Assembly: GCA_019454045.1 (NCBI GenBank)
Contig: SKCR01025328.1
Span: forward strand, 1 to 64,000
Direction: 5' to 3'
Length of the DNA: 64,000 nucleotides
DNA from: Zanthoxylum bungeanum
Lineage: Eukaryota; Streptophyta; Magnoliopsida; Sapindales; Rutaceae
Shown one piece after another: positions 1 through 64,000 of this stretch (positions are counted from its first letter, which is position 1; each line of letters starts with the position of its first letter). The translations under genes were made by a program, and so were the position numbers. The notes below the pieces were generated by a model. It did not search any database. It had not been told where the DNA came from and worked only from the letters and a program-made list of their open reading frames with translations.

Positions 1-323
1 TATCAGTCTGATCTGGGTCAGGACCATTGGATGGCTGTGAAACATATCCTGAAATACCTTTAGGGTACAAGGATAAGTTTCTCATTTATGGAGAAAATGA
101 CTTACAGTTGAGAGGTTACACAGATTTAGATTTTGAATCTGATCCAAATGATAGAAAGTCTACATCTGGGTTTGTGTTTTCTCTCAATGGCGGTGCCATT
201 AAAGTTTGTAAAGTACAAATTGAAGAAAATGTAGCGAATCCACTGACTAAAGCCTTAACTCCCAAGATGTTTGAGAAACACGTGGAGTCCATGGGTATTA
301 GATACCATCGTGAATGGCACTAG
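1..323 (+). pseudogene. Ty1/copia polyprotein C-terminal end (RNase H), partial and internally deleted
   Basis: The frame open into the left edge reads as the RNase H end of a copia polyprotein: a GYTDLDF-type block, then KSTSGFVFSLNGGAI, then a final block with NPLTKAL and HVESMGIRY before the stop at 321-323. In copia polyproteins about 100 residues normally lie between the LNGGA block and the PLTKAL block. Here they are joined directly (LNGGAIKVCK), so an internal deletion removed the core of RNase H. The stop is followed by a purine-rich tract (about 326-335) and then an LTR starting TGTTGG, as expected at the 3' end of a copia element on the plus strand. Family assignment is firm; lineage is not. 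Confidence 0.9.
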
Positions 324-335
324 ATCAAGTGGGAG

Positions 336-3300
336 TGTTGGAAATGGTGATCGAGCACCATTCACTTTTTGTATGAATATTTGATATTTATGCAATATAA
401 TATTTATTTTATCATGGTTATTTATTTATTGATATGGTAAAACTCTTACTTTTATTTATATATTGTAAATCTAAGAGTTAGATTACTCTAAGAGTTAGAG
501 ATTTCGAGTTACACTTGGAACCTTTATATGATTTAGTAAAACCCCCCCGAGAGTTACAACATATGGTGATATAGTTGCAAGAGTTGCAAATGGTGTTGAG
601 AAATATCAGCATTCTCTCAAATATAAATTATTACTGGTCTAGATTATTTGACATGGGTCGGTCATTATATTGGTAAGACAAGTGCATTGTCTATATATGT
701 AATGGACATATGGTTTGTCTCAACAGACTGTGAGCTTAACGGAAGTTCGTATAGAAATGCAGATATTCATTAGTTGAATGAATATTGAACAAACTCATAA
801 AAGATGACTAATAGATATTCCATAAAACTGTCAATAGTTTTTTTTTCGAGTTGAGTAGTTATTGTGGTCCTTTGACTTGAGACACCACGGTGGTCTTGTG
901 AGTGATCCTCTATGCCTGATACCATGCATGTCAGAGACTTTTCATGGTCTGACCGCTGAATGTCTGTTAGAGATAGACCGATGCTCACGAAGATCGGTGT
1001 GTGTCAATATGAGGATTCGTCAGTTCATATGGTTTGATTTTGTTTCCAGAAATTTTCAGAATATATTCCGGAAATCTTTTGGCCGAAAGTTCGTTTAAGA
1101 AATTGTTTCTTTAACATTATAGATAATATTGAAAAAGAGTTTTGCATATATTATTTATTAATGGAATATAATTATGAAAATTTATTTTATATTGAGTAGA
1201 TAAGGTTTTGACAGTAAATCTATAACCTTACTCAATTGGAGACGGTAATGACGAAGGGATTATACATTAACGTTTTAACCTCGACTTGTATGGTTCGACG
1301 TGTCGTGTTGTTTTTAGTCATGATTTGTAGGTGGGCAGGCCTTCATGAATATGTATACGAATATATGAGATATATATGTATATATATAAGTAACAACCGA
1401 ACGTGAACTTAGAGAGTTCCATTATATTGAGTTTACTCGTTGAGCACTAGGGCGACCTCTCGTCAAATGTTGACAAAGTATTTTTTGGGTTTTTATGATT
1501 AAATTGTTTAGTCCAATAATTAATGAGATGAATTGAATTAATTAATTTTATGTCAATAGTTGATATAAGTTTATTGTATAATAGATGTAAATTTGATTTA
1601 CATTAAATTAGTAATTAAGTAGTGTATTAATTTAATTGTTAAATTAATATACAAAATTAATTACTTAGTTTATACAAATAAAATGTTTTAATTAATTAAA
1701 GTAACTAAGTTAAAGCAATTGAACATTTTTTGTTAAAGTAACTAATTCATTCAATTGTAACTAAGTTACTAAAGTTTGTGACATATTTGTTTTAACCTTG
1801 TTTAAGTTTATTTTACTTTATGAGATGAAACAAAATATCTATTTAATCATGGTTTGGTCTAATGGTTTTGCTTTTTTGCTTTTCCTTAAATGTTTTATAA
1901 AGCAAAAAAAAAAAATTGCTTCTTCTTTTTGACTTACCCTCTGACGAAACCAAAAAAGTGAAAAAGTGAGAATAAGCTTTTTCTTTCCCTTCCACTTGCA
2001 CTCTGCCGAGCAAAACAAGAACAACAAAAAAAGGGGGCAATTTTTTTTTGGAAAAACCCACATTAAGGTCCCTGTACTCTCAATATTTTTTACATTATAC
2101 TCCTGTACTAAATTTTCTACATTGCACCTCTGTACTCTCAATATTTTTTACATTGCACCCCTGTACTAAATTTTAACACATTGCATTGCACCCTGCACTC
2201 TCAAAAAATTGACATTCCACCCTTATTTTAACGGCAAGTTAACAGAGTTGAGAAATATTCTGACATCACCCACCCTTATTTCGGATTGGACCGAGTAAAT
2301 TTTTTACTTTGAAGTTATGCTAGGGCGCATAACTATATGTTAGGGCACATAAATATTATGCTCCTTCTGATACATTCAAAAATCCAACTAATTTATTGCA
2401 AAATTAGATCAAAACTACGATCTTGGAGTGTTATAATGAACAACAAAAAACAAACAAAGATGCTTCACGGTTATCAGACATCATTCCTAAAGAACGACAA
2501 CGAGTATTACATGTCATGCGTGCACATTTATAGCAAACACCCATTTTTTAGCTCTTCTCTTTTTAGCATAGGTGATTCTTCCTAAACCCGACAGATATGA
2601 CACAAATAAGGGTGGGTGATGTCAGAATATTTATCAACTCTGTTAACTTGCCGTTAAAATAAGGGTGAAATGTCAATTTTTTGAGAGTGTAGGGGTGCAA
2701 TGTGTAGAAAATTTAGTATAGGGGTGCAATGTAAAAAAAATTGAGAGTACAGGGGTGCAATGTGTAGAAAATTTAGTACAGGGGTGCAATGTAAAAAACA
2801 TTGAGAGTACAGGGGCCTCAACGTGGGTTTTTCCTTTTTTTTTAGAAGAAGCAGCTCACTGCCGTGAAAGAGAGAAAGAAAAAATTGTTTTAGCTTTCCA
2901 AAAATCAAGCTCTAAATCTCACCAAATATTACCCATATAAATAATCAAGACCATAGAAATTAATCTTTAAGTGTTAAGGATTAATTGTGTTCTTGAAGTT
3001 CTTGATTTTTTCCTAGGATTCAAAAGTTGAATTTGGGGAAAATCTTGGTTGCCATTCTTGAGTGATCAAACCACCTTTTGATTACCAAGACTTGTTCTTG
3101 AGAAAGCTTAATTTGGTGGAGTTTGAAGAAGTTCAAGTTTGGTGGAATTTGAAGATTTGGAAAAGCTTGGATGCAAATATTCAACAAATTGGCAAAGAGT
3201 TGAAAGCTTGTTGGTACATTTAAATTTGTCAATTTATTTGTTCAAATTTTGTTGATTAATTTTGTTGAGAAAAATTGTTATGGAAGTGTTGGATAAATTG

Positions 3301-3750
3301 GAAGCATGTATGTGAGGATTAGAAGCATTGAAGTGTTGGAAAATCGATATATAGTTGATATGTTAATTTTTGTATGCTTGGAATAATTTTGCAAGAGTTG
3401 GAAAATTATTTTGTATGCTTGAATTAATTTTTTTCAAATGTTGGAAAATTAATTTTAGTATGTTTGGATTATTTTCAAGTGTTGGAAATAATTTTGATGC
3501 TTAGATTAATTTGTCAAGAGTTGATAAATATATTAAAGTGTGTTGAAAAATTTTATTTGGCTTATGGTAATTATTTTAATGCATGTAAAATGTTTTTAGT
3601 GCATTAGGAAAATTTTAAGTTGATGGAAAAAATTTTAAACTCACTGTTAAGGACTGCCTGAATAATAATAAAAAAATAATATTTATTCGCTCGGGATTTG
3701 ATCTCGGGCGGATTCCGCTGCGCTCGGTCTTGTCCGTTCCTCACACAACA
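336..3750 (+). mobile_element. 3' LTR of the left copia element, split by a Mutator-like insertion
   Basis: The LTR starts TGTTGG directly after the polypurine tract of the copia relic. The proposed right end is the ACAACA at 3745-3750, by analogy with the CCAACA end of the copia LTR at 20283-21725. The two LTRs share a block (about 1430-1460 and 20281-20305) containing GAGCACTAGGGC. From that block to the proposed end is about 1.5 kb here (insertion removed) and 1.44 kb there, which supports the boundary. The LTR is AT-rich, about 2.6 kb without the 2050-2834 insertion. The left end is well supported; the right end is inferred and no target duplication can be checked because the partner LTR is outside the window. 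Confidence 0.65.
2050..2834. mobile_element. Mutator-like (MULE-type) non-autonomous element with tandem-repeat TIRs
   Basis: The two ends are inverted copies of each other. The left begins GGAAAAACCCACATTAAGG and the reverse complement of the right begins GGAAAAACCCACGTTGAGG; similarity continues for about 200 bp on each side (about 2050-2270 and 2610-2834). Each arm contains a tandem repeat of about 50-56 bp with alternating CTGTACTCTCAAT and CTGTACTAAATTTT phrases. The element is flanked by nine T on each side (2041-2049, 2835-2843), matching the 9-bp duplication typical of Mutator-like elements, although a T run is weak evidence alone. The 340-bp centre has no recognisable transposase. 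It sits inside a copia LTR and is younger than that LTR. Confidence 0.8.
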
Positions 3751-3849
3751 AATGCAACTATGGGAAAATGTAAACATTATAGCCAGCATATACCACATTC
3801 AAATATTCACTTTGATAACCTTCAAGTTATAAAGAGAACAAATACTCAC

Positions 3850-4104
3850 TTTGACATCTCGGTGTATGTTGCCATGATGATGAAGATATTCTAAACCTTT
3901 CAAAACCTCACGTAGAATTGTTGCAATAACCACCTCCTCAAAACCATCAGGATATGCAGCCTTCAGTATGTGAAGACAGGAACCACCAGCCATAAATGGC
4001 ATAACCACCCACAGACTGTGGTCACTAACAAATGAGCAATGTGATTTCAGCACATTAGGATGATCAACCAAGATCATTGTCTGTGCTTCACGAGATATGT
4101 TATT
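3850..4104 (-). CDS. Ste20/SPS1-like protein kinase, exon 2 (partial gene)
   Basis: This is the second coding exon of a plant Ste20-type serine/threonine kinase (SPS1/OSR1-like group, which includes BLUS1-type kinases). Its 85 codons cover the alpha-C helix to the start of the catalytic loop: REAQTM, DHPNVLKSHCSF, the hinge SLWVVMPFMAGGSCLHI, LKGLEYLH, and HRDVK at the exon end. The acceptor is TTCTCAG before AATAAC (4104 downward) and the donor is AAA|GTGAGT at 3850/3849; both introns are phase 0 and the exon joins exon 1 cleanly. The activation loop, DFG motif and C-terminal lobe are absent: about 100 bp into the next intron the sequence becomes a copia LTR. The remainder may lie left of the window or be lost. 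Confidence 0.85.
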
Positions 4105-5449
4105 CTGAGAAGACAAAAACAGAAAATGTAATAAACGAGACCTTTAAAATAATGAACTAATCATGCATAAAACAAGCCAGAACCAATTTCAAAACCTTTG
4201 ATGGTAAGTTCAGTCCTCCGGACATTACTATAACTATACCTGCATACTCAAGATATACAGAAAGGCTTCCACCACACAATTTACGATATCTAATGGAAAG
4301 GAAACACCTATGCAATTCTTCAATTAGCATTTTACAATAAATTCATCATCTTGAACAGGCAATCAGTGAAACACGCGCAATGGAAAACCTTCCAGTTGAA
4401 ACTTGAAATGATATAATTCAAAAAAAAATCATAAAAGTGTTAACATACCGATAATTTAATTTCCGATGGCAATTTTCCTCATTGAACTCACTCATAATGA
4501 TAGATTCGTACTCTTGTGCCCAATAACAATTTAATCAAATCCAATCCATATCAATTGAACAAACCAATCACAAACTCCATATAAGGCAAAAGTTTCCTTT
4601 TATCAATAAACACAGCTAAATGACGGTAACCAAGCTAGCTAATTAGATTAATTTCAAACAACTTGGTCAAAGTAAACTTCATAAAGCAATCGAAAAAACA
4701 CATTTTCTGAGTTATTATTTTCAAAAACTTATAAAGTATTCAAAATTCTCAAATTAATTTATGTTTTACCTTCAATTACCTTTTTTTTTTGGCAAACTAA
4801 TATTCAAACTAGTTTTTATCTTCACATTATTAAGGAATATTATTATGGAAATAATATTAAAAAAATAATATCCTTATATTATGGAATTAATATCCAAAAT
4901 AGAATTCCTATTACCTTTAAAATTGGTGAATTTATTATATTTCCTTATTAGATGAAGATTTCCTATATTCATTATTACTGTTCATAGGTTTAGGTTTCTT
5001 TTTCTATTTTGGTTTTCTATGTAGTTTATATAAAGACATTTACCATTGTAAATTGAATTCAAGACTTTCTTTCATTATCTAACACACATTATTCACAAAT
5101 CAGCTACTACATAATTTCCAAAAATTACAAAATTAAATATAATGTAAAACAATAGGAGTATTAAAAAAATTGTCTTCTAAATTTTCAAATTAATTTTTTT
5201 TATATTTTTTCAAATTAATTTAAATCTACAATGAATTTTAAAAAATAAAAATAAATTGTGCTGAACTTAGCAAAGCAATAAAGCTACGTCTATTTCATTA
5301 ACTGACGTAAAAGGACTGTCCACTTTATTCCTCAAACCACAGAATCTCAAAAACGACACCGTACAAAAAATATCAGCAGCTAGCAGCTACATAATTTTCA
5401 AAATCAGTAGTTATTAATAACACAAAACAAACAAATTAAAAAAAATTAC
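4105..5449 (-). other. Intron 1 of the Ste20/SPS1-like kinase
   Basis: A 1345-bp AT-rich intron with donor CTG|GTAATT (5449 downward) and a T-rich acceptor ending TCTCAG at 4105. No coding sequence or clear transposon was seen inside. It keeps phase 0 between exon 1 (53 codons) and exon 2 (85 codons). Confidence 0.75.
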
Positions 5450-5608
5450 CAGATCGCTATTATGACGTTCAAAATCGAGAATCTTGATGGCAACAATGTC
5501 ATTGAAAGCAATACAAAGAGCTCGATGAACCGCGGCGCTGACGCCTTGCCCTACCTCCTCGTACAACGTGTAATGCTCTGCTCCAATCGGATACTTCTTC
5601 TTTTCCAT
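5450..5608 (-). CDS. Ste20/SPS1-like protein kinase, exon 1 with start codon
   Basis: The first 53 codons of the same kinase. The start at 5608 is the natural one: a short lead (MEKKKYPIGAEHY) precedes the glycine-rich loop VGQGVSAAVHRA (residues 19-30) and the VAIK motif with the ATP-binding lysine at residue 42. This matches the very short N-termini of plant SPS1/OSR1-like kinases. The exon ends at SDL before donor GTAATT. Together exons 1 and 2 give 138 residues of the N-lobe and early C-lobe, with no stop or frameshift, so the gene fragment looks recently functional. Whether the copia insertion in intron 2 is spliced out or kills the gene cannot be told from this window. Confidence 0.85.
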
Positions 5609-5660
5609 ATTTTTTTAAATCTAATCTCGACGATTATTACTCAAAATCCTTAATTGAACA

Positions 5661-5708
<48 letters not shown>

Positions 5709-5916
5709 GAAAAAAAAGGAAATAAAAGAGGGAGAGAGAGCTAGAGATATAGAATGAATGATGAGGAGATAAAGGAGGAGGCAAGTGTAAGAAAGAGAGA
5801 GAGGGGTAATGAAATGTTCTCTCCGATTTCTCGTGAGGGAGAGAAAAGAGAGGTTCTACGATCGCCGCCTCTAACGGCCCGCCGATACGTTTGCTTGCAT
5901 GCAGAAATCCCGCCAC
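5609..5916 (-). promoter_or_regulatory. 5' UTR/promoter region of the kinase
   Basis: This is the unique sequence between the kinase start codon and the tandem duplication at 5917. On the gene strand it holds an AT-only trinucleotide repeat close to the start codon and CT-rich tracts (about 5727-5745, 5823-5852), a composition common in plant 5' UTRs and core promoters. I could not fix a TATA box or transcription start. Confidence 0.45.
5661..5707. repeat. (AAT)n microsatellite
   Basis: About 15 perfect AAT units lie 50-100 bp upstream of the kinase start codon, probably within its 5' UTR. Such repeats vary in length between individuals. Confidence 0.95.
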
Positions 5917-6879
5917 TTATGCTTCCTCTCTCTCTCTCAACTACTTCCTATTACTCATTTATTTCATTCACCTTTTCTTTTTTAATATTATTATTAAAAT
6001 TATTTTTATTAATAAATTATTTAAGTATTAGTTTTTAAATATTCATAATCTATCATTTTTTAAATAGACGAAGAACTTTATTGTATTTAGAGATCACATA
6101 TTTAAGTAACGAAAAACAGACTTTTTGTAAAAAAATAAGACTAAAAGGACATACAGATCGAATCCTCCTCATAACCTAAATGTGAAATACCTCGTTAGAG
6201 TGAGTCATCCTTTGTCATTTTCGGAATAACTGGGTGAGTGTATATGGTACAATATCAAATTAATCTTTGAAATTTAAGCAATGAGTATATTAAAAAAGAT
6301 AGTTAGGGTACCCGTTTTTTTTTAATATTATATTACATAATAAAGCATAAATTGAAGATACATTGGAAAAAATATTATCGAGACTTGAAGCTCAATCCAA
6401 TATGTATTGGAATCTACATCATCAGTGCATCAAAATTTAAGGTCTAGCCAAATCTACTTCTAAAAAAGAAACAAAATATATTGTCAGATAATGGCGGAGA
6501 TAAAGCTAATTTTAGGATAAAATTGAAATTTATCTCCTTATATTTTTATATATTTTGTTATAATAAATACAATTAAAGGATTTTTTTTTTCATAATAACC
6601 CCGATTGGAGTTTTTATAGTTTTTTTGGTAAAAAATAATAAAAATATAATTATAACACTTATTCCCGAATCGAATTCGGTGGAATCTCGATTGAATCTGT
6701 GACCTCTGATCCTCTTGTCAGACCAGATCGATGAATCGGACCGAATTTTAAAACACTGTCAATAAGTGAAATAAAATTTGAAAAGAGCTGGGACACACAC
6801 TTATTTAAAGTGGGGGGAGGATTTTGTTTTCAACTGTCTATTTAATTTAGGATTAATTTCACACATGCCACTTAATCAC
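5917..6879. repeat. Tandem duplication, copy A
   Basis: Copy A runs from CTTATGCTTCCTCTCTCT to the CACACATGCC block just before 6880. The same order of landmarks recurs in copy B: CATTCACCTTTTC, ATTCATAATCTATCATTTTT, GAGACTTGAAGCTCAATCC, ATGGCGGAGATAAAG, CAGACCAGATCGATG, and ATTTAGGATTAATTT. It is non-coding in all frames. The two copies have diverged by many substitutions, so the duplication is not recent. It could be an old tandem transposon remnant; no LTR or terminal repeat was found. Confidence 0.85.
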
Positions 6880-8124
6880 TTATGCTTCCTCTCTCTCTAT
6901 CAACCACTTCCAATTACTTATTTATTTCATTCACCTTTTCTTTTTTAATATTATTATTCAATTTTATTTTTATTAATAAATTATTTAAGTATTAAACTAT
7001 CGTTTTTTAAATATTCATAATCTATCATTTTTGGAATAGAGGAAGAGCTTTAGTGTACTCTTATGATCTAGATGTCACAGACTCAAGTCGCGAAAACAGA
7101 TTATTTGTAAAAAAACAAGGTTAAGAGGGCATACAAATCGAATCTTCCCCGAAACCTAAAGTGTGAGATATCTTATTACGTTGAGTCGTCCTTTATCATT
7201 TTCGAAAGAACATGGTGGGTATATATGGTAGAATATCAAATTAATTTTTGAAATTTAGGCAATGAGTATATTAAAAAAGATAGTTAGGGTACACTTGTTT
7301 TTTTTTTTTTAATATGATATTACATAATAAAGCATAAATTGAATGATTAATACATTGGAAAAAAATTATCGAGACTTGAAGCTCAATCCAATATGTATTG
7401 GAATCTACATCATCATTACATCAAAATTGAAGCTCTAGCCAAATCTACTTCTAAAAAAGAAATAAAATATGTTGTGTATACATGGTAAAAAAAATCTGGC
7501 CCGGCCCGGCCCGGTCCGGGGTGAAAAAAACCCGGGCCGGGCTTCAAAATGAGGGCCCGACCGGACTTAAAATAAATAATTAAATATTTTTAATTATAAA
7601 ATATATATATTTATATAATAATTTTTTTATTTATATAAATTTTTTATAATAAAAAAATCGGGACCGGGCCGGGCCAATTTTTTTTTTTCGAGCTCGGGCT
7701 AGGCTTATCAAAGCCCGGCCCGTTGCCATCCCTATTATTGTCACGTAATGGCGGAGATAAAGGTAATTTTAGGATGAAATTGAAATTTATCTCCTCATAT
7801 TTTTATATATTTTGTTATATTTAATACAATTATAGGATTTTTTTTCATAATAACCCGATTGGATTTATTATATTTTTTTTTGTAAAAAATAATAAAAATA
7901 TAATTAAAACACTGACTCCCAGATCGACCCTAATGAAACCCCAATTGGACCTCTGATCTTTGACTTTCTTATCAGACCAGATCGATGGATCGGACCGGAT
8001 TTTAAAACACCGATAAAAAGTGAAACAAAATTTAAAAAGAGTTGGGACACACACTTAATTAAAAGGGGGGGATTTTGTTTTTAACTGTCTGTTTAATTTA
8101 GGATTAATTTTTCACACATGCCCC
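6880..8124. repeat. Tandem duplication, copy B
   Basis: The second copy of the unit begins again with CTTATGCTTCCTCTCTCT and ends near the second CACACATGCC. It is about 260 bp longer than copy A because a GC-rich MITE is inserted at 7477-7734. The rest parallels copy A without a gene. Confidence 0.85.
7477..7734. mobile_element. GC-rich hAT-type MITE in copy B
   Basis: A 258-bp insertion absent from copy A. Its left end reads TATACATGGTAA and the reverse complement of its right end TAGGGATGGCAA, which is like the ends of hAT-type non-autonomous elements. Both subterminal regions contain GGCCCGG/CCGGGCC repeats in inverted orientation around an AT-rich centre. The flanks ATGTTGTG (7469-7476) and TTATTGTC (7735-7742) look like a diverged 8-bp target duplication, and copy A shows the unoccupied site. 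Confidence 0.75.
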
Positions 8125-8256
8125 TTCTTTTATTAAACCTCGCCCCCAAAGTTTCGTACACTGCATCCCCATTTGTCGTCAAAATGCCACGTTGTCCTTA
8201 CTTCACCCTGAATATCCTTTAGTATATAGAAAATTTATTATCTTTGATATTAATTA

Positions 8257-8516
8257 GGAAAATTACCAACCGTATATCCAAAAATAATAATATTACCAAA
8301 AATACAATAATCTTGTAATTTTGTTCAAGATGCACCCAAAAGTTGTAAAGTATATCAAATTCATATTGTCAAATATTAGGTATATATTTGATACAAAATA
8401 AATAAACGTTTTCTACTTTTGATATCCTTTACAGTTTTTGGGTGAACTGGTGAATAAATTTCCAAGATTGTGTATTTCTTATAATTTATCATTACATATA
8501 CGATTGATAATTCCCC
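8257..8516. mobile_element. 260-bp MULE-type MITE with 9-bp target duplication
   Basis: The element is nearly all inverted repeat. The left arm starts GGAAAATTACCAACCGTAT and the reverse complement of the right arm GGGGAATTATCAATCGTAT; similarity continues through CACCCAAAA and GATATCAAA-like blocks for about 100 bp on each side. It is flanked by a perfect TATTAATTA at 8248-8256 and 8517-8525, the 9-bp duplication expected of Mutator-like transposition. No coding capacity. Confidence 0.85.
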
Positions 8517-8525
8517 TATTAATTA

Positions 8526-8904
8526 TGAAGTTAAATATTTTTTCTTTCAATTTTTTTTTTTATTTTCTCTCTCAATTTCTCCATAAAATCAAAGTAATCA
8601 GTTTGGGAGCGATATTTTACTGACGTATTTTATTGATTAGTGAAAAGTTTCATTATTTAATAACATCACAAATGATGTAAATAAATATTTATGTGGTATG
8701 TGTTCCTCGTAGCCGGCAAAAAAAATAAATTCAAACCTAAACTTTAACTACAAAAAAAATTATGAGATTGACCTGATTTTCTCACATCAACGCAATGTCA
8801 GTGCATACCTTAACTAGCGCTTTTGAGCTTACTATCAAGAGATTTCAAATACTTTTAACCTTGGAAAAATATTTTTTTAAATATAATTTTAAGCACTCGA
8901 AAAC
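8526..8904. other. Non-coding AT-rich spacer
   Basis: Between the MITE and the hAT element I see only AT-rich and T-rich sequence. No gene, terminal repeat or tandem repeat could be supported. The 130 bp before the MITE (8125-8247) are also unassigned. Confidence 0.5.
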
Positions 8905-11735
8905 AGACATGGCCACCGGTCTGGTTCGGTTCCGAATCAGGAACCGGAACCGAACCGAACGGTTTGGTTCGGTTCGGTTCTGGTTCCATTCGATTTTTTT
9001 TTTACTTTTTTATTTCTTAAAAAAAATTAATAATGATTTTTTTAAAAATATGAGATTAAAAAAATTATTTAAAATTACGAATTTGAATTTAAATTACATT
9101 AAATTATAAATAAAATTCTTATTTAAAGAACTTAAATTTTTAAAAACTTAAGTTGCCTACATATCCTCCAGGGATGAGAAGAATCAAAGCTCACATAGTT
9201 CCATTATAATTTTAAGATAGTTCCTCATTATAATTTACAATTATTTAATGAGCTTTGATCATCATCAATCATCATTATCATCAGTGCCCGTTGATCCTTC
9301 AACTACCGTTCCGCTTGCACTTGCAGATGCATTGTCAAACAAGTCTTCAAATCGGGGACATCTTCTTGTTGCCTCATATCAGCTCGGGTCCAATCATCCA
9401 CACATGTTTTGCTTCTAAAGTGCTTGAATGTAATAAAGACTGTCTCGCTTCTAATATATTGCCTCTCATGCTGAAGGCTTGCTCAACCGCAACAGTGGAA
9501 ACATGTGCTGCTAGTAACACTTTAGCAATAATTAATAATACATGAAATATATTTTGATGTCGGTTCCACCAGTCAAGAATTTGAAAATTTTTACTCACTA
9601 AACTTTCAGCAGGAAACTCGAAATTATTAGATAAATAATTATCTAATTCCGGGTTATTAGTCGTATTATCCATATGTTTTTTATTTCTTTATAGTAACCA
9701 ACGATTACCTACGCTAAGTCTTGATTGTATTACGGGTTCGCTACTGCTAGATTATCCTACCGATTGCAAGTTATATCTACTAACATAATCATTAAATAAA
9801 TCTATTAAATCATTTTTTATTTTAGCTATTATTCTTGTAATATCAATTTCATCTATTATTTCTAAATATTCATAGTAAGCTTGTAAGGCACTATTCAAAC
9901 TTTCTAATTTAAATTTAGGATAAAAAACCGTGACAATAAGATAAAGTAATGGAATGTCTCTAAAATAATGCAACCATTTTCATTTCATAACAACAATAGC
10001 TTCAAGCAAAACAATATCACTGAGATTAGAATTTTCAACATGCTCATATAGAGTACCAACAATATTCAAACTTTCAACAATAAATAAATGTGTTGTAGGA
10101 TAATGAACTCCGCTAAAAATATTTGTGACATCAATAAAAATTTTTAAAATCTCTAAATTTTTTTCACAAATATCCCATTGACGAGGAAAAAATGTGATAT
10201 GTTGACCATGTTGAAAAAAAACTACATAATGCATCTTTGTATTGGAAAGCTTGACATAAAAGAAAATAAATTGAATTCCAACGTGTTGGAACATCTCGTG
10301 AAAATTTTATCGCTTTAATACTATTTAATTTACAAAACTTGGCCCATTCTCTCATAACTTGAGAATATGACCAAATACAATGAAGTGCAATCTTAATAGG
10401 ATCAATGAAAGGTGCTAAACTAGCCAGACAATCTTGAACACATAAATTAAGGATATGACATGTGCAACGAACATGAAAAAATCGACCCCCCAAAATTTGG
10501 TTCGCATATTTCTGTTAAATCTTTAATTGATGCAGTATTTGCATATACATTATCAAAACTAATTGTTAAAATTTTACCTAATAAATCGAATTCATCAAAA
10601 ATTACTTTCATCATTCTATAAAAATTTTGTGCAGTATGTTGTTCATCAAAAACTCTAAAATGAAATAAGTCATTTTTGCATGTTCCATGATGCATCAATC
10701 CAATGACAAGTCACACCCGTGTATGAGTGTGTTCGCCAATGGTCACTCTAAATATCAAACAAATATAAAGACGACCTTTAATGTCTTTAAATGTTTCATT
10801 TAAAATAATTTTATCATCTTTGTATAATTTAAAAATTTGACGTTTTGTTATATTTCTAGTCATTCTACAAGCAGCAGGATTTAAAGCATTCTGAACGTAA
10901 TTAGTATAAGTAATTTTTTCATCAAAACTTAAAGAAAGATGTACCATACAAGTTAATTTAGCAAATTCTTTATTTTTAAACATCAGAATATTTAAATAAA
11001 TCTAAAGAACTCGTACTTTTACTAGAAGATGCGTACCTAGCCATTTGAGTTTGCGTTGTATCGAGTCCGATTTCAACGACATGATGTCTTTTCAAGTGCT
11101 TGATCATATTGCCATATCCACCTGTAAATTTGTAAGAAACTCTATAATAGTTGCATATTGCTCTTGCACCTTCATTTTCAGTCTGAACTAAATGAAAATA
11201 AATTTTGAAATTATCGGAGGAACGAGACTTAACTTCTCTTCTCCGTGTACCGATACTAGGGTTGCTATCTTGGGTTGGCATATTTGACATGGTGTTCTCA
11301 GATGAGCTTGCCATTTTTTGTTAAATAAATTTTAAAGAATGAGAGAATTGAGAATGAGAAATTGTAGATGAGAGAATTGAGAATTAGAGAATTGTAGAAA
11401 TTGAGAGAATTGTGAATTAATGTGTTAAAAAAATGAAAATTGACCCCTATTTATATATTTTTGGAATATTTTGTGATACCTAAAATACCCCTAAAACTAG
11501 CTTTTATATTAATGTTATCAAGGGTAAATTAGTAAATTACATATTATATTTATTATTTTTTTTTTGTAATTTAGGGTAGGGACTAGTCGTTGGGAGTATA
11601 CGGTTCCAACCGGAACCGTCGAATTGATATTCACCTTTAACTGAACCAAAAACTTTCGGTTCCGGTTCCGGAACCAGTTGGAACCAGAATCATTCGGTTC
11701 CAACCAGTTCGGAACCGAAACCGTGATCGGGTCTA
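8905..11735 (-). mobile_element. Decayed autonomous hAT transposon
   Basis: The left end (AGACATGGCCACCGG, then repeats of GGTTCGGTTCCG) and the reverse complement of the right end (AGACCCGATCACGG, then GGTTTCGGTTCCG) form an imperfect terminal inverted repeat with GGTTC-rich subterminal motifs. These enclose a decayed hAT transposase on the minus strand. The element is about 2.8 kb, normal for a plant hAT. I could not find a convincing 8-bp target duplication, so the outermost bases may be off by a few. Confidence 0.8.
9374..11314 (-). pseudogene. hAT transposase, frameshifted
   Basis: Reading 11314 downward, the pieces follow hAT order. First comes an N-terminal stretch with a BED-type zinc-finger signature (AICNYYRVSYKFTGGYGNMIKHL, broken here at CxxY, then KRHH). 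The ribonuclease-H-like core follows, with the block HVRCTCHILNLCVQDCL and then DVPTRWNSIYFLL. Last is the C-terminal dimerisation region (ILDWWNRHQ, STVAVEQAFSMRGNIL, near 9400-9600). At least five frame changes or stops split it (around 10980, 10700, 10450, 10200 and 9750-9980), so it cannot make transposase. Confidence 0.9.
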
Positions 11736-12255
11736 TCGTTCATTAGGTCACATGTTCCAAAAATAGAATAATTAATGATTAATAAATTCATTAATCACTA
11801 TTGACTCATTTGTTCTATTGTTGATTTTATTAAACAACTTCATTGTAGCGTTAGAAAAATGAATGTTTATATTGAAGTCAATTTCCTTACAGTACGTGCC
11901 AATGAGTTATGGTATGTGACTGACTGCCAAATGGATTTCCCGTTGTAGATTCCCCAGAGGGAGGGCGGAGCGAACTCTCTTAAAAACCCAAGCCTCTTAG
12001 GCTCCTATCGCTTGGTGACAGGAATAAACAACGAGTCCTCCAAATTAGTCCATCACGGTAGGCTACAAGTACATGATTATCTAGGTGTCTTCGCAGCTTT
12101 TCTTTATAGAAAGGTAGTAAATGAGGGAAGATATCAAACCATAACCTAGCCTTAAAAGTGCCTTTGATTAAACCCCTTTCGACCCACGGTAAACACGGTT
12201 AATTAAAGCATAAATCCAAACATTACAAGACATTATTTCGGGGCCAATTCTCTAT

Positions 12256-12271
12256 CCCAGTGGAGTCGCCA
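12256..12271 (-). other. Primer-binding site, Ogre/Tat type
   Basis: On the minus strand this reads TGGCGACTCCACTGGG, three bases inside the LTR end. The same site recurs in elements 1 and 2. Ogre/Tat elements are reported to use a tRNA-Arg-type site of this form; the exact tRNA was not checked. Confidence 0.8.
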
Positions 12272-12941
12272 GACTATAGGACACAGAAGTTGGACGACGC
12301 TGTTCCGGGCTCGCGGCTCGGTTGGGAGTACGGAGTAGCCCGCGGGGGCCTAAACTGGAGAAATAACATTGAGTCGCCACCCGGTGTGAACCGGGAAAAT
12401 GATTTAAGGCTGCACTCACCCCTCGCAAGGGAAGACCTCAAACCGTTGGGTTCGGAATGGTCCCTTACTTATGCCACTTGTAATGATATGATTTGTGCAA
12501 TAATATAATCGAATCTACGCAACATATTTCCAAGAGTATTCTACTTTTAAGTTCACATGCATGAAAGTAATCATCATAATGGCAAACATACGATATCACA
12601 CAATAATCTCATGAACATGTTGAATCATCAAACTCGAAAGATAAATAACAACCTAAGCATAAACATAAAGAAACACCTATTGCGAAAGGAGATAACAAGA
12701 TCATGCATAGAGGAATAACAAACTAATGGCTAAATCATGCTTGAGAAACAAGTAACATCCTAACGACCTAATCATGCTTGAACACCATCTCATGAACACA
12801 TCAAATAGATAAATGTGGGGATACAAATAGGTGATAACAGTGAAAGTATCAATAATGGAATGGTATGATTAATTACATGATACAAGAGAAACCACCTAAG
12901 AAGCGATTATGCATGAAGTGTGATGAAAAAGAATTAGTTCA

Positions 12942-13275
12942 GTGTATGCGCATTCGTGTAGTGTTCGAAAACGCATTTGAACGGTAAACAGAAGGTTCTC
13001 GTTCGTGTAGCATTTGATAACGCGTTCGAACGGGACAAGACCAGATGAAACAAAATGCATGCGTGTTCGAGTAGCGTTTGTAAACGTGTTCGAACGGGAA
13101 ACAAAAGGTTCGCGTTCATATAGTATTTGAGAACGCGTTCGAACGGGACAAGACCTGATGAAACAAAATGCATGCGCGTTCGAGTAGCGTTCGTAAACGC
13201 GTTCGAACGGGAAACAGAAGGTTCGCGTTCGTATAGCGTTCGAGAACGCGTTCGAATGGGACATGAACTGATGCA
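12942..13275. repeat. 113-bp CpG-rich tandem repeat with TTCGAA palindromes
   Basis: About three units with a 113-bp period. The phrase CGCGTTCGAA starts at 13021, 13134 and 13247. Each unit is built of two related halves: one ending CGAACGGGAAACAGAAGG, the other CGAACGGGACAAGACC. The array is dense in CG and in TTCGAA/ACGCGTT palindromes, unlike its AT-rich surroundings. Related TTCGAACG motifs recur near the other end of the same LTR (14950-15030). Confidence 0.85.
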
Positions 13276-13368
13276 TGATAGACGACGCAAACACATACAC
13301 AGATGCACAATGTAGGACCCCGTGTGCCCGATTGAACTCATTCCCATTCAATCAGGTATACCTCGTCC

Positions 13369-13790
13369 AGCGCGGTAAAACATCATGGTAAAGGTAGCCT
13401 TTAGGCATTTTCCCTCGAATAGAGGACCTTTAATCCACCCTAGTTAGCCCATGCGCACTAGAATGCAATACATGCATAAATAAAGCAATGATATGCAAAG
13501 GGTAAATGACATAATAAAAGGCGCGGTAACATCGTATAAAGGTAGCCTTCCTTCATTTCCCTCGAATAGAGGACCTTTAATCCACCCTAGCTAGCCCATG
13601 CGCATTACATCATAATGCATAAAAATGAATGAGACAATAATGTGGACTTCCGTATATCCGATTAAACGTATCTCACATTCAATCAAACACACTTCGTCTG
13701 GTGCGGCAAAGTATTATCGTAAAGGTAGCCGTTTGGACTTTTCTCCCCTCAAATTGAGAACCTTTAGACTAACATACTAAGCTCATGCGC
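13369..13790. repeat. Three-copy tandem repeat in the Ogre/Tat LTR
   Basis: Three spaced copies (about 13369-13458, 13520-13608, 13703-13790) share GTAAAGGTAGCC, CCCTCGAATAGAGGACCTTT and GCCCATGCGCA. Spacing is about 150 and 183 bp. The third copy is the most diverged. Confidence 0.8.
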
Positions 13791-15201
13791 ACCACATCAT
13801 CAATACACAAACAAATACCATACATAAAGTAAATGGCGAAATATAAAATGCGGATAATAAATAATCAAGATAAAATGAAGCGAGATATGTGCCGTTTGCT
13901 CAAATGGTACGTGGAGTTGTATCCCAAGTACAGATCGCACTACCGTCCATTCAGATTCGGCTATAAAATTTACGTCTGGGTTTCCATCCTATATACCACA
14001 AGAGACGACATATTTCCCATTCATTCAAGTGTTACAACACACATCCACAAGCGACTCTCATGTGAAGAAAATAAATAAAACAATTAAGAGATGAATAAAA
14101 ATGACTAATAGAAGTGCCCTCAGGTCTAACCTTTTAAATCGCCTCTCGGACGTACGGTACACGATCGTTGGAAGGGTTAACACTCCGCAACTCCTCCGGT
14201 TCACTGGTCCACTACTTCCTTACGCTGCTTCATTATTTGGACCGCTGTTTTTACTCCGTTTCACTGCTGTTTTTGCTGTTTTGTTTTAGTCACTGTTTTT
14301 TGTTGATTATGGGGGCTATTTTGTGGTTTCTATAGGGATTAGGGGCTGATGTTTTGTGCAGTAATCTTAAGGGTTTTAAAGTGCAGTTTTTGTTCACTAT
14401 TTTTGATGATTTAGGCTATTGTTTTAAGGTATTTAGGCTGCTATTTTTCGGTGGATGTAGGGGTATTTCAAGGGTGATTTTCGGCTGTAGAGAGTGAGGA
14501 AGGAGAAGAGAATTCTTTGTTGCATATGGCTTGTGTTATGAGTCAATGATAGGAATTTTTTGTGTGAATGAGCTAGGGTCACAAGGGTTGGAATTGTGTT
14601 TCTTATATAAGCAAAGGCTAGGGTGAATCCATGTTTGAAAAGGAATGAGATTTGTTAATGAAGGTGATATCTTTTAATTAGTATTTCATAAGGAAAACAT
14701 CTTTTTAATTAGGGAAAAGATTTGGCTAGATTAGGAATATCATATATTTGATTTACTTAATTAGGCATGAGATTTTTTTTATTTAGGTAGGTGATTACTT
14801 AGATTGGATTTGATTTGGGATGTGATTTATTCAATTTAGGAAGGATATTATTTAATTTGTTACATGTGTTTTAAATATTTTAATTATTTTGGATGGGCTT
14901 TGGTGGGCTAATTGGGCTTGGGCGTGAGGCTAGCAGCAAAACCAGAAATACCGACACCGTTCGAATGCCGATTCGAACGCTACACGAACGTCCGCAATCT
15001 GGTTGACGTTCGAACGTGTTAGCGAATGCAGCACGAATGAAAGCAGTGAACATGTGAATTGAATCTGATGACATACTTATTTTGAATTTTCCCTTCCGAC
15101 ATTCGTTTCCTGCGACTTCCGTGACTTAAAGGTAGTGTCTCCAACTGAGACTCATCATAGGGACTTATATGCAAAATGCAGTGCCTACAGGGACACCGAT
15201 A

Positions 15202-16213
15202 TGTAACTCCCCAAGACCACTACTTTCAGGGATATGTAGTGGCATGCTTTGGGGGACGACGATACGTAATGCCCCAATGTCATGGATTTGCACTCCTGGC
15301 TCTAGTTAGATGTATTAGGGGACGACGATACGTAACGCCCCTATACATTAGGTTTTCAGAGACATATATCAGTTTTCGGAAATAGTTTTGAGATACATAT
15401 TTCAGAGATAGTTTCTAGAGAGAAGTTTTCTAAAAAGGAAAGTTTTCAGAAACAGCAGATTTATAAGAGACTTTCAGAAAAGATAAGTTTTACAAAAGAG
15501 TTTTCAGATAAGATTTTTAGAAAGAAGTGTTCAGAGTTTTCAGACAAGAAAAGAGTTTTCATATAAAATTGCTTTCTCAGAGGACTTTGGTTTTAGAACC
15601 AAGCATTTTTTCATAATAGTACTTCAGTTTTCGTTTTAAATCGTCCACTCACTTAGATCGTTCAAATAGTCTAATTCCTTCACTCATATTTTCCTTATTT
15701 TACAGGTATTCTCAGAGGACGAGCTTGGAAGGAGGGATACTGATGGCAGTCACTAAGGTATGAAGTCTACCAGATCAAGTCAAAGAGAGAGTGAGTCCAG
15801 TTAGAGTCAAAGAGAAGTCATGTATCAGTCATTGGTATTGTGTCAGTCGTTGTATAAAGTTAAAATATTTATCAATAAAGTTGTTAAAGCAAGTTTTATT
15901 GAGTATACAATTATTACTGTTGAGTCTGCACATCATGTTGTTTAGTTTGGGCAATTTCCCATAGATGAAATTTTGGATTAAGTAAGAGTATCAGTGTTGT
16001 TCATAGTTAGAAAGTCAGAGGCTCAGGGGGATAATACGATTGGTCTATACCAGTAGCATCTCCCGGATTGGGGAAGTTACAACAATGGCCCTTGTGCATG
16101 GTTGTGCATTACAGATGGTTTAGTAGTGATGATCATAGTCAGAAAAACAGAGGCTTAGGGGGATAGGTCATCATATTCCCTGCCGATAGTATCTCCAAAA
16201 GTGGGATGTTACA
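15202..16213 (+). mobile_element. 5' LTR of a Ty3/gypsy element
   Basis: The LTR begins TGTAACTCCCC and ends GTTACA, an inverted terminal pair, and is followed after 4 bp by a tRNA-iMet-type primer-binding site. The start lies in a three-fold repeat of a palindromic phrase (GACGACGATACGTAA and GGGGC/GCCCC variants at about 15191, 15255 and 15320). Its end holds a two-fold repeat (about 16006-16078 and 16138-16213, sharing CAGAGGCT and GGGGGATA). The left boundary is inferred from the TGTAAC/GTTACA match. Confidence 0.65.
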
Positions 16214-16217
16214 AAGT

Positions 16218-16229
16218 TGGTATCAGAGC
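16218..16229 (+). other. Primer-binding site TGGTATCAGAGC (gypsy)
   Basis: Exact complement to the 3' end of plant initiator tRNA-Met, 4 bp after the LTR end at 16213. About 100 bp of leader follow before the sequence changes character near 16340. Confidence 0.85.
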
Positions 16230-16340
16230 ATGGTATAGGGAGTTAGTGACTGTAGTGGGTATAGTGTTGGGTTCTTGTATACGTAGTATGCCCAGGGTAC
16301 TCATATGCGAGGCACTACTTTTAAAGTCAAAACTTCCTAA

Positions 16341-18480
16341 AACATTCTCGTTCTTAATATAACTGGAAATAAACTCCGCTAACGCCATATGCGCTTAAAG
16401 GTAAGTCTCAATTCAAAAATAAATAAGTAAATATCAACTTGAAAAGAAAATATCCACTCACTGATTTGAAACTTGATGTTGACGCCTTGCGACAGTGGCA
16501 GAACTGCATCTCCCAGTGATAATCTAGAATCTACCAAATTCGTTAGTACTAAGGTTGCGAATTATATCCCTACCTAACAAAATTTATTCGCTATTCATGA
16601 TAAATCATCTTTGCTATGTCGATATCATTTTAGGGTGGTCTAATAATTTTTACCACGCTCGTTCGAGGATCTCGCAAGCTATTTCACAAAACTGCATATT
16701 CTGCCTTTTTTTCAGAACATTTCAGTGCACTAACAATGAATTTTAAAATTAGGTGCGCTTAATCAGGGATGAATTTGGGGCTGGGATTATAATAGATTAT
16801 TTGTACATGTGTATATTTTATGTTGGATTTTACGGATTGCATTTTCGATTCCTAGAACTCAAGTTATAAATTTTTCTTTACACCTTATTCTGTTACCACA
16901 AAATCAGTAATTCACTGCAGTGCGGACAAGTTTGAAAATTCGGTGCGACTCCGTCTAAAGTCTAAGAATTATAATTTTTGGATATGTTATTCAAAATCAT
17001 GTCTAGTTCACTCAGAATTTTATGGTTTGTCAATTGGATGTCTAAAACTCAAGTAATATGCATATAACTAAGACTTGTTTAGGATGTCTTGTAAACTGAC
17101 TTCACTGTCTAACTTGCGAGTTTTGCCGCTCTTCCGATTTTATTCACCTTAGCCATATTTTTCAGAGTTCCTAGTTTCTATAACATATATTTCTTCATGT
17201 CAAATTTATCCGAATAATTATTTTGATTCATTGGGAAATTTCGTCGAACATTTGGTGTGCGAAATGCCCAAATTCAACCAATTTTTCAGGTTTCAATTCC
17301 CTGACCATTTCCAATACATTATACAATTTCAATCCATCTTATTCACTCTCTAATCATTTAGATTTAGCCCAAAATAATCAAAATTCAGTCTCCAAAACCT
17401 CAATGGCCGAATTCCATCCTTTATTAATATCAATTTTTTTTTTTGCAACACCAGTAAACCAACCCACCTCACATCAAGCTTATCATTCGGCCAAGGGGGG
17501 TTTCTTATACACACTTGCATTTCTTCAACAATAATACACAAGAAACAAATTCAACCCCCAACACTTATATACCATTCGACCAAGGCATGAATATTAGGGC
17601 CTTAGAAGTTTTCATCACTAATCAAATTTATCTCATACCAAACATCATTCCAAGCATGCTTCATCACTAATTTTCATCAAAGAAATAAAAAATCATCCTC
17701 TAAAAATAATGACAGATTCGGCCAGCCCCTTCACAGAAGTGAAAATTAGCATTTAACTAAGAGTGCTTATTCCAAGCTTATATCTTAATGAAATGCATGA
17801 TTATGCATGCTAACCATTAAATTTAAGCCAAAATACCCTAATGAGATTTCAATTGTTCATAGGGAAGAATTTGAAAATTTGAAAATACTTGCTCAAAATT
17901 GAAAAATAGGAGTAGAAAGAGAATTAGAACTTACTTTGTATGAGAAAGAAGCTTAAAATAAAAACCAATTGCTTTGCAAAGTGGTGGAGTGAAAGAAAAA
18001 GATGGAGCTTTTCATTGAGCTTCATACGTATTTTTTCGAAATGAGAGTGATTGTTGAATAGTACAGATTTTATAATGAAAATAGCTGATTTTTATTTACA
18101 AAAGAGTGGTCCAGAATTTGCCACATAATCCCACATGTGGTAAAAATCGTAGGTTACTATTCATCCTGATTTGAACTATAATTTTGACTTAGTTCTGATC
18201 TGATTTTGGAAGAATGATCAACACAAAAGTTGTAGGGAATTGTCCGAGCTTTCTGATGGTATAAGTTTCACTGAAATCAGATATCATATGAAAATATTAT
18301 GGCTAAAATACTAAGGGCAATGCGAAGTAGAACAGAAAATAAATTTCGTATTGGAACTGCAAAAGATCTATCGAAGGTCCGAAAAGTAATTCCACAAGCA
18401 CATACACGCTTGAGCATTATCTATATCATGTATAATGTCACCTAAAATAAAGTGATCGTCGGAATTACCGGGGTGTTACA
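16341..18480 (-). mobile_element. 3' LTR of a second Ty3/gypsy element (chromovirus-like)
   Basis: On the minus strand this LTR starts TGTAACACCCCGG at 18480, directly after a polypurine tract. That start and the following TAATTCCGACGATCACTTTA-like text are typical of plant Tekay-type chromovirus LTRs. The 3' end (left boundary) was not found; 16341 is only where the previous element's leader seems to stop. No gene in this stretch. Confidence 0.55.
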
Positions 18481-18500
18481 TTTATCCCCCCCTTAAATAA
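18481..18500 (-). other. Polypurine tract of the chromovirus-like element
   Basis: On the minus strand the bases before the LTR read TTTAAGGGGGGGATAAA, the plus-strand priming site expected directly upstream of a 3' LTR. Confidence 0.8.
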
Positions 18501-20282
18501 GATTCGTCCTGGAATCCCATTTAAGGTTGAAATTCCGGAATTCATCTAGGCTTAAGGTTCATTGATACTGAATAACTTACCACAAGTCACAAGGTTCACA
18601 CGCTATTTCCTAGGCCACCAACTTTCAACTAACTGCATTCTCATAACTAACTCTGCTTCCTCAACTATATAACAATACTTTCTGATGGTCTTCCATACGA
18701 TGTTAGTACAACAATGGATGATGTGTGGGAGTCATAATTGAGGCTATATTCATCTGTCTGTGTGATTCTTTACTCTGCTGTTAGCTATTCTACATTATCT
18801 GGATTCAATTAGATTTAATAACTAAGATCTCCGCCAAGCTGACCATTTACTACTTGGCTAGTAAGCATACATACTCTTCGTCTTACCTTAACATCTGATT
18901 TATGTATAATACCGCTTGTCATGCTAGCACATACTGCACTAAAGTTTATGAGATTTAGTGAATAATCCCTTGAATTCTTGAATGAGAGGTAATTCTTTGT
19001 CCTCATTCCATGAAACTTTTGTTGAGTACTTTACACTACTGTCATGCTACAACTATTGTCATGCATCAAAGAAACCCCATTTATGGACCTCTATTTAAGC
19101 TCAACATTCTCTAACTCGATTATCTGCGTGAGCTATCAGTTCTAAATTTGATACTATATTCATAGCCTGTCGTCTCACACATACTAGTTCTTTCTGGTTT
19201 AACACCTCTTATATCCGTCAATGAGGAAAAATATAACTAGGAGTTTTCTCGTTGAAGAATTGATTATTTCGTTAACCTGTTCTGCATAACCATCGAGCTA
19301 GATCTTCCAAACATCACTTAAAGATTCCTCATATTATACCCTGTATTGTAAGAATGAAGTCCCAATTTTCTCTTGCCATGACAACATTAACTCTTAAATA
19401 TCACTTAGGACTTTTGTTACACTTCACGTTTAACGTATCACTATTGTACTTTATACTACAGCCAATGACCTTTGTTATCCTAACTTCGAGTATACATCAG
19501 GTTCTTCACCCAATTTTTTTTAATGTAGTCTCTTTAATAACCTTACTAAATATATCTTCAGGTTCTTCTTAGCTGGTACTTTCGAGTCTATAGAAATACT
19601 ATTGCTCTTTATGGTTAGGCTTTTTCATATTATGCTTCAATTATGGGTGTACATGTATAAAAGAAATATTACTAAATATTTCCTTAGCACCACATACTCT
19701 ATTCGATTCTAGCATTCATTCTGATAACTTAACTATTTAACTCTCTATTTTCTCCTCGCTAAGCTTCAACTGCTGATCGGCTCTATCCTTCAAGTTCTCA
19801 TATCTTTGACAATCTATGGGGCTTAGGACCTCATAGTTCATGGTCAAATTCTTCATATACTTCTAGCTTACTATCGTTGTTTATCGATGCCTTTTATATT
19901 CAAGATATTAATTTTGGGTAGATTTTCTGACGGTCTTTCTTAATTGGCTAAAGACTCAGGAACAAGATACCTATATTAAGCTTAATTGTATGTATACTTC
20001 TACTTAAACTGTATTCATTACTATTAACGTCGACATTGGTGATTCGGATTTGGTTAATGTTCATACTCTTTTCGTACTTTTAAATTCGTTGCTAGTATAA
20101 ATCTGGCTAACTATCTTTTACACTGACTTGTTCTCTTTGCCTGGTTGCACTTTAGGATATACCACTTTCAATTATTCTCATAGTCTTATTCTCTAAGGTG
20201 TCGTCATGGTCTAAACAATATCCGTATACTTAGTTTCCCTGGATCTTTTTATGTTCTACTTCAATAAATCTAATGCAATATA
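18501..20282 (-). mobile_element. Decayed internal region of the chromovirus-like element
   Basis: By position this is the 3' internal part of the element whose LTR ends at 18480. The minus strand is A-rich, as retroelement sense strands usually are, but I cannot recognise any protein domain; no reading frame exceeds about 70 codons. It ends where the copia LTR begins abruptly near 20283. Confidence 0.4.
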
Positions 20283-21725
20283 CTCGTAGAGCACTAGGGC
20301 AACTTTTAGGACTAATATTGATTATTTATAAATCGTTTAACGGTTAAAGGAAAGATACATGCAAATGGATTTATTGGTCATTTCTAAATTAATGTGTATT
20401 TGTATTTAATATTTGATTTTATTAAATACACATTAATTAAATATCAAATTATGATATTTGACATATATCATTAATATATATGTATTTGAATATTTAAAGT
20501 AAATATAATACATATATTTAAAATATTTATATTTAAATAATTATTTAATTTTCAAATACTTAAAATATAAATATCTTAAGTCATGATTAAAGTTAGCAAA
20601 TGCCCTATTATGATTTGTAACACTTGTTAGTTTTTATTAAATGCTTTAATGATCAAATACCAAAAGTCTAGTAAATCATTTTCATTTAATTAATTTGAAA
20701 TAAAAAGAAAAATATCTAGATATTCTTATTCCCAAAATTCGGTCAAGTGTTGGTGGGAGTATACATTATTTTGTTTCATTTTCTTGAATTAGGTTAAGCC
20801 ACCAAAATATTACAAAAGAAAAGTTTGAGAGAAAGTTGAAGAACAAAAAAGGAAAAACTTGAAAAATATTTGGAATTTGTAAGTGTTTCTTAGACTTTTT
20901 CAACTAGAAAATTTTTTCTATATTTCTAGGCTTCAACATGTGTAGCTTAGAATTGTCTCTACTATTTTAGTTTGTAATTAAATGGTTGGGAACTTGTTTG
21001 AAAGATGTGAGCATGTATGATAATAAAGAAAGCATGAAATTAGTTCATTAGCTCTCTTTTGATCATTTGATGATCAAGTTGTCATTCTAGAGTTGTTAGG
21101 CCACTCATTGATGACCTAGAATTTTTCTTGTGTTATTTCAAAGTGGTGAGACTTGTTTGGTGTTGTGAAAATTGAATTAAAGTGTTGAATTTATTTAATT
21201 TGGTGTAATTTATTCAAATTAAGAATTTATAAAATTAGGGTTCTTACCCCTTTCCAAATTTGGAGATTTTTATATATGTGTTGTGTATTGATGTATATAT
21301 GATGTATATTAAATTTGGTGATGATTGGATTTCATCTTGACTTCTTTTGAACAAGATTGGACCAACTTGCAAATCCTGTAAAATTATGGGTAGTTTCGGC
21401 AATTTCAAAAAAAAAATGGATTTTTTATTGCAATTTATATTTTGATGTATTGGACATGTATAAATCATTTTGGGATTGATTTAGAATCTCTTAAATATGT
21501 ATTTGACAATTTGAGGACCAAAATGAACAAAGTGTAAAGTTATTGGGCAATTCGGCTATTATGAAGAAATTTGATTTCTTAGGTAAAAATTTCAGATTTG
21601 AAGTATTGAGTAATTAAAATAAATAAGTTTATTTTAATTGTTCGAGAAAATTTTTTGAAATTGGAAAATTTTGATTTTCCGCGTTCCGTTGAGTTACCCT
21701 GTAATTCCCCTATAAAACTCCAACA
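20283..21725 (+). mobile_element. 5' LTR of a copia element, left end missing
   Basis: The LTR ends CCAACA at 21725, three bases before a TGGTATCAGAGC site. Its left edge starts in the middle of the LTR: the block around GAGCACTAGGGC at 20290 corresponds to about 1440 in the LTR at 336-3750, so about 1.1 kb of the LTR start is missing. Very AT-rich, non-coding. Confidence 0.7.
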
Positions 21726-21728
21726 AAA

Positions 21729-21740
21729 TGGTATCAGAGC
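21729..21740 (+). other. Primer-binding site TGGTATCAGAGC (copia)
   Basis: Twelve bases complementary to the initiator tRNA-Met 3' end, three bases after the LTR. Fixes the element's orientation as plus. Confidence 0.9.
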
Positions 21741-22474
21741 GAGTCTGATTCTGAACATTCGATATGATCATGCCTTTAAATTCAATGTTTAATTTAATAT
21801 TTACTTTATGCATGCATGTGTTTATTTAATTTGATTAAATAAAGTAAAAGCATCTTTTGCGGAAAAATCGTATTTGAAAATAAGGTCTTATATTTAATAT
21901 GTATTTGATACATATTACTTGGTCCGTACCGCTTATGGCTAAAAAATCTACGACTATATCCGAGAACGTGCCAAAGCTGTGAGGATATGGCCGGTAGGAA
22001 TTTATCTGTACCAGATATATTTTGATATTAGGTGAATTCAAGGGAAAACGGAATCCTGAACGTGCCAAAGCTGTCTGGGTTACGCAAGTATCTTGAATTT
22101 ATCATTGACAAGTTTAACCTTGGTACGCCTCCCTGTGAACATGCCAAAGCTGTCACAACGAGAAACGACCAGGACCAAAAACTCAAGAGTCACTTGTGAG
22201 TGATCGACAATGAGTTGTCTACCTAATGAATATACGTAGGCGAGAACGTGCCAAAGCTATGAGTTGAAATATATTCATGGGGCTCACATTTCACTATTAT
22301 GTTATGATTTGATTATCGCATGTTTAGTATTCTGTCTGGGGATTACAATTTTGCATGAAATAATGGGAGGGGCATTTTTAGATTAAAAATCCATGATCTA
22401 TTTAATGCTTTTGATATTATCTAAGACTGTTTTATCTGTTAACTGTTGATTCATTGTCTATTTGATAGATTTGC
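21741..22474 (+). other. Copia leader with four copies of a 13-17-bp motif
   Basis: The untranslated leader between primer-binding site and gag. It contains GAACGTGCCAAAGCTGT or a close variant four times (about 21963, 22057, 22137 and 22243), spaced about 80-106 bp. A related leader at 62442-62860 has different text at the equivalent places. Confidence 0.75.
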
Positions 22475-23330
22475 AATGGGGACACCTTCGACCAATATTT
22501 TGCTCGTATGCTTGATACGAATAAGCTTAAGGGCACAGAGAACCTTGCGAACTGGGAGATGGATTTGAGGATTGTCCTCGGATCCGAGAAGCCGAGATAC
22601 ATTTGGGAAGGTCCACTACCCCTTGCTATATCAGAGGATGCATCACCTGAAGAGATTGAGACTTTCCGTAAATGGAAAAATGATGATTTAAGGGTTAAAT
22701 CATTCATTCTCAGTTCTCATTCTTCTAAACTGAAGAGGTAATACTTTGAGATGCATGATGCTTATAGCATGATGACACAACTTCATGAATCATTCATGAA
22801 CCAGGAGCATGTCGTGGTTAATAGAGTTGCAATGGAACTGTTCCATTCTAAACTTGATGAAGGACAGACTGTGAGCACACATGTGTTTCATTTGATCGAT
22901 TTGACCGAGAAATTGAGGCACAGTGATTTCCCGCTAAATGATACTCTACGACGAAGTGTCATACTTGGTTAGCTCCCGGCGTCGTATCGCCAGTTTGTCA
23001 AGTACTTCAACATGAATGAGATTCACTACTCTTAGCGTGAGTTGCATAGGATGCTTCTCACAGCGAAGGAAGATTTAAAGAAGGGAGTTATGACTCACCT
23101 TCTAAAACCCACTTCACTTTTTGCTTCTTCCCAATCCAAGTCGAAGGGGAAGAAGACAAAGGGAAAAAAGAAGAAAGGTTTCAATATTCCTCCGCAGGCT
23201 AAGGTAGCGAAGCCCAAGAGAGCTTATGAAGATAAGTGCTAGCACTGCCAGGAAGTCAGGTACTGGAAAAGAAACTGTCCAAACTACCTCACACAGATAA
23301 GGAGGGAAAGAGCATCGACATCGGGTACTT
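22475..23330 (+). pseudogene. Copia gag, several stops and a frameshift
   Basis: Blocks of a plant copia gag (UBN2-type) in order. LDTNKLKGTENLANWEMDLR opens it, then AYSMMTQLHESF, LFHSKLDEGQTVSTHV, LRHSDFPLNDTL and the lysine-rich KGKKTKGKKKK. A zinc knuckle HCQEVRYWKRNCP ends it, its first Cys followed by a stop. In-frame stops lie near 22740, 22970, 23035 and 23240, and the likely ATG at 22476 is out of frame with the first block. A homologous fragment at 62862-63018 is intact over its short length. Confidence 0.9.
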
Positions 23331-23919
23331 TTATTTTTTCTATTATTGATATCTCATTGCCTTGTGAAGCTATGACATCTAATTGGATTTTAGATTCTGC
23401 TTGTCCTATTCATATTTGTTATTCGTTGCAGGTGCTGAAGGAAAGTAGACTACTGAAATCTGGGGAGATGCAGTTATGACTCGGGAGTGGCGACTCTATG
23501 GATGTAGTTGCAATGGGCTTATATGAGATTCCTTTATCCAGTGGGAGATTTTTGTTGAATGACCGCTATTTTGTGCCAGGATGTGTGGCGAATATTATGT
23601 CACTTTCTGTATTAGATACTGATAGATATAATGTAAATATTAAGAATCGTTTTTTGTATTTATATGATAGAAATAATATTAAGATCCTTTGTTGTCCAAA
23701 TGAATATGGTCATTACATATTGCGTACCTCACAAGTTATCTTCAATACTGGAATTTATAAATGTAAACAATTTGATATAAATAATACTGAACTTTGGCAT
23801 ATGAGGTTAGGTCATATAGGCGTGAAACGCCTAACCCAGTTGGTTAGGAATGGTTTGATACATGATCTCCCCATTGAACCTTCTCCAACTTGTGAATCTT
23901 GTGTTGGAAAAAATAAAAT
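23331..23919 (+). pseudogene. Copia protease and pre-integrase region, truncated
   Basis: After the zinc knuckle, WILDSACPIHICYS is the protease active-site region. The usual DSGA/C form here reads DSAC. The protease C-terminus follows (VPGCVANIMSLS), and then the GAG-pre-integrase domain with LWHMRLGHIG and CESCVGK, the zinc-binding part before integrase. The frame ends abruptly at 23919 inside an AAAATAAAATATAAC stretch that also occurs in the Ogre/Tat LTR (30541), so an illegitimate deletion fused the two elements. Confidence 0.85.
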
Positions 23920-25386
23920 ATAACAAAGGGTGCCCTCAGGTCTTACCTTTTAAGTTGCCTCTTGGAAGTGCGTTACACGACCGTCGGAAGGGTTAATGCT
24001 CCGCAACTCCTCTGGTTCACTGGATCACTGTTTTCCTTCGTCGCCTCGCTGTTTTGGGCTGCTGTTTGTTCTGTTTTCACTGCTGTTTCTGGTCATTATT
24101 TCTGCTATTTTAGGGACTATTTTAACTTGCTATTTTGTAGTTATTTAGGTGTATTTTTGGGGGCTGTTTTACGTGAATGCAGGGCTGTTTTAGGGACTTT
24201 TCTGGACTGGTTTAAAGGCTGATTTTTGGGGCTGTTTTGGGGTGATTTCTTCTCAGTTATGGGGGCTGTTTTGATGATGTTTCACAGTGGGATAAGGACT
24301 GTTTTGGTCGGCTATGTGTGGGCGCAAGGGATCGGTTTGAAGGGCTGTGTGGTCTGCAAGGTGCCTTTATAGCTTGTGTCAGTTTGTGAGAAGGCCGAGG
24401 GTGTGATCTGTTTATGGCTTTAGGGTTTGTCCATTGCGTGGCCTGAGTGTGTTGAGTGCGCTGCTTGATTTTATTTCGCGAGAGAGAGAAGATGGGCGTG
24501 AGAGAAGAGATTGGCCGCATAAGTATTTAGGTTTTGGCGTGAATGGATTGCTGCATGGGATTTTATCATGCGTAGCTAGGGTTTTGTGGCTTTTGTTTTA
24601 ACGTGAAGAGGAGGGTGTATTAAGCGTGAAGATAAGGTTTTTTGGTTTGTTTGTTATTAATGAGAGAGAGAGGCCGAGAGTTATGAGTGGAGAGAAGAAT
24701 GAGAGAAGAAAGGAAGAGAGCTAGGGCATGAATGTGGTCTCCCCAAGGGTTTTGTTTGTGTTTCTTTTTATAGGAGTGGGTTAGGGCTGTCCTTGTGTGG
24801 ATAGGAAATAGAGATTGTGTGATCATGGGGAAGATTTAATTAGTTTGTTATAAGGAAATGATTTCTTTAGTTATGAAGGTGATTTGTTTTAGTTTAGGAA
24901 ATGGATTTATGAGATTTGATTTAGTTTAGGAATGTGATTTAATTTAATTAGGAAGGTGATTTATGAGATTTGATTTGATTCTTTTAATTTGGGAATGTGA
25001 TTTGATTTGATTCTTTTAATTTGGGAAGGTGATTTATTAGGATTTCAACATGTGTTTAATGTGTGAATTTGTTATTTTGGAAGGGTGATGGGCGTGAATT
25101 AGGTCATTTGGGCGTAGGTTTGGTTATTTTTAGTGGGCTTGGTGTGTGGCTTGGTGGTGTGTGGGCTTGGTGTGTGGCTTGCGGGGGTTTGGGGTGAGGA
25201 TGAATTTTAAAACAGAGGTCTAACGAGCGAACCCACAGCTAAGCAAATGAATTTAGTCCAACAAGATATCAATTTCTGACTTTTCCCTTGCGACGTCTGT
25301 TTCCCGCGACTTCCACAAGTTAAAGAGGTAGTGTCTCCATGTGAGACTCATCATCAGGACTTATATGCAAAAATATAGTGCCTACA
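23920..25386 (-). mobile_element. 3' LTR of element 1, distal part deleted
   Basis: Matches 30541-32020 over its whole length (1467 against 1480 bp), sharing GTGCCCTCAGGTCTTACC, TGGAAGGGTGATGGGCGTG and the end GTGCCTACA. The junction with copia sequence at 23912-23925 lies in a shared A/T run. Confidence 0.85.
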
Positions 25387-25402
25387 GTCTCCCCCACATT
25401 GA
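25387..25402 (-). other. Polypurine tract of element 1
   Basis: On the minus strand TCAATGTGGGGGAGAC immediately precedes the LTR start TGTAGGCAC. Element 2 has AAAGTGGGGCGAC in the same place. Confidence 0.85.
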
Positions 25403-25629
25403 TGGGACTTGTGCAGTGTGTGACAATGACAATCCTATCAAAGTTATGCAATTTATTTTTACCTACCTAGCTAGCCAGCTGCCGCTTGGCTTGCATGTTG
25501 CTTCGAACTAAGTTGATCTGGTGTTGAGGTGCTGCGACCTCGAGGTTCATCCCTGCAAGATGCTGCGATCTCTAGGAATCCCTATCGAACTGAACTGATG
25601 AGAGGAGGTCCATTTTTGAACCGTTACTG

Positions 25630-26325
25630 AGTTGAGATTATGGTCCATTTCCAAATCATGCTCCATTTCCGGAGTGCCATTTTCGGCATGCTAAACCTCA
25701 TTTCTGAAGCGTCGCGATTGTGATAGTTGTCCATTTCTGAACCGTGCTCCATTTTCAGAGCGCCATTTTCGCGTGCTAAACCTCATTTTGAGGCGTCGCT
25801 GATGTGATGGTGGTTCATTTTTGAACTGTGCTCCATTTTTGGAGCGCCATTTTCGGCATGCTAAACCTCATTTTCAGGTGTCGTTGATGTGATGGTTGTC
25901 CATTTTCGAACTGTGCGCCATTTTTGGAGCGCCATTTTCGACATGCTAAACCTCATTTTGAGGCGTCGCTGATGTGATGGTGGTTCATTTTTGAACTATG
26001 CTCCATTTTTGGAGCGCCGTTTTCGGCATGCTAAACCTTATTTTGAGGCGTCGCTGATGTGATGGTGGTCCATTTTTGAACTGTGCTCCATTTTTGGAGC
26101 GCCATTTTCGGCATGCTAAACCTCATTTTGAGGCATCGCTGATGTGATGGTGGTATATTTTTGAACTGTGCTCCATTTTTGGAGCGCCATTTTCGGCATG
26201 CTAAACCTCATTTTGAGGCATCGCTGATGTGATGGTGGTCCATTTTTGAACTGTGCTCCATTTTTGGAGCGCCATTTTCGGCATGCTAAACCTCATTTTG
26301 AGGCATCGCTGATGTGATGGTGGTC
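25630..26325. repeat. 85-bp tandem repeat, about eight copies
   Basis: Units contain GATGTGATGG, a CATTTTTGAACTGTGC block, CTCCATTTTTGGAGCGCC (itself an inverted repeat CTCCA...TGGAG) and TTTTCGGCATGCTAAACC. Middle copies are nearly identical; the first two are more diverged. It lies in the 3' non-coding part of element 1, where element 2 has an unrelated array. Confidence 0.9.
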
Positions 26326-26985
26326 CATTTCCGAACCATTACTTGATGAGAGATGGCTCATTTTTGAACCGTTAGTTGATGAGAGATGGCTCATTTTTGA
26401 ACCGTTACTTGATGAGAGGTGGCTCATTTTTGAACCGTTACTGGATGAGAGGTGGCTCATTTTTGAACCGTTACTGGATGAGAGTTGGCTCATTTTTTAA
26501 CCGTTACTTGGTGAGAGGTGGCTCAATTTTGAACCGTTACTTGATGAGAGATGGCTCATTTTTGAACCGTTACTTGATGAGAGATGGCTCATTTTTGAAC
26601 CATTACTAGATGAGAGGTGGCTCATTTTTGAATCGTTACTGGATGGGAGTTGGCTCATTTTTGAACCATTACTTGGTGAGAGGTGGCTTATTTTTGAACC
26701 TTTACTCGATGAGAGGTGACTCAATTTTAAACCGTTACTGGATGAGAGGTGGCTCATTTTTGAACTGTTACTAGATGAGAGTTGGCTCATTTTTGAAACG
26801 TTACTTGGTGAGAGGTGGCTCATTTTTGAACCGTTACTTGATGAGAGATAGCTCATTTTTGAACCGTTACTTGATGAGAGATGGCTCATTTTTGAACCGT
26901 TACTTGATGAGAGATGGCTCATTTTTTGAACCGTTACTTGATGAGAGATGGCTCATTTTTGAACCGTTACTGGATGAGAAAGGGT
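26326..26985. repeat. 33-bp minisatellite, about twenty copies
   Basis: The unit (begins ATGAGAGATGGCTCATTTTT, then GAACCGTTACTTG) repeats with an exact 33-bp step. Because 33 is divisible by three, reading frames stay open on both strands: the minus strand gives an 11-residue repeat MSHLSSSNGSK and the plus strand MRDGSFLNRYL. The array directly follows the 85-bp array and shares its CATTTTTGAAC core, so it may have arisen from it. I treat the long frames as by-products, not genes. Confidence 0.95.
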
Positions 26986-27469
26986 AGACTGGTCGCCCCC
27001 AGTCTCGGTTCATCTTTCTGTCCTTTGTTGTTTTTTCATTTTCTTCAACACCTGCGAATAAAAACAAAACACCAAAAGAATGCAAGTACGTCACGTGTAT
27101 GCATGCATGCATGGATGAGTTTCCTATTCCGTTGGATTAGGTCTTCCTTGTGCTCTCTGGCGCCCTTCGCCCACTAACGTCTTTGGTCGCCCCTGGGCAT
27201 GCTTACAGTTTCCTTTTGTTAGTTCTCTGTGGTAATTTCTCAATCTTCTTTTATCTCATGGCTCGAGTTCTCGGTATATCCTTTATTTGCGAGGTGGTAG
27301 ACTGGTCGCCCCCAGACTTGGCTCAACTTTCTGCTCTTTGCTACTTACATTAATTCAAGTAGGTCATGTGATGTGACGTTTCCATACCAACATATTGTAC
27401 TAACTCTTACGAAAGAGTCCCAATAGTCATACATATCGTTACTCTCAAAGGATGCCCAGTGTTGAAACC
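26986..27469 (-). other. Element 1 non-coding spacer
   Basis: Between minisatellite and conserved block. It includes ACCTGCGAATAAAAACAAAAC (on the minus strand a T-rich tract ending CGCAG), the counterpart of splice-acceptor-like motifs in element 2, and a CATGCATGCATGCATGG run. No gene recognised. Confidence 0.5.
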
Positions 27470-28200
27470 AGAAAACCTTCAAAGTACTCGAGGCAACTCA
27501 AATCCGAGTGTTTGAATAAATGATCTGAACCAGACTCAAAGTGTGTGTGTGCCAAGGTTCTTTCGCAGCTTAATCCTTAAGTAAGCCAACTCGATGATTT
27601 TGTCTTGGAGAATTGGATTAGTGGGTCTAACCAACCTAAATGTCTTGATCATACTTTGTGATTACTTCCTCGTACTCAATATGATATGGTTTTCTTTTCT
27701 TTTGTCTCTTTTTTTTCTTTCTTTTCATTTTGAACTTCTTTTCTTTCTTTTCTTTTTCTTTTTCTCTTTTCTTCTTCTTTTTCTCTTTTCTTTCTTTCTC
27801 TTTCTTTTTTTTTCCGACACACCTACCCTTTAAGGTAGCATTTCTCCTCATGGTGGTCCTAATACTCGCCCATGGGTAGCTTCACACTTATCGGTTATAG
27901 GTGGTCTATTTTTTCCTTTTCTTTTCAAAGACTTTTTCTTCATTTCCAACCATATCATATATCGTAACATAAGTAAACCAGGACGGACATCTAGGCAAAT
28001 GGTCATTCACCGATCCGCCATCTCTTCAACTAGTCATCTCGCCGACTACTCAGGCTTCCATTGCTAAGATCCTCTAATTAAGTGCTGCGAGTCTATTCAA
28101 GATCAACTACTCAAAATATCGGATGAGAGTACTTCTCGCACTTATCGTTTTTAAGGTTTCACCCTGAAGAAAACAATTTCATTATCGGACTCATGCTTAA
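27470..28200 (-). other. Conserved non-coding block of the Ogre/Tat-like family (element 1 copy)
   Basis: Highly similar to 52256-52950 in element 2 although surrounding sequence has diverged. The core 27818-27910 (around CCTACCCTTTAAGGTAGC and CTAATACTCGCCCATGGG) differs from element 2 at only a few positions. It has no shared reading frame. A pyrimidine-rich tract lies at 27690-27815. The core contains CTACCCTTTAAGGTAG, a perfect inverted repeat. Confidence 0.75.
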
Positions 28201-28359
28201 CTATTGAGGAAAAGACTCGAACAAGTAGGCAGAATCAATGTATTTATTATTAATAAATGTGGAATCACAATTGAATAAGATCAGGAAAAAAAAATCTACA
28301 TAATTTGCAACTTCGTCTTCCCCCGTCTTCTTGCTTTCTTCGAACATCATATTCTCCAA

Positions 28360-29043
28360 CTACAGTAGTTCTTTTTCCCATTTACTTCCCCTTTTTGCCA
28401 CCTTCTTCTTGTCACTGTCCGAGAAGTTTTCCCAGAAATCCTCCATCTGCTCTATTTCAACTTCACTACTGTTGCCCCGTATTCCCATGTGGGAAGTTTG
28501 GTGGTTGTGAGTTTGGAGGACAAGGCTGTCGGGTAGGCCAAAGTTGATCATGTAGGTGGGTGGTGGGTTTCTGTGTGTGTTGGGTTGTTCTTTTTCCGGG
28601 TCAGGTATTTTATGGGCATCAATGAGGTCTTGGATTTCATGCCTAAGGCGGGTGCATTTGTCAGTGTCATGGCTTTTTTGCTGGTGGAGGTAACAATATA
28701 GGTTTAAGTCAAGGTAGCGGGGCATATGGTTTGGAGGTGGTTTAGGTTCTAAGGGGTTTAGGAGTCCTTGCATTTTCATCTCTTCAAACACCTCCGACAA
28801 AGGTCTACCAAAATTGGAGAATCGTCTGTTTCTGACAGGGGCGACCTCAGAAGGAGTGGGCTTGGTCCTCGAAGGTTCCCCAATGGTCTTTCTTTTCTGG
28901 TTGCCAAACTTCCTATTATCAGCCATACGGGGTACGGTCAAACTGGCCACAACATTGGTCAAAACTTGCAACTGCTCAGTAATCTTAATGAGACTGGTTT
29001 CCAGTTGATCCATACGAGATCCCTCGTTAACTGATTCGCTCAT
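28360..29043 (-). CDS. Gag-like protein of Ogre/Tat-like element 1
   Basis: A 227-residue open frame starting MSESVNEGSRMDQLE at 29043. It begins with a predicted coiled-coil-like leader (LIKITEQLQVLTNVVASL). A central PRNRRF/PLSEVFEEM-type region follows, and then CYLHQQKSHDTDKCTRLRHE, the histidine-cysteine motif (C-x2-H ... H-x4-C) found at the C-terminal part of Tat/Ogre gag, then IQDLIDAHKI. Full gag in this group is longer, so this is a shortened C-terminal form. The frame is open, and no pol follows. Homologous pieces occur in element 2 at 55418-55685. It may be expressed from the 5' LTR or be a remnant. Confidence 0.8.
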   Translation of the reverse strand: MSESVNEGSRMDQLETSLIKITEQLQVLTNVVASLTVPRMADNRKFGNQKRKTIGEPSRTKPTPSEVAPVRNRRFSNFGRPLSEVFEEMKMQGLLNPLEPKPPPNHMPRYLDLNLYCYLHQQKSHDTDKCTRLRHEIQDLIDAHKIPDPEKEQPNTHRNPPPTYMINFGLPDSLVLQTHNHQTSHMGIRGNSSEVEIEQMEDFWENFSDSDKKKVAKRGSKWEKELL

Positions 29044-29958
29044 GTTGGCTAGTGGTCTTTTGGTGAGTCTGCCCTCTTCCCTAACCTAACGGGTATCTAT
29101 GATGTCTTTTAAAACTACAAGTTAGCACGTATGCGTGCGATGCATGGAATGTATAAGTCGGCCCATTAGCATTTTAGAGCATTCAATCATACTATTGCGA
29201 GGTGCAAACTTGTCCCAGTTGAAAAGGCCCAACAGGTTTACACTTTTGCGATAACATGGCTAAATAACTTCAAATGATACGGGGCCTAAACATAAAGTGG
29301 ACCATCGGCATTTTAGAGGCTTTTGGCCCAATTGTCATAAAGCACGGACTCGTCCCAGTTTAAATGGCCCAACCAGCCCATATCTCATGACAAAAAGTCT
29401 AACTGAATCCAAATGACGATGGTCCTAAACGCAAGCATAAAGGAATATTTTCTATTGGTCCTACGACTACAGTTCATATGCGGGTTTATAAGGGTATAGG
29501 CAAAGGCTCTCGTCGATGAAGTGTTGCCCACAACTAGGTCTCCCAACTCAAGGGTCCGAGCGACCAAGTGAGCGCACCTTTTTTATACACTAAGGTACGT
29601 GCCAACGAGTTATGGTGCGTGACTGAATGTCAAATGGATTTCCCGTTGTAGATTCCCCAGAGGGAGGGTGGAGCGAACTCTCTTAAATACCCAAGCCTCT
29701 TAGGCTCTTATCGCTTGGTAACAGGAATAAACAACGAGTCCTCCAAATTAGTCCATAACAGTAAGCTACGAGTACATGATTATCTAGGTGCCTTCACAGC
29801 GTTTCCTTATAGAAAGGTAGTGAATGAAGGAAGACACCAAACCATTACCTAGCCTTAATAATTCCTTCGATTAAACCCCTTCAACCTACTATAGACACGG
29901 TTAACTAAAGCACAAATCACAATCATTACAAGACATTATTTCAGGGCCGATTCTCTAT
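29044..29958 (-). other. Leader of element 1 with tandem repeats
   Basis: Untranslated leader between primer-binding site and gag. Two repeats of about 145 bp (about 29158-29300 and 29301-29440) share GGCCCA, TCGGCATTTTAGAG, CTTGTCCCAGTT and CAAATGA phrases. The part next to the primer-binding site (29590-29958) is shared with element 3. No reading frame of note. Confidence 0.7.
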
Positions 29959-29975
29959 CCCCAGTAGAGTTGCCA
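29959..29975 (-). other. Primer-binding site of element 1 (mutated)
   Basis: On the minus strand TGGCAACTCTACTGGGG, differing by two transitions from the site in element 2; three bases separate it from the LTR. Confidence 0.85.
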
Positions 29976-29978
29976 GAC

Positions 29979-32020
29979 TGTAGGACCCAGAAATCGACGA
30001 CGCTGTTCCAGGCTCGCGGCCCGGTCGGGAGTACGGAGTAGCCCGCTGGGGAACTAAATCGAAGAAATAAAATGGAGTCGCCACCCAGTGTGAACTGGGA
30101 AATGATTTAAGGCCGCACTCACCCCTCGCAAGGGAAGACCTCAAACCGTTGGGTTCGGAATGATCCCTTACTTATGTCACTTGTAATGAACGGATTTATG
30201 CCATAATATAACCGAATCTGCACAACATACATACGCCATAATAACCTATATCTAAGTTTGCATGCATAAAAGTAAAACCTATATCTAAGTTTGCATGCAT
30301 AAAAGTAAATCGACATAACGGCAAGCACACAATCTCATGAACATATTAAATAAGTAAATACGGAATAATAAAACAACAATAAACTAAAATTAAATGCGAA
30401 ATAATAAAAGGCTAATAATGTGAAATAAATACGGGACAATAAATATGTGGCCAAAGAACTCGACCGTTTTCAATATAGGACTTGGCATACCCGGTTGGAC
30501 GTATTCCACGTCCAACCGAGCATGTCGTTTCCAGGATGACAAAATAAAATATAACAAAGGGTGCCCTCAGGTCTTACCTTTTAAGTCGCCTCTTGGAAAA
30601 GCGTTATGTGGCCGTCGGAAGGGTTAATGCTCCGCAACTCCTCCGGTTCACTGGTTCACAATTTTCCTTCGTCGCCTCGTTGTTTTGGGCTGCTGTTTGT
30701 TCTATTTTTGCTGCTGTTTCTGGTCATTATTTTTGCAGTTTTAGGGACTATTTTAACTTGCTATTTTGTGGTTATTTAGGTGTATTTTTAGGGGCTATTT
30801 TACGTGAATGCAGGGCTGTTTTAGGGACTTTTCTGGACTAGTTTAAAGGCTGATTTTTGGGGCTATTTTGGGGTGATTTCTTCTCAGTTATAGGGGCTAT
30901 TTTGCTGATGTTTCAAGATGGGATAATGGCTGTTTTGATCGACTACGTGTGGGCGCAAGGGATCGGTTTGAAGGGCTGTGTGCTCTGCAAGGTACGTTTG
31001 TAGCTTGTGTCAGTTTGTGATAAGGCCGAGAGTGTGATCCGTTTGTGGCTTTAAGGTTTGTCCATTGCGTGGCCTGAGTGTGTTGAGTGCGCTGCTTGAT
31101 TTTTTTTCGCGAGAGAGAGAAGATGAGCGTGAGAGAAGAGATTGGCCGCGTGAGTATTTAGGTTATGGCGTGAGTGGATTGCTGCATGGGATTTTATCGT
31201 GCGTAGCTAGGGTTTTGTGGCTTTTGTTTTTACGTGAAGAGGAGGGTGTATTAGGCGTGAAGATATGGTTTTTTTGGTTTGTTTGTTATTAATGAGAGAG
31301 AGAGAGGCCGAGAGTTGTGAGTGGAGAGAAGAATGAGAGAAGAAATAAAGAGAGCTAGGGCGTGAATGTGGTCTCCCCAAGGGTTTGGTTTGTGTTTCTT
31401 TTTATTGGAGTGGGTTAGGGTTGTCTTTGTGTGGATATGAAATGGAGATTGTGTGATCATGGGGAAGATTTAATTAGTTTGTTATAAGGAAAGGATTTTT
31501 TTAGTTAGGAAGGTGATTTGTTTTAGTTTAGGAAAGTGATTTATGAGATTCGATTTAGTTTAGGAATGTGATTGAATTTAATTAGGAAGGTGATTTATGA
31601 GATTTGATTTGATTCTTTTAATTTGGGAAAGTGATTTGATTTGATTCTTTTAATTTGGGAAGGTTATTTATTAGGATTTCAACATGTGTTTAATGTGTGA
31701 ATTTGTTATTTTGGAAGGGTGATGGGCGTGAATTAGGTCCTTTGGGCGTGGGTTTGGTTCTTTTTGGTGGGCATGGTTTGTGGCTTGGTGGTGTGTGTGC
31801 TTAGTTTGTTGCTTGCGGGGGTTTGGGGTGAGGATGAATTTTAAAACAGAGGTCCAACGAGCGAACCCACAGCTAAGCAAACGAATTTAGTCCAACAAGA
31901 TATCAATTTCTGACTTTTCCCTTCCAACGTCCATTTCTTGCGACTTCCACAACTTAAAGAGGTAGTGTCTCCATGTGAGACTCATCATCGAGACTTATAT
32001 GAAAAAATACAGTGCCTACA
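29979..32020 (-). mobile_element. 5' LTR of element 1 (2042 bp)
   Basis: Plus-strand ends TGTAGGACCC and GTGCCTACA. It holds the family blocks GAAGACCTCAAACCGTTGGG (30126) and GTGCCCTCAGGTCT (30562), and a small direct repeat CTATATCTAAGTTTGCATGC twice at 30246-30309. Confidence 0.85.
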
Positions 32021-32114
32021 ATGCCATAATCACTAGGAGTGGAATGGAGGTAGGAATGCAAGACACTGCAGGTCCCACTAAGGATAATAGTGCAGATACC
32101 CCTCGGAAGATCAA

Positions 32115-32798
32115 ATGACACATATCCCAGTTAGAGTACCATTTCCTCAAGCTCTTAGGCCCACTACTAGAGCTGCAGACCCAAACGGTGAGATCCTAGA
32201 GCATCTTAAGCAAATAAAGATTAACCTTCCGTTGTTATATGTGATAAAACAAGTTCCCACATATGCGAAGGTTTTAAAGGATCTATGCACCATGAAGAGG
32301 AAGCATCACGTGAAGAAAATCGCATTCCTGATAAAGCAAGCCAGTGCAGTGATTGAACAAAATGGCCCACCAAAATATAAAGATCCGGACTGCCCCACCA
32401 TTACTTGCCACATCGGCACTTATGAGTTTGGTCAAGCTCTATTAGATTTAGGCGCGACTGTTAATCTCATGCCATACTCCATCTATATGCAGTTGGGGCT
32501 TGGGGAGATTAAGCCTACATCTGTGGTTTCACAACTAGCTGATCGCTCTGTGAGAACTCCACGGGGGGCAGTTGAGGATGTCTTATTCCAAATCGATAAA
32601 TTCTACAACCCAGTTGATTTTCTGATTCTAGACACCCAGTCTGTGGTTAAAACTGAATCCAAAATTCCTCTCATCTTGGGTAGACCTTTCCTTGCCACAG
32701 CCAATGCCCTTATTAACTGCAGGAATGGTCTCATGAAATTGTCATTCGGGAACATGACATTGGAAGTGAATATTTTTCACGTCGGGAAACAGCCATAA
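32115..32798 (+). pseudogene. Athila-like gag end and aspartic protease
   Basis: A 227-codon open piece of a larger polyprotein, so its first Met is not a real start. VPTYAKVLKDLCTMKRKHH is the gag-protease link typical of Athila. LLDLGATVNLMPYSIY is the protease active site, with DLG in place of DTG/DSG as is usual in Athila. ILGRPFLATANALI is the second conserved protease motif (ILGRPFL). The frame then ends at 32796 before reverse transcriptase. Confidence 0.9.
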
Positions 32799-33084
32799 GA
32801 TGACGATGAATGTCACCATACATACCTGATAGACACAATTGTGCCAGAAATAGCCTCATTCAACATGATTCTAACCCTCCTAATCATCTTCTTCTTAATT
32901 TAAACATCTTAGATACTCTTGACTCAACTGAACCTCCTGATATCTCTACTGGCTGTTCTGTTATGGAACAAGAGTGTGGCAGCCACAGTTTGAAGCTCTG
33001 TTAGGAGAAAGGGAGAAACATAAGCCTTCTACAGTCGAAACACCAACAGTTGAACTGAATCCATTACCATAAGGGCTTCAATAT

Positions 33085-34580
33085 GTGTTTCTTGGACCGG
33101 GAGATACCTTTCCTATTATTATTTCATCGGAGCTGAGTGCACCGCAAAGTAAGAAATTACTTGACATGTTAAGTGAGCATAAATTGGCACTTGGATGGAC
33201 CATAGGAGACATTAAAGGTATCAGCTCCTTGATTTGCTCCCACAAGATTCACCTAGAAGATGGAGCTATTCCTCTTAGAGACCCTCAACGTAGACTTAAC
33301 CCTACTATGAAAGAAGTGGTGAGAAATAAAGTTATAAATTTACTAGATGCGCGTATTATATACCCAATTGCTGATAGTAAATGGGTTAGTCCTACGCAGG
33401 ATGTTCTCAAAAAGTCAGGTGTTACTATTGTGCAAAACGAGGCAGGAGAACTAGTTCCTACTAAGGTAGTCACGGGCTGGAGCATGTGCATAACCTACAG
33501 GAAGTTGAATGCTGCCACTCGAAAAGACCATTTCCCTATCCCTTTTATTGATCATATTCTTGAGCGGGTAGCAGGTCACCCATTATACTGCTTTCTAGAT
33601 GGTTACTCAAGATACTACCAAATTGAGATCTCCTAATAAGATCAAGAAAAAACCACATTCACCTGCCCATTTGGTACTTATGCTTTTCGCCATATATCAT
33701 TTGGTTCATGCAATACCCCCGCCACTTTTCAGAGATGCATGCTGAGCATTTTTAGTGATATGATCGAGAAGTGTATGAAGATGTTTATGGATGCTTACTT
33801 AATCTGGAAGCAGTGTTAAGTCGATGTCAAGAAAAAAAGACTCGTCTTGAATTGGGAAAAGTTTCATTTCATGGTCCTTTCGGGAATTGTTCTAGGTCAT
33901 ATTGTTTCTTCCAAGGGCATTGAAGTCGACAAATCAAAAATCGAGTTATTATCCAAGCTGTCGATACCCAAAACTGTGAAAGATGTTCGATCTTTTCTTG
34001 GGCATGCTGGTTTCTATAGGAGGTTTATACAGAACTTTTCCTTGATATCTAGACCATTGTGTAACCTCATTGTTAAAGACTATTTGTTTGAATGGACACA
34101 AGAATGTGAAGATGCCTTCAAGACGTTAGTCACTAAACTCACCTCTGCCCCAATTATGCAACCACTTGACTGGAATTTACCATTTGAGATTATGTGTGAT
34201 GCTAATGACTACACAGTTAGGGTAGTGTTTGGACAAAGAAGATAAGGGAAACCTTTTGTCGTATATTATGCTAGCAGAACTCTAAACAATGCTTAAATGA
34301 ACTATTCCACAACTGAAAAAGAACTGTTAGTTGTGGTCTTTGCTTTGGACAAATTTCGTGCATACCTGATTGGTTCCCCCATCACTGTTTTTACTGATCA
34401 TACAACCGTTAAGTACCTTCTTTCGAAGATGGATGTTAAAATAAGATTGATTAGGTGAATCCTGTTGTTACAGGAATTCAATCTAAACATCAAAGATAAA
34501 AAATGTGTTGAAAATATGGAGGTAGATCACTTATCTCACTTGGAGTTTAACGACTCTGCTGATGGCCCACCAATTCGTGA
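33085..34580 (+). pseudogene. Athila-like reverse transcriptase and RNase H, broken
   Basis: Recognisable blocks include CSHKIHLEDG, QRRLNPTMKEVV, CITYRKLNAATRKDHFP and FLDGYSRYYQIEI, which holds the first catalytic Asp. A stop follows at 33634-33636, then TFTCPFGTYAF and FMDAYLIW, where the second catalytic Asp of the usual FMDD is Ala. Next come LNWEKFHFMV, RSFLGHAGFYRRFI, and RNase H with MCDANDY, YYASRTLNNA, TEKELLVVVFALDKF and TDHTTVKYL. Stops occur near 33820, 34243, 34296, 34458. A stretch is missing between FMDAYLIW and LNWEKF. It cannot be functional. Confidence 0.92.
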
Positions 34581-34689
34581 TGATTTCCCTGATGAACATC
34601 TTTTTGTGGTCACACGAGCACTATGGTAAGCGCACATTGTCAACTATTTAGTTTCCGATGAGTGTCCATCCATTTGGAATGCACAAGAT

Positions 34690-34976
34690 AAGCGTAAATT
34701 CTTGGTCGAGGTACATAATTTTTATTGGGATGATCCATATTTATTTAAATACTGCCCTGACAAGATATTGCGCCGCTGCATTCCTGAAGATGAATTTTTA
34801 AGCGTACTTACCTTTTGTCATTCCCATGCTTGTGGAGACCATTTCTCAGTAAAGAAAACTGCTACAAAAATCCTACAGTGTGGTTTTTATTGGCCCACTC
34901 TATTTAAGGATACAAATGGGTTCTGTCGTTCCTGTTAAAAGTGTCAAAAATTAGGTACAATATCCTGTCGTCATAT
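34690..34976 (+). pseudogene. Athila-like integrase zinc-binding region, truncated
   Basis: Contains CIPEDEFLSVLTFCHSHACG, the H-x-C...  part of the gypsy integrase H2C2 finger, then KTATKILQCGFYWPTLFKD and CRSCxKCQ. The integrase catalytic core is missing because the copia LTR starts at 34977. Confidence 0.85.
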
Positions 34977-37016
34977 TGTTGGAGTTCTACGGTCCCGAGG
35001 ATCGATTATTAAGCATAAAACACATGTGCGAATACAATGAGGAAGTTGCGGAATACTTACATTGAGCGATTGAGCGATGTAGTGGACACCAAAAATCAAC
35101 TTTCTGCCTCCTCCAAGTCACGGCAGTGAGCTGTTTTCCCTCTCCGAGATTCGACTTTGGTCCTCCATGCAAGCTCCAAGCTTGTGATGAAATGATTCCA
35201 TGCTCACGGGTGGGTTTCCCTATCACCTTCGTAAGACTCCGATGTGTGCTAGCACCCTTGATTTTTGCCACAAAAATCACTCTTTTCTTCCTTGTGTTTC
35301 ACGGTGAAAACAGAAACCAGAAGAAGAAATGGACTGCCCCATGGGCGAGAGAGAGGGAGAGGAAAAAGAGAGAGAGTGTGTTAGTTTTGTTTCTCAAAAT
35401 TGTGTATCTAATACACTTTTAAATTTCTAAAATTGATTTACCATTTTCTTTTTCCAAAAAATCAAATGGCATTAAAGTTTTGCCAACCACCACATCAACT
35501 ATTCACATCACTCAATCAATCAAGTGACAAGTTGTCACATCACTCAAAGTGACTAATGATTTGACGCTTGATGCGACTAGTGATTTGACGCTTGATTTGA
35601 CTTGCGTGCCGCACTCGAATTCGAAATGCGAATGCGCTCGCAAAAAATCCCAGGCTCGGGTTCGCTAATTCCAAATTAACGAATTTTTCGTTGCGACGTA
35701 ATTAAATGATTATGCCTAGCGAAATCAATATTCACATCGCTAACGAATTAATTCTAAATTAACTCGTTTGCCCGAATTAAAATATAATTTCAATTCCGCG
35801 TCGAAATCCAATTTCGTTTAATATATCGAATATATTAATTTAATCGATTAATTCCAAATTAATCGTTATTCTCTCTTTAAATGATATTTTATCCCAGATA
35901 AAATATCTCCGCAATTAATCCCTGATTAATTTTCTCTCTCTCTCTTCTAATTAATCCCAGATTAATTAAAGTGCGAGTCATACGTCATCGGTGAATCTTC
36001 GGGAAGCGACCCATGAGATCCCCGGATATGTTGGCAGTAAATTCGATCGTCGGACTATCCGAACACGTAAGTACCTAGTACTATATTTTTACCGATTTAC
36101 AAGACAAGGTTGGCTTCTAGCAAAGCGCCATGCCTACCCAATTCTCCAGAAACATGCTTACAGGAATAAGCGATCTATATCAGGTGTAGTATACGTAGTA
36201 TTGCGTATTTCGATCCAGTATCGGATGTCACGTACTAGGCCTGGGGCTGGAATTGTGTCTGCCCCGTACGAAGCACATGTCGGATGTCTGGTAACTAGTC
36301 TCTATAATCGGATAAACATGACCTTGTTATTTTATCCCGATGACTGCAGTACAGAAGAGAACCAGTACCGTATCCTACGTGACCATCATCTCCAGATGAC
36401 TGGAGTGATACTTCTGTCTTGACATCACACCCAACACACTACAATTCTCAATATACCCAGCAGAGGCGTACATAAAACTTGTTAAAGCCCTGGACGACCA
36501 AAAAAAAATTATATTGATTGTCGCAAGTATTAGCGGTGCAAGTCTCAGGTTAAGACCAAATACACCTACCCTGATTTCGGACTTCCATAGACACATAGTC
36601 ATACTACCAATGGAATTCCGAGGGGGTCTATCCAGAGAGAAGCTGTTTCTCGTACCATCGGTAAAACACAACCTCCTATTACACTTGCATGAGTATCATA
36701 TACCCAAATATATGAGAACTATGTCGTTGTGCCCTCACAACGCGCACAAGTGTAATACTAGTCTTTTACGCATTATCGATGTCCAATCTCGATAATACTC
36801 TGACTAGGGATATTTAATGATTATACCTTCGTGGATTGATACTGTCTCATATCATCTCAATCCAGGCACTAATCATAAGGACCTCCTATCATTTATACAT
36901 CTTGGTGATCTAATCACAAATGATAAGAGAGCAATCTCATTTGTCACATAGTTAATTTGTACAACAACACCATGATCTGTACAAATAGTGACGCTATGGG
37001 TCATAATTGTCCAACA
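34977..37016 (-). mobile_element. 3' LTR of copia element A (2040 bp)
   Basis: Plus-strand ends TGTTGGAGTTCTACGG and TAATTGTCCAACA (inverted TGTTGG/CCAACA). The middle has repeated GATTAATTCCAAATTAA and CCCAGATTAATT phrases (35680-35970). Reading frames here are not genes. Confidence 0.88.
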
Positions 37017-37030
37017 ATCACCCACTTGTA
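37017..37030 (-). other. Polypurine tract of copia element A
   Basis: On the minus strand TACAAGTGGGTGAT directly before the LTR start TGTTGGAC. Element C has CAAGTGGGAGAT in the same place. Confidence 0.85.
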
Positions 37031-40000
37031 TAGCCAGTCACTCGAGTGTCTACTACCCGAACTATGTACGGTTCGCTCAAATTGCTGAGGAAATGCTTTC
37101 GTCAGCGTATTTGCATGATTATCGTCTGATGCGATTTATACGATCATCACATCGCCACGATGTATGATTCGAACGAATTAGATGAATAGTCGAAGTATAT
37201 ATCTGGATCGTTGATGAGACCATTAATTCTTTAGCCTGTGCTGAAGCCTAGCTCAACTGCTAACAGAACTATATCTAATCTAATTAGATTATTATCGACC
37301 CAAATGGCTTCTATTGCTGCCTCAGCTGCAGCAATAACCCGCATTTGTTGTTTATTCGGTAACGGTATCTTACTTTGAAGATTTCCAGCTCACTGTTCCG
37401 TTTATTCAAACTGTATAGTACCGTTTGCGACTTGTAGTCGTATTATCGGTTAGGAAACTTGCAGTAGTGATCCCCATCACTTCAAGTTCTCCATCTCCAT
37501 AGTATAAGACATCATCATTAGTTCTCTAAGATACTCAAGGATGTTCTTAACATCAATCCAATGACTATCACTTGGATTGGCCTGATTGTGAATCCATATG
37601 CTCAAAGCGTATGAGACACCAAGTCGCGTACATTTTTCAATGTACGAGTTCTCGGAGAGTGATAACAACTTTAAATCTAACCCAGTAGATCTTTATTCCT
37701 AGAATAAATGTTATTTCTCCCAAGAATTCTACGGAGAATTTTCACGAAGCCAAGCTTTCACCGATTGTATTTATGGGAATATCATTTCCAAGAAATGACA
37801 TGTCATTATTATATAGGACATTTACTGTCAGTGTGCTCCCACTAACCTCATTGTATACACAAGAATCATTTCGTTTTGAATTAAATCATAAACTATTATG
37901 ATTACATCAAAGCGATAGTTCCAAGAACTCAATGCTTGCTTCAATCCAAACATGGATCGAATAACCTGCAAACCTTGTTTGCTGGTTTTGGTACGAAAAA
38001 ACCGACAGGATATTGCAAATCTCCTCTGAAATGTTTCTTTTTCAGGAAAGCGATTTTCCCGTTCAGCCGACATATTTCATAAATGAAACATGCAGCATCA
38101 GCAAACATTTTCCAAATGGATTTACCGTGGCAACAGGTAAAATGTTTCGTCGTAATCAACACAATGTTGATAACGATACCTTTTCGCTAAAAGCCTAGCT
38201 TTATACGTTGGTATGTTGCCATCCATGTATGTCTTACTTGAAGACTCATATAGTACCAATAGGCACAATGCCTTGCGGTACATCAACTAGTATCCAAACA
38301 TAGTTGGTATACATGGAATCCATTTTGGTTTCATGGCACTTTGCCATAATATGGAGTCGATACCTTGTATCACTTCCTTATACGTAGTCAGTTGGTATTC
38401 CTCAATAAGATAGACATCTTTATGAGGTGAGATCAGAAACCCATACCCCAGGTTGTTTTCTGACTCTCTCCGACTTACACAGTTCTTTTGTATTCAAAGA
38501 TTACTGGTATAGTTTCATCCTTGATGAACAATTTATGTTCCATTAGGAATCGGTGTCTGGAACAGTATTACTCCGATTTTCATCGAGTTTTACTTTCCTC
38601 CCACTTTCCACTGCATATAGGTATTCCTTTTAGGAAAACCGCATGGTGAGAAACAATTAAATTGTTCTCTTGTGAGATGTATAAATACTATACTTTGGTA
38701 TCCTTAGGATTACCTACAATTGGAACTTATCCAATTTGGGTTCTAGTTTGGTATCATCCAAACATATGCCTAGCATTCCCAAATTATCAGGAATGAGAAA
38801 CCCGGTTTCTTTCCTGTTCATATCTAATATGAAGTCTGTCAAACATATTTTTATGGAACCTTATTCAAAATAAGTTTTGCACTGTTAATGCGTATCCGTT
38901 GAAGGAAATGGTAGCTCAGAGCGACTCATGATTAAGCTTATCTTGTCCAAAAAAAATCGGTTACTCAGTTCGGACACACCGTCAAAATGACGTGTTCCGG
39001 GAGGAGTCCTCTTTGAAAGAATACTATACTCTTTCAAGTATTGAGAAACTTATTGCTTAAGTATTTTCATCGTGGTCTTACCGTGATGATTTAATACTTT
39101 ACCCGATCTGTTTGTCTATTTCGTGTCGAAACTCTAAAAGTTTCCGATTTGTGTTTCAAAAGAAACACATAACCATAACGCGAAATATTCATATCCACCT
39201 CTAGCCTAGCTAGACATGGGCGCACTTGCTTCACTATGAACTAGGGCTAATAGATCGGTGGCACTTACACTTTTACCAAGTAAATAGTGTTTTAGGCACT
39301 TTGCCTAATAAATTAGATTCGTAGACATTATTTGAATAGAATCAAATTTGTCCTAGTATCCATTCTTCAAAAGTGTGGATATACGAGTCTTGTTTAATTG
39401 TGTCCCAGACAACAATGCCACAATTAAGTTTCATCTGATCAAATCAGTTTGAGTTATTTGTTTATCATGTTATATGTTTGAGATTTATTTATATTCAAAA
39501 TATAAATACTGTTATTCACATCTAATGTGTTTATCTCAATATCATCTTTATATAATAAAAAACTTTAGTGTTCTAGGATATAAAGGTATACCCACAACGA
39601 GTTAAACCCTGATATAGAGATAATGTTTCTAGTCAAACTAGTTACATTTTAACAGTTTCCTAATTTAAGTACACACCGTAAATGTAGTTCCTAAACTTAG
39701 GTATCTACGATTAAAACAGCGACTGTTGTCCCGTTTCCGACTCGTAGGTAAATCTCAACTGAAATCAGTATCTTGCTCATAGCAGATTCTGCACACCAGT
39801 ACATATTTATGTACCATACTAAGTATCTAAAATCCAATTCTAATACTAGTAGTGAACATGTTTATGACAAACATATTTGAAGTCAGAGCCTTGCTCGTTC
39901 TTCAATTCCTTCATGTCTGCTTTGTCCAAAAGGCAGTCACGCTTCCGCGATCCCGTTTGCTACATTTAGGCAAACATTTTGGGACATGTCCTTTATCTTC

Positions 40001-40100
40001 CCAGAAGATTCTAATGATTTTGCCTTTGCCCTTTTCGGTACCTCAGAAGCCTTTGGCCAAGCCTTGGCATTCTAGAATATCAAAATAAGATGCGCCTTGA
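37031..40100 (-). pseudogene. Copia element A pol (RNase H, RT, integrase, protease) and gag end, heavily decayed
   Basis: From right to left (minus strand): a lysine-rich zinc-knuckle-like end of gag near 39900-40080; protease/pre-integrase region unreadable; integrase near 39150-39200, where a 22-bp deletion relative to 63445-63470 removes the part encoding FTDVAS with the first catalytic Asp; reverse transcriptase at 37830-38160 with SMFGLKQALSSWNYRFD; and the region before RNase H at 37477-37668 with GVSYALSIW and SHWIDVKNILEYLR. No frame exceeds 85 codons. Confidence 0.75.
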
Positions 40101-42809
40101 GCTACTTGCCTATTGCAAATTTTGACTTTGTCTCCTTGAGAATAGTCATTAACTCTCCAAGAGTTTACTATTGCAATTTAGTACTTCTAAGATCTAATTG
40201 TAGATTTATGAAGATCCTTCAATTTCATTATCATACTTTAAGGATCTAATCCTTAGTTCTGATTAAGAAATTAAGGAGTCTAATCGGCAAGCTTAATGGA
40301 TTAAGTACTAAAGTTATCATCACATGAATCTTCCAAAGATCATGCTCTACTATTTGCTTAACTCCGGGCTTAGGCCCAAGATGTTATTTTATCAAATAAA
40401 TTAACTTCGTAGTTTACTAGGACCATCCTGAAATTTTATTCCAAAATTTGAAAATTAAACCATTTAAATACATTTTCCCTAGGATTATGTTTTAAATGCT
40501 AATCTTTCAATTTTATCTTGATTCTAATAGTCCAACTATTTAATTAATGATTTTCGGTACTAATTATTATAATGATTACTATAGTCCAACTATTTAATCA
40601 ACCATAATTAATTAAATCAAATATATTGATTACTATAATCCAATTATATAATCAACTATAAATAAATTAGTTTGAATACAGTCCACCTGTTTTATTAAAA
40701 AAACAATGTTTGATTGATTGAGCGCGTATGGCAAGTAATTAAACGAATATTGAAAATTTAATTCTTGCCTCCCACTATCTTTCGGCGAGCCTCTAACCCT
40801 CTGTTGAGTACTCGAGAAACCGTGTTTCCTAGTGGGCTAGGATCCCGTTAAATATCACACAATCTTGACTTTGGCCAACAAATTGTATGATAATTAACTA
40901 GGTAGATCTCTAAGATCAATTGGATCCCTTCCAATTCCTAGATCCAGTAGGGGGACATCCAAGTCCGAAACATATATACAATATATATGCCAATATATCC
41001 AATATATTGCATAATATTTTTCCTCTGAATCAACTAAGCCTTGGCTTTGGCACAACAAACTTAGTGATCCCAGTTAAGCGGAACCCATTGACCATGGAAA
41101 GCTTCGTAATGAATGTCGATGGACAAGAAGTGGTCTTGACTTTGGCCAACAAACCACAACTTGGACAAGACACCGATATGGAACAAAGCCTTCATGATTC
41201 AAACACATCCTCGACGGAAAAAGGCCTTGACTTTGGCCAACAAACCAATGCCAGTCTCAGATCTTGAGTAAGAATCACTCAATGGAAGGAAAAACGCTTA
41301 ATATTTTGCGAGGGTTTTTCGCGTGGAAATTGGCAACCAATTTATTATCTTTGTTAAGGTCTCATCATCATACACCCTTAAACATGCATTCTAAATACAT
41401 AATAAAGCGCGTATAATAAAATAATAATGATATGCGGATGGATACTTAACACATTGATCCTAGATCAAATCTCTCTCTTTCTCTCTCCCGCTAGCACAAG
41501 TATTACTTCTACCCGTTACACTACACTTCTAAAGAAACCTCATTTACATTGAGGGGAATAGGTGAGAAGATAATACAAAGAGTAAGGAGGTAATAAGGCT
41601 GGACACGCAGGTCCAATTAATAAATTCCAAATTTATTACAATAATTTCTAAAATTGCCCCACCCATCTAATATCCATCCGATATACATTACTCATGCATC
41701 GCAACCATGTATTCACACAAGCATGTTATCAATCAATCTAATCCAATTAATTAATCTGATAATTAATGACCATCCAATGTTCAAACAACGATTTGATTTT
41801 GCGCGAGTCAAACTCGTTTTACGAATAAGTACTCAAAGTACGAATTCTCGAATTAAATTAAACTACATAATTAAATCCAATTCAATTTGTATTTAATACT
41901 AATTCACTATTTAATTCCAAATTAAATATCACACTTTATTAATAAACCTTTACGACTTAAATTCCAAATTTAATCGTTACGGGTCTCAAAGCCCGATTAA
42001 CGTCCAACGTTAATTTAATTAAAGTCCAATGGGCTTTTAATTAATTTCTTTAAGGTGTGGACTTTTGGTCAATTTGGGTCAAACCCAATAACCAAAGCCC
42101 AATCAAGGAGTAACCCCATAAGCCTAGAAATCTATTTAGGCCTATTAGGCCCAATTAAATAATTAAAGGTCCATTAGTCGCATTTGGGCTTTATGGAAAC
42201 GCTTTTGGGCCCAATTGGATCCAACCAATTTAGCCTAAACCTAACTTGGTAAAACCAAGCCCAATAAGCCCATTTACAACATTACAAGCCCAAATCCAAT
42301 TTAAGCCCAATTTAAATAAATTACAAAAATCCAATTTCATAATCTAATTAAAAAAAGTGTATAGCATAATTAATTACATAAATCAGCATTTCCAAATCAT
42401 CAATTTACACAACTAATCATGCTCTTTAACATCAAATAGTGTCTAACACAATTTAACAAAAATCAAACCCAATAATGCTTATCAAAGTCTCGGCTTTGGA
42501 GGGGATTTTATGTCCAAATCAAATTCAATCCAATTAAATCCAATTCAACATTAAATCAATGTTCCCAACATGATTCCAACTCATCCAATGAATCAAAAAT
42601 AAAAAAATCCAAGACATTAGGGCATAGTAAACTCTCGGCCAAGCTAAGATATTTGGGGAAATTTGTTCCAAATAATTTTTCTTGAAATTGATCCAATCAA
42701 TCTTCAATTAAAACACATTTAAGCATACTAAATCATCCAATTTCATTAAATCATGCTCAAATGCAATTTACCCAATTTTAAGCCCTAAATCAAATTTCAT
42801 GCTTTTACT
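40101..42809 (-). other. Copia element A gag remnant and long leader
   Basis: By position this is gag and untranslated leader. Gag is too decayed to recognise. The phrase CTTGACTTTGGCCAACAAA occurs three times (about 40863, 41136, 41225) and a fourth weaker form near 41038. The part 41980-42300 is rich in GCCCAAT-type phrases. Any gene here would have to be a pseudogene. Confidence 0.45.
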
Positions 42810-42823
42810 CCGCTCTGATACCA
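42810..42823 (-). other. Primer-binding site of copia element A
   Basis: Minus strand TGGTATCAGAGCGG, one base from the LTR. Complementary to initiator tRNA-Met. Confidence 0.9.
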
Positions 42824-42824
42824 T

Positions 42825-44490
42825 TGTTGGAGTTCTACAGTCCCGAGGATCGATTATAAAGCATAAAACACATGTACGATTACAACGAGGATTTTGCGGA
42901 ATACTTACATCGAGAGGTTGAATGATGCAGTGGACAACAAAAATCAACTTTCTGCCTCCTCCAAGTCACATCAGTGAGCTGTTTTCCCTCTCCAAGATTC
43001 GGCTTTGGTCCTCCATGCAAGCTCCAAGCTTGTGATGAAATGATTCCATGCTCACGGGTGGGTTTCCCTATCACCTTCGCAAGACTCCGATGTGTGCTAG
43101 CACCCTTGATTTTTGCCACATAAATCACTCTTTTCTTCCTTGTGTTTCACGGTGATAACAGAAACCAGAAGAAGAAATGGATTGTCCCATGGGCGAGAGA
43201 GATGGAGAGAAAAAAGAGAGAGAGTGTGTTAGTTTTGTTTCTCAAAATTATGTATCTAATACACTTTTCAATTTCTAAAATTGATTTACCATTTTCTTTT
43301 TCCAAAAAATCAAATGGCATTAAATTTTTGCCAACCACCACATCAACTATTCACATCACTCAATCAATCAAGTGACAAGTTGTCACATCACTCAAAGTGA
43401 CTAATGATTTGACGCTTGATGCGACTAGCGATTTGACGCTTGATTTGACTTGCGTGCCGCACTTGAATTCGAAATGCGAATGCGCTCGCAAATAATCCTG
43501 GGCTCGGGTTCGCTAATTCCAAATTAGCGAATTTTCCATTGCGACGTAATTAAATGATTATGCCTAGCGAAATCACTATTCACATCGCTAACGAATTAAT
43601 TCTAAATTAACTCGTTTGCCCGAATTAAAATCTAATTTCAATTCCACGTCGAAATCCAATTTCGTTTAATATATCAAATATATATTTAATTTAATTGATT
43701 AATTCCAAATTAATTGTTTTTATCTCTTTAAATGATATTTTATCCCAAATAAAATATCTCTATTATTAATCCCAGATTAATTTTCTCTCTCTCTTCTAAT
43801 TAATCCCAGATTAATTAAAGTGCGAGTCATACGTCATCGGTGAATCTTCGGGAAGCGACCCATGAGATCCCCAGATATGTTGGCAGTAAATTCGGTCGTC
43901 GGACTATCCGAACACGTAAGTACCTAGTACTACATTTTTACCGATTTACAAGACAAGGTTGGCTTCTAACAAAGCGCCATGCCTACCCAATTCTCTAGAA
44001 ACATGCTTACAGGAATAAGCGATCTATATCAGGCGTAGTATACGTAGTATTGCGTATTTCGATCCAATATCGGATGTCACGTGCTAGGCCTGGGGCTGGA
44101 ATTGTCTCTGCCCCGTATGAAGCACATGTCAGATGTCTGGTAACTAGTCTCTATAATCGGATAAACATGACCTTGTCATTTTATCCCAATGACTGCAGTA
44201 CATAAGAGAACCAGTACCATATCCTACGTGACCATCATCTCCATATGACTGGAGTGATACTTCTGTCTTGACATCACACCCAACACACTACGATTCTCAA
44301 TATACCCAGCAGAGGCGTACACAGAACCTGTTAAAGCCCTAGGCGACCAAAACCAAAGTATATTGATTGTCGTAAGTATTATCGGTGCAAGTCTCAGGTT
44401 AAGACCAAATACACCTACCCTGATTTCGGACTTCCATAGACACATATTCATACTACCAATGGATTTCCGAGGGGGTCTATCCAGAGCGAA
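42825..44490 (-). mobile_element. 5' LTR of copia element A, distal part missing
   Basis: Collinear with 34977-36640; similarity stops at CTATCCAGAGCGAAG, where the LTR of element C begins. The missing part equals about 370 bp at the end of the other LTR. Confidence 0.85.
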
Positions 44491-44491
44491 G

Positions 44492-46533
44492 TGTTGGTGT
44501 TTGCTAAGGTCCCAAGATCATTAAACAAGCATGAAACACATGTGAATACATACGAGGAGTTATGGAATACTCACATCGATCGGTTGAGCGACGCGCGAGG
44601 TAATAAAAATCAAATTTCTGCCTGCATGGACTGCTCGGCAGTGAGTTGCAGTGGCTTCTCCAAATTCGACCATTGTTGCTCCTTGAACAAGCTCCAAGCT
44701 TCGTCAAACGATTCCAAGCTCATGGGTGGACTTCCCTATCACATTCGCATGACTTCGTAGTGTGCTAGCACTCCCGATTTTTCCATAAAATCGCGACTCT
44801 TATGCTTCCCATTGCTCTCGGTTTTGAGCCAAAACCAGTGAACAAAACAGCCCCAATGGCGTGTGAAGAGAGAATAGAAGAAGTGAGAGAGAGATGATCA
44901 GAGAAAGAGAGAGTTGTGTGTGTTTATTTCAAATTTGTGTATCTAATACCCAAATGTGAATTTCAAATTCATTTACAATGAATTTGGTTTTCAAAAAGTC
45001 AAGCATTTAATGCTCCAACCACACACATCACTTCCCATCAATCAATCAAGTTGTCAAGTCACATCACTCAAAGTGACAAGTGATTTGACGCTTGATGTGA
45101 CTGACGATTTGACGCTTGATATGACTTGCGTGCCGTACTCGAATTCGAAATACGAATGCGCTCAAAAACAATCTCGGGCTCGGGTACGCTAATTCAAAAT
45201 GAATTTTCCATTGCGACGCAATTAAATGATTACGCCTAGCGAAGTCACTATTCACGTCGCTAACTATTTAATTCTAAATTAATTCGTTCGCCCGAATTAA
45301 AATCTAATTTCAATTCCGCATCGGAATCCTATTTCATTTGATATATCGAATATATAAATTTATCGATTAATTCCAAATTAATCGTTATCTCTCTTTAATT
45401 GATATTTTATCCCAGATAAATATCTCCGCAATTAATCCCAGATTAATTCTCTCTCTCTTCTAATTAATCCCAGATTAATTTAGAGTGTGAGTCATACATC
45501 ATCGGTGAATCTTCGGGAAGCGACCCATGAGATCCCCGGATATGTTGGTAGTAAATTCGGTCGTCGGACTATCCGAACACGTAAGTACCTCGTACTACGT
45601 TTATACCGATTTACAAGACAAGGTTGGCTTCTAGCAAAGCGCCATGGCTACCCAATTCTCCAGAAATATCCTTACAGGAATAAAGGATCTATAACAGGCG
45701 TAGTATACGTACTATTGCGTATATCGATCCAGTATCGGATGATCACATGCTAGGCCTGGGGATGGAATTGTGTCTGCCCCGTACGAAGCACATGTCGGAT
45801 GTCTGGTAACTAGTCTCTATAATCGGATAAACATGACCTTGTCATTTTATCCCGATGACTGCAGTACTTAAGAGTACTAGTACCGTATCCTATGTGACCA
45901 TCATCTCCATATGACTGAAGTGACACTTTCGTCTTGACATCACACCCAACACACTGCGATTCTCAATATATCTAGCATAGGCGTACACAGAACCTGTTAA
46001 AGCCCTGGACGACCGCAACCAAAGTATATTGATTGTCGTAAGTATTAGCGGTGGAAGTCTCAGGTTAAGACCAAATACACCTACCCTGATTTTGGACTTC
46101 CATAGACACATAGTCATACTACCAATGGAATTTCGAGGGGGTCTATCCAGAGCGAAGCTATTTCCCGTACCATCGGTAAAACATGACCTCCTATTACACT
46201 TGCATGAGTATCCTATACCCAAATATATGAGAACTATGCCGTTGTGCCCTCACAACGCGCACAAGTGTAATACTAGTCTTTTACGCATTTATCGATGTCC
46301 AATCTCGACAATGCTCTGACTAGGGATATTTAATGATTAATCCTTCGTGGACTGATACTGTCTCATATCATTCTCAATCCAAGAACTAATCATAGGGACC
46401 TCCTATCATTTATACATCTAGGTGATCTAATCACAAATGATAAGAGTGCAATCTCCTTTGTCACATAGTTAATTTGTTCAACAACACCATGATCTGTACA
46501 AATAGTGATGCTATGGGTCATAATTGTCCAACA
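44492..46533 (-). mobile_element. 3' LTR of copia element C (2042 bp)
   Basis: Plus-strand ends TGTTGGTGTTTGC and TAATTGTCCAACA. Related to the element A LTR throughout but more diverged in the first 500 bp. Followed on the right by a polypurine tract (minus strand GGCCAAGTGGGAGAT, 46534-46548), so this is a 3' LTR of a minus-strand element. Confidence 0.85.
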
Positions 46534-48193
46534 ATCTCCCACTTGGCCTATAGCCAGTCACTCGAGTGTCTTACACCCGAACTATGTACGGTTGGCTCAA
46601 ACTGCTGAGAAAAGCTGTCGTCAGCGGATTTATATGATTATCATCTGATGCGATTTATTCGATCATCACATCACCACGATGTATGATCGGAACGAATCAG
46701 ATGAATAGTCGAAGTATTTATCTGGATCGTTAATGAGACCGTTAATTCTTTAGCTTATGCTGACGCCTAGCTCAACTGCTAACAGAACTATATCTAATCT
46801 AATTAGATTTGTTATCGACCCAAATGGCTTCTATTGCCGCCTCAGCTGCAGCAATAACCCGCATTTGTTGTTTATACGGTAACAATATCTTGCTTGGAAG
46901 ATTTCCAGCTCACTGTTCCGTTATTCAAACTTTATAGTACCGTTTGGGACTTGTAGTCGTCTAATCGGTTAGGAAAATTGCTACAGTGATCCCAGTCACT
47001 TCAAGTTCTCCATCTCCACAGATTAAGACAGCATCCTTAGTTCTCTAAGATACTAAAGGATGTTCTTAATATCAATCCAGTGACTATCACTAGGATTGGC
47101 CTGTTTGTGAATCCATATGCTCAAAGCGTATGAGACACCAGGTTATGTACATTTTTCAATGTACGAATTTCTCGGAGAGTCTTCTCGAAAGCCAAGCTTT
47201 CACTGATTATTTTATGGGATTATCATTTCCAAGAAATGACGTATTATCATTATTTTATAGGACAACCACTGTCAGTGCGCTCCCACTAACCCTCTTATAT
47301 ACACAAGAATCATTTCGTTTTGAATTAAATCATAAACTATTATGATTACATCAAAACGATAATCCTAAGAACCTATGTTTGCTTCAATCTAAACATGGAT
47401 CGAATAACCCACAAACCTTGTCTGCTAGTTTTGGTACGACAAAACCGACAGGATGTTGAAAACATCCTCTGAAAGGTTTCCTTTTCAGGAAAGCGATTTT
47501 CCCGTTAGGCTGACATATTTCACAAAAGAAACATGCAACTTTAGCAAGCATTATCCAAATGGATTTACCGTGGCAACAAGTAAAAGGTTGAATCGAAATC
47601 AACATAATGTTGATAACGATACCTTTTCGCTAAAAGCCTAGCTTTATACGTTGGTATGTTGCCATCCACGTATGTCTTCCTCGAAGACTTATAAGTACCA
47701 ATAGGCACAATGCCTTGCGGTACATCAACTAGTGTCCAAACTTGTTGATATACATGGAATCCATTTCGGACTCATGGCACTTTGCCATAATAGGGAGTCG
47801 ATACCTTGTATCACTTCCTCATACGTAGTCAGTTAGTATACCTCAATAAGATAGACATCTTTATGAGGTGAGATCAGAAACCCATACCCCAGGTTGTTTT
47901 CTGAATCTCTCCGACATACATGGTTCTTGTGTATTCGAAGATTATTGGTATAGTTTCATCATTGATGAACTATTTGTGTTCCATTAAGGAATCAGTGCCT
48001 GGAATAGTATTACTCCGATTTTCATCGAGTTTTACTATCCTCCCACTTACCACTGCATATCGGTATTCCTCTTAGGAAAACCGCATGGCGAGCAACAATC
48101 TAATTGTTCCCTGGTGAGATGTATAAGTACTATACTTTGGTATCCCTAGGATAACCTATAATTGGCACTTATCCAATTTGGATTCTAGTTTGG
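46534..48193 (-). pseudogene. Copia element C pol 3' part (RNase H and RT)
   Basis: Collinear with 37017-38755 of element A, including the frame encoding LADKVCGLFD and the AAAGCGATTTTCCCGTTAGG block (reverse transcriptase). Similarity stops at TTCTAGTTTGGT (48193), where the leader of another copia element (D) begins. The rest of element C, including its 5' LTR, is missing, consistent with a large deletion. Confidence 0.75.
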
Positions 48194-48387
48194 TGACCTA
48201 GTTTTCAAAACATATTTGAACATGCGATTATCAATTTTCTACAGAGAGTTATTACGGCCCAAAGTTGGAAGAAAATCATTTTTGAAAAACAAAAACCAAA
48301 AGCATTTTCAACATTTTTCATGCATGTTCATACAATTTTTGTGTAATCCAACTAGAATACATGCATTTAACCTGGCTCTGATACCAA
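48194..48387 (-). other. Leader and primer-binding site of copia element D
   Basis: Minus-strand leader remnant ending in a primer-binding site TTGGTATCAGAGCCAGG (48371-48387) directly against the LTR start. The rest of element D is missing. Confidence 0.8.
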
Positions 48388-48687
48388 TGTTAGGAAACAT
48401 AATCCCTAATATATTTACATGTTTGTCCTCTTAGGATCTAACCATACATGTATTAATAGTCCTAGATTTATTTACATGCTAATTGAAATAAATCTATACT
48501 AACCACAACACAATTTCATACCTTTTAAGCTTGTAGAGACCTCTTAATCAAACTTAATTGATTGCTTAACTCAATAAGCAAATGGTCTTATTTATAGGAG
48601 GGAAACCAAGTCACTATTAGCTCACATGCATGAATTACTATTAATTCTTGATTACTATTTAATCACATGCATTGATTACTATGTAAT
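48388..48687 (-). mobile_element. 5' LTR of copia element D, left part (split by element 2)
   Basis: Plus strand starts TGTTAGGAAACATAATCCC beside the primer-binding site. The LTR is interrupted at 48687 by Ogre/Tat-like element 2 and continues at 59499. GTAAT (48683-48687) is the target duplicated by that insertion. Confidence 0.85.
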
Positions 48688-51600
48688 TGTAGACAACAGG
48701 ACCTGGGCGACGCCGTCCTAGGCTCGCGGCCTAGCTGAGAAGTATGAAATAACATGGAGTCGCCACCCGGTGTGAACCGGGACAAAGATTTAAGGCCGCA
48801 CTCACTCCTCGCAGGAGAAGACCTCAAACCGTTGGGTTCGGAATGATCTCTTACTTTATGTCACTTGTAATGTTTGTGATTTGTGTAATATTAACCGAGT
48901 CTACTTAGCATGCATGCTCAAGGGTACTTATATCTAACATGCTTTCATCCAAATAATTCCACGCAATATAACACAACGAGCACATTGAATCATTACATTA
49001 ACATGTATAAATCATTACCCAAACACATCATAAACTAATAACATGCATAAAGGACAACCTAAATATGCTTTAACAAATAAATAACAAACTAAACTAAATC
49101 ATGCTTTAAATAATAAACGAATAACCTAAAGGCTATAACATGCTCAAATACAAATTCGGATGAGACGATATATGTGTATCTTAAGTGGTACGTGGCATTG
49201 TATCCCGAGTGCAGACCGCACTACCATCCATTCGGAATCGGCTACGGAATTTACGTCCGGGTTTCCATTCGATATACCGCAAGCAAGAACACATATTCCA
49301 TTCATCCGAAATCACATCACATACTAAGTCATTATTTCATGCGAACAAAATAAATTACATGCCTCTTAATTCGCTAATCCATACAAATAAAACAAATTAC
49401 ATGCTTTCTGATTCATTAATTCATGCGAATAAAAATAACAAATTAACTAAGAAATAAATGACGATATAATAAAATAGGTGCCCTCAGGTCTTACCTTTTA
49501 GTCGCTATCCGGGAGTGCGTTCCACGGTGCCGGAAGGGTTATCATCCCACTGTTCTCACTGATCCGTTGTTTCCGCTGTTTTGTCCGGGTTCACCATTTT
49601 CATTATTTTCGTCCGTTTTCAACGGATTTGATGTTTTCACTGTTTCCACAGGTTCACTGTTTCTGTTGTTTTCTCAGGTTCACTCGTTATTTTCACTCAT
49701 GATTTTTCTGTGTTTTTCCTCTATTTCACTCGCTGTTTTCTCTCTGTATTTTAACTCAAATTCTCATTCTCTCTTGGATTATTCTTGGCTCGTTTTGGAG
49801 TTATTTCTGTCACGGTTTTTTGGGCTGTCAAGGTTAGGGTTTCAGTCACAATTATGGCTCGGTTAGGACAGTTTGTGGTCGATAGTGTGTGCGTGTGATG
49901 GGCTGCTGGCGTGAGGTTACTTCACGTGGGTTTGATGGTGCATGGGCAGTGCAGTGGGTTGCATAGAAATTGTGGTGTGCTCGGCAGTGAGTGATGTGAT
50001 GTGATTTGTCTCGCGGCAGTAGGGGTGATCAAGGCTCATTGATGAAGGGTTGTTGGTCTCGGCGGTGAATGGTGCAGTGGCTGGTGGTGTTTGGTGCAGC
50101 TCGGATTGGCAGTTAAGGGCGTGCGTGGAGTGCGGTGCAGCTCGGCTTGGCAGTTTCAGGGTTGTGTGGCAGTGCAGCTCGCATGGAGTACTCGGTAGCA
50201 TGGTTCATGTGAGTTATGTGTTGTGTGGCTGTTATTAACGTGTGAATCAAGGCCAATTGGTGGCAGTTTTCTTTTGTCGCATGAATGAAGGCAGATTGTG
50301 TTTACATGTGCGTGAACTGCAGTGAGGTGAAGGGTTTGTGAAGGCAGTCTTTTTGGCGTGTGGAAGGGCTGATGGATGAAGGCTAATGGTGATTGTGATG
50401 TCGAGAGCTGTGTGTGCATTAAGGGTTTCAGTTCTTCAGGTGTCACATGGTTCAAGTCTCGGCAATGAAGGTTTTGTGAAGATGATGAAGAGGATGCTCG
50501 TTGATGGGGCGTGAATCAGGTCGGGGAGGAAAATATGAAGGCTAATGGCGTGGAGTTTAGGGTTTGTTGGTGATCTTGAAGGTTTACATGCTAAAGGAGG
50601 GCTGTGAAGATGATGATGATGGTCGGCGTGTCTTGGTACCTCTTTCCTCTGGTGCGTGTGTGTTGGGTTAGGCGTGAATGAAAGATGGTGAGATTCGTGG
50701 TGTCTTAGTGTTGGTGATGAGTTAAAAGGGTTCTATGGCTGTGTGGGTTCACGTCTGCGTGAAGGAGGAGCAATGTTGGCGTGAGGTTGTTTAGGGTTTC
50801 ATGGCTGTGTGGGTTCACGTCTGCGGTAGTATGTAGGGCTGGTTGTGATGATCAATGGAAGAAGGGTTCAGCTAGGGTCAGTGGGTTTGCATGGAGGGCT
50901 GGTTCACGGTGATGGTTTTTGGACGTCAAGGATCATGATCAGTGGCGTGAAGGAAGGCTCATTTGAAGGCAGCCGTGAGTGTGATCAGGTCCAGTCTCGG
51001 GTCTGAGAGTTGTTGCCGAGAAGCTTGGGGGTAGTTGATGGGTGTTGATGATCAGTTGTTGTCTTGTTTCATGGAGATGGTCGAGAGTTGTGGTGAGAGA
51101 TCCAGGAGAGTCAGAGGCTGCCGAGAGTGATGGATGAAGGGTAGTGAGTGACTGTAGGGTTTGTTGGCTGGGAGTGGAGTTTACGTGAAGGGTGATGAAG
51201 GTCTGTTGTGTTGTAGGTGTCCCCCCTTGCCGAGAGCAGTTCCCGAAGATTGATGATTGTAAGGGATCACATGGGTTTTTGACAATTGGAGATAAGGCTT
51301 TTTTGGAAGAGGACATGGGTGCATTTGTTATGTAAGGTGGCAGCAAGTTGTCTTTGGTGGGGGTGGCGTTTGTTGAAATAAAAAAGTGGTGGGAAGTTGT
51401 TGTTGAATAAAATGAAAAAGAAAATGAAGATGGGGTATATTTGTTTGTTTGTTATTGGAAAGAATGAGGGGGGGTGGTTCACGTGCATGTGGAGGAATAT
51501 TGGTATTGAAATGTGAAAGGTGGCAGTGAATAATGGGTATGGCCGACCGATATGGGTTATTTGTGGGGAATTATTAGAGAGAGAGAATATGTGAGGGAAA

Positions 51601-51810
51601 GAGCGAGGAAAAGGTTCCGAGCGAGGGATAATTTGAAAAGGAAAAGGTGAAGACGAACCGGAAGCAAAACAAACGAATAAAATCCATCAAAAAGTCAATT
51701 CTTGACTTTGCCCTTCCGGCGACCGCTTCCGCAACTTCCGCAACTAAAAAAAGTAGTGCCTCCATTCGAGGCTCATCATTGGGCTGGTATGCAAAAATGC
51801 AATGCCTACA
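48688..51810 (-). mobile_element. 3' LTR of element 2 (3123 bp)
   Basis: Plus-strand ends TGTAGACAACAGG and AATGCCTACA. Nearly identical to 56389-59493. Shares the family blocks GAAGACCTCAAACCGTTGGG (48816) and GTGCCCTCAGGTCTTACC (49480) with elements 1 and 3. The half facing the element is GT-rich on the plus strand. Frames within it are not genes. Confidence 0.93.
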
Positions 51811-51826
51811 GTCGCCCCACTTTGAT
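51811..51826 (-). other. Polypurine tract of element 2
   Basis: Minus strand ATCAAAGTGGGGCGAC directly before the LTR start TGTAGGCATT. Confidence 0.85.
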
Positions 51827-52002
51827 GGGATTTGTTCAGTGTGTGCCAGAGACAATCCTATCAAAGTTCGTGCAATGCATTTTTTACTTACCTGGCTCGC
51901 CAGCTGCCACCTGACTCACCTGTTGCTTCGAACTGAATTGATATGATGGCGAGGTGCCTCGACCTCTGGGCTTTGTTCCCGAACCACCGAATGTGAACTG
52001 TG

Positions 52003-52168
52003 ATGATGATGCAGTGGGCCCTCGACCCTAGAATGCCATACCTGGCGAAACTGATAGTGATGTGGGCCTCAACCCGCAGAGTGCCGTACCCGGCAAAGAC
52101 TGATACTGATAATGATGCGGGCCTCAACCCGCAGAGTGCCGTACCCGGCAAAAATTGATAATGATGCA
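52003..52168. repeat. Short tandem repeat in element 2 (three copies, about 50 bp)
   Basis: Copies share GGGCCTCAACCCGCAGAGTG and CCGTACCCGGCAAA, with GATAATGATGC between. It occupies the place of the 85-bp and 33-bp arrays of element 1 but has different sequence. Confidence 0.85.
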
Positions 52169-52255
52169 AATGATTTATTTCGACATACTATATTGCTCTC
52201 CTCGAGACAATCTTAATAGCTAAACATATTTTCATCCTCAACGAATGCTTCGTGT

Positions 52256-52950
52256 CGAAACCAGAGAACCTTCAAAGTACTTTGATACACTCAACTCCGA
52301 TCGTCTGAATAGGTGATCTGAACTAGACTCCTAGTGTGTGTGTGTGCTAAGGCTCTTTCGCAGCTTGTTCCTTAAGTGGGCCAACTCGATGATTTCGTTT
52401 CAGAGAATCGAACCAGTGGGTCTAACCAACCTGGATGTCTTAATCACATTCTGTGATTACTTCAGCATACTCAACATGATATGGGTTTTCATCTTTTTTT
52501 TTCTTTTGTCTCTTTCTTTTTTTTTCTCTTTTTTTTTCTCTTTTTCTTTTCTTTTCTTTTCTTTTTCTGACACACCTACCCTTTAAGGTAGCATTTCTCC
52601 TCATGGTGGTCCTAATACTCGCCCATGGGTAGCTTCACGCTTATCGGTTATAAATGGTCTATTTTTTCTTCTTTTCTTTTTTATTATATTTCAGAGACTT
52701 TTTTCTTTATTTCCAACCATATCATATATCATAGCATCGGTAAACAAGTGTGGACACCCAGGCAAACGGTCATTCACTACTACATTATCTCTTCAACTAG
52801 TCACCTCGATAACTACTCAGGCTTCTACTGCTAGGATCCCGTAGTCAAGTGCTCGTGAGTCTAACTAAGATCAATCTATTCAGGATACCGGAAGAGAGCG
52901 TGTCTCGCACTTATCGTTTCTAGGGTTCCCCCCTACAGCATTCAATGTCA
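52256..52950 (-). other. Conserved non-coding block (element 2 copy)
   Basis: Counterpart of 27470-28200, including AACCTTCAAAGTACT, GTGGGTCTAACCAACCT, a pyrimidine tract (52490-52570) and the nearly unchanged core 52568-52665. Lies directly downstream (element sense) of the LOG insertion. Confidence 0.75.
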
Positions 52951-52984
52951 TCACCGGACATATGTCTAATTATCAAAGACTTCT

Positions 52985-53195
52985 CTCACTCATTTTTTTT
53001 CTTCTTCTTTTTTTTTTTCAATTTTTTTTTCTTTTCTTTTCTTTTTTTTTCTCTTTTTTTCACTCTTTTTTTTTTTTTTTTTACTTTTTTCATTCAATTT
53101 TTTTTTTTCTTCTTCTTTTTTTTTTTCATTTTTTTCTTTTTTTTCATCTTTTTTTTTTTTTTACTTTTTTCATTCATTTTTTTTTTTCATAATTA
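52985..53195 (-). other. A-rich tract downstream of LOG, possible poly(A) relic
   Basis: About 200 bp that on the minus strand is almost all A with scattered G and T. It starts about 75 bp after the LOG stop codon, and element 1 lacks it at the corresponding place. Position, strand and absence from the sister element fit a degraded poly(A) tail of a captured mRNA; a simple slippage-expanded tract is the alternative. Confidence 0.6.
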
Positions 53196-53269
53196 AAATG
53201 AAATACAAACTTTTCAAATAAAAACACAAACTTTCAAATAGGCCTGGGATACCTGGTCAGCAGGGCACA

Positions 53270-53922
53270 TTACCGATTCAGATCAATGTCCAATTTGCGC
53301 TTCTTGCCACGATCACTATCAGTCCAGTCCAATTTGGAGATGATAGGGTCAAGCTTCGGCTCAAAAGCCAGGATCTGGTCAATCAACTCTTCGGCCTTTG
53401 TTGCCGTCAGGAAAATGTCTTCCACAGATTTGGTGACAAATTCATGTCTCTTGGCTTCCGCAAGAAACACAAACAGGAAATCGAAGAAGTGCTCAATATT
53501 AAGCAACCCGATGGGTTTCCGGTGAACGTTTAGGGTGGCCCATGACGCCACTGTAAATATTTCTTCGAATGTGCCAAGTCCACCTGGTAATGCAATGAAC
53601 GCATCTGCAGTATTAATCATTTCATGGAGTCGTTCATACATACCTGATACAATGCGCTCGTCTCCATTTGTTGGCCCGATTAACTGTTCATCTGCCAAAG
53701 GTCTCGGGATGATTCCCAAAACATTACCGCCACCATCTTGAACGGCTTTTGAAACAGCTCCCATCATTCCCAGATTGCCACCGCCATATACCAAGTGCAT
53801 GTTTTTCGCAGCCATGACTCGCCCCAATTCCTTAGCAGCTTCCAAGAATTTAGGTATGTTACCAGGGTTAGATCCACAGAAGACACAAATTTCTTGAATC
53901 GTTGCTGTGATGTAGCTTCCAT
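53270..53922 (-). pseudogene. LOG-like: Captured LOG-type cytokinin riboside 5'-monophosphate phosphoribohydrolase
   Basis: LOG enzymes release active cytokinin bases from their nucleotides in the cytosol. From ICVFCGSNPG (53890) to the stop at 53270 there are 206 uninterrupted codons. They include VYGGGNLGMMG, a YERLHEM block with the conserved Arg, ADAFIALPGGLGTFEE (the PGGxGTxxE signature with the catalytic Glu), and KPIGLLNI. The tail is unusual and basic (GKKRKLDIDLNR). Plant LOG genes normally have several introns; none is seen. The likely original start, ATG at 53922 (MEATSQQRFK), is one base out of frame with ICVF, implying a 1-bp loss around 53891-53894. In the LOG frame the reading stays open upstream to an ATG at 54178 (302 codons; another at codon 28), so an N-terminally extended protein is possible. 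Sense orientation equals the element's. Confidence 0.92.
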
Positions 53923-54500
53923 CTTTTTTTTTTTTTTTACTTGGATGTATATTTGAATGTGTTGAGGAGAGCAATGCCGCTGAATTTATAGGACCTGCAA
54001 AAGAGGTGAATAATAATTGCAATAAATATTCCACTGAATGACGGTTAGCTAAATCACAAAAGAAGTCATCAGAAGTCAAGAAAGGCCATCGGATCATGTC
54101 TGCAAAAACAACGAGAGAAATCGTGAGAGATGTCAAAAAGTTGTGGATTCGTTCCAGGAAAATAACAGAAAATAACAAAGGAGATCGTGATACGTCAAAA
54201 AGCTGTGGATTCTTTCAACGAAAATAACAGAAAATACCAAAGGAAGCTCTAAAATGTCAAAAAGTTGTGGATCTTTTCCACTTCAACATGTCGTGAATGG
54301 TCCAAACAGTTATAGATTTCTGCCACCATTAATGAATTATCTCCCATTCTGTGATTGCCAAGCACCAATCCCTATGTCCTAACTTGCTCCGCCTTTGCTT
54401 TTACCTGCAAAAATAACACAAAATTAGAGATTTTACAAGAACATGAAACAGGAATCACAGCAACTTGCATAGGTTGCCTCCCTTTCAGCATTAACTTCAT
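53923..54500 (-). other. Region upstream of LOG in element 2, with acceptor-like motifs and a tandem repeat
   Basis: The first 75 bases upstream of the LOG ATG (53923-53997) may be LOG 5' UTR. On the minus strand T-rich tracts ending TTTGCAG occur at about 53995, 54100 and 54405, resembling splice acceptors. Nothing in the upstream part of the extended frame (codons 1-80) resembles a known protein. Confidence 0.55.
54131..54280. repeat. About 62-bp tandem repeat, three copies
   Basis: Copies begin with (T/A)(G/C)GTCAAAAAG(T/C)TGTGGAT-like text at about 54131, 54192 and 54255 and share GAAAATAACAGAAAATA. Located just upstream of LOG in element sense. Confidence 0.8.
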
Positions 54501-54501
54501 T

Positions 54502-54680
54502 GTCTTCAGCCAGACATGATCGAAGTTCTCTGTCAGTGTGGCATCACCGTCGTCTTAGTGCTTGCCGCTTTTGATCTTCTGCTTTCCTTGCTCCGCCTTT
54601 GTTCATCGTCTTCAGCCAGACATGACCGAAATTCTTCTGTCATCGTGGCTTCACCGTCGTCTTTTGTGCTCGCCGTTTTT
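54502..54680. repeat. 106-bp tandem duplication in element 2
   Basis: GTCTTCAGCCAGACATGA starts at 54502 and again at 54608, followed in both by (A/T)TCACCGTCGTCTT-like text and GCTCGCCG/GCTTGCCG. CTTGCTCCGCCTTTG also recurs (54383, 54588). No gene. Confidence 0.8.
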
Positions 54681-55084
54681 TTTTTTTTTTTGCTGCTTTC
54701 TTCTTTCTCTTTCTTTTTTTTCTTTAAACCTGCAAATACAAAACAACAGAATAAATACGTGTGCATGTAAGTATGCAAGTGTAGAGATACTCCCTTTTCG
54801 TGATGGGTTGGATCTTCATTGTGCTCCTCGGCACCACATGTCTCTGGTTGCTCTCTGCTGGCTTTCTTCTGAAATCTGCAAAAACACAAGACAAAACAAA
54901 GGATGCAAGTTACGTGTATGCATGGATGAATTCCCTATCCCGTTGGGTTAGGCCTTCTGCCGTTTCCTTGGTGACTGCTCAGTCTTCTATCCTTGCAGCC
55001 AGTGTAGCTTCAATTTTGCTTACATCGACCAACTCGGTGAATTCCTTCTTTCCCAAATCTGGTAGTCTCTTGCCCTTTTTTTTT
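54681..55084 (-). other. Element 2 spacer with two repeated acceptor-like segments
   Basis: On the minus strand two related segments each contain AACCCA...GGGA, a CATACACGT/CACACGTA phrase, CTTGCAT, and a T/G-rich tract ending TTTGCAG (at about 54877 and 54731). One copy exists in element 1 (27050-27140). No protein domain recognised. Confidence 0.5.
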
Positions 55085-55384
55085 TAACTTTCTGTCTTTT
55101 CTGCTTACTTCTTCTGATAATTCTCTGTGTTGCAGGTACCTCTGAACATTGTGATACCGAGGCTTTCTGTCATCAGCTTCCACATCCGATATCCTTTCTG
55201 TCTCATACAGCGGCTTGCTTGTAGTTGTCAGCACAAGTGGTCTCGTCACCAATTTTTTTTTATCTTCCCAAGTCGAGGCTAGTGTCGCCAATGCATCTGT
55301 CATCCGATTCCTTCGGCAAGTGTTGAAATTACAATCAGGGTTAGTCTGTACCAGACTTCTGAGGTAGAACTTGTATGGCTTCAA
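55085..55384 (-). pseudogene. Ogre/Tat RNase H C-terminal relic
   Basis: Contains NRMTDALATLASTWED, the end of the RNase H domain in Tat/Ogre pol, followed by RPLVLTTTS, an SDVEADDRKPRYHNVQRYL linker and SRKDRKLKK, the stretch leading to integrase. Nothing of integrase follows. It lies directly downstream of the gag relic, so most of pol has been deleted. Confidence 0.85.
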
Positions 55385-55417
55385 TCATTCTTTCTTTAAC
55401 TCTCATTCTCCTTGCAT

Positions 55418-55685
55418 CTATAACTTTTCAAACATTTTGACAACGGATTTCTCAAGCTGAGAGAGTTTTCTGTTTCTGAGAGAAGCAATCTTTGAGGAAG
55501 TAGGCTCAGTCTTTGAAGGTTTTCCAACGATCTTTTCATTCTGGTTGCACAAGTCTCTGTTACTAGCTGTACAAGGCACGGTCAAACTGGTCACATCATT
55601 GGTCAGGACTTGCAATGCTCAGCAACTCGGCTACCTTGGCTTCCAATTGATCTAGGCAGGATTCTTTGTCAGCTGACTCACTCAT
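55418..55685 (-). pseudogene. Ogre/Tat gag N-terminal relic
   Basis: Starts MSESADKESCLDQLE at 55685 and, after a 1-bp frameshift near 55615, continues LQVLTNDVTSLTVP to KMFEKL and a stop. It aligns with the first 90 residues of the gag frame in element 1 (28360-29043). The C-terminal His-Cys motif is missing. Confidence 0.85.
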
Positions 55686-55734
55686 ACTGTTTGATGATTC
55701 TTTGACAAATCTCTCCTCTTTCCCAACCCAACAG

Positions 55735-56368
55735 GAGTCTACTATGGCTTTTAAGACAAAAGAGGTTAACATGATGCGTGTATGCGTGACATGATGTATG
55801 ATGTAAACATTTTCAAAAATAATTTACTTTAATTGGCCCGTATCATTTTAAAGTATTCAATCACACTATTGCGCAATGCAAACTTGTCCCAGTTGAAAAG
55901 GCCCAACAAGTTTACACTTTTGCGATAACACGGCTAAATAACTTCAAATGATAAAAGGCCCACACACAAACTGGCCCATCGGTATTTAGAAATTTCGGCC
56001 TAATTGTCAAAGGACATGAACTTGTCCCGGTTTAAACGACAACGAGTTCATATTTTTTAACAAATAGTCCAACTAAATCCAAATGACAACGGTCCAAAAC
56101 ACAAACATAAAACAAACTGGCCCATCGGCATTTCAGAAATGTTTGACCTAATTGTCAAAAGGACATGAACTTGTCCCGATTTAAACGAAAACGAGTTCAT
56201 AACTCTTAACAAAGAGTCCAAATAAATCCAAATGACAACAGTCCAAAACACAAACATAAACACAAATGACAACAGTCTAAAACACAGGCATAAACACAGT
56301 AGTCATGATTAATTAAAACACAAATCACAAACATTACAAGATATCATTTCGGAGCCAATTCTCTATAT
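55735..56368 (-). other. Leader of element 2 with about 146-bp tandem repeats
   Basis: Three related units (about 55835-55970, 55971-56116, 56117-56270) share ACTGGCCCATCGG, CTAATTGTCAAA, GAACTTGTCCC and CAAATGACAAC. Element 1 has two related units. No reading frame of note. Confidence 0.75.
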
Positions 56369-56385
56369 CCCCAGTGGAGTCGCCA
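56369..56385 (-). other. Primer-binding site of element 2
   Basis: Minus strand TGGCGACTCCACTGGGG, three bases inside the 5' LTR. Unmutated, unlike element 1. Confidence 0.9.
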
Positions 56386-56388
56386 GAC

Positions 56389-59300
56389 TGTAGACAACAG
56401 GACCTGGGCGACGCCGTCCTAGGCTCGCGGCCTAGCTGAGAAGTATGAAATAACATGGAGTCGCCACCCGGTGTGAACCGGGACAAAGATTTAAGGCCGC
56501 ACTCACTCCTCGCAGGAGAAGACCTCAAACCGTTGGGTTCGGAATGATCTCTTACTTTATGTCACTTGTAATGTTTGTGATTTGTGTAATATTAACCGAG
56601 TCTACTTAGCATGCATGCTCAAGGGTACTTAGATCTAACATGCTTTCATCCAAATAATTCCACGCCATATAACACAACGAGCACATTGAATCATTACATT
56701 AACATGTATAAATCATTACCCAAACATCATAAACTAATAACATGCATAAAGGACAACCTAAATATGCTTTAACAAATAAATAACAAACTAAACTAAATCA
56801 TGCTTTAAATAATAAACGAATAACCTAAAGGCTATAACATGCTCAAATACAAATTCGGATGAGACGATATATGTGTATCTTAAGTGGTACGTGGCATTGT
56901 ATCCCGAGTGCAGACCGCAACCATCCATTCGGAATCGGCTACGGAATTTACGTCCGGTTTTCCATTCGATATACCGCAAGCAAGAACACATATTCCATTC
57001 ATCCGAAATCACATCACATACTAAGTCATTATTTCATGCGAACAAAATAATTACATGCCTCTTAATTCGCTAATCCATACAATAAAACAAATTACATGCT
57101 TTCTGATTCATTAATTCATGCGAATAAAAATAACAAATTAACTAAGAAATAAATGACGATAAATAAAATAGGTGCCCTCAGGTCTTACCTTTTAGTCGCT
57201 ATCCGGGAGTGCGTTCCACGGTGCCGGAAGGGTTATCATCCCACTGTTCTCACTGATCCGTTGTTTCCGCTATTTTGTCCGGGTTCACCGTTTTCATTAT
57301 TTTCGTCCGTTTTCAACGGATTTGATGTTTTCACTGTTTCCACAGGTTCACTGTTTCTGTTGTTTTCTCAGGTTCACTCGTTATTTTCACTCATGATTTT
57401 TCTGTGTTTTTCCTCTATTTTCACTCGCTGTTTTCTCTCTGTATTTTAACTCAAATTCTCATTCTCTCTTGGATTATTCTTGGCTCGTTTTGGAGTTATT
57501 TCTGTCACGGTTTTTTGGGCTGTCAAGGTTAGGGTTTCAGTCACAATTATGGCTCGGTTAGGACAGTTTGTGGTCGATAGTGTGTGCGTGTGATGGGCTG
57601 CTGGCGTGAGGTTACATCACGTGGGTTTGATGGTGCATGGGCAGTGCAGTGGGTTGCATAGAAATTGTGGTGTGCTCGGCAGTGATGTGATTTGGTCTCG
57701 GCAGTAGGGGTGATCAAGGCTCATTGATGAAGGGTTGTTGGTCTCGGCGGTGAATGGTGCAGTGGCTGGTGGTGTTTGGTGCAGCTCGGATTGGCAGTTA
57801 AGGGCGTGCGTGGAGTGCGGTGCAGCTCGGCTTGGCAGTTTCAGGGTTGTGTGGCAGTGCAGCTCGGCATGGAGTACTCGGTAGCATGGTTCATGTGAGT
57901 TATGTGTTGTGTGGCTGTTATTAACGTGTGAATCAAGGCCAATTGGTGGCAGTTTTCTTTTGTCGCATGAATGAAGGCAGATTGTGTTTACATGTGCGTG
58001 AACTGCAGTGAGGTGAAGGGTTTGTGAAGGCAGTCTTTTTGGCGTGTGGAAGGGCTGATGGATGAAGGCTAATGGTGATTGTGATGTCGAGAGCTGCTGT
58101 GTGCATTAAGGGTTTCAGTTCTTCAGGTGTCACATGGTTCAAGTCTCGGCAATGAAGGTTTTGTGAAGATGATGAAGAGGATGCTCGTTGATGGGGCGTG
58201 AATCAGGTCGGGGAGGAAAATATGAAGGCTAATGGCGTGGAGTTTAGGGTTTGTTGGTGATCTTGAAGGTTTACATGCTAAAGGAGGGCTGTGAAGATGA
58301 TGATGATGGTCGGCTGTCTTGGTACCTCTGTCCTCTGGTGCGTGTGTGTTAGGGTTAGGCGTGATGAAAGGATGGTGAGATTCGTGGTGTCTTAGTGTTG
58401 GTGATGAGTTAAAAGGGTTCTATGGCTGTGTGGGTTCACGTCTGCGTGAAGGAGCAATGTTGGCGTGAGGTTGTTTAGGGTTTCATGGCTGTGTGGGTTC
58501 ACGTCTGCGGTAGTATGTAGGGCTGGTTGTGATGATCAATGGAAGAAGGGTTCAGCTAGGGTCAGTGGGTTTGCATGGAGGGCTGGTTCACGGTGATGGT
58601 TTTTGGACGTCAAGGATCATGATCAGTGGCGTGAAGGAAGGCTCATTTGAAGGCAGCCGTGACTGTGATCAGGTCCAGTCTCGGGTCTGAGAGTTGTTGC
58701 CGAGAAGCTTGGGGGTAGTTGATGGGTGTTGATGATCAGTTGTTGTCTTGTTTCATGGAGATGGTCGAGAGTTGTGTGAGAGATCCAGGAGAGTCAGAGG
58801 CTGCCGAGAGTGATGGATGAAGGGTAGTGAGTGACTGTAGGGTTTGTTGGCTTGGGAGTGGAGTTTACGTGAAGGGTGATGAAGGTCTGTTGTGTTGTAG
58901 GTGTCCCCCCTTGCCGAGAGCAGTTCCCGAAGATTGATGATTGTAAGGGATCACATGGGTTTTTGACAATTGGAGATAAGGCTTTTTTGGAAGAGGACAT
59001 GGGTGCATTTGTTATGTAAGGTGGCAGCAAGTTGTCTTTGGTGGGTGGCGTTTGTTGAAATAAAAAAGTGGTGGGAAGTTGTTGTTGAATAAAATGAAAA
59101 AGAAAATGAAGATGGGGTATATTTGTTTGTTTGTTATTGGAAAGAATGAGGGGGGTGGTTCACGTGCATGTGGAGGAATATTGGTATTGAAATGGTGAAA
59201 GGTGGCAGTGAATTAATGGGTATGGCCGAATATGGGTTATTTGTGGGGAAATTATTAGAGAGAGAGAATATGTGAGGGAAAGAGCGAGGAAAAGGTTCCG

Positions 59301-59493
59301 AGCGAGGGATAATTTTGAAAAGGAAAAGGCGAAGACGAACCCGAAGCAAAACAAACGAATAAAATCCATCAAAAAGTCAATTCTTGACTTTGCCCTTCCG
59401 GCGACCGCTTTCCGCAACTTCCGCAACTAAAAAAAGTAGTGCCTCCATTCGAGGCTCATCATTGGGCTGGTATGCAAAAATGCAATGCCTACA
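56389..59493 (-). mobile_element. 5' LTR of element 2 (3105 bp)
   Basis: Ends TGTAGACAACAGG and AATGCCTACA, followed by target duplication GTAAT. It differs from 48688-51810 by small indels (for example CACTACCATCC against CAACCATCC near 56918) and few substitutions. It would carry the promoter that transcribes the element and LOG. Confidence 0.93.
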
Positions 59494-59498
59494 GTAAT

Positions 59499-59844
59499 CA
59501 CATGTATTTGGATGCATAATGACTTTCTCTAACCCTTCCAAATATGTTACCATCATGGGTGTACCATTTGTTCCTCATTTAACATTTTACTAATTGTTGT
59601 CACTTAACAACTCTTGTTGTTACTTAATTATTTGATTTACAACTCTTATTGTTTACTTAGTAATGAAATCATTACTAATTGTTATTATTTAACAATACCA
59701 CATAATTAACTTAATAATTTCCAACATGAAATTATTACTAATTGTTGTTATTTAACAATAGCAAATAATTAACTTAATAATTTCCAACATGAAATTATTA
59801 CTAATTGTTGTTATTTAACAACACCAAACAATTAATTTCCAACA
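59499..59844 (-). mobile_element. 5' LTR of copia element D, right part
   Basis: Continues the LTR begun at 48388 and ends TTTCCAACA. The last 190 bp are three copies of an about 62-bp repeat sharing ACTAATTGTTGTTATTTAAC and TTAATAATTTCCAACATG, so the terminal TTCCAACA also occurs internally. Confidence 0.75.
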
Positions 59845-59883
59845 GAGGGAAATGAGAAATTAAGGATGATTAACTATTTAATC

Positions 59884-60062
59884 GTCCCCAAGTGCCGTGG
59901 CTTGATGGTGTAGCGCACAAGATCTCACATTGAGGTCATGCGTTCGAATTGAGGAAGTGTGTTTTTTATAAGAGCCCGATTTAGTCGGGGATTTCACCTT
60001 CTTTACTTAAACCCAAAATAGATGGTCTGGCGGCAGGATTTACAACAATTCAAAAAAATAAA
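59884..60062 (+). mobile_element. SINE with tRNA-like head and 9-bp target duplication
   Basis: A 179-bp element flanked by perfect TATTTAATC (59875-59883 and 60063-60071). The head contains GTGGCTTGATGG (A-box-like, about 59896) and GCGTTCGAATT (B-box-like, about 59942), spaced as in a tRNA-type pol III promoter. A non-tRNA body and an A-rich tail (CAAAAAAATAAA) follow. It sits 40 bp beyond the end of copia LTR D. The SINE family is not identified. Confidence 0.8.
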
Positions 60063-60071
60063 TATTTAATC

Positions 60072-62052
60072 AATAATTATTAGGAAGGTCCTTCACCATA
60101 ACTAAACTGAGATTCTTCTATATCTGCCCAATCATTCAATTATTTTTATTTTAATTGGATTCCTAATATATTGATTGCAATATATTATTTTCTTAAATGA
60201 CGGTTTATATTCAGAATAATTATGTTAAATAAACCGCTATAGTTGCGGCCATGGGGGTACTTCTAATTTCAATTTTAAACCATTTTGAGTTTTGTGGAAG
60301 GTTAATTGATCGCAGGCTTTAATAATTAGTCTTGTAATTTTGTCGTAATTATGATTCCATCTTAAGTAGTTGTATTTGACTATTAATTACAGCCCCTTGT
60401 AAATTTCAAGTTTGAACTTTGAACTTCGATTAGCGGGGTTTTTGTTCTTTAACTTTGCAAAATTAAAAATAAAATTAGGGCTATTTATACTTTATTGAAA
60501 ATATTAAAATATTATTTGTTATAAATTTAATATTTTAAAAATTCTAATATCTAATTATTATTTTAAAGTTAGTCACTTTCAAAATGAATACGAAGATGAG
60601 GCCCAGTAAATTGAATCGAAAATGGATCATCAAAGCTGATTTACAATTATTGCTAGTGAATCAATGTAATGTGAAAGATATTCGGTGATCATGAGTCTGA
60701 TAAATTATTTTATAGTCCTTGGATTTTGGGTGAATTATTAAGTTAGTTCATGTATTTTACAAATATGATTGTTGTTATTTATATGTTGGATTTAATTTTT
60801 CAAGAACAAAACTCCTTTTTGCTCTTGATTTGCATTAATATTTGTTTGAAGCTCAACAATTTGTTCAGTTTGTGGTACTGTTCCAACTTAACAATTTTCT
60901 TACTCACTCTTGACAGCTTCATTTTATTTCTTCCTTGAACTACACCTATAGGTCTCATCTCTTTAATCTTTATTTACTATTCTTTTATATCAACTCGTCT
61001 TCTATACTCGATTGCATGCTAGAATATATTCTCTTTATAGATTTCCATACTATGATAAACTTATTTCCTCGGTTCTAGATCATTCTACACTTCTGTCATT
61101 ACTTACTTAGTATTTCCTCTCTTATTTGTTGTTGCGCCTTGACAATTTTACTTTCAATCCGTGTGTCAGTTAACTTTTTCATTTACTCTTCTACTTCGTT
61201 CTATAACTTAAACTGCTATGGGTTATATTTCTCTCCCATTATTCAAAGGATATTTGTTTTCATACGTCCTGGATTATTCTTAACGCTGTCCTCTCACATT
61301 CTTATCGCATGTTTAACTAATACTTCTTCTCTTTCTTTCCTTATCTAATAGCTTCTCATTAAATTTCTTACTTAGGCTATATTTTCCTTTCTTTTTATTC
61401 TGTTTTGCTACTATTAGTATAATCTTGTGTTTCAATCATTTATCACTATACTTATTCTTACTTTTGGATTATCTTAGAGTTACGCTTCAGGTCCATCTTT
61501 GTTACTGATATTGATCGAGGGTTGGAAGAGTGGGTACTTGTCTTAAGACTCTTCTGTTACGGTATTTCGGTGACACATACTTTTTGCTTAAGACTCTCGT
61601 GTACCTGTCTGGTGTCTTTTCCTACACTGGGTCTTACTGGTAAAACTTATCTAGCTTGCCTTTTCTTTACCTTACTCCCGGTCAATTACATCAATCAATC
61701 ACTCCACATTCCATACAAAGTCATTCTAGAAGCAAACCTCCTATTAAGTTCCTTATACTGTCTCTTTATCCCTTTCCGTTACTTAACTTCATGCAGTTAC
61801 TATGTTTTTTCCCTGGATACTACTATAATCTCTTTGCTATCTTTCTTAAGGGACTCATTTTGCTACGCAGATTCATTTCTTATATTAGTTCCTCAACTCC
61901 TTACTCATTCACTTCCTTGAAAACTCTATTTACTTCAACTACTAAGGGTATTTCCTACTAAATCTTTGATCCATACACTACTCTCTTCCTAAAATACTTC
62001 TTCTCAATACCATGAGGTTCTCATAAGTTGTTCACTATATTCCTACGAATCA
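60072..62052. other. Unassigned non-coding region
   Basis: Nearly 2 kb with no gene or mobile element I can recognise. The second half (about 60900-62000) is strongly T-rich on the plus strand, like 18600-20280, and may be another decayed gypsy internal region in minus orientation; the frames at 61522-61961 show no known domain. Confidence 0.4.
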
Positions 62053-62441
62053 TGGAGAATGCGCTCGCAAATAATCTCGGGCTCAGGTTCACTAATTCCA
62101 AATTAACGAATTTTCCGTTGCGTTGTAATTAAATAATTACGCCTAGCGAAGTCACTATTCACGTCGCTAACGAATTAATTCTAAATTAATTCGTTCGCCC
62201 GAATTAAAATCTAATTTTAATTCCGCGTCGAAATCCAATTTCGTTTAATATATCAAATATATTAAATTCTCGATTAATTCCAAATTAACCGTTATCTCTC
62301 TTTAATTGATATTTTATCTCAGATAAAATATCTCCTCAATTAATCTCAGATTAATCTTCTCTCTCTCTTCTAATTAATCCCATATTAATATAGAGTGCGA
62401 GTTTTACGTCATCGGTGAATCTTTGGGAAGCGACCCATGAG
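62053..62441 (-). mobile_element. Fragment of copia A-type LTR
   Basis: Collinear with about 35630-36020 (GAATGCGCTCGCAAA, CGAATTAATTCTAAATTAA, GGGAAGCGACCCATGAGA) without either LTR end. Both ends are abrupt. Confidence 0.8.
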
Positions 62442-63018
62442 AAAATTATTGCTTAAGCTGTCAGGATTACGTAAGTAACTTGAGTTTATCATTGACGAGT
62501 TTAACCTTGGTACGTCTCCTTGTGGGTCTGCCTTCGCAGCGACAACGAGAAACGGCCAGGACCGGATACTTAGGAGTCATTAGTGAATGATTGACAAATG
62601 AGTTGTCTACCTGATGAATATACGTAGGCGAGACCGTGCCTCTGTTGTGAGCTGAAATATATTCACGGGATCCACTTTTCACTATTTGTATTTAATTTAA
62701 TTATTAAATATTTGTATTCTGTTTTGGGATTACAGTATTGCATGATTTAGTGGGAGGGGCATATTAGATTAAAAATCCATGATCTAGTTTATGCTTTTGG
62801 TATTATATGAAATTGTTTTATATCTGCTAACCGTTTTTCGTGATCTATATGATAGATTGGCGATGGCGGCACAATCCACAAATCAGTTTGCGTGTATGCT
62901 TGATGCGAACAAACTGAAAGGCGCTGAGAACTTTGCAAACTGGGAATTGGATTTGAGGATTGTCCTCGATTCCGAAAAGCTGGGTTATGTTCTTGAGGGT
63001 CCGTTGCCCCTTGCAGTC
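62442..63018 (+). pseudogene. Copia leader and gag start, truncated
   Basis: Matches 22085-22640. The gag start is probably ATG at 62862 (MAAQSTNQFACMLDANKLKG), then NFANWELDLRIVLDSEKLGY and GPLPLAV, after which the frame runs into antisense copia pol at 63019. About 52 gag codons remain. Confidence 0.85.
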
Positions 63019-64000
63019 ATCCAAACGTATGCCTAGCATCCCAAATTTATAGGAATGAGAAACCCGGTTTCTTTCCCGTTCATATCTAATATGAAGTCTG
63101 TCAAACAGATTTTTATGGAACCTTATTCTAAATAAGTATTGCACTGTTAATGCTTATCCGTTGAAGGAAATGGTAGCTCAGAGCGACTCATGATTAACCT
63201 TTATCATGTCCAACAAAATTTGGTTACTCAGTTCGGACACACCGTCAAACTGACGTGTTCCGGGATGAGCCCTCATTTGAAAGAATACTTTACTCTTTCA
63301 AGTATATTAGAAACTTATTGCTTAAGTATTTTCCATTACGGTCTAACTGTGACGGTTTAATACTTTAGCCGACCTGTTTGTCTATTTCTTGTCGAAACTT
63401 TAAAAGTTTCCGATTTGTGTTCTTCAAAAGAGACACATAACCATAACGCGATGCCACATCCGTAAAGGTCACGAAATATTCATATCCACCTTTAGCCTAG
63501 CTAGACATGGGCCCACTTGCTTCACTATGAACTAGGGCTAACAGATTGGTGGCATTTACACTTTTACCAAGTAAAGGTGTTTTAGGCATTTTGCCCAATA
63601 AACTATATTCATAGACTTTATTTGATTGGGATCAAATTAGTCCTAGTACCCACTCTTCAAAAGTGCAGATATACGAGTCTTGTTTAATTGTGTCCCAGAC
63701 AACAATGCCACAATTAGTTTCTTCTCATCAAATTAGTTTGAGCTGTTTGTTTGTCATGTTATATATTTGAGATTTATTTATATTCAAAATATAAATTCTG
63801 TTATTCACATCTAATGTGTTCATCTCAATATCATCTTTATATAATAAAACACTTTAGTGTTCTAGAATATAAAGGTCAATCCGCAACGGATTAGACACTG
63901 ATAAATAGATAATGTTTCTAGTCAAACTAGTTAAATTATAACAGTTTCCAAATTTAAGTACACACCCGAGGGTAGTTCCTAAAATTAGGTTTCTGTGGTT
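63019..64000 (-). pseudogene. Copia A-type pol fragment (integrase region), continues beyond window
   Basis: Collinear with 38756-39710 of element A. On the minus strand around 63430-63480 it encodes YEYFVTFTDVASRYGYVYL, the integrase core with its first catalytic Asp, which element A has lost through a 22-bp deletion. Elsewhere stops are frequent. The right side runs off the window. Confidence 0.8.

Follow-up and report, generated by a model that had tools for sequence, protein, structure and literature searches.

How does a gene of the LONELY GUY (LOG) family come to stand inside an LTR retrotransposon, and what would it do there? This question is raised by the window, by which we mean the whole stretch of 64,000 nucleotides of Zanthoxylum bungeanum that was analysed (contig SKCR01025328.1). 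A LOG-type frame lies here between the long terminal repeats of an element, called element 2 below; a related element without LOG, element 1, lies elsewhere in the window. The features used in the analysis are given by position and strand.

28363 to 29085, minus: gag-derived open reading frame of element 1 (without LOG, no pol found)
48683 to 48687, no strand: target site duplication (TSD) GTAAT, left copy
48688 to 51810, minus: 3' LTR of element 2, TGTAG...CTACA, set by self-BLAST and termini
51811 to 51827, minus: purine-rich, PPT-like stretch adjoining the 3' LTR, AAAGTGGGGCGAC on the minus strand, taken for the polypurine tract (PPT) from its position
52237 to 52959, minus: internal segment common to element 1 (27444 to 28190, about 80% identity)
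52993 to 53187, minus: A-rich low-complexity tract 3' of LOG (T-rich on plus)
53273 to 53923, minus: LOG-family frame P0001, 217 residues, with PGGLGTFEE, R98, E121 and the tail GKKRKLDIDLNR; stop codon at 53272 to 53270
53767 to 53922, minus: start ATG of the family (53922), set by alignment of relatives, and a 52-codon frame MEATSQQRFKK..., shifted by one base against the LOG body at codon 11
53270 to 54097, minus: longest frame that starts with an ATG (54097) and takes in the LOG body
53980 to 53990, minus: TATAAATTCAG, TATA-box-like, preceded by a TTTTGCAG/GTCC junction resembling a 3' splice site
55013 to 55384, minus: open frame without Pfam match, earlier called an RNase H relic, not confirmed
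55409 to 55727, minus: decayed gag relic matching the element 1 gag frame in two pieces (51% and 39%), with one internal stop
56368 to 56385, minus: PBS-like TGGCGACTCCACTGGGGA, presumably resembling the primer binding sites (PBSs) of OTA/Tat elements
56389 to 59493, minus: 5' LTR of element 2
59494 to 59498, no strand: TSD GTAAT, right copy

Comparison of the window with itself by BLAST revealed two long repeats (48688-51812 and 56389-59495) that are 98.4% alike, gaps included. Inspection of their termini refined the borders to 48688-51810 and 56389-59493, with ends TGTAG...CTACA, and the element so delimited (48688-59493) is flanked on both sides by the 5-bp TSD GTAAT. The PBS-like TGGCGACTCCACTGGGGA was found at 56385-56368 on the minus strand, as a single copy in the window when both strands were searched. 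This orientation indicates that the element reads on the minus strand and that LOG lies in its sense direction. Paired LTRs, TG..CA ends, a TSD, a PBS-like site and a PPT, the last by position only, characterize the whole as an LTR retrotransposon. The two LTRs differ by 17 substitutions over 3095 aligned sites and by 24 gaps (K2P 0.0055). Rates in use for LTR dating, between 1.3e-8 and 2e-9 per site per year, place the insertion at about 0.2 to 1.4 million years. Element 2 is a recent insertion.

We searched element 2 for further coding sequence. No pol domain appeared in a Pfam scan of the open segments of at least 60 aa on its minus strand (11 of 12 scanned), the LOG families alone scoring above the cut-off. 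Two internal relics had been proposed by the first-pass annotation. The gag relic could be retained, although indirectly, through its match to the element 1 gag frame (51% over 69 residues, E 1.3e-18, one stop within), whereas the supposed RNase H gave no Pfam match up to E 10 and was not confirmed. From the gag relic, the 3.1-kb LTRs and the presumed type of PBS, rather than from any RT/RH/INT phylogeny, element 2 looks like a non-autonomous, OTA/Tat-like member of Ty3/gypsy. According to the accessible part of PMC6317226, most OTA (Ogre/Tat/Athila) elements possess large non-coding regions as well as additional ORFs, and 5-bp TSDs were found in 93.4% of the elements analysed there. Element 2 resembles the OTA elements described there in its large LTRs and 5-bp TSD, and also in that an additional gene, in sense, follows the gag-pol region and precedes the 3' LTR, as in their eORF-3'F, for example the plant mobile domain of Ogre. 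It differs from them in that this gene encodes a LOG fold, not a plant mobile domain, and in that no polyprotein was found.

In the self-BLAST, elements 1 and 2 had in common the segment 52237-52959, gag and leader pieces (55469-55622 and 55835-56111) and LTR pieces (coordinates of element 2), and nothing across 52960-55468. The gag frame of element 1 has 19 relatives, one of them with PF03732. No pol was detected in the 7 of 8 minus-strand open segments of at least 60 aa of element 1 that were scanned. Since no pol was found in element 1, we regard it as a deletion derivative, and its lack of LOG says little on when LOG was gained. A fresh capture, which had been deduced from this absence, was rejected for that reason and because LOG belongs to an old clade spread over several species, as described below.

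The frame P0001 matched the profiles PF03641 (E 1.9e-33), PF18306 (7.9e-18) and TIGR00730 (3.7e-46), and its best relatives in the PDB were AtLOG3 (2a33), in first place, and AtLOG8 (1ydh). An AlphaFold model built from 32 aligned sequences had a mean pLDDT of 85.8, with residues 1-5 and 204-217 below 50; used as a Foldseek query, it retrieved 2a33 as the top structure (E 4.6e-21, TM by target 0.95, 43% identity). The score against the NCBIfam equivalog NF058542 (110.9 bits, cut-off 300) carries little weight without a canonical plant LOG as control. These matches, together with the PBS-like site, uphold the first-pass annotation in so far as it had placed an uninterrupted LOG-family frame, in sense, inside an element with matching LTRs and TSD, and its PGGxGTxxE signature is indeed intact (PGGLGTFEE). 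No second trace of LOG was found in the window, all remaining tblastn matches having E values of 3 or worse.

The residues of the active site were compared with those of CgLOG. P0001 residues 6-181 aligned with residues 7-182 of 5its by HMMER, so that window residue numbers are one lower than those of CgLOG. In PMC4979012, Arg99 and Glu122 are the proposed catalytic residues of CgLOG, and alanine changes at AMP-binding or catalytic residues, S19A excepted, almost abolish activity; P0001 has the corresponding R98 and E121. The same paper proposes, by superposition, a prenyl site made of Met96, His97, Lys100, Glu125 and Trp129, identical in AtLOG3, OsLOG and CpLOG. At this prenyl/adenine pocket P0001 reads M-Y-L-T-W in place of M-H-K-E-W. 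The window copy therefore resembles plant LONELY GUY proteins (AtLOG3, AtLOG8) in its fold, its PGGxGTxxE and its Arg98/Glu121, but differs from them in three of the five pocket residues (H96Y, K99L and E124T, at His97, Lys100 and Glu125 of CgLOG), in its basic LxLxL-type tail and in belonging to a clade of its own.

An intact signature does not make an intact gene. The closest relatives start with MEATSQQRFKRICVFC or nearly so, and the window has the same ATG and ten codons at 53922; the frame that opens there is then one base out of phase and stops after 52 codons. The longer leader from the ATG at 54097 does not resemble the N-termini of the relatives listed. The one-base shift sits within an A-rich stretch and may have arisen after the insertion, before it, or in the assembly. 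With its start codon out of frame, the window copy is probably dead as an enzyme, and the earlier description of it as an intact, usable gene does not hold.

In order to place this LOG among its relatives, we retained the best 120 of the 6471 homologs of P0001 found at E 1e-3, and the best 120 of 7999 scored in a second search started from a Xanthoceras member of the clade. Among the former, the 13 closest by identity (80-89%) were unnamed ENA proteins, and the named rows in the matches listed came from Reevesia, Diplodiscus, Populus and Xanthoceras. Among the matches listed, the second search added proteins of Acer and Paulownia together with many canonical ones of LOG7 type; the canonical rows are mostly of that type because they come from this one search. 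Many rows are unnamed metagenome proteins, and the relatives are known here from protein rows. A quick tree, built from 94 rows, gave a support of 96 to a clade of 71 rows; the 94 were the window protein, 3 outgroup rows and 90 homologs left once near-duplicates had been taken out of the 170 with a length of 188-265 aa (191 homologs in all). The main tree, built after the tails had been cut off, used 65 of these rows chosen by hand and called tailed any row that was neither canonical nor Sapindaceae-type. It separated 48 rows, including the window, from 17 canonical rows, including the outgroup, with a support of 100/100. These 48 comprised 45 rows of the tailed clade, supported by themselves at 100/99, and 3 Sapindaceae-type rows. 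When the label was instead set by the tail pattern, the quick tree needed 6 changes, because 11 clade rows are without the pattern: 6 Sapindaceae-type rows, and P0007, P0009, P0030, P0051 and P0142, which have cut or different ends. The tailed clade of the main tree included P. trichocarpa LOGL10 (P0037). By these comparisons the LOG of the window belongs to an old eudicot clade and has not been copied afresh from an ordinary LOG of the host.

For further counts the rows were sorted by hand into 33 canonical, 20 Sapindaceae-type (some unnamed), 14 window-close and 127 other clade rows. A basic stretch with an LxLxL-like C-terminal tail was present in 127 of 141 clade rows, in none of 31 canonical rows and in none of the 20 Sapindaceae-type rows. 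By its motifs this tail may be a nuclear-import and EAR-like signal; our literature search, which covered the EAR motif with LOG, returned no paper on the tail, nor any on the change of the pocket. The M-H-K-E-W pocket was intact in 33/33 canonical and 17/20 Sapindaceae-type rows, and in 0/14 window-close and 1/127 other clade rows. Conversely, PGGxGTxxE was kept in most rows of all four groups (33/33, 15/20, 12/14 and 116/127 in the same order), and R98 together with E121 was found in 33/33, 18/20, 2/14 and 118/127. Both K99 and E124 were lost in 139 of the 141 clade rows, E124 being kept in two and K99 in one. The sole clade row with an intact pocket, P0061, has the tail and forms the first branch of the tailed clade, and is in this sense a natural intermediate. 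This suggests an order of events: it looks as though the tail was gained first and the pocket lost second, the phosphate/ribose site being held throughout. Within the window-close branch the catalytic Arg98 is replaced by Gln in 12 of 14 rows (P0002-P0004, P0006-P0010, P0017, P0022, P0025 and P0039), leaving Arg in the window copy and P0005 only, which may speak against any hydrolysis in that branch.

With the pocket residues replaced, activation of cytokinin by the clade appears doubtful, and the window copy is frame-shifted besides, so that the label of cytokinin-activating enzyme given by the first-pass annotation can hardly be kept. Its proposal of a recently captured, mobile host LOG able to alter cytokinin dosage agrees with the LOG fold and PGGxGTxxE, with the sense orientation within young LTRs and with the retention of R98 and E121. 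However, the shifted start, the changed pocket, the deep split of the clade from canonical LOGs and an identity to AtLOG3 of only 43% make this proposal highly improbable.

We next asked whether the clade as a whole travels with elements. Among the matches listed, at least 26 cluster representatives came, by hand count, from Reevesia pubescens; they comprise 151 member sequences, not necessarily all of one genome, and their locus tags bear 13 chromosome labels. Three Paulownia proteins were 96-99% identical to the clade member P0155. In its accessible part, PMC9289625 reports that LTR-element consensuses of Citrus sinensis and C. clementina contain a YgdH domain, as do those of P. trichocarpa if its filter is left off; it describes this result as "in line with" the work of Steinbauerova 2011 and mentions LONELY GUY. 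An association of LOG with Gypsy elements is consequently already in print for Citrus and P. trichocarpa. In our literature search, with subscription journals mostly outside it, this was the only paper with LOG/YgdH in plant LTR elements, as far as the accessible texts go. These elements and the one described here are alike in carrying a LOG-type extra domain in plant Ty3/gypsy; the window element differs in being non-autonomous with a frame-shifted LOG, and the accessible part of PMC9289625 gives no tail, pocket, promoter or phylogeny. No Citrus rows occurred in either list of the best 120 homologs, so that the clade of the Citrus YgdH proteins lies outside our comparison. The same source describes Gypsy_Pa_2799 of Phalaenopsis, a Tat-family element that has likewise gained a host enzyme domain (AlkB/2-ODD), but in that case the domain is an RNA demethylase active in vitro, and the large elements (about 25 kb) possess gag as well as pol. 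As for the LOG literature, PMC3866579 counts, in its accessible part, 13 LOG genes in Populus, and the terms retrotransposon, transposable, tandem and intron, taken as whole words, are absent from its main text; PMC11593424 sorts plant LOGs into five groups, with element-borne LOGs unmentioned in its accessible part.

Two explanations may be given for this distribution. Either the tailed LOGs are an ordinary, much duplicated nuclear family of eudicots from which the element took one member fairly recently, or the clade itself is carried by elements. The former agrees with the listing of clade members as genes in the source annotation (LOGL10, Populus) and with the lack of LOG in element 1, but accounts poorly for the Reevesia figures and for YgdH in the LTR-element consensuses of Citrus and poplar; we consider it unlikely. 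Judging from the dispersal of the relatives, from the accessible part of PMC9289625 and from the present element, the whole clade is probably, though not provably, element-borne.

Relatives were also sought in contig collections. A scan of viral contigs gave 25 loci with 24-40% identity, none above 40%, and a scan of genome contigs gave no loci. An IMG/VR contig of 37984 bases, classed viral, bears at 1310-1660 a partial LOG relative with 40% identity over residues 3-119.

The sequence upstream of LOG was then compared with the N-termini of the relatives. TATAAATTCAG starts at 53990 on the minus strand, 68 nt upstream of the family ATG and directly after TTTTGCAG/GTCC. The longer N-termini of P0002, P0006, P0106 and P0119 read FQVYKFS or SQPYKFS, as would translated TATAAATTCAG DNA, two of these being window-close rows and two Xanthoceras rows. 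No such echo was present in P0127, P0128 and P0160, which also have longer N-termini, and the extensions of P0024 and P0029 are too short to tell. The stretch would suit either a promoter of LOG's own or an acceptor site to which a subgenomic mRNA is spliced, and expression under the LTR promoter alone, as once supposed, is not supported. More than the coding sequence seems to be inherited in the clade, since the TATA stretch recurs in relatives, and its echo in both window-close and Xanthoceras rows also argues against an ordinary gene family. It further bears on the idea that an LTR element already in place received, by chance, a LINE-type processed retrocopy of a LOG-like mRNA. Such a retrocopy would leave an uninterrupted frame with an A-rich tract after it, as seen here, where the sense strand has a tract of 195 nt about 83 nt past the stop, but an mRNA copy would not carry a promoter-like TATA stretch, here echoed in four relatives. 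Moreover, other bases break up the A-rich tract, and a comparable one, T/C-rich, lies at 52486-52568, in the segment common to both elements. A chance retrocopy is accordingly quite improbable.

The explanation that we favour, and consider somewhat more likely than not, is that of an element with an extra LOG-like gene between gag and the 3' LTR, belonging to a clade that would have been spread by such elements and would encode a nuclear hydrolase or binder. In working copies the gene would most likely be read as a short separate mRNA, which either starts at a TATA box of its own or comes from the LTR transcript, spliced to the adjoining acceptor-like site. The product would be a nuclear hydrolase or binder of nucleotide 5'-monophosphates with changed base preference, and its basic LxLxL tail would recruit host factors. 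Nuclear import, corepressor binding and the separate mRNA are all readings of motifs. Only tentatively do we go further and suggest that an ancient eudicot LOG-like clade became a retrotransposon accessory, keeping its nucleotide-5'-phosphate site, gaining a tail (nuclear import and EAR-like LxLxL) and then dropping the cytokinin pocket, to serve OTA/Tat elements in the nucleus as a hydrolase or binder of nucleotides and either to recruit host corepressors or to shield the element.

An element-borne clade would mean that retrotransposons in several eudicot families have taken over the fold of a hormone enzyme, through an ordered change in which the tail was gained, the pocket lost and the nucleotide site kept. 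The automatic label "cytokinin riboside 5'-monophosphate phosphoribohydrolase" would then probably be wrong for its high-copy proteins, which matters for counts of the LOG family. The Populus LOGL10 proteins P0037, P0064 and P0101, which are annotated in this way, have a pocket that reads M-S-L-H-W. Should the product indeed be an accessory protein, many "LOGL10"-type genes would be genes of mobile elements and not cytokinin enzymes. The specialist interest lies in the clade rather than in the window copy.

Other repeats were noted in the window. An LTR-like sequence occurs three times (34975-36647, 42823-44495 and 44492-46157; 95% and 84-87% alike), two copies lying head to tail; a narrow check for TG..CA ends with a TSD found none in these three copies. 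Motifs of the initiator-Met PBS type lie at 42823 and 48386 on the minus strand. Fragments of a Ty3/gypsy-type polyprotein, with aspartyl protease (PF13650) and RT_RNaseH_2 (PF17919), occupy 32091-34245 on the plus strand. An open frame at 23480-23923 (plus), which we liken to the pre-integrase region of Ty1/copia, ends at the edge of element 1, which gives the impression of this element being nested in a copia element. Finally, element 1 contains at 25596-27044, between a gag piece and the LTR, two tandem arrays with units of 85 and 33 bases; arrays of such kind are common in OTA elements.
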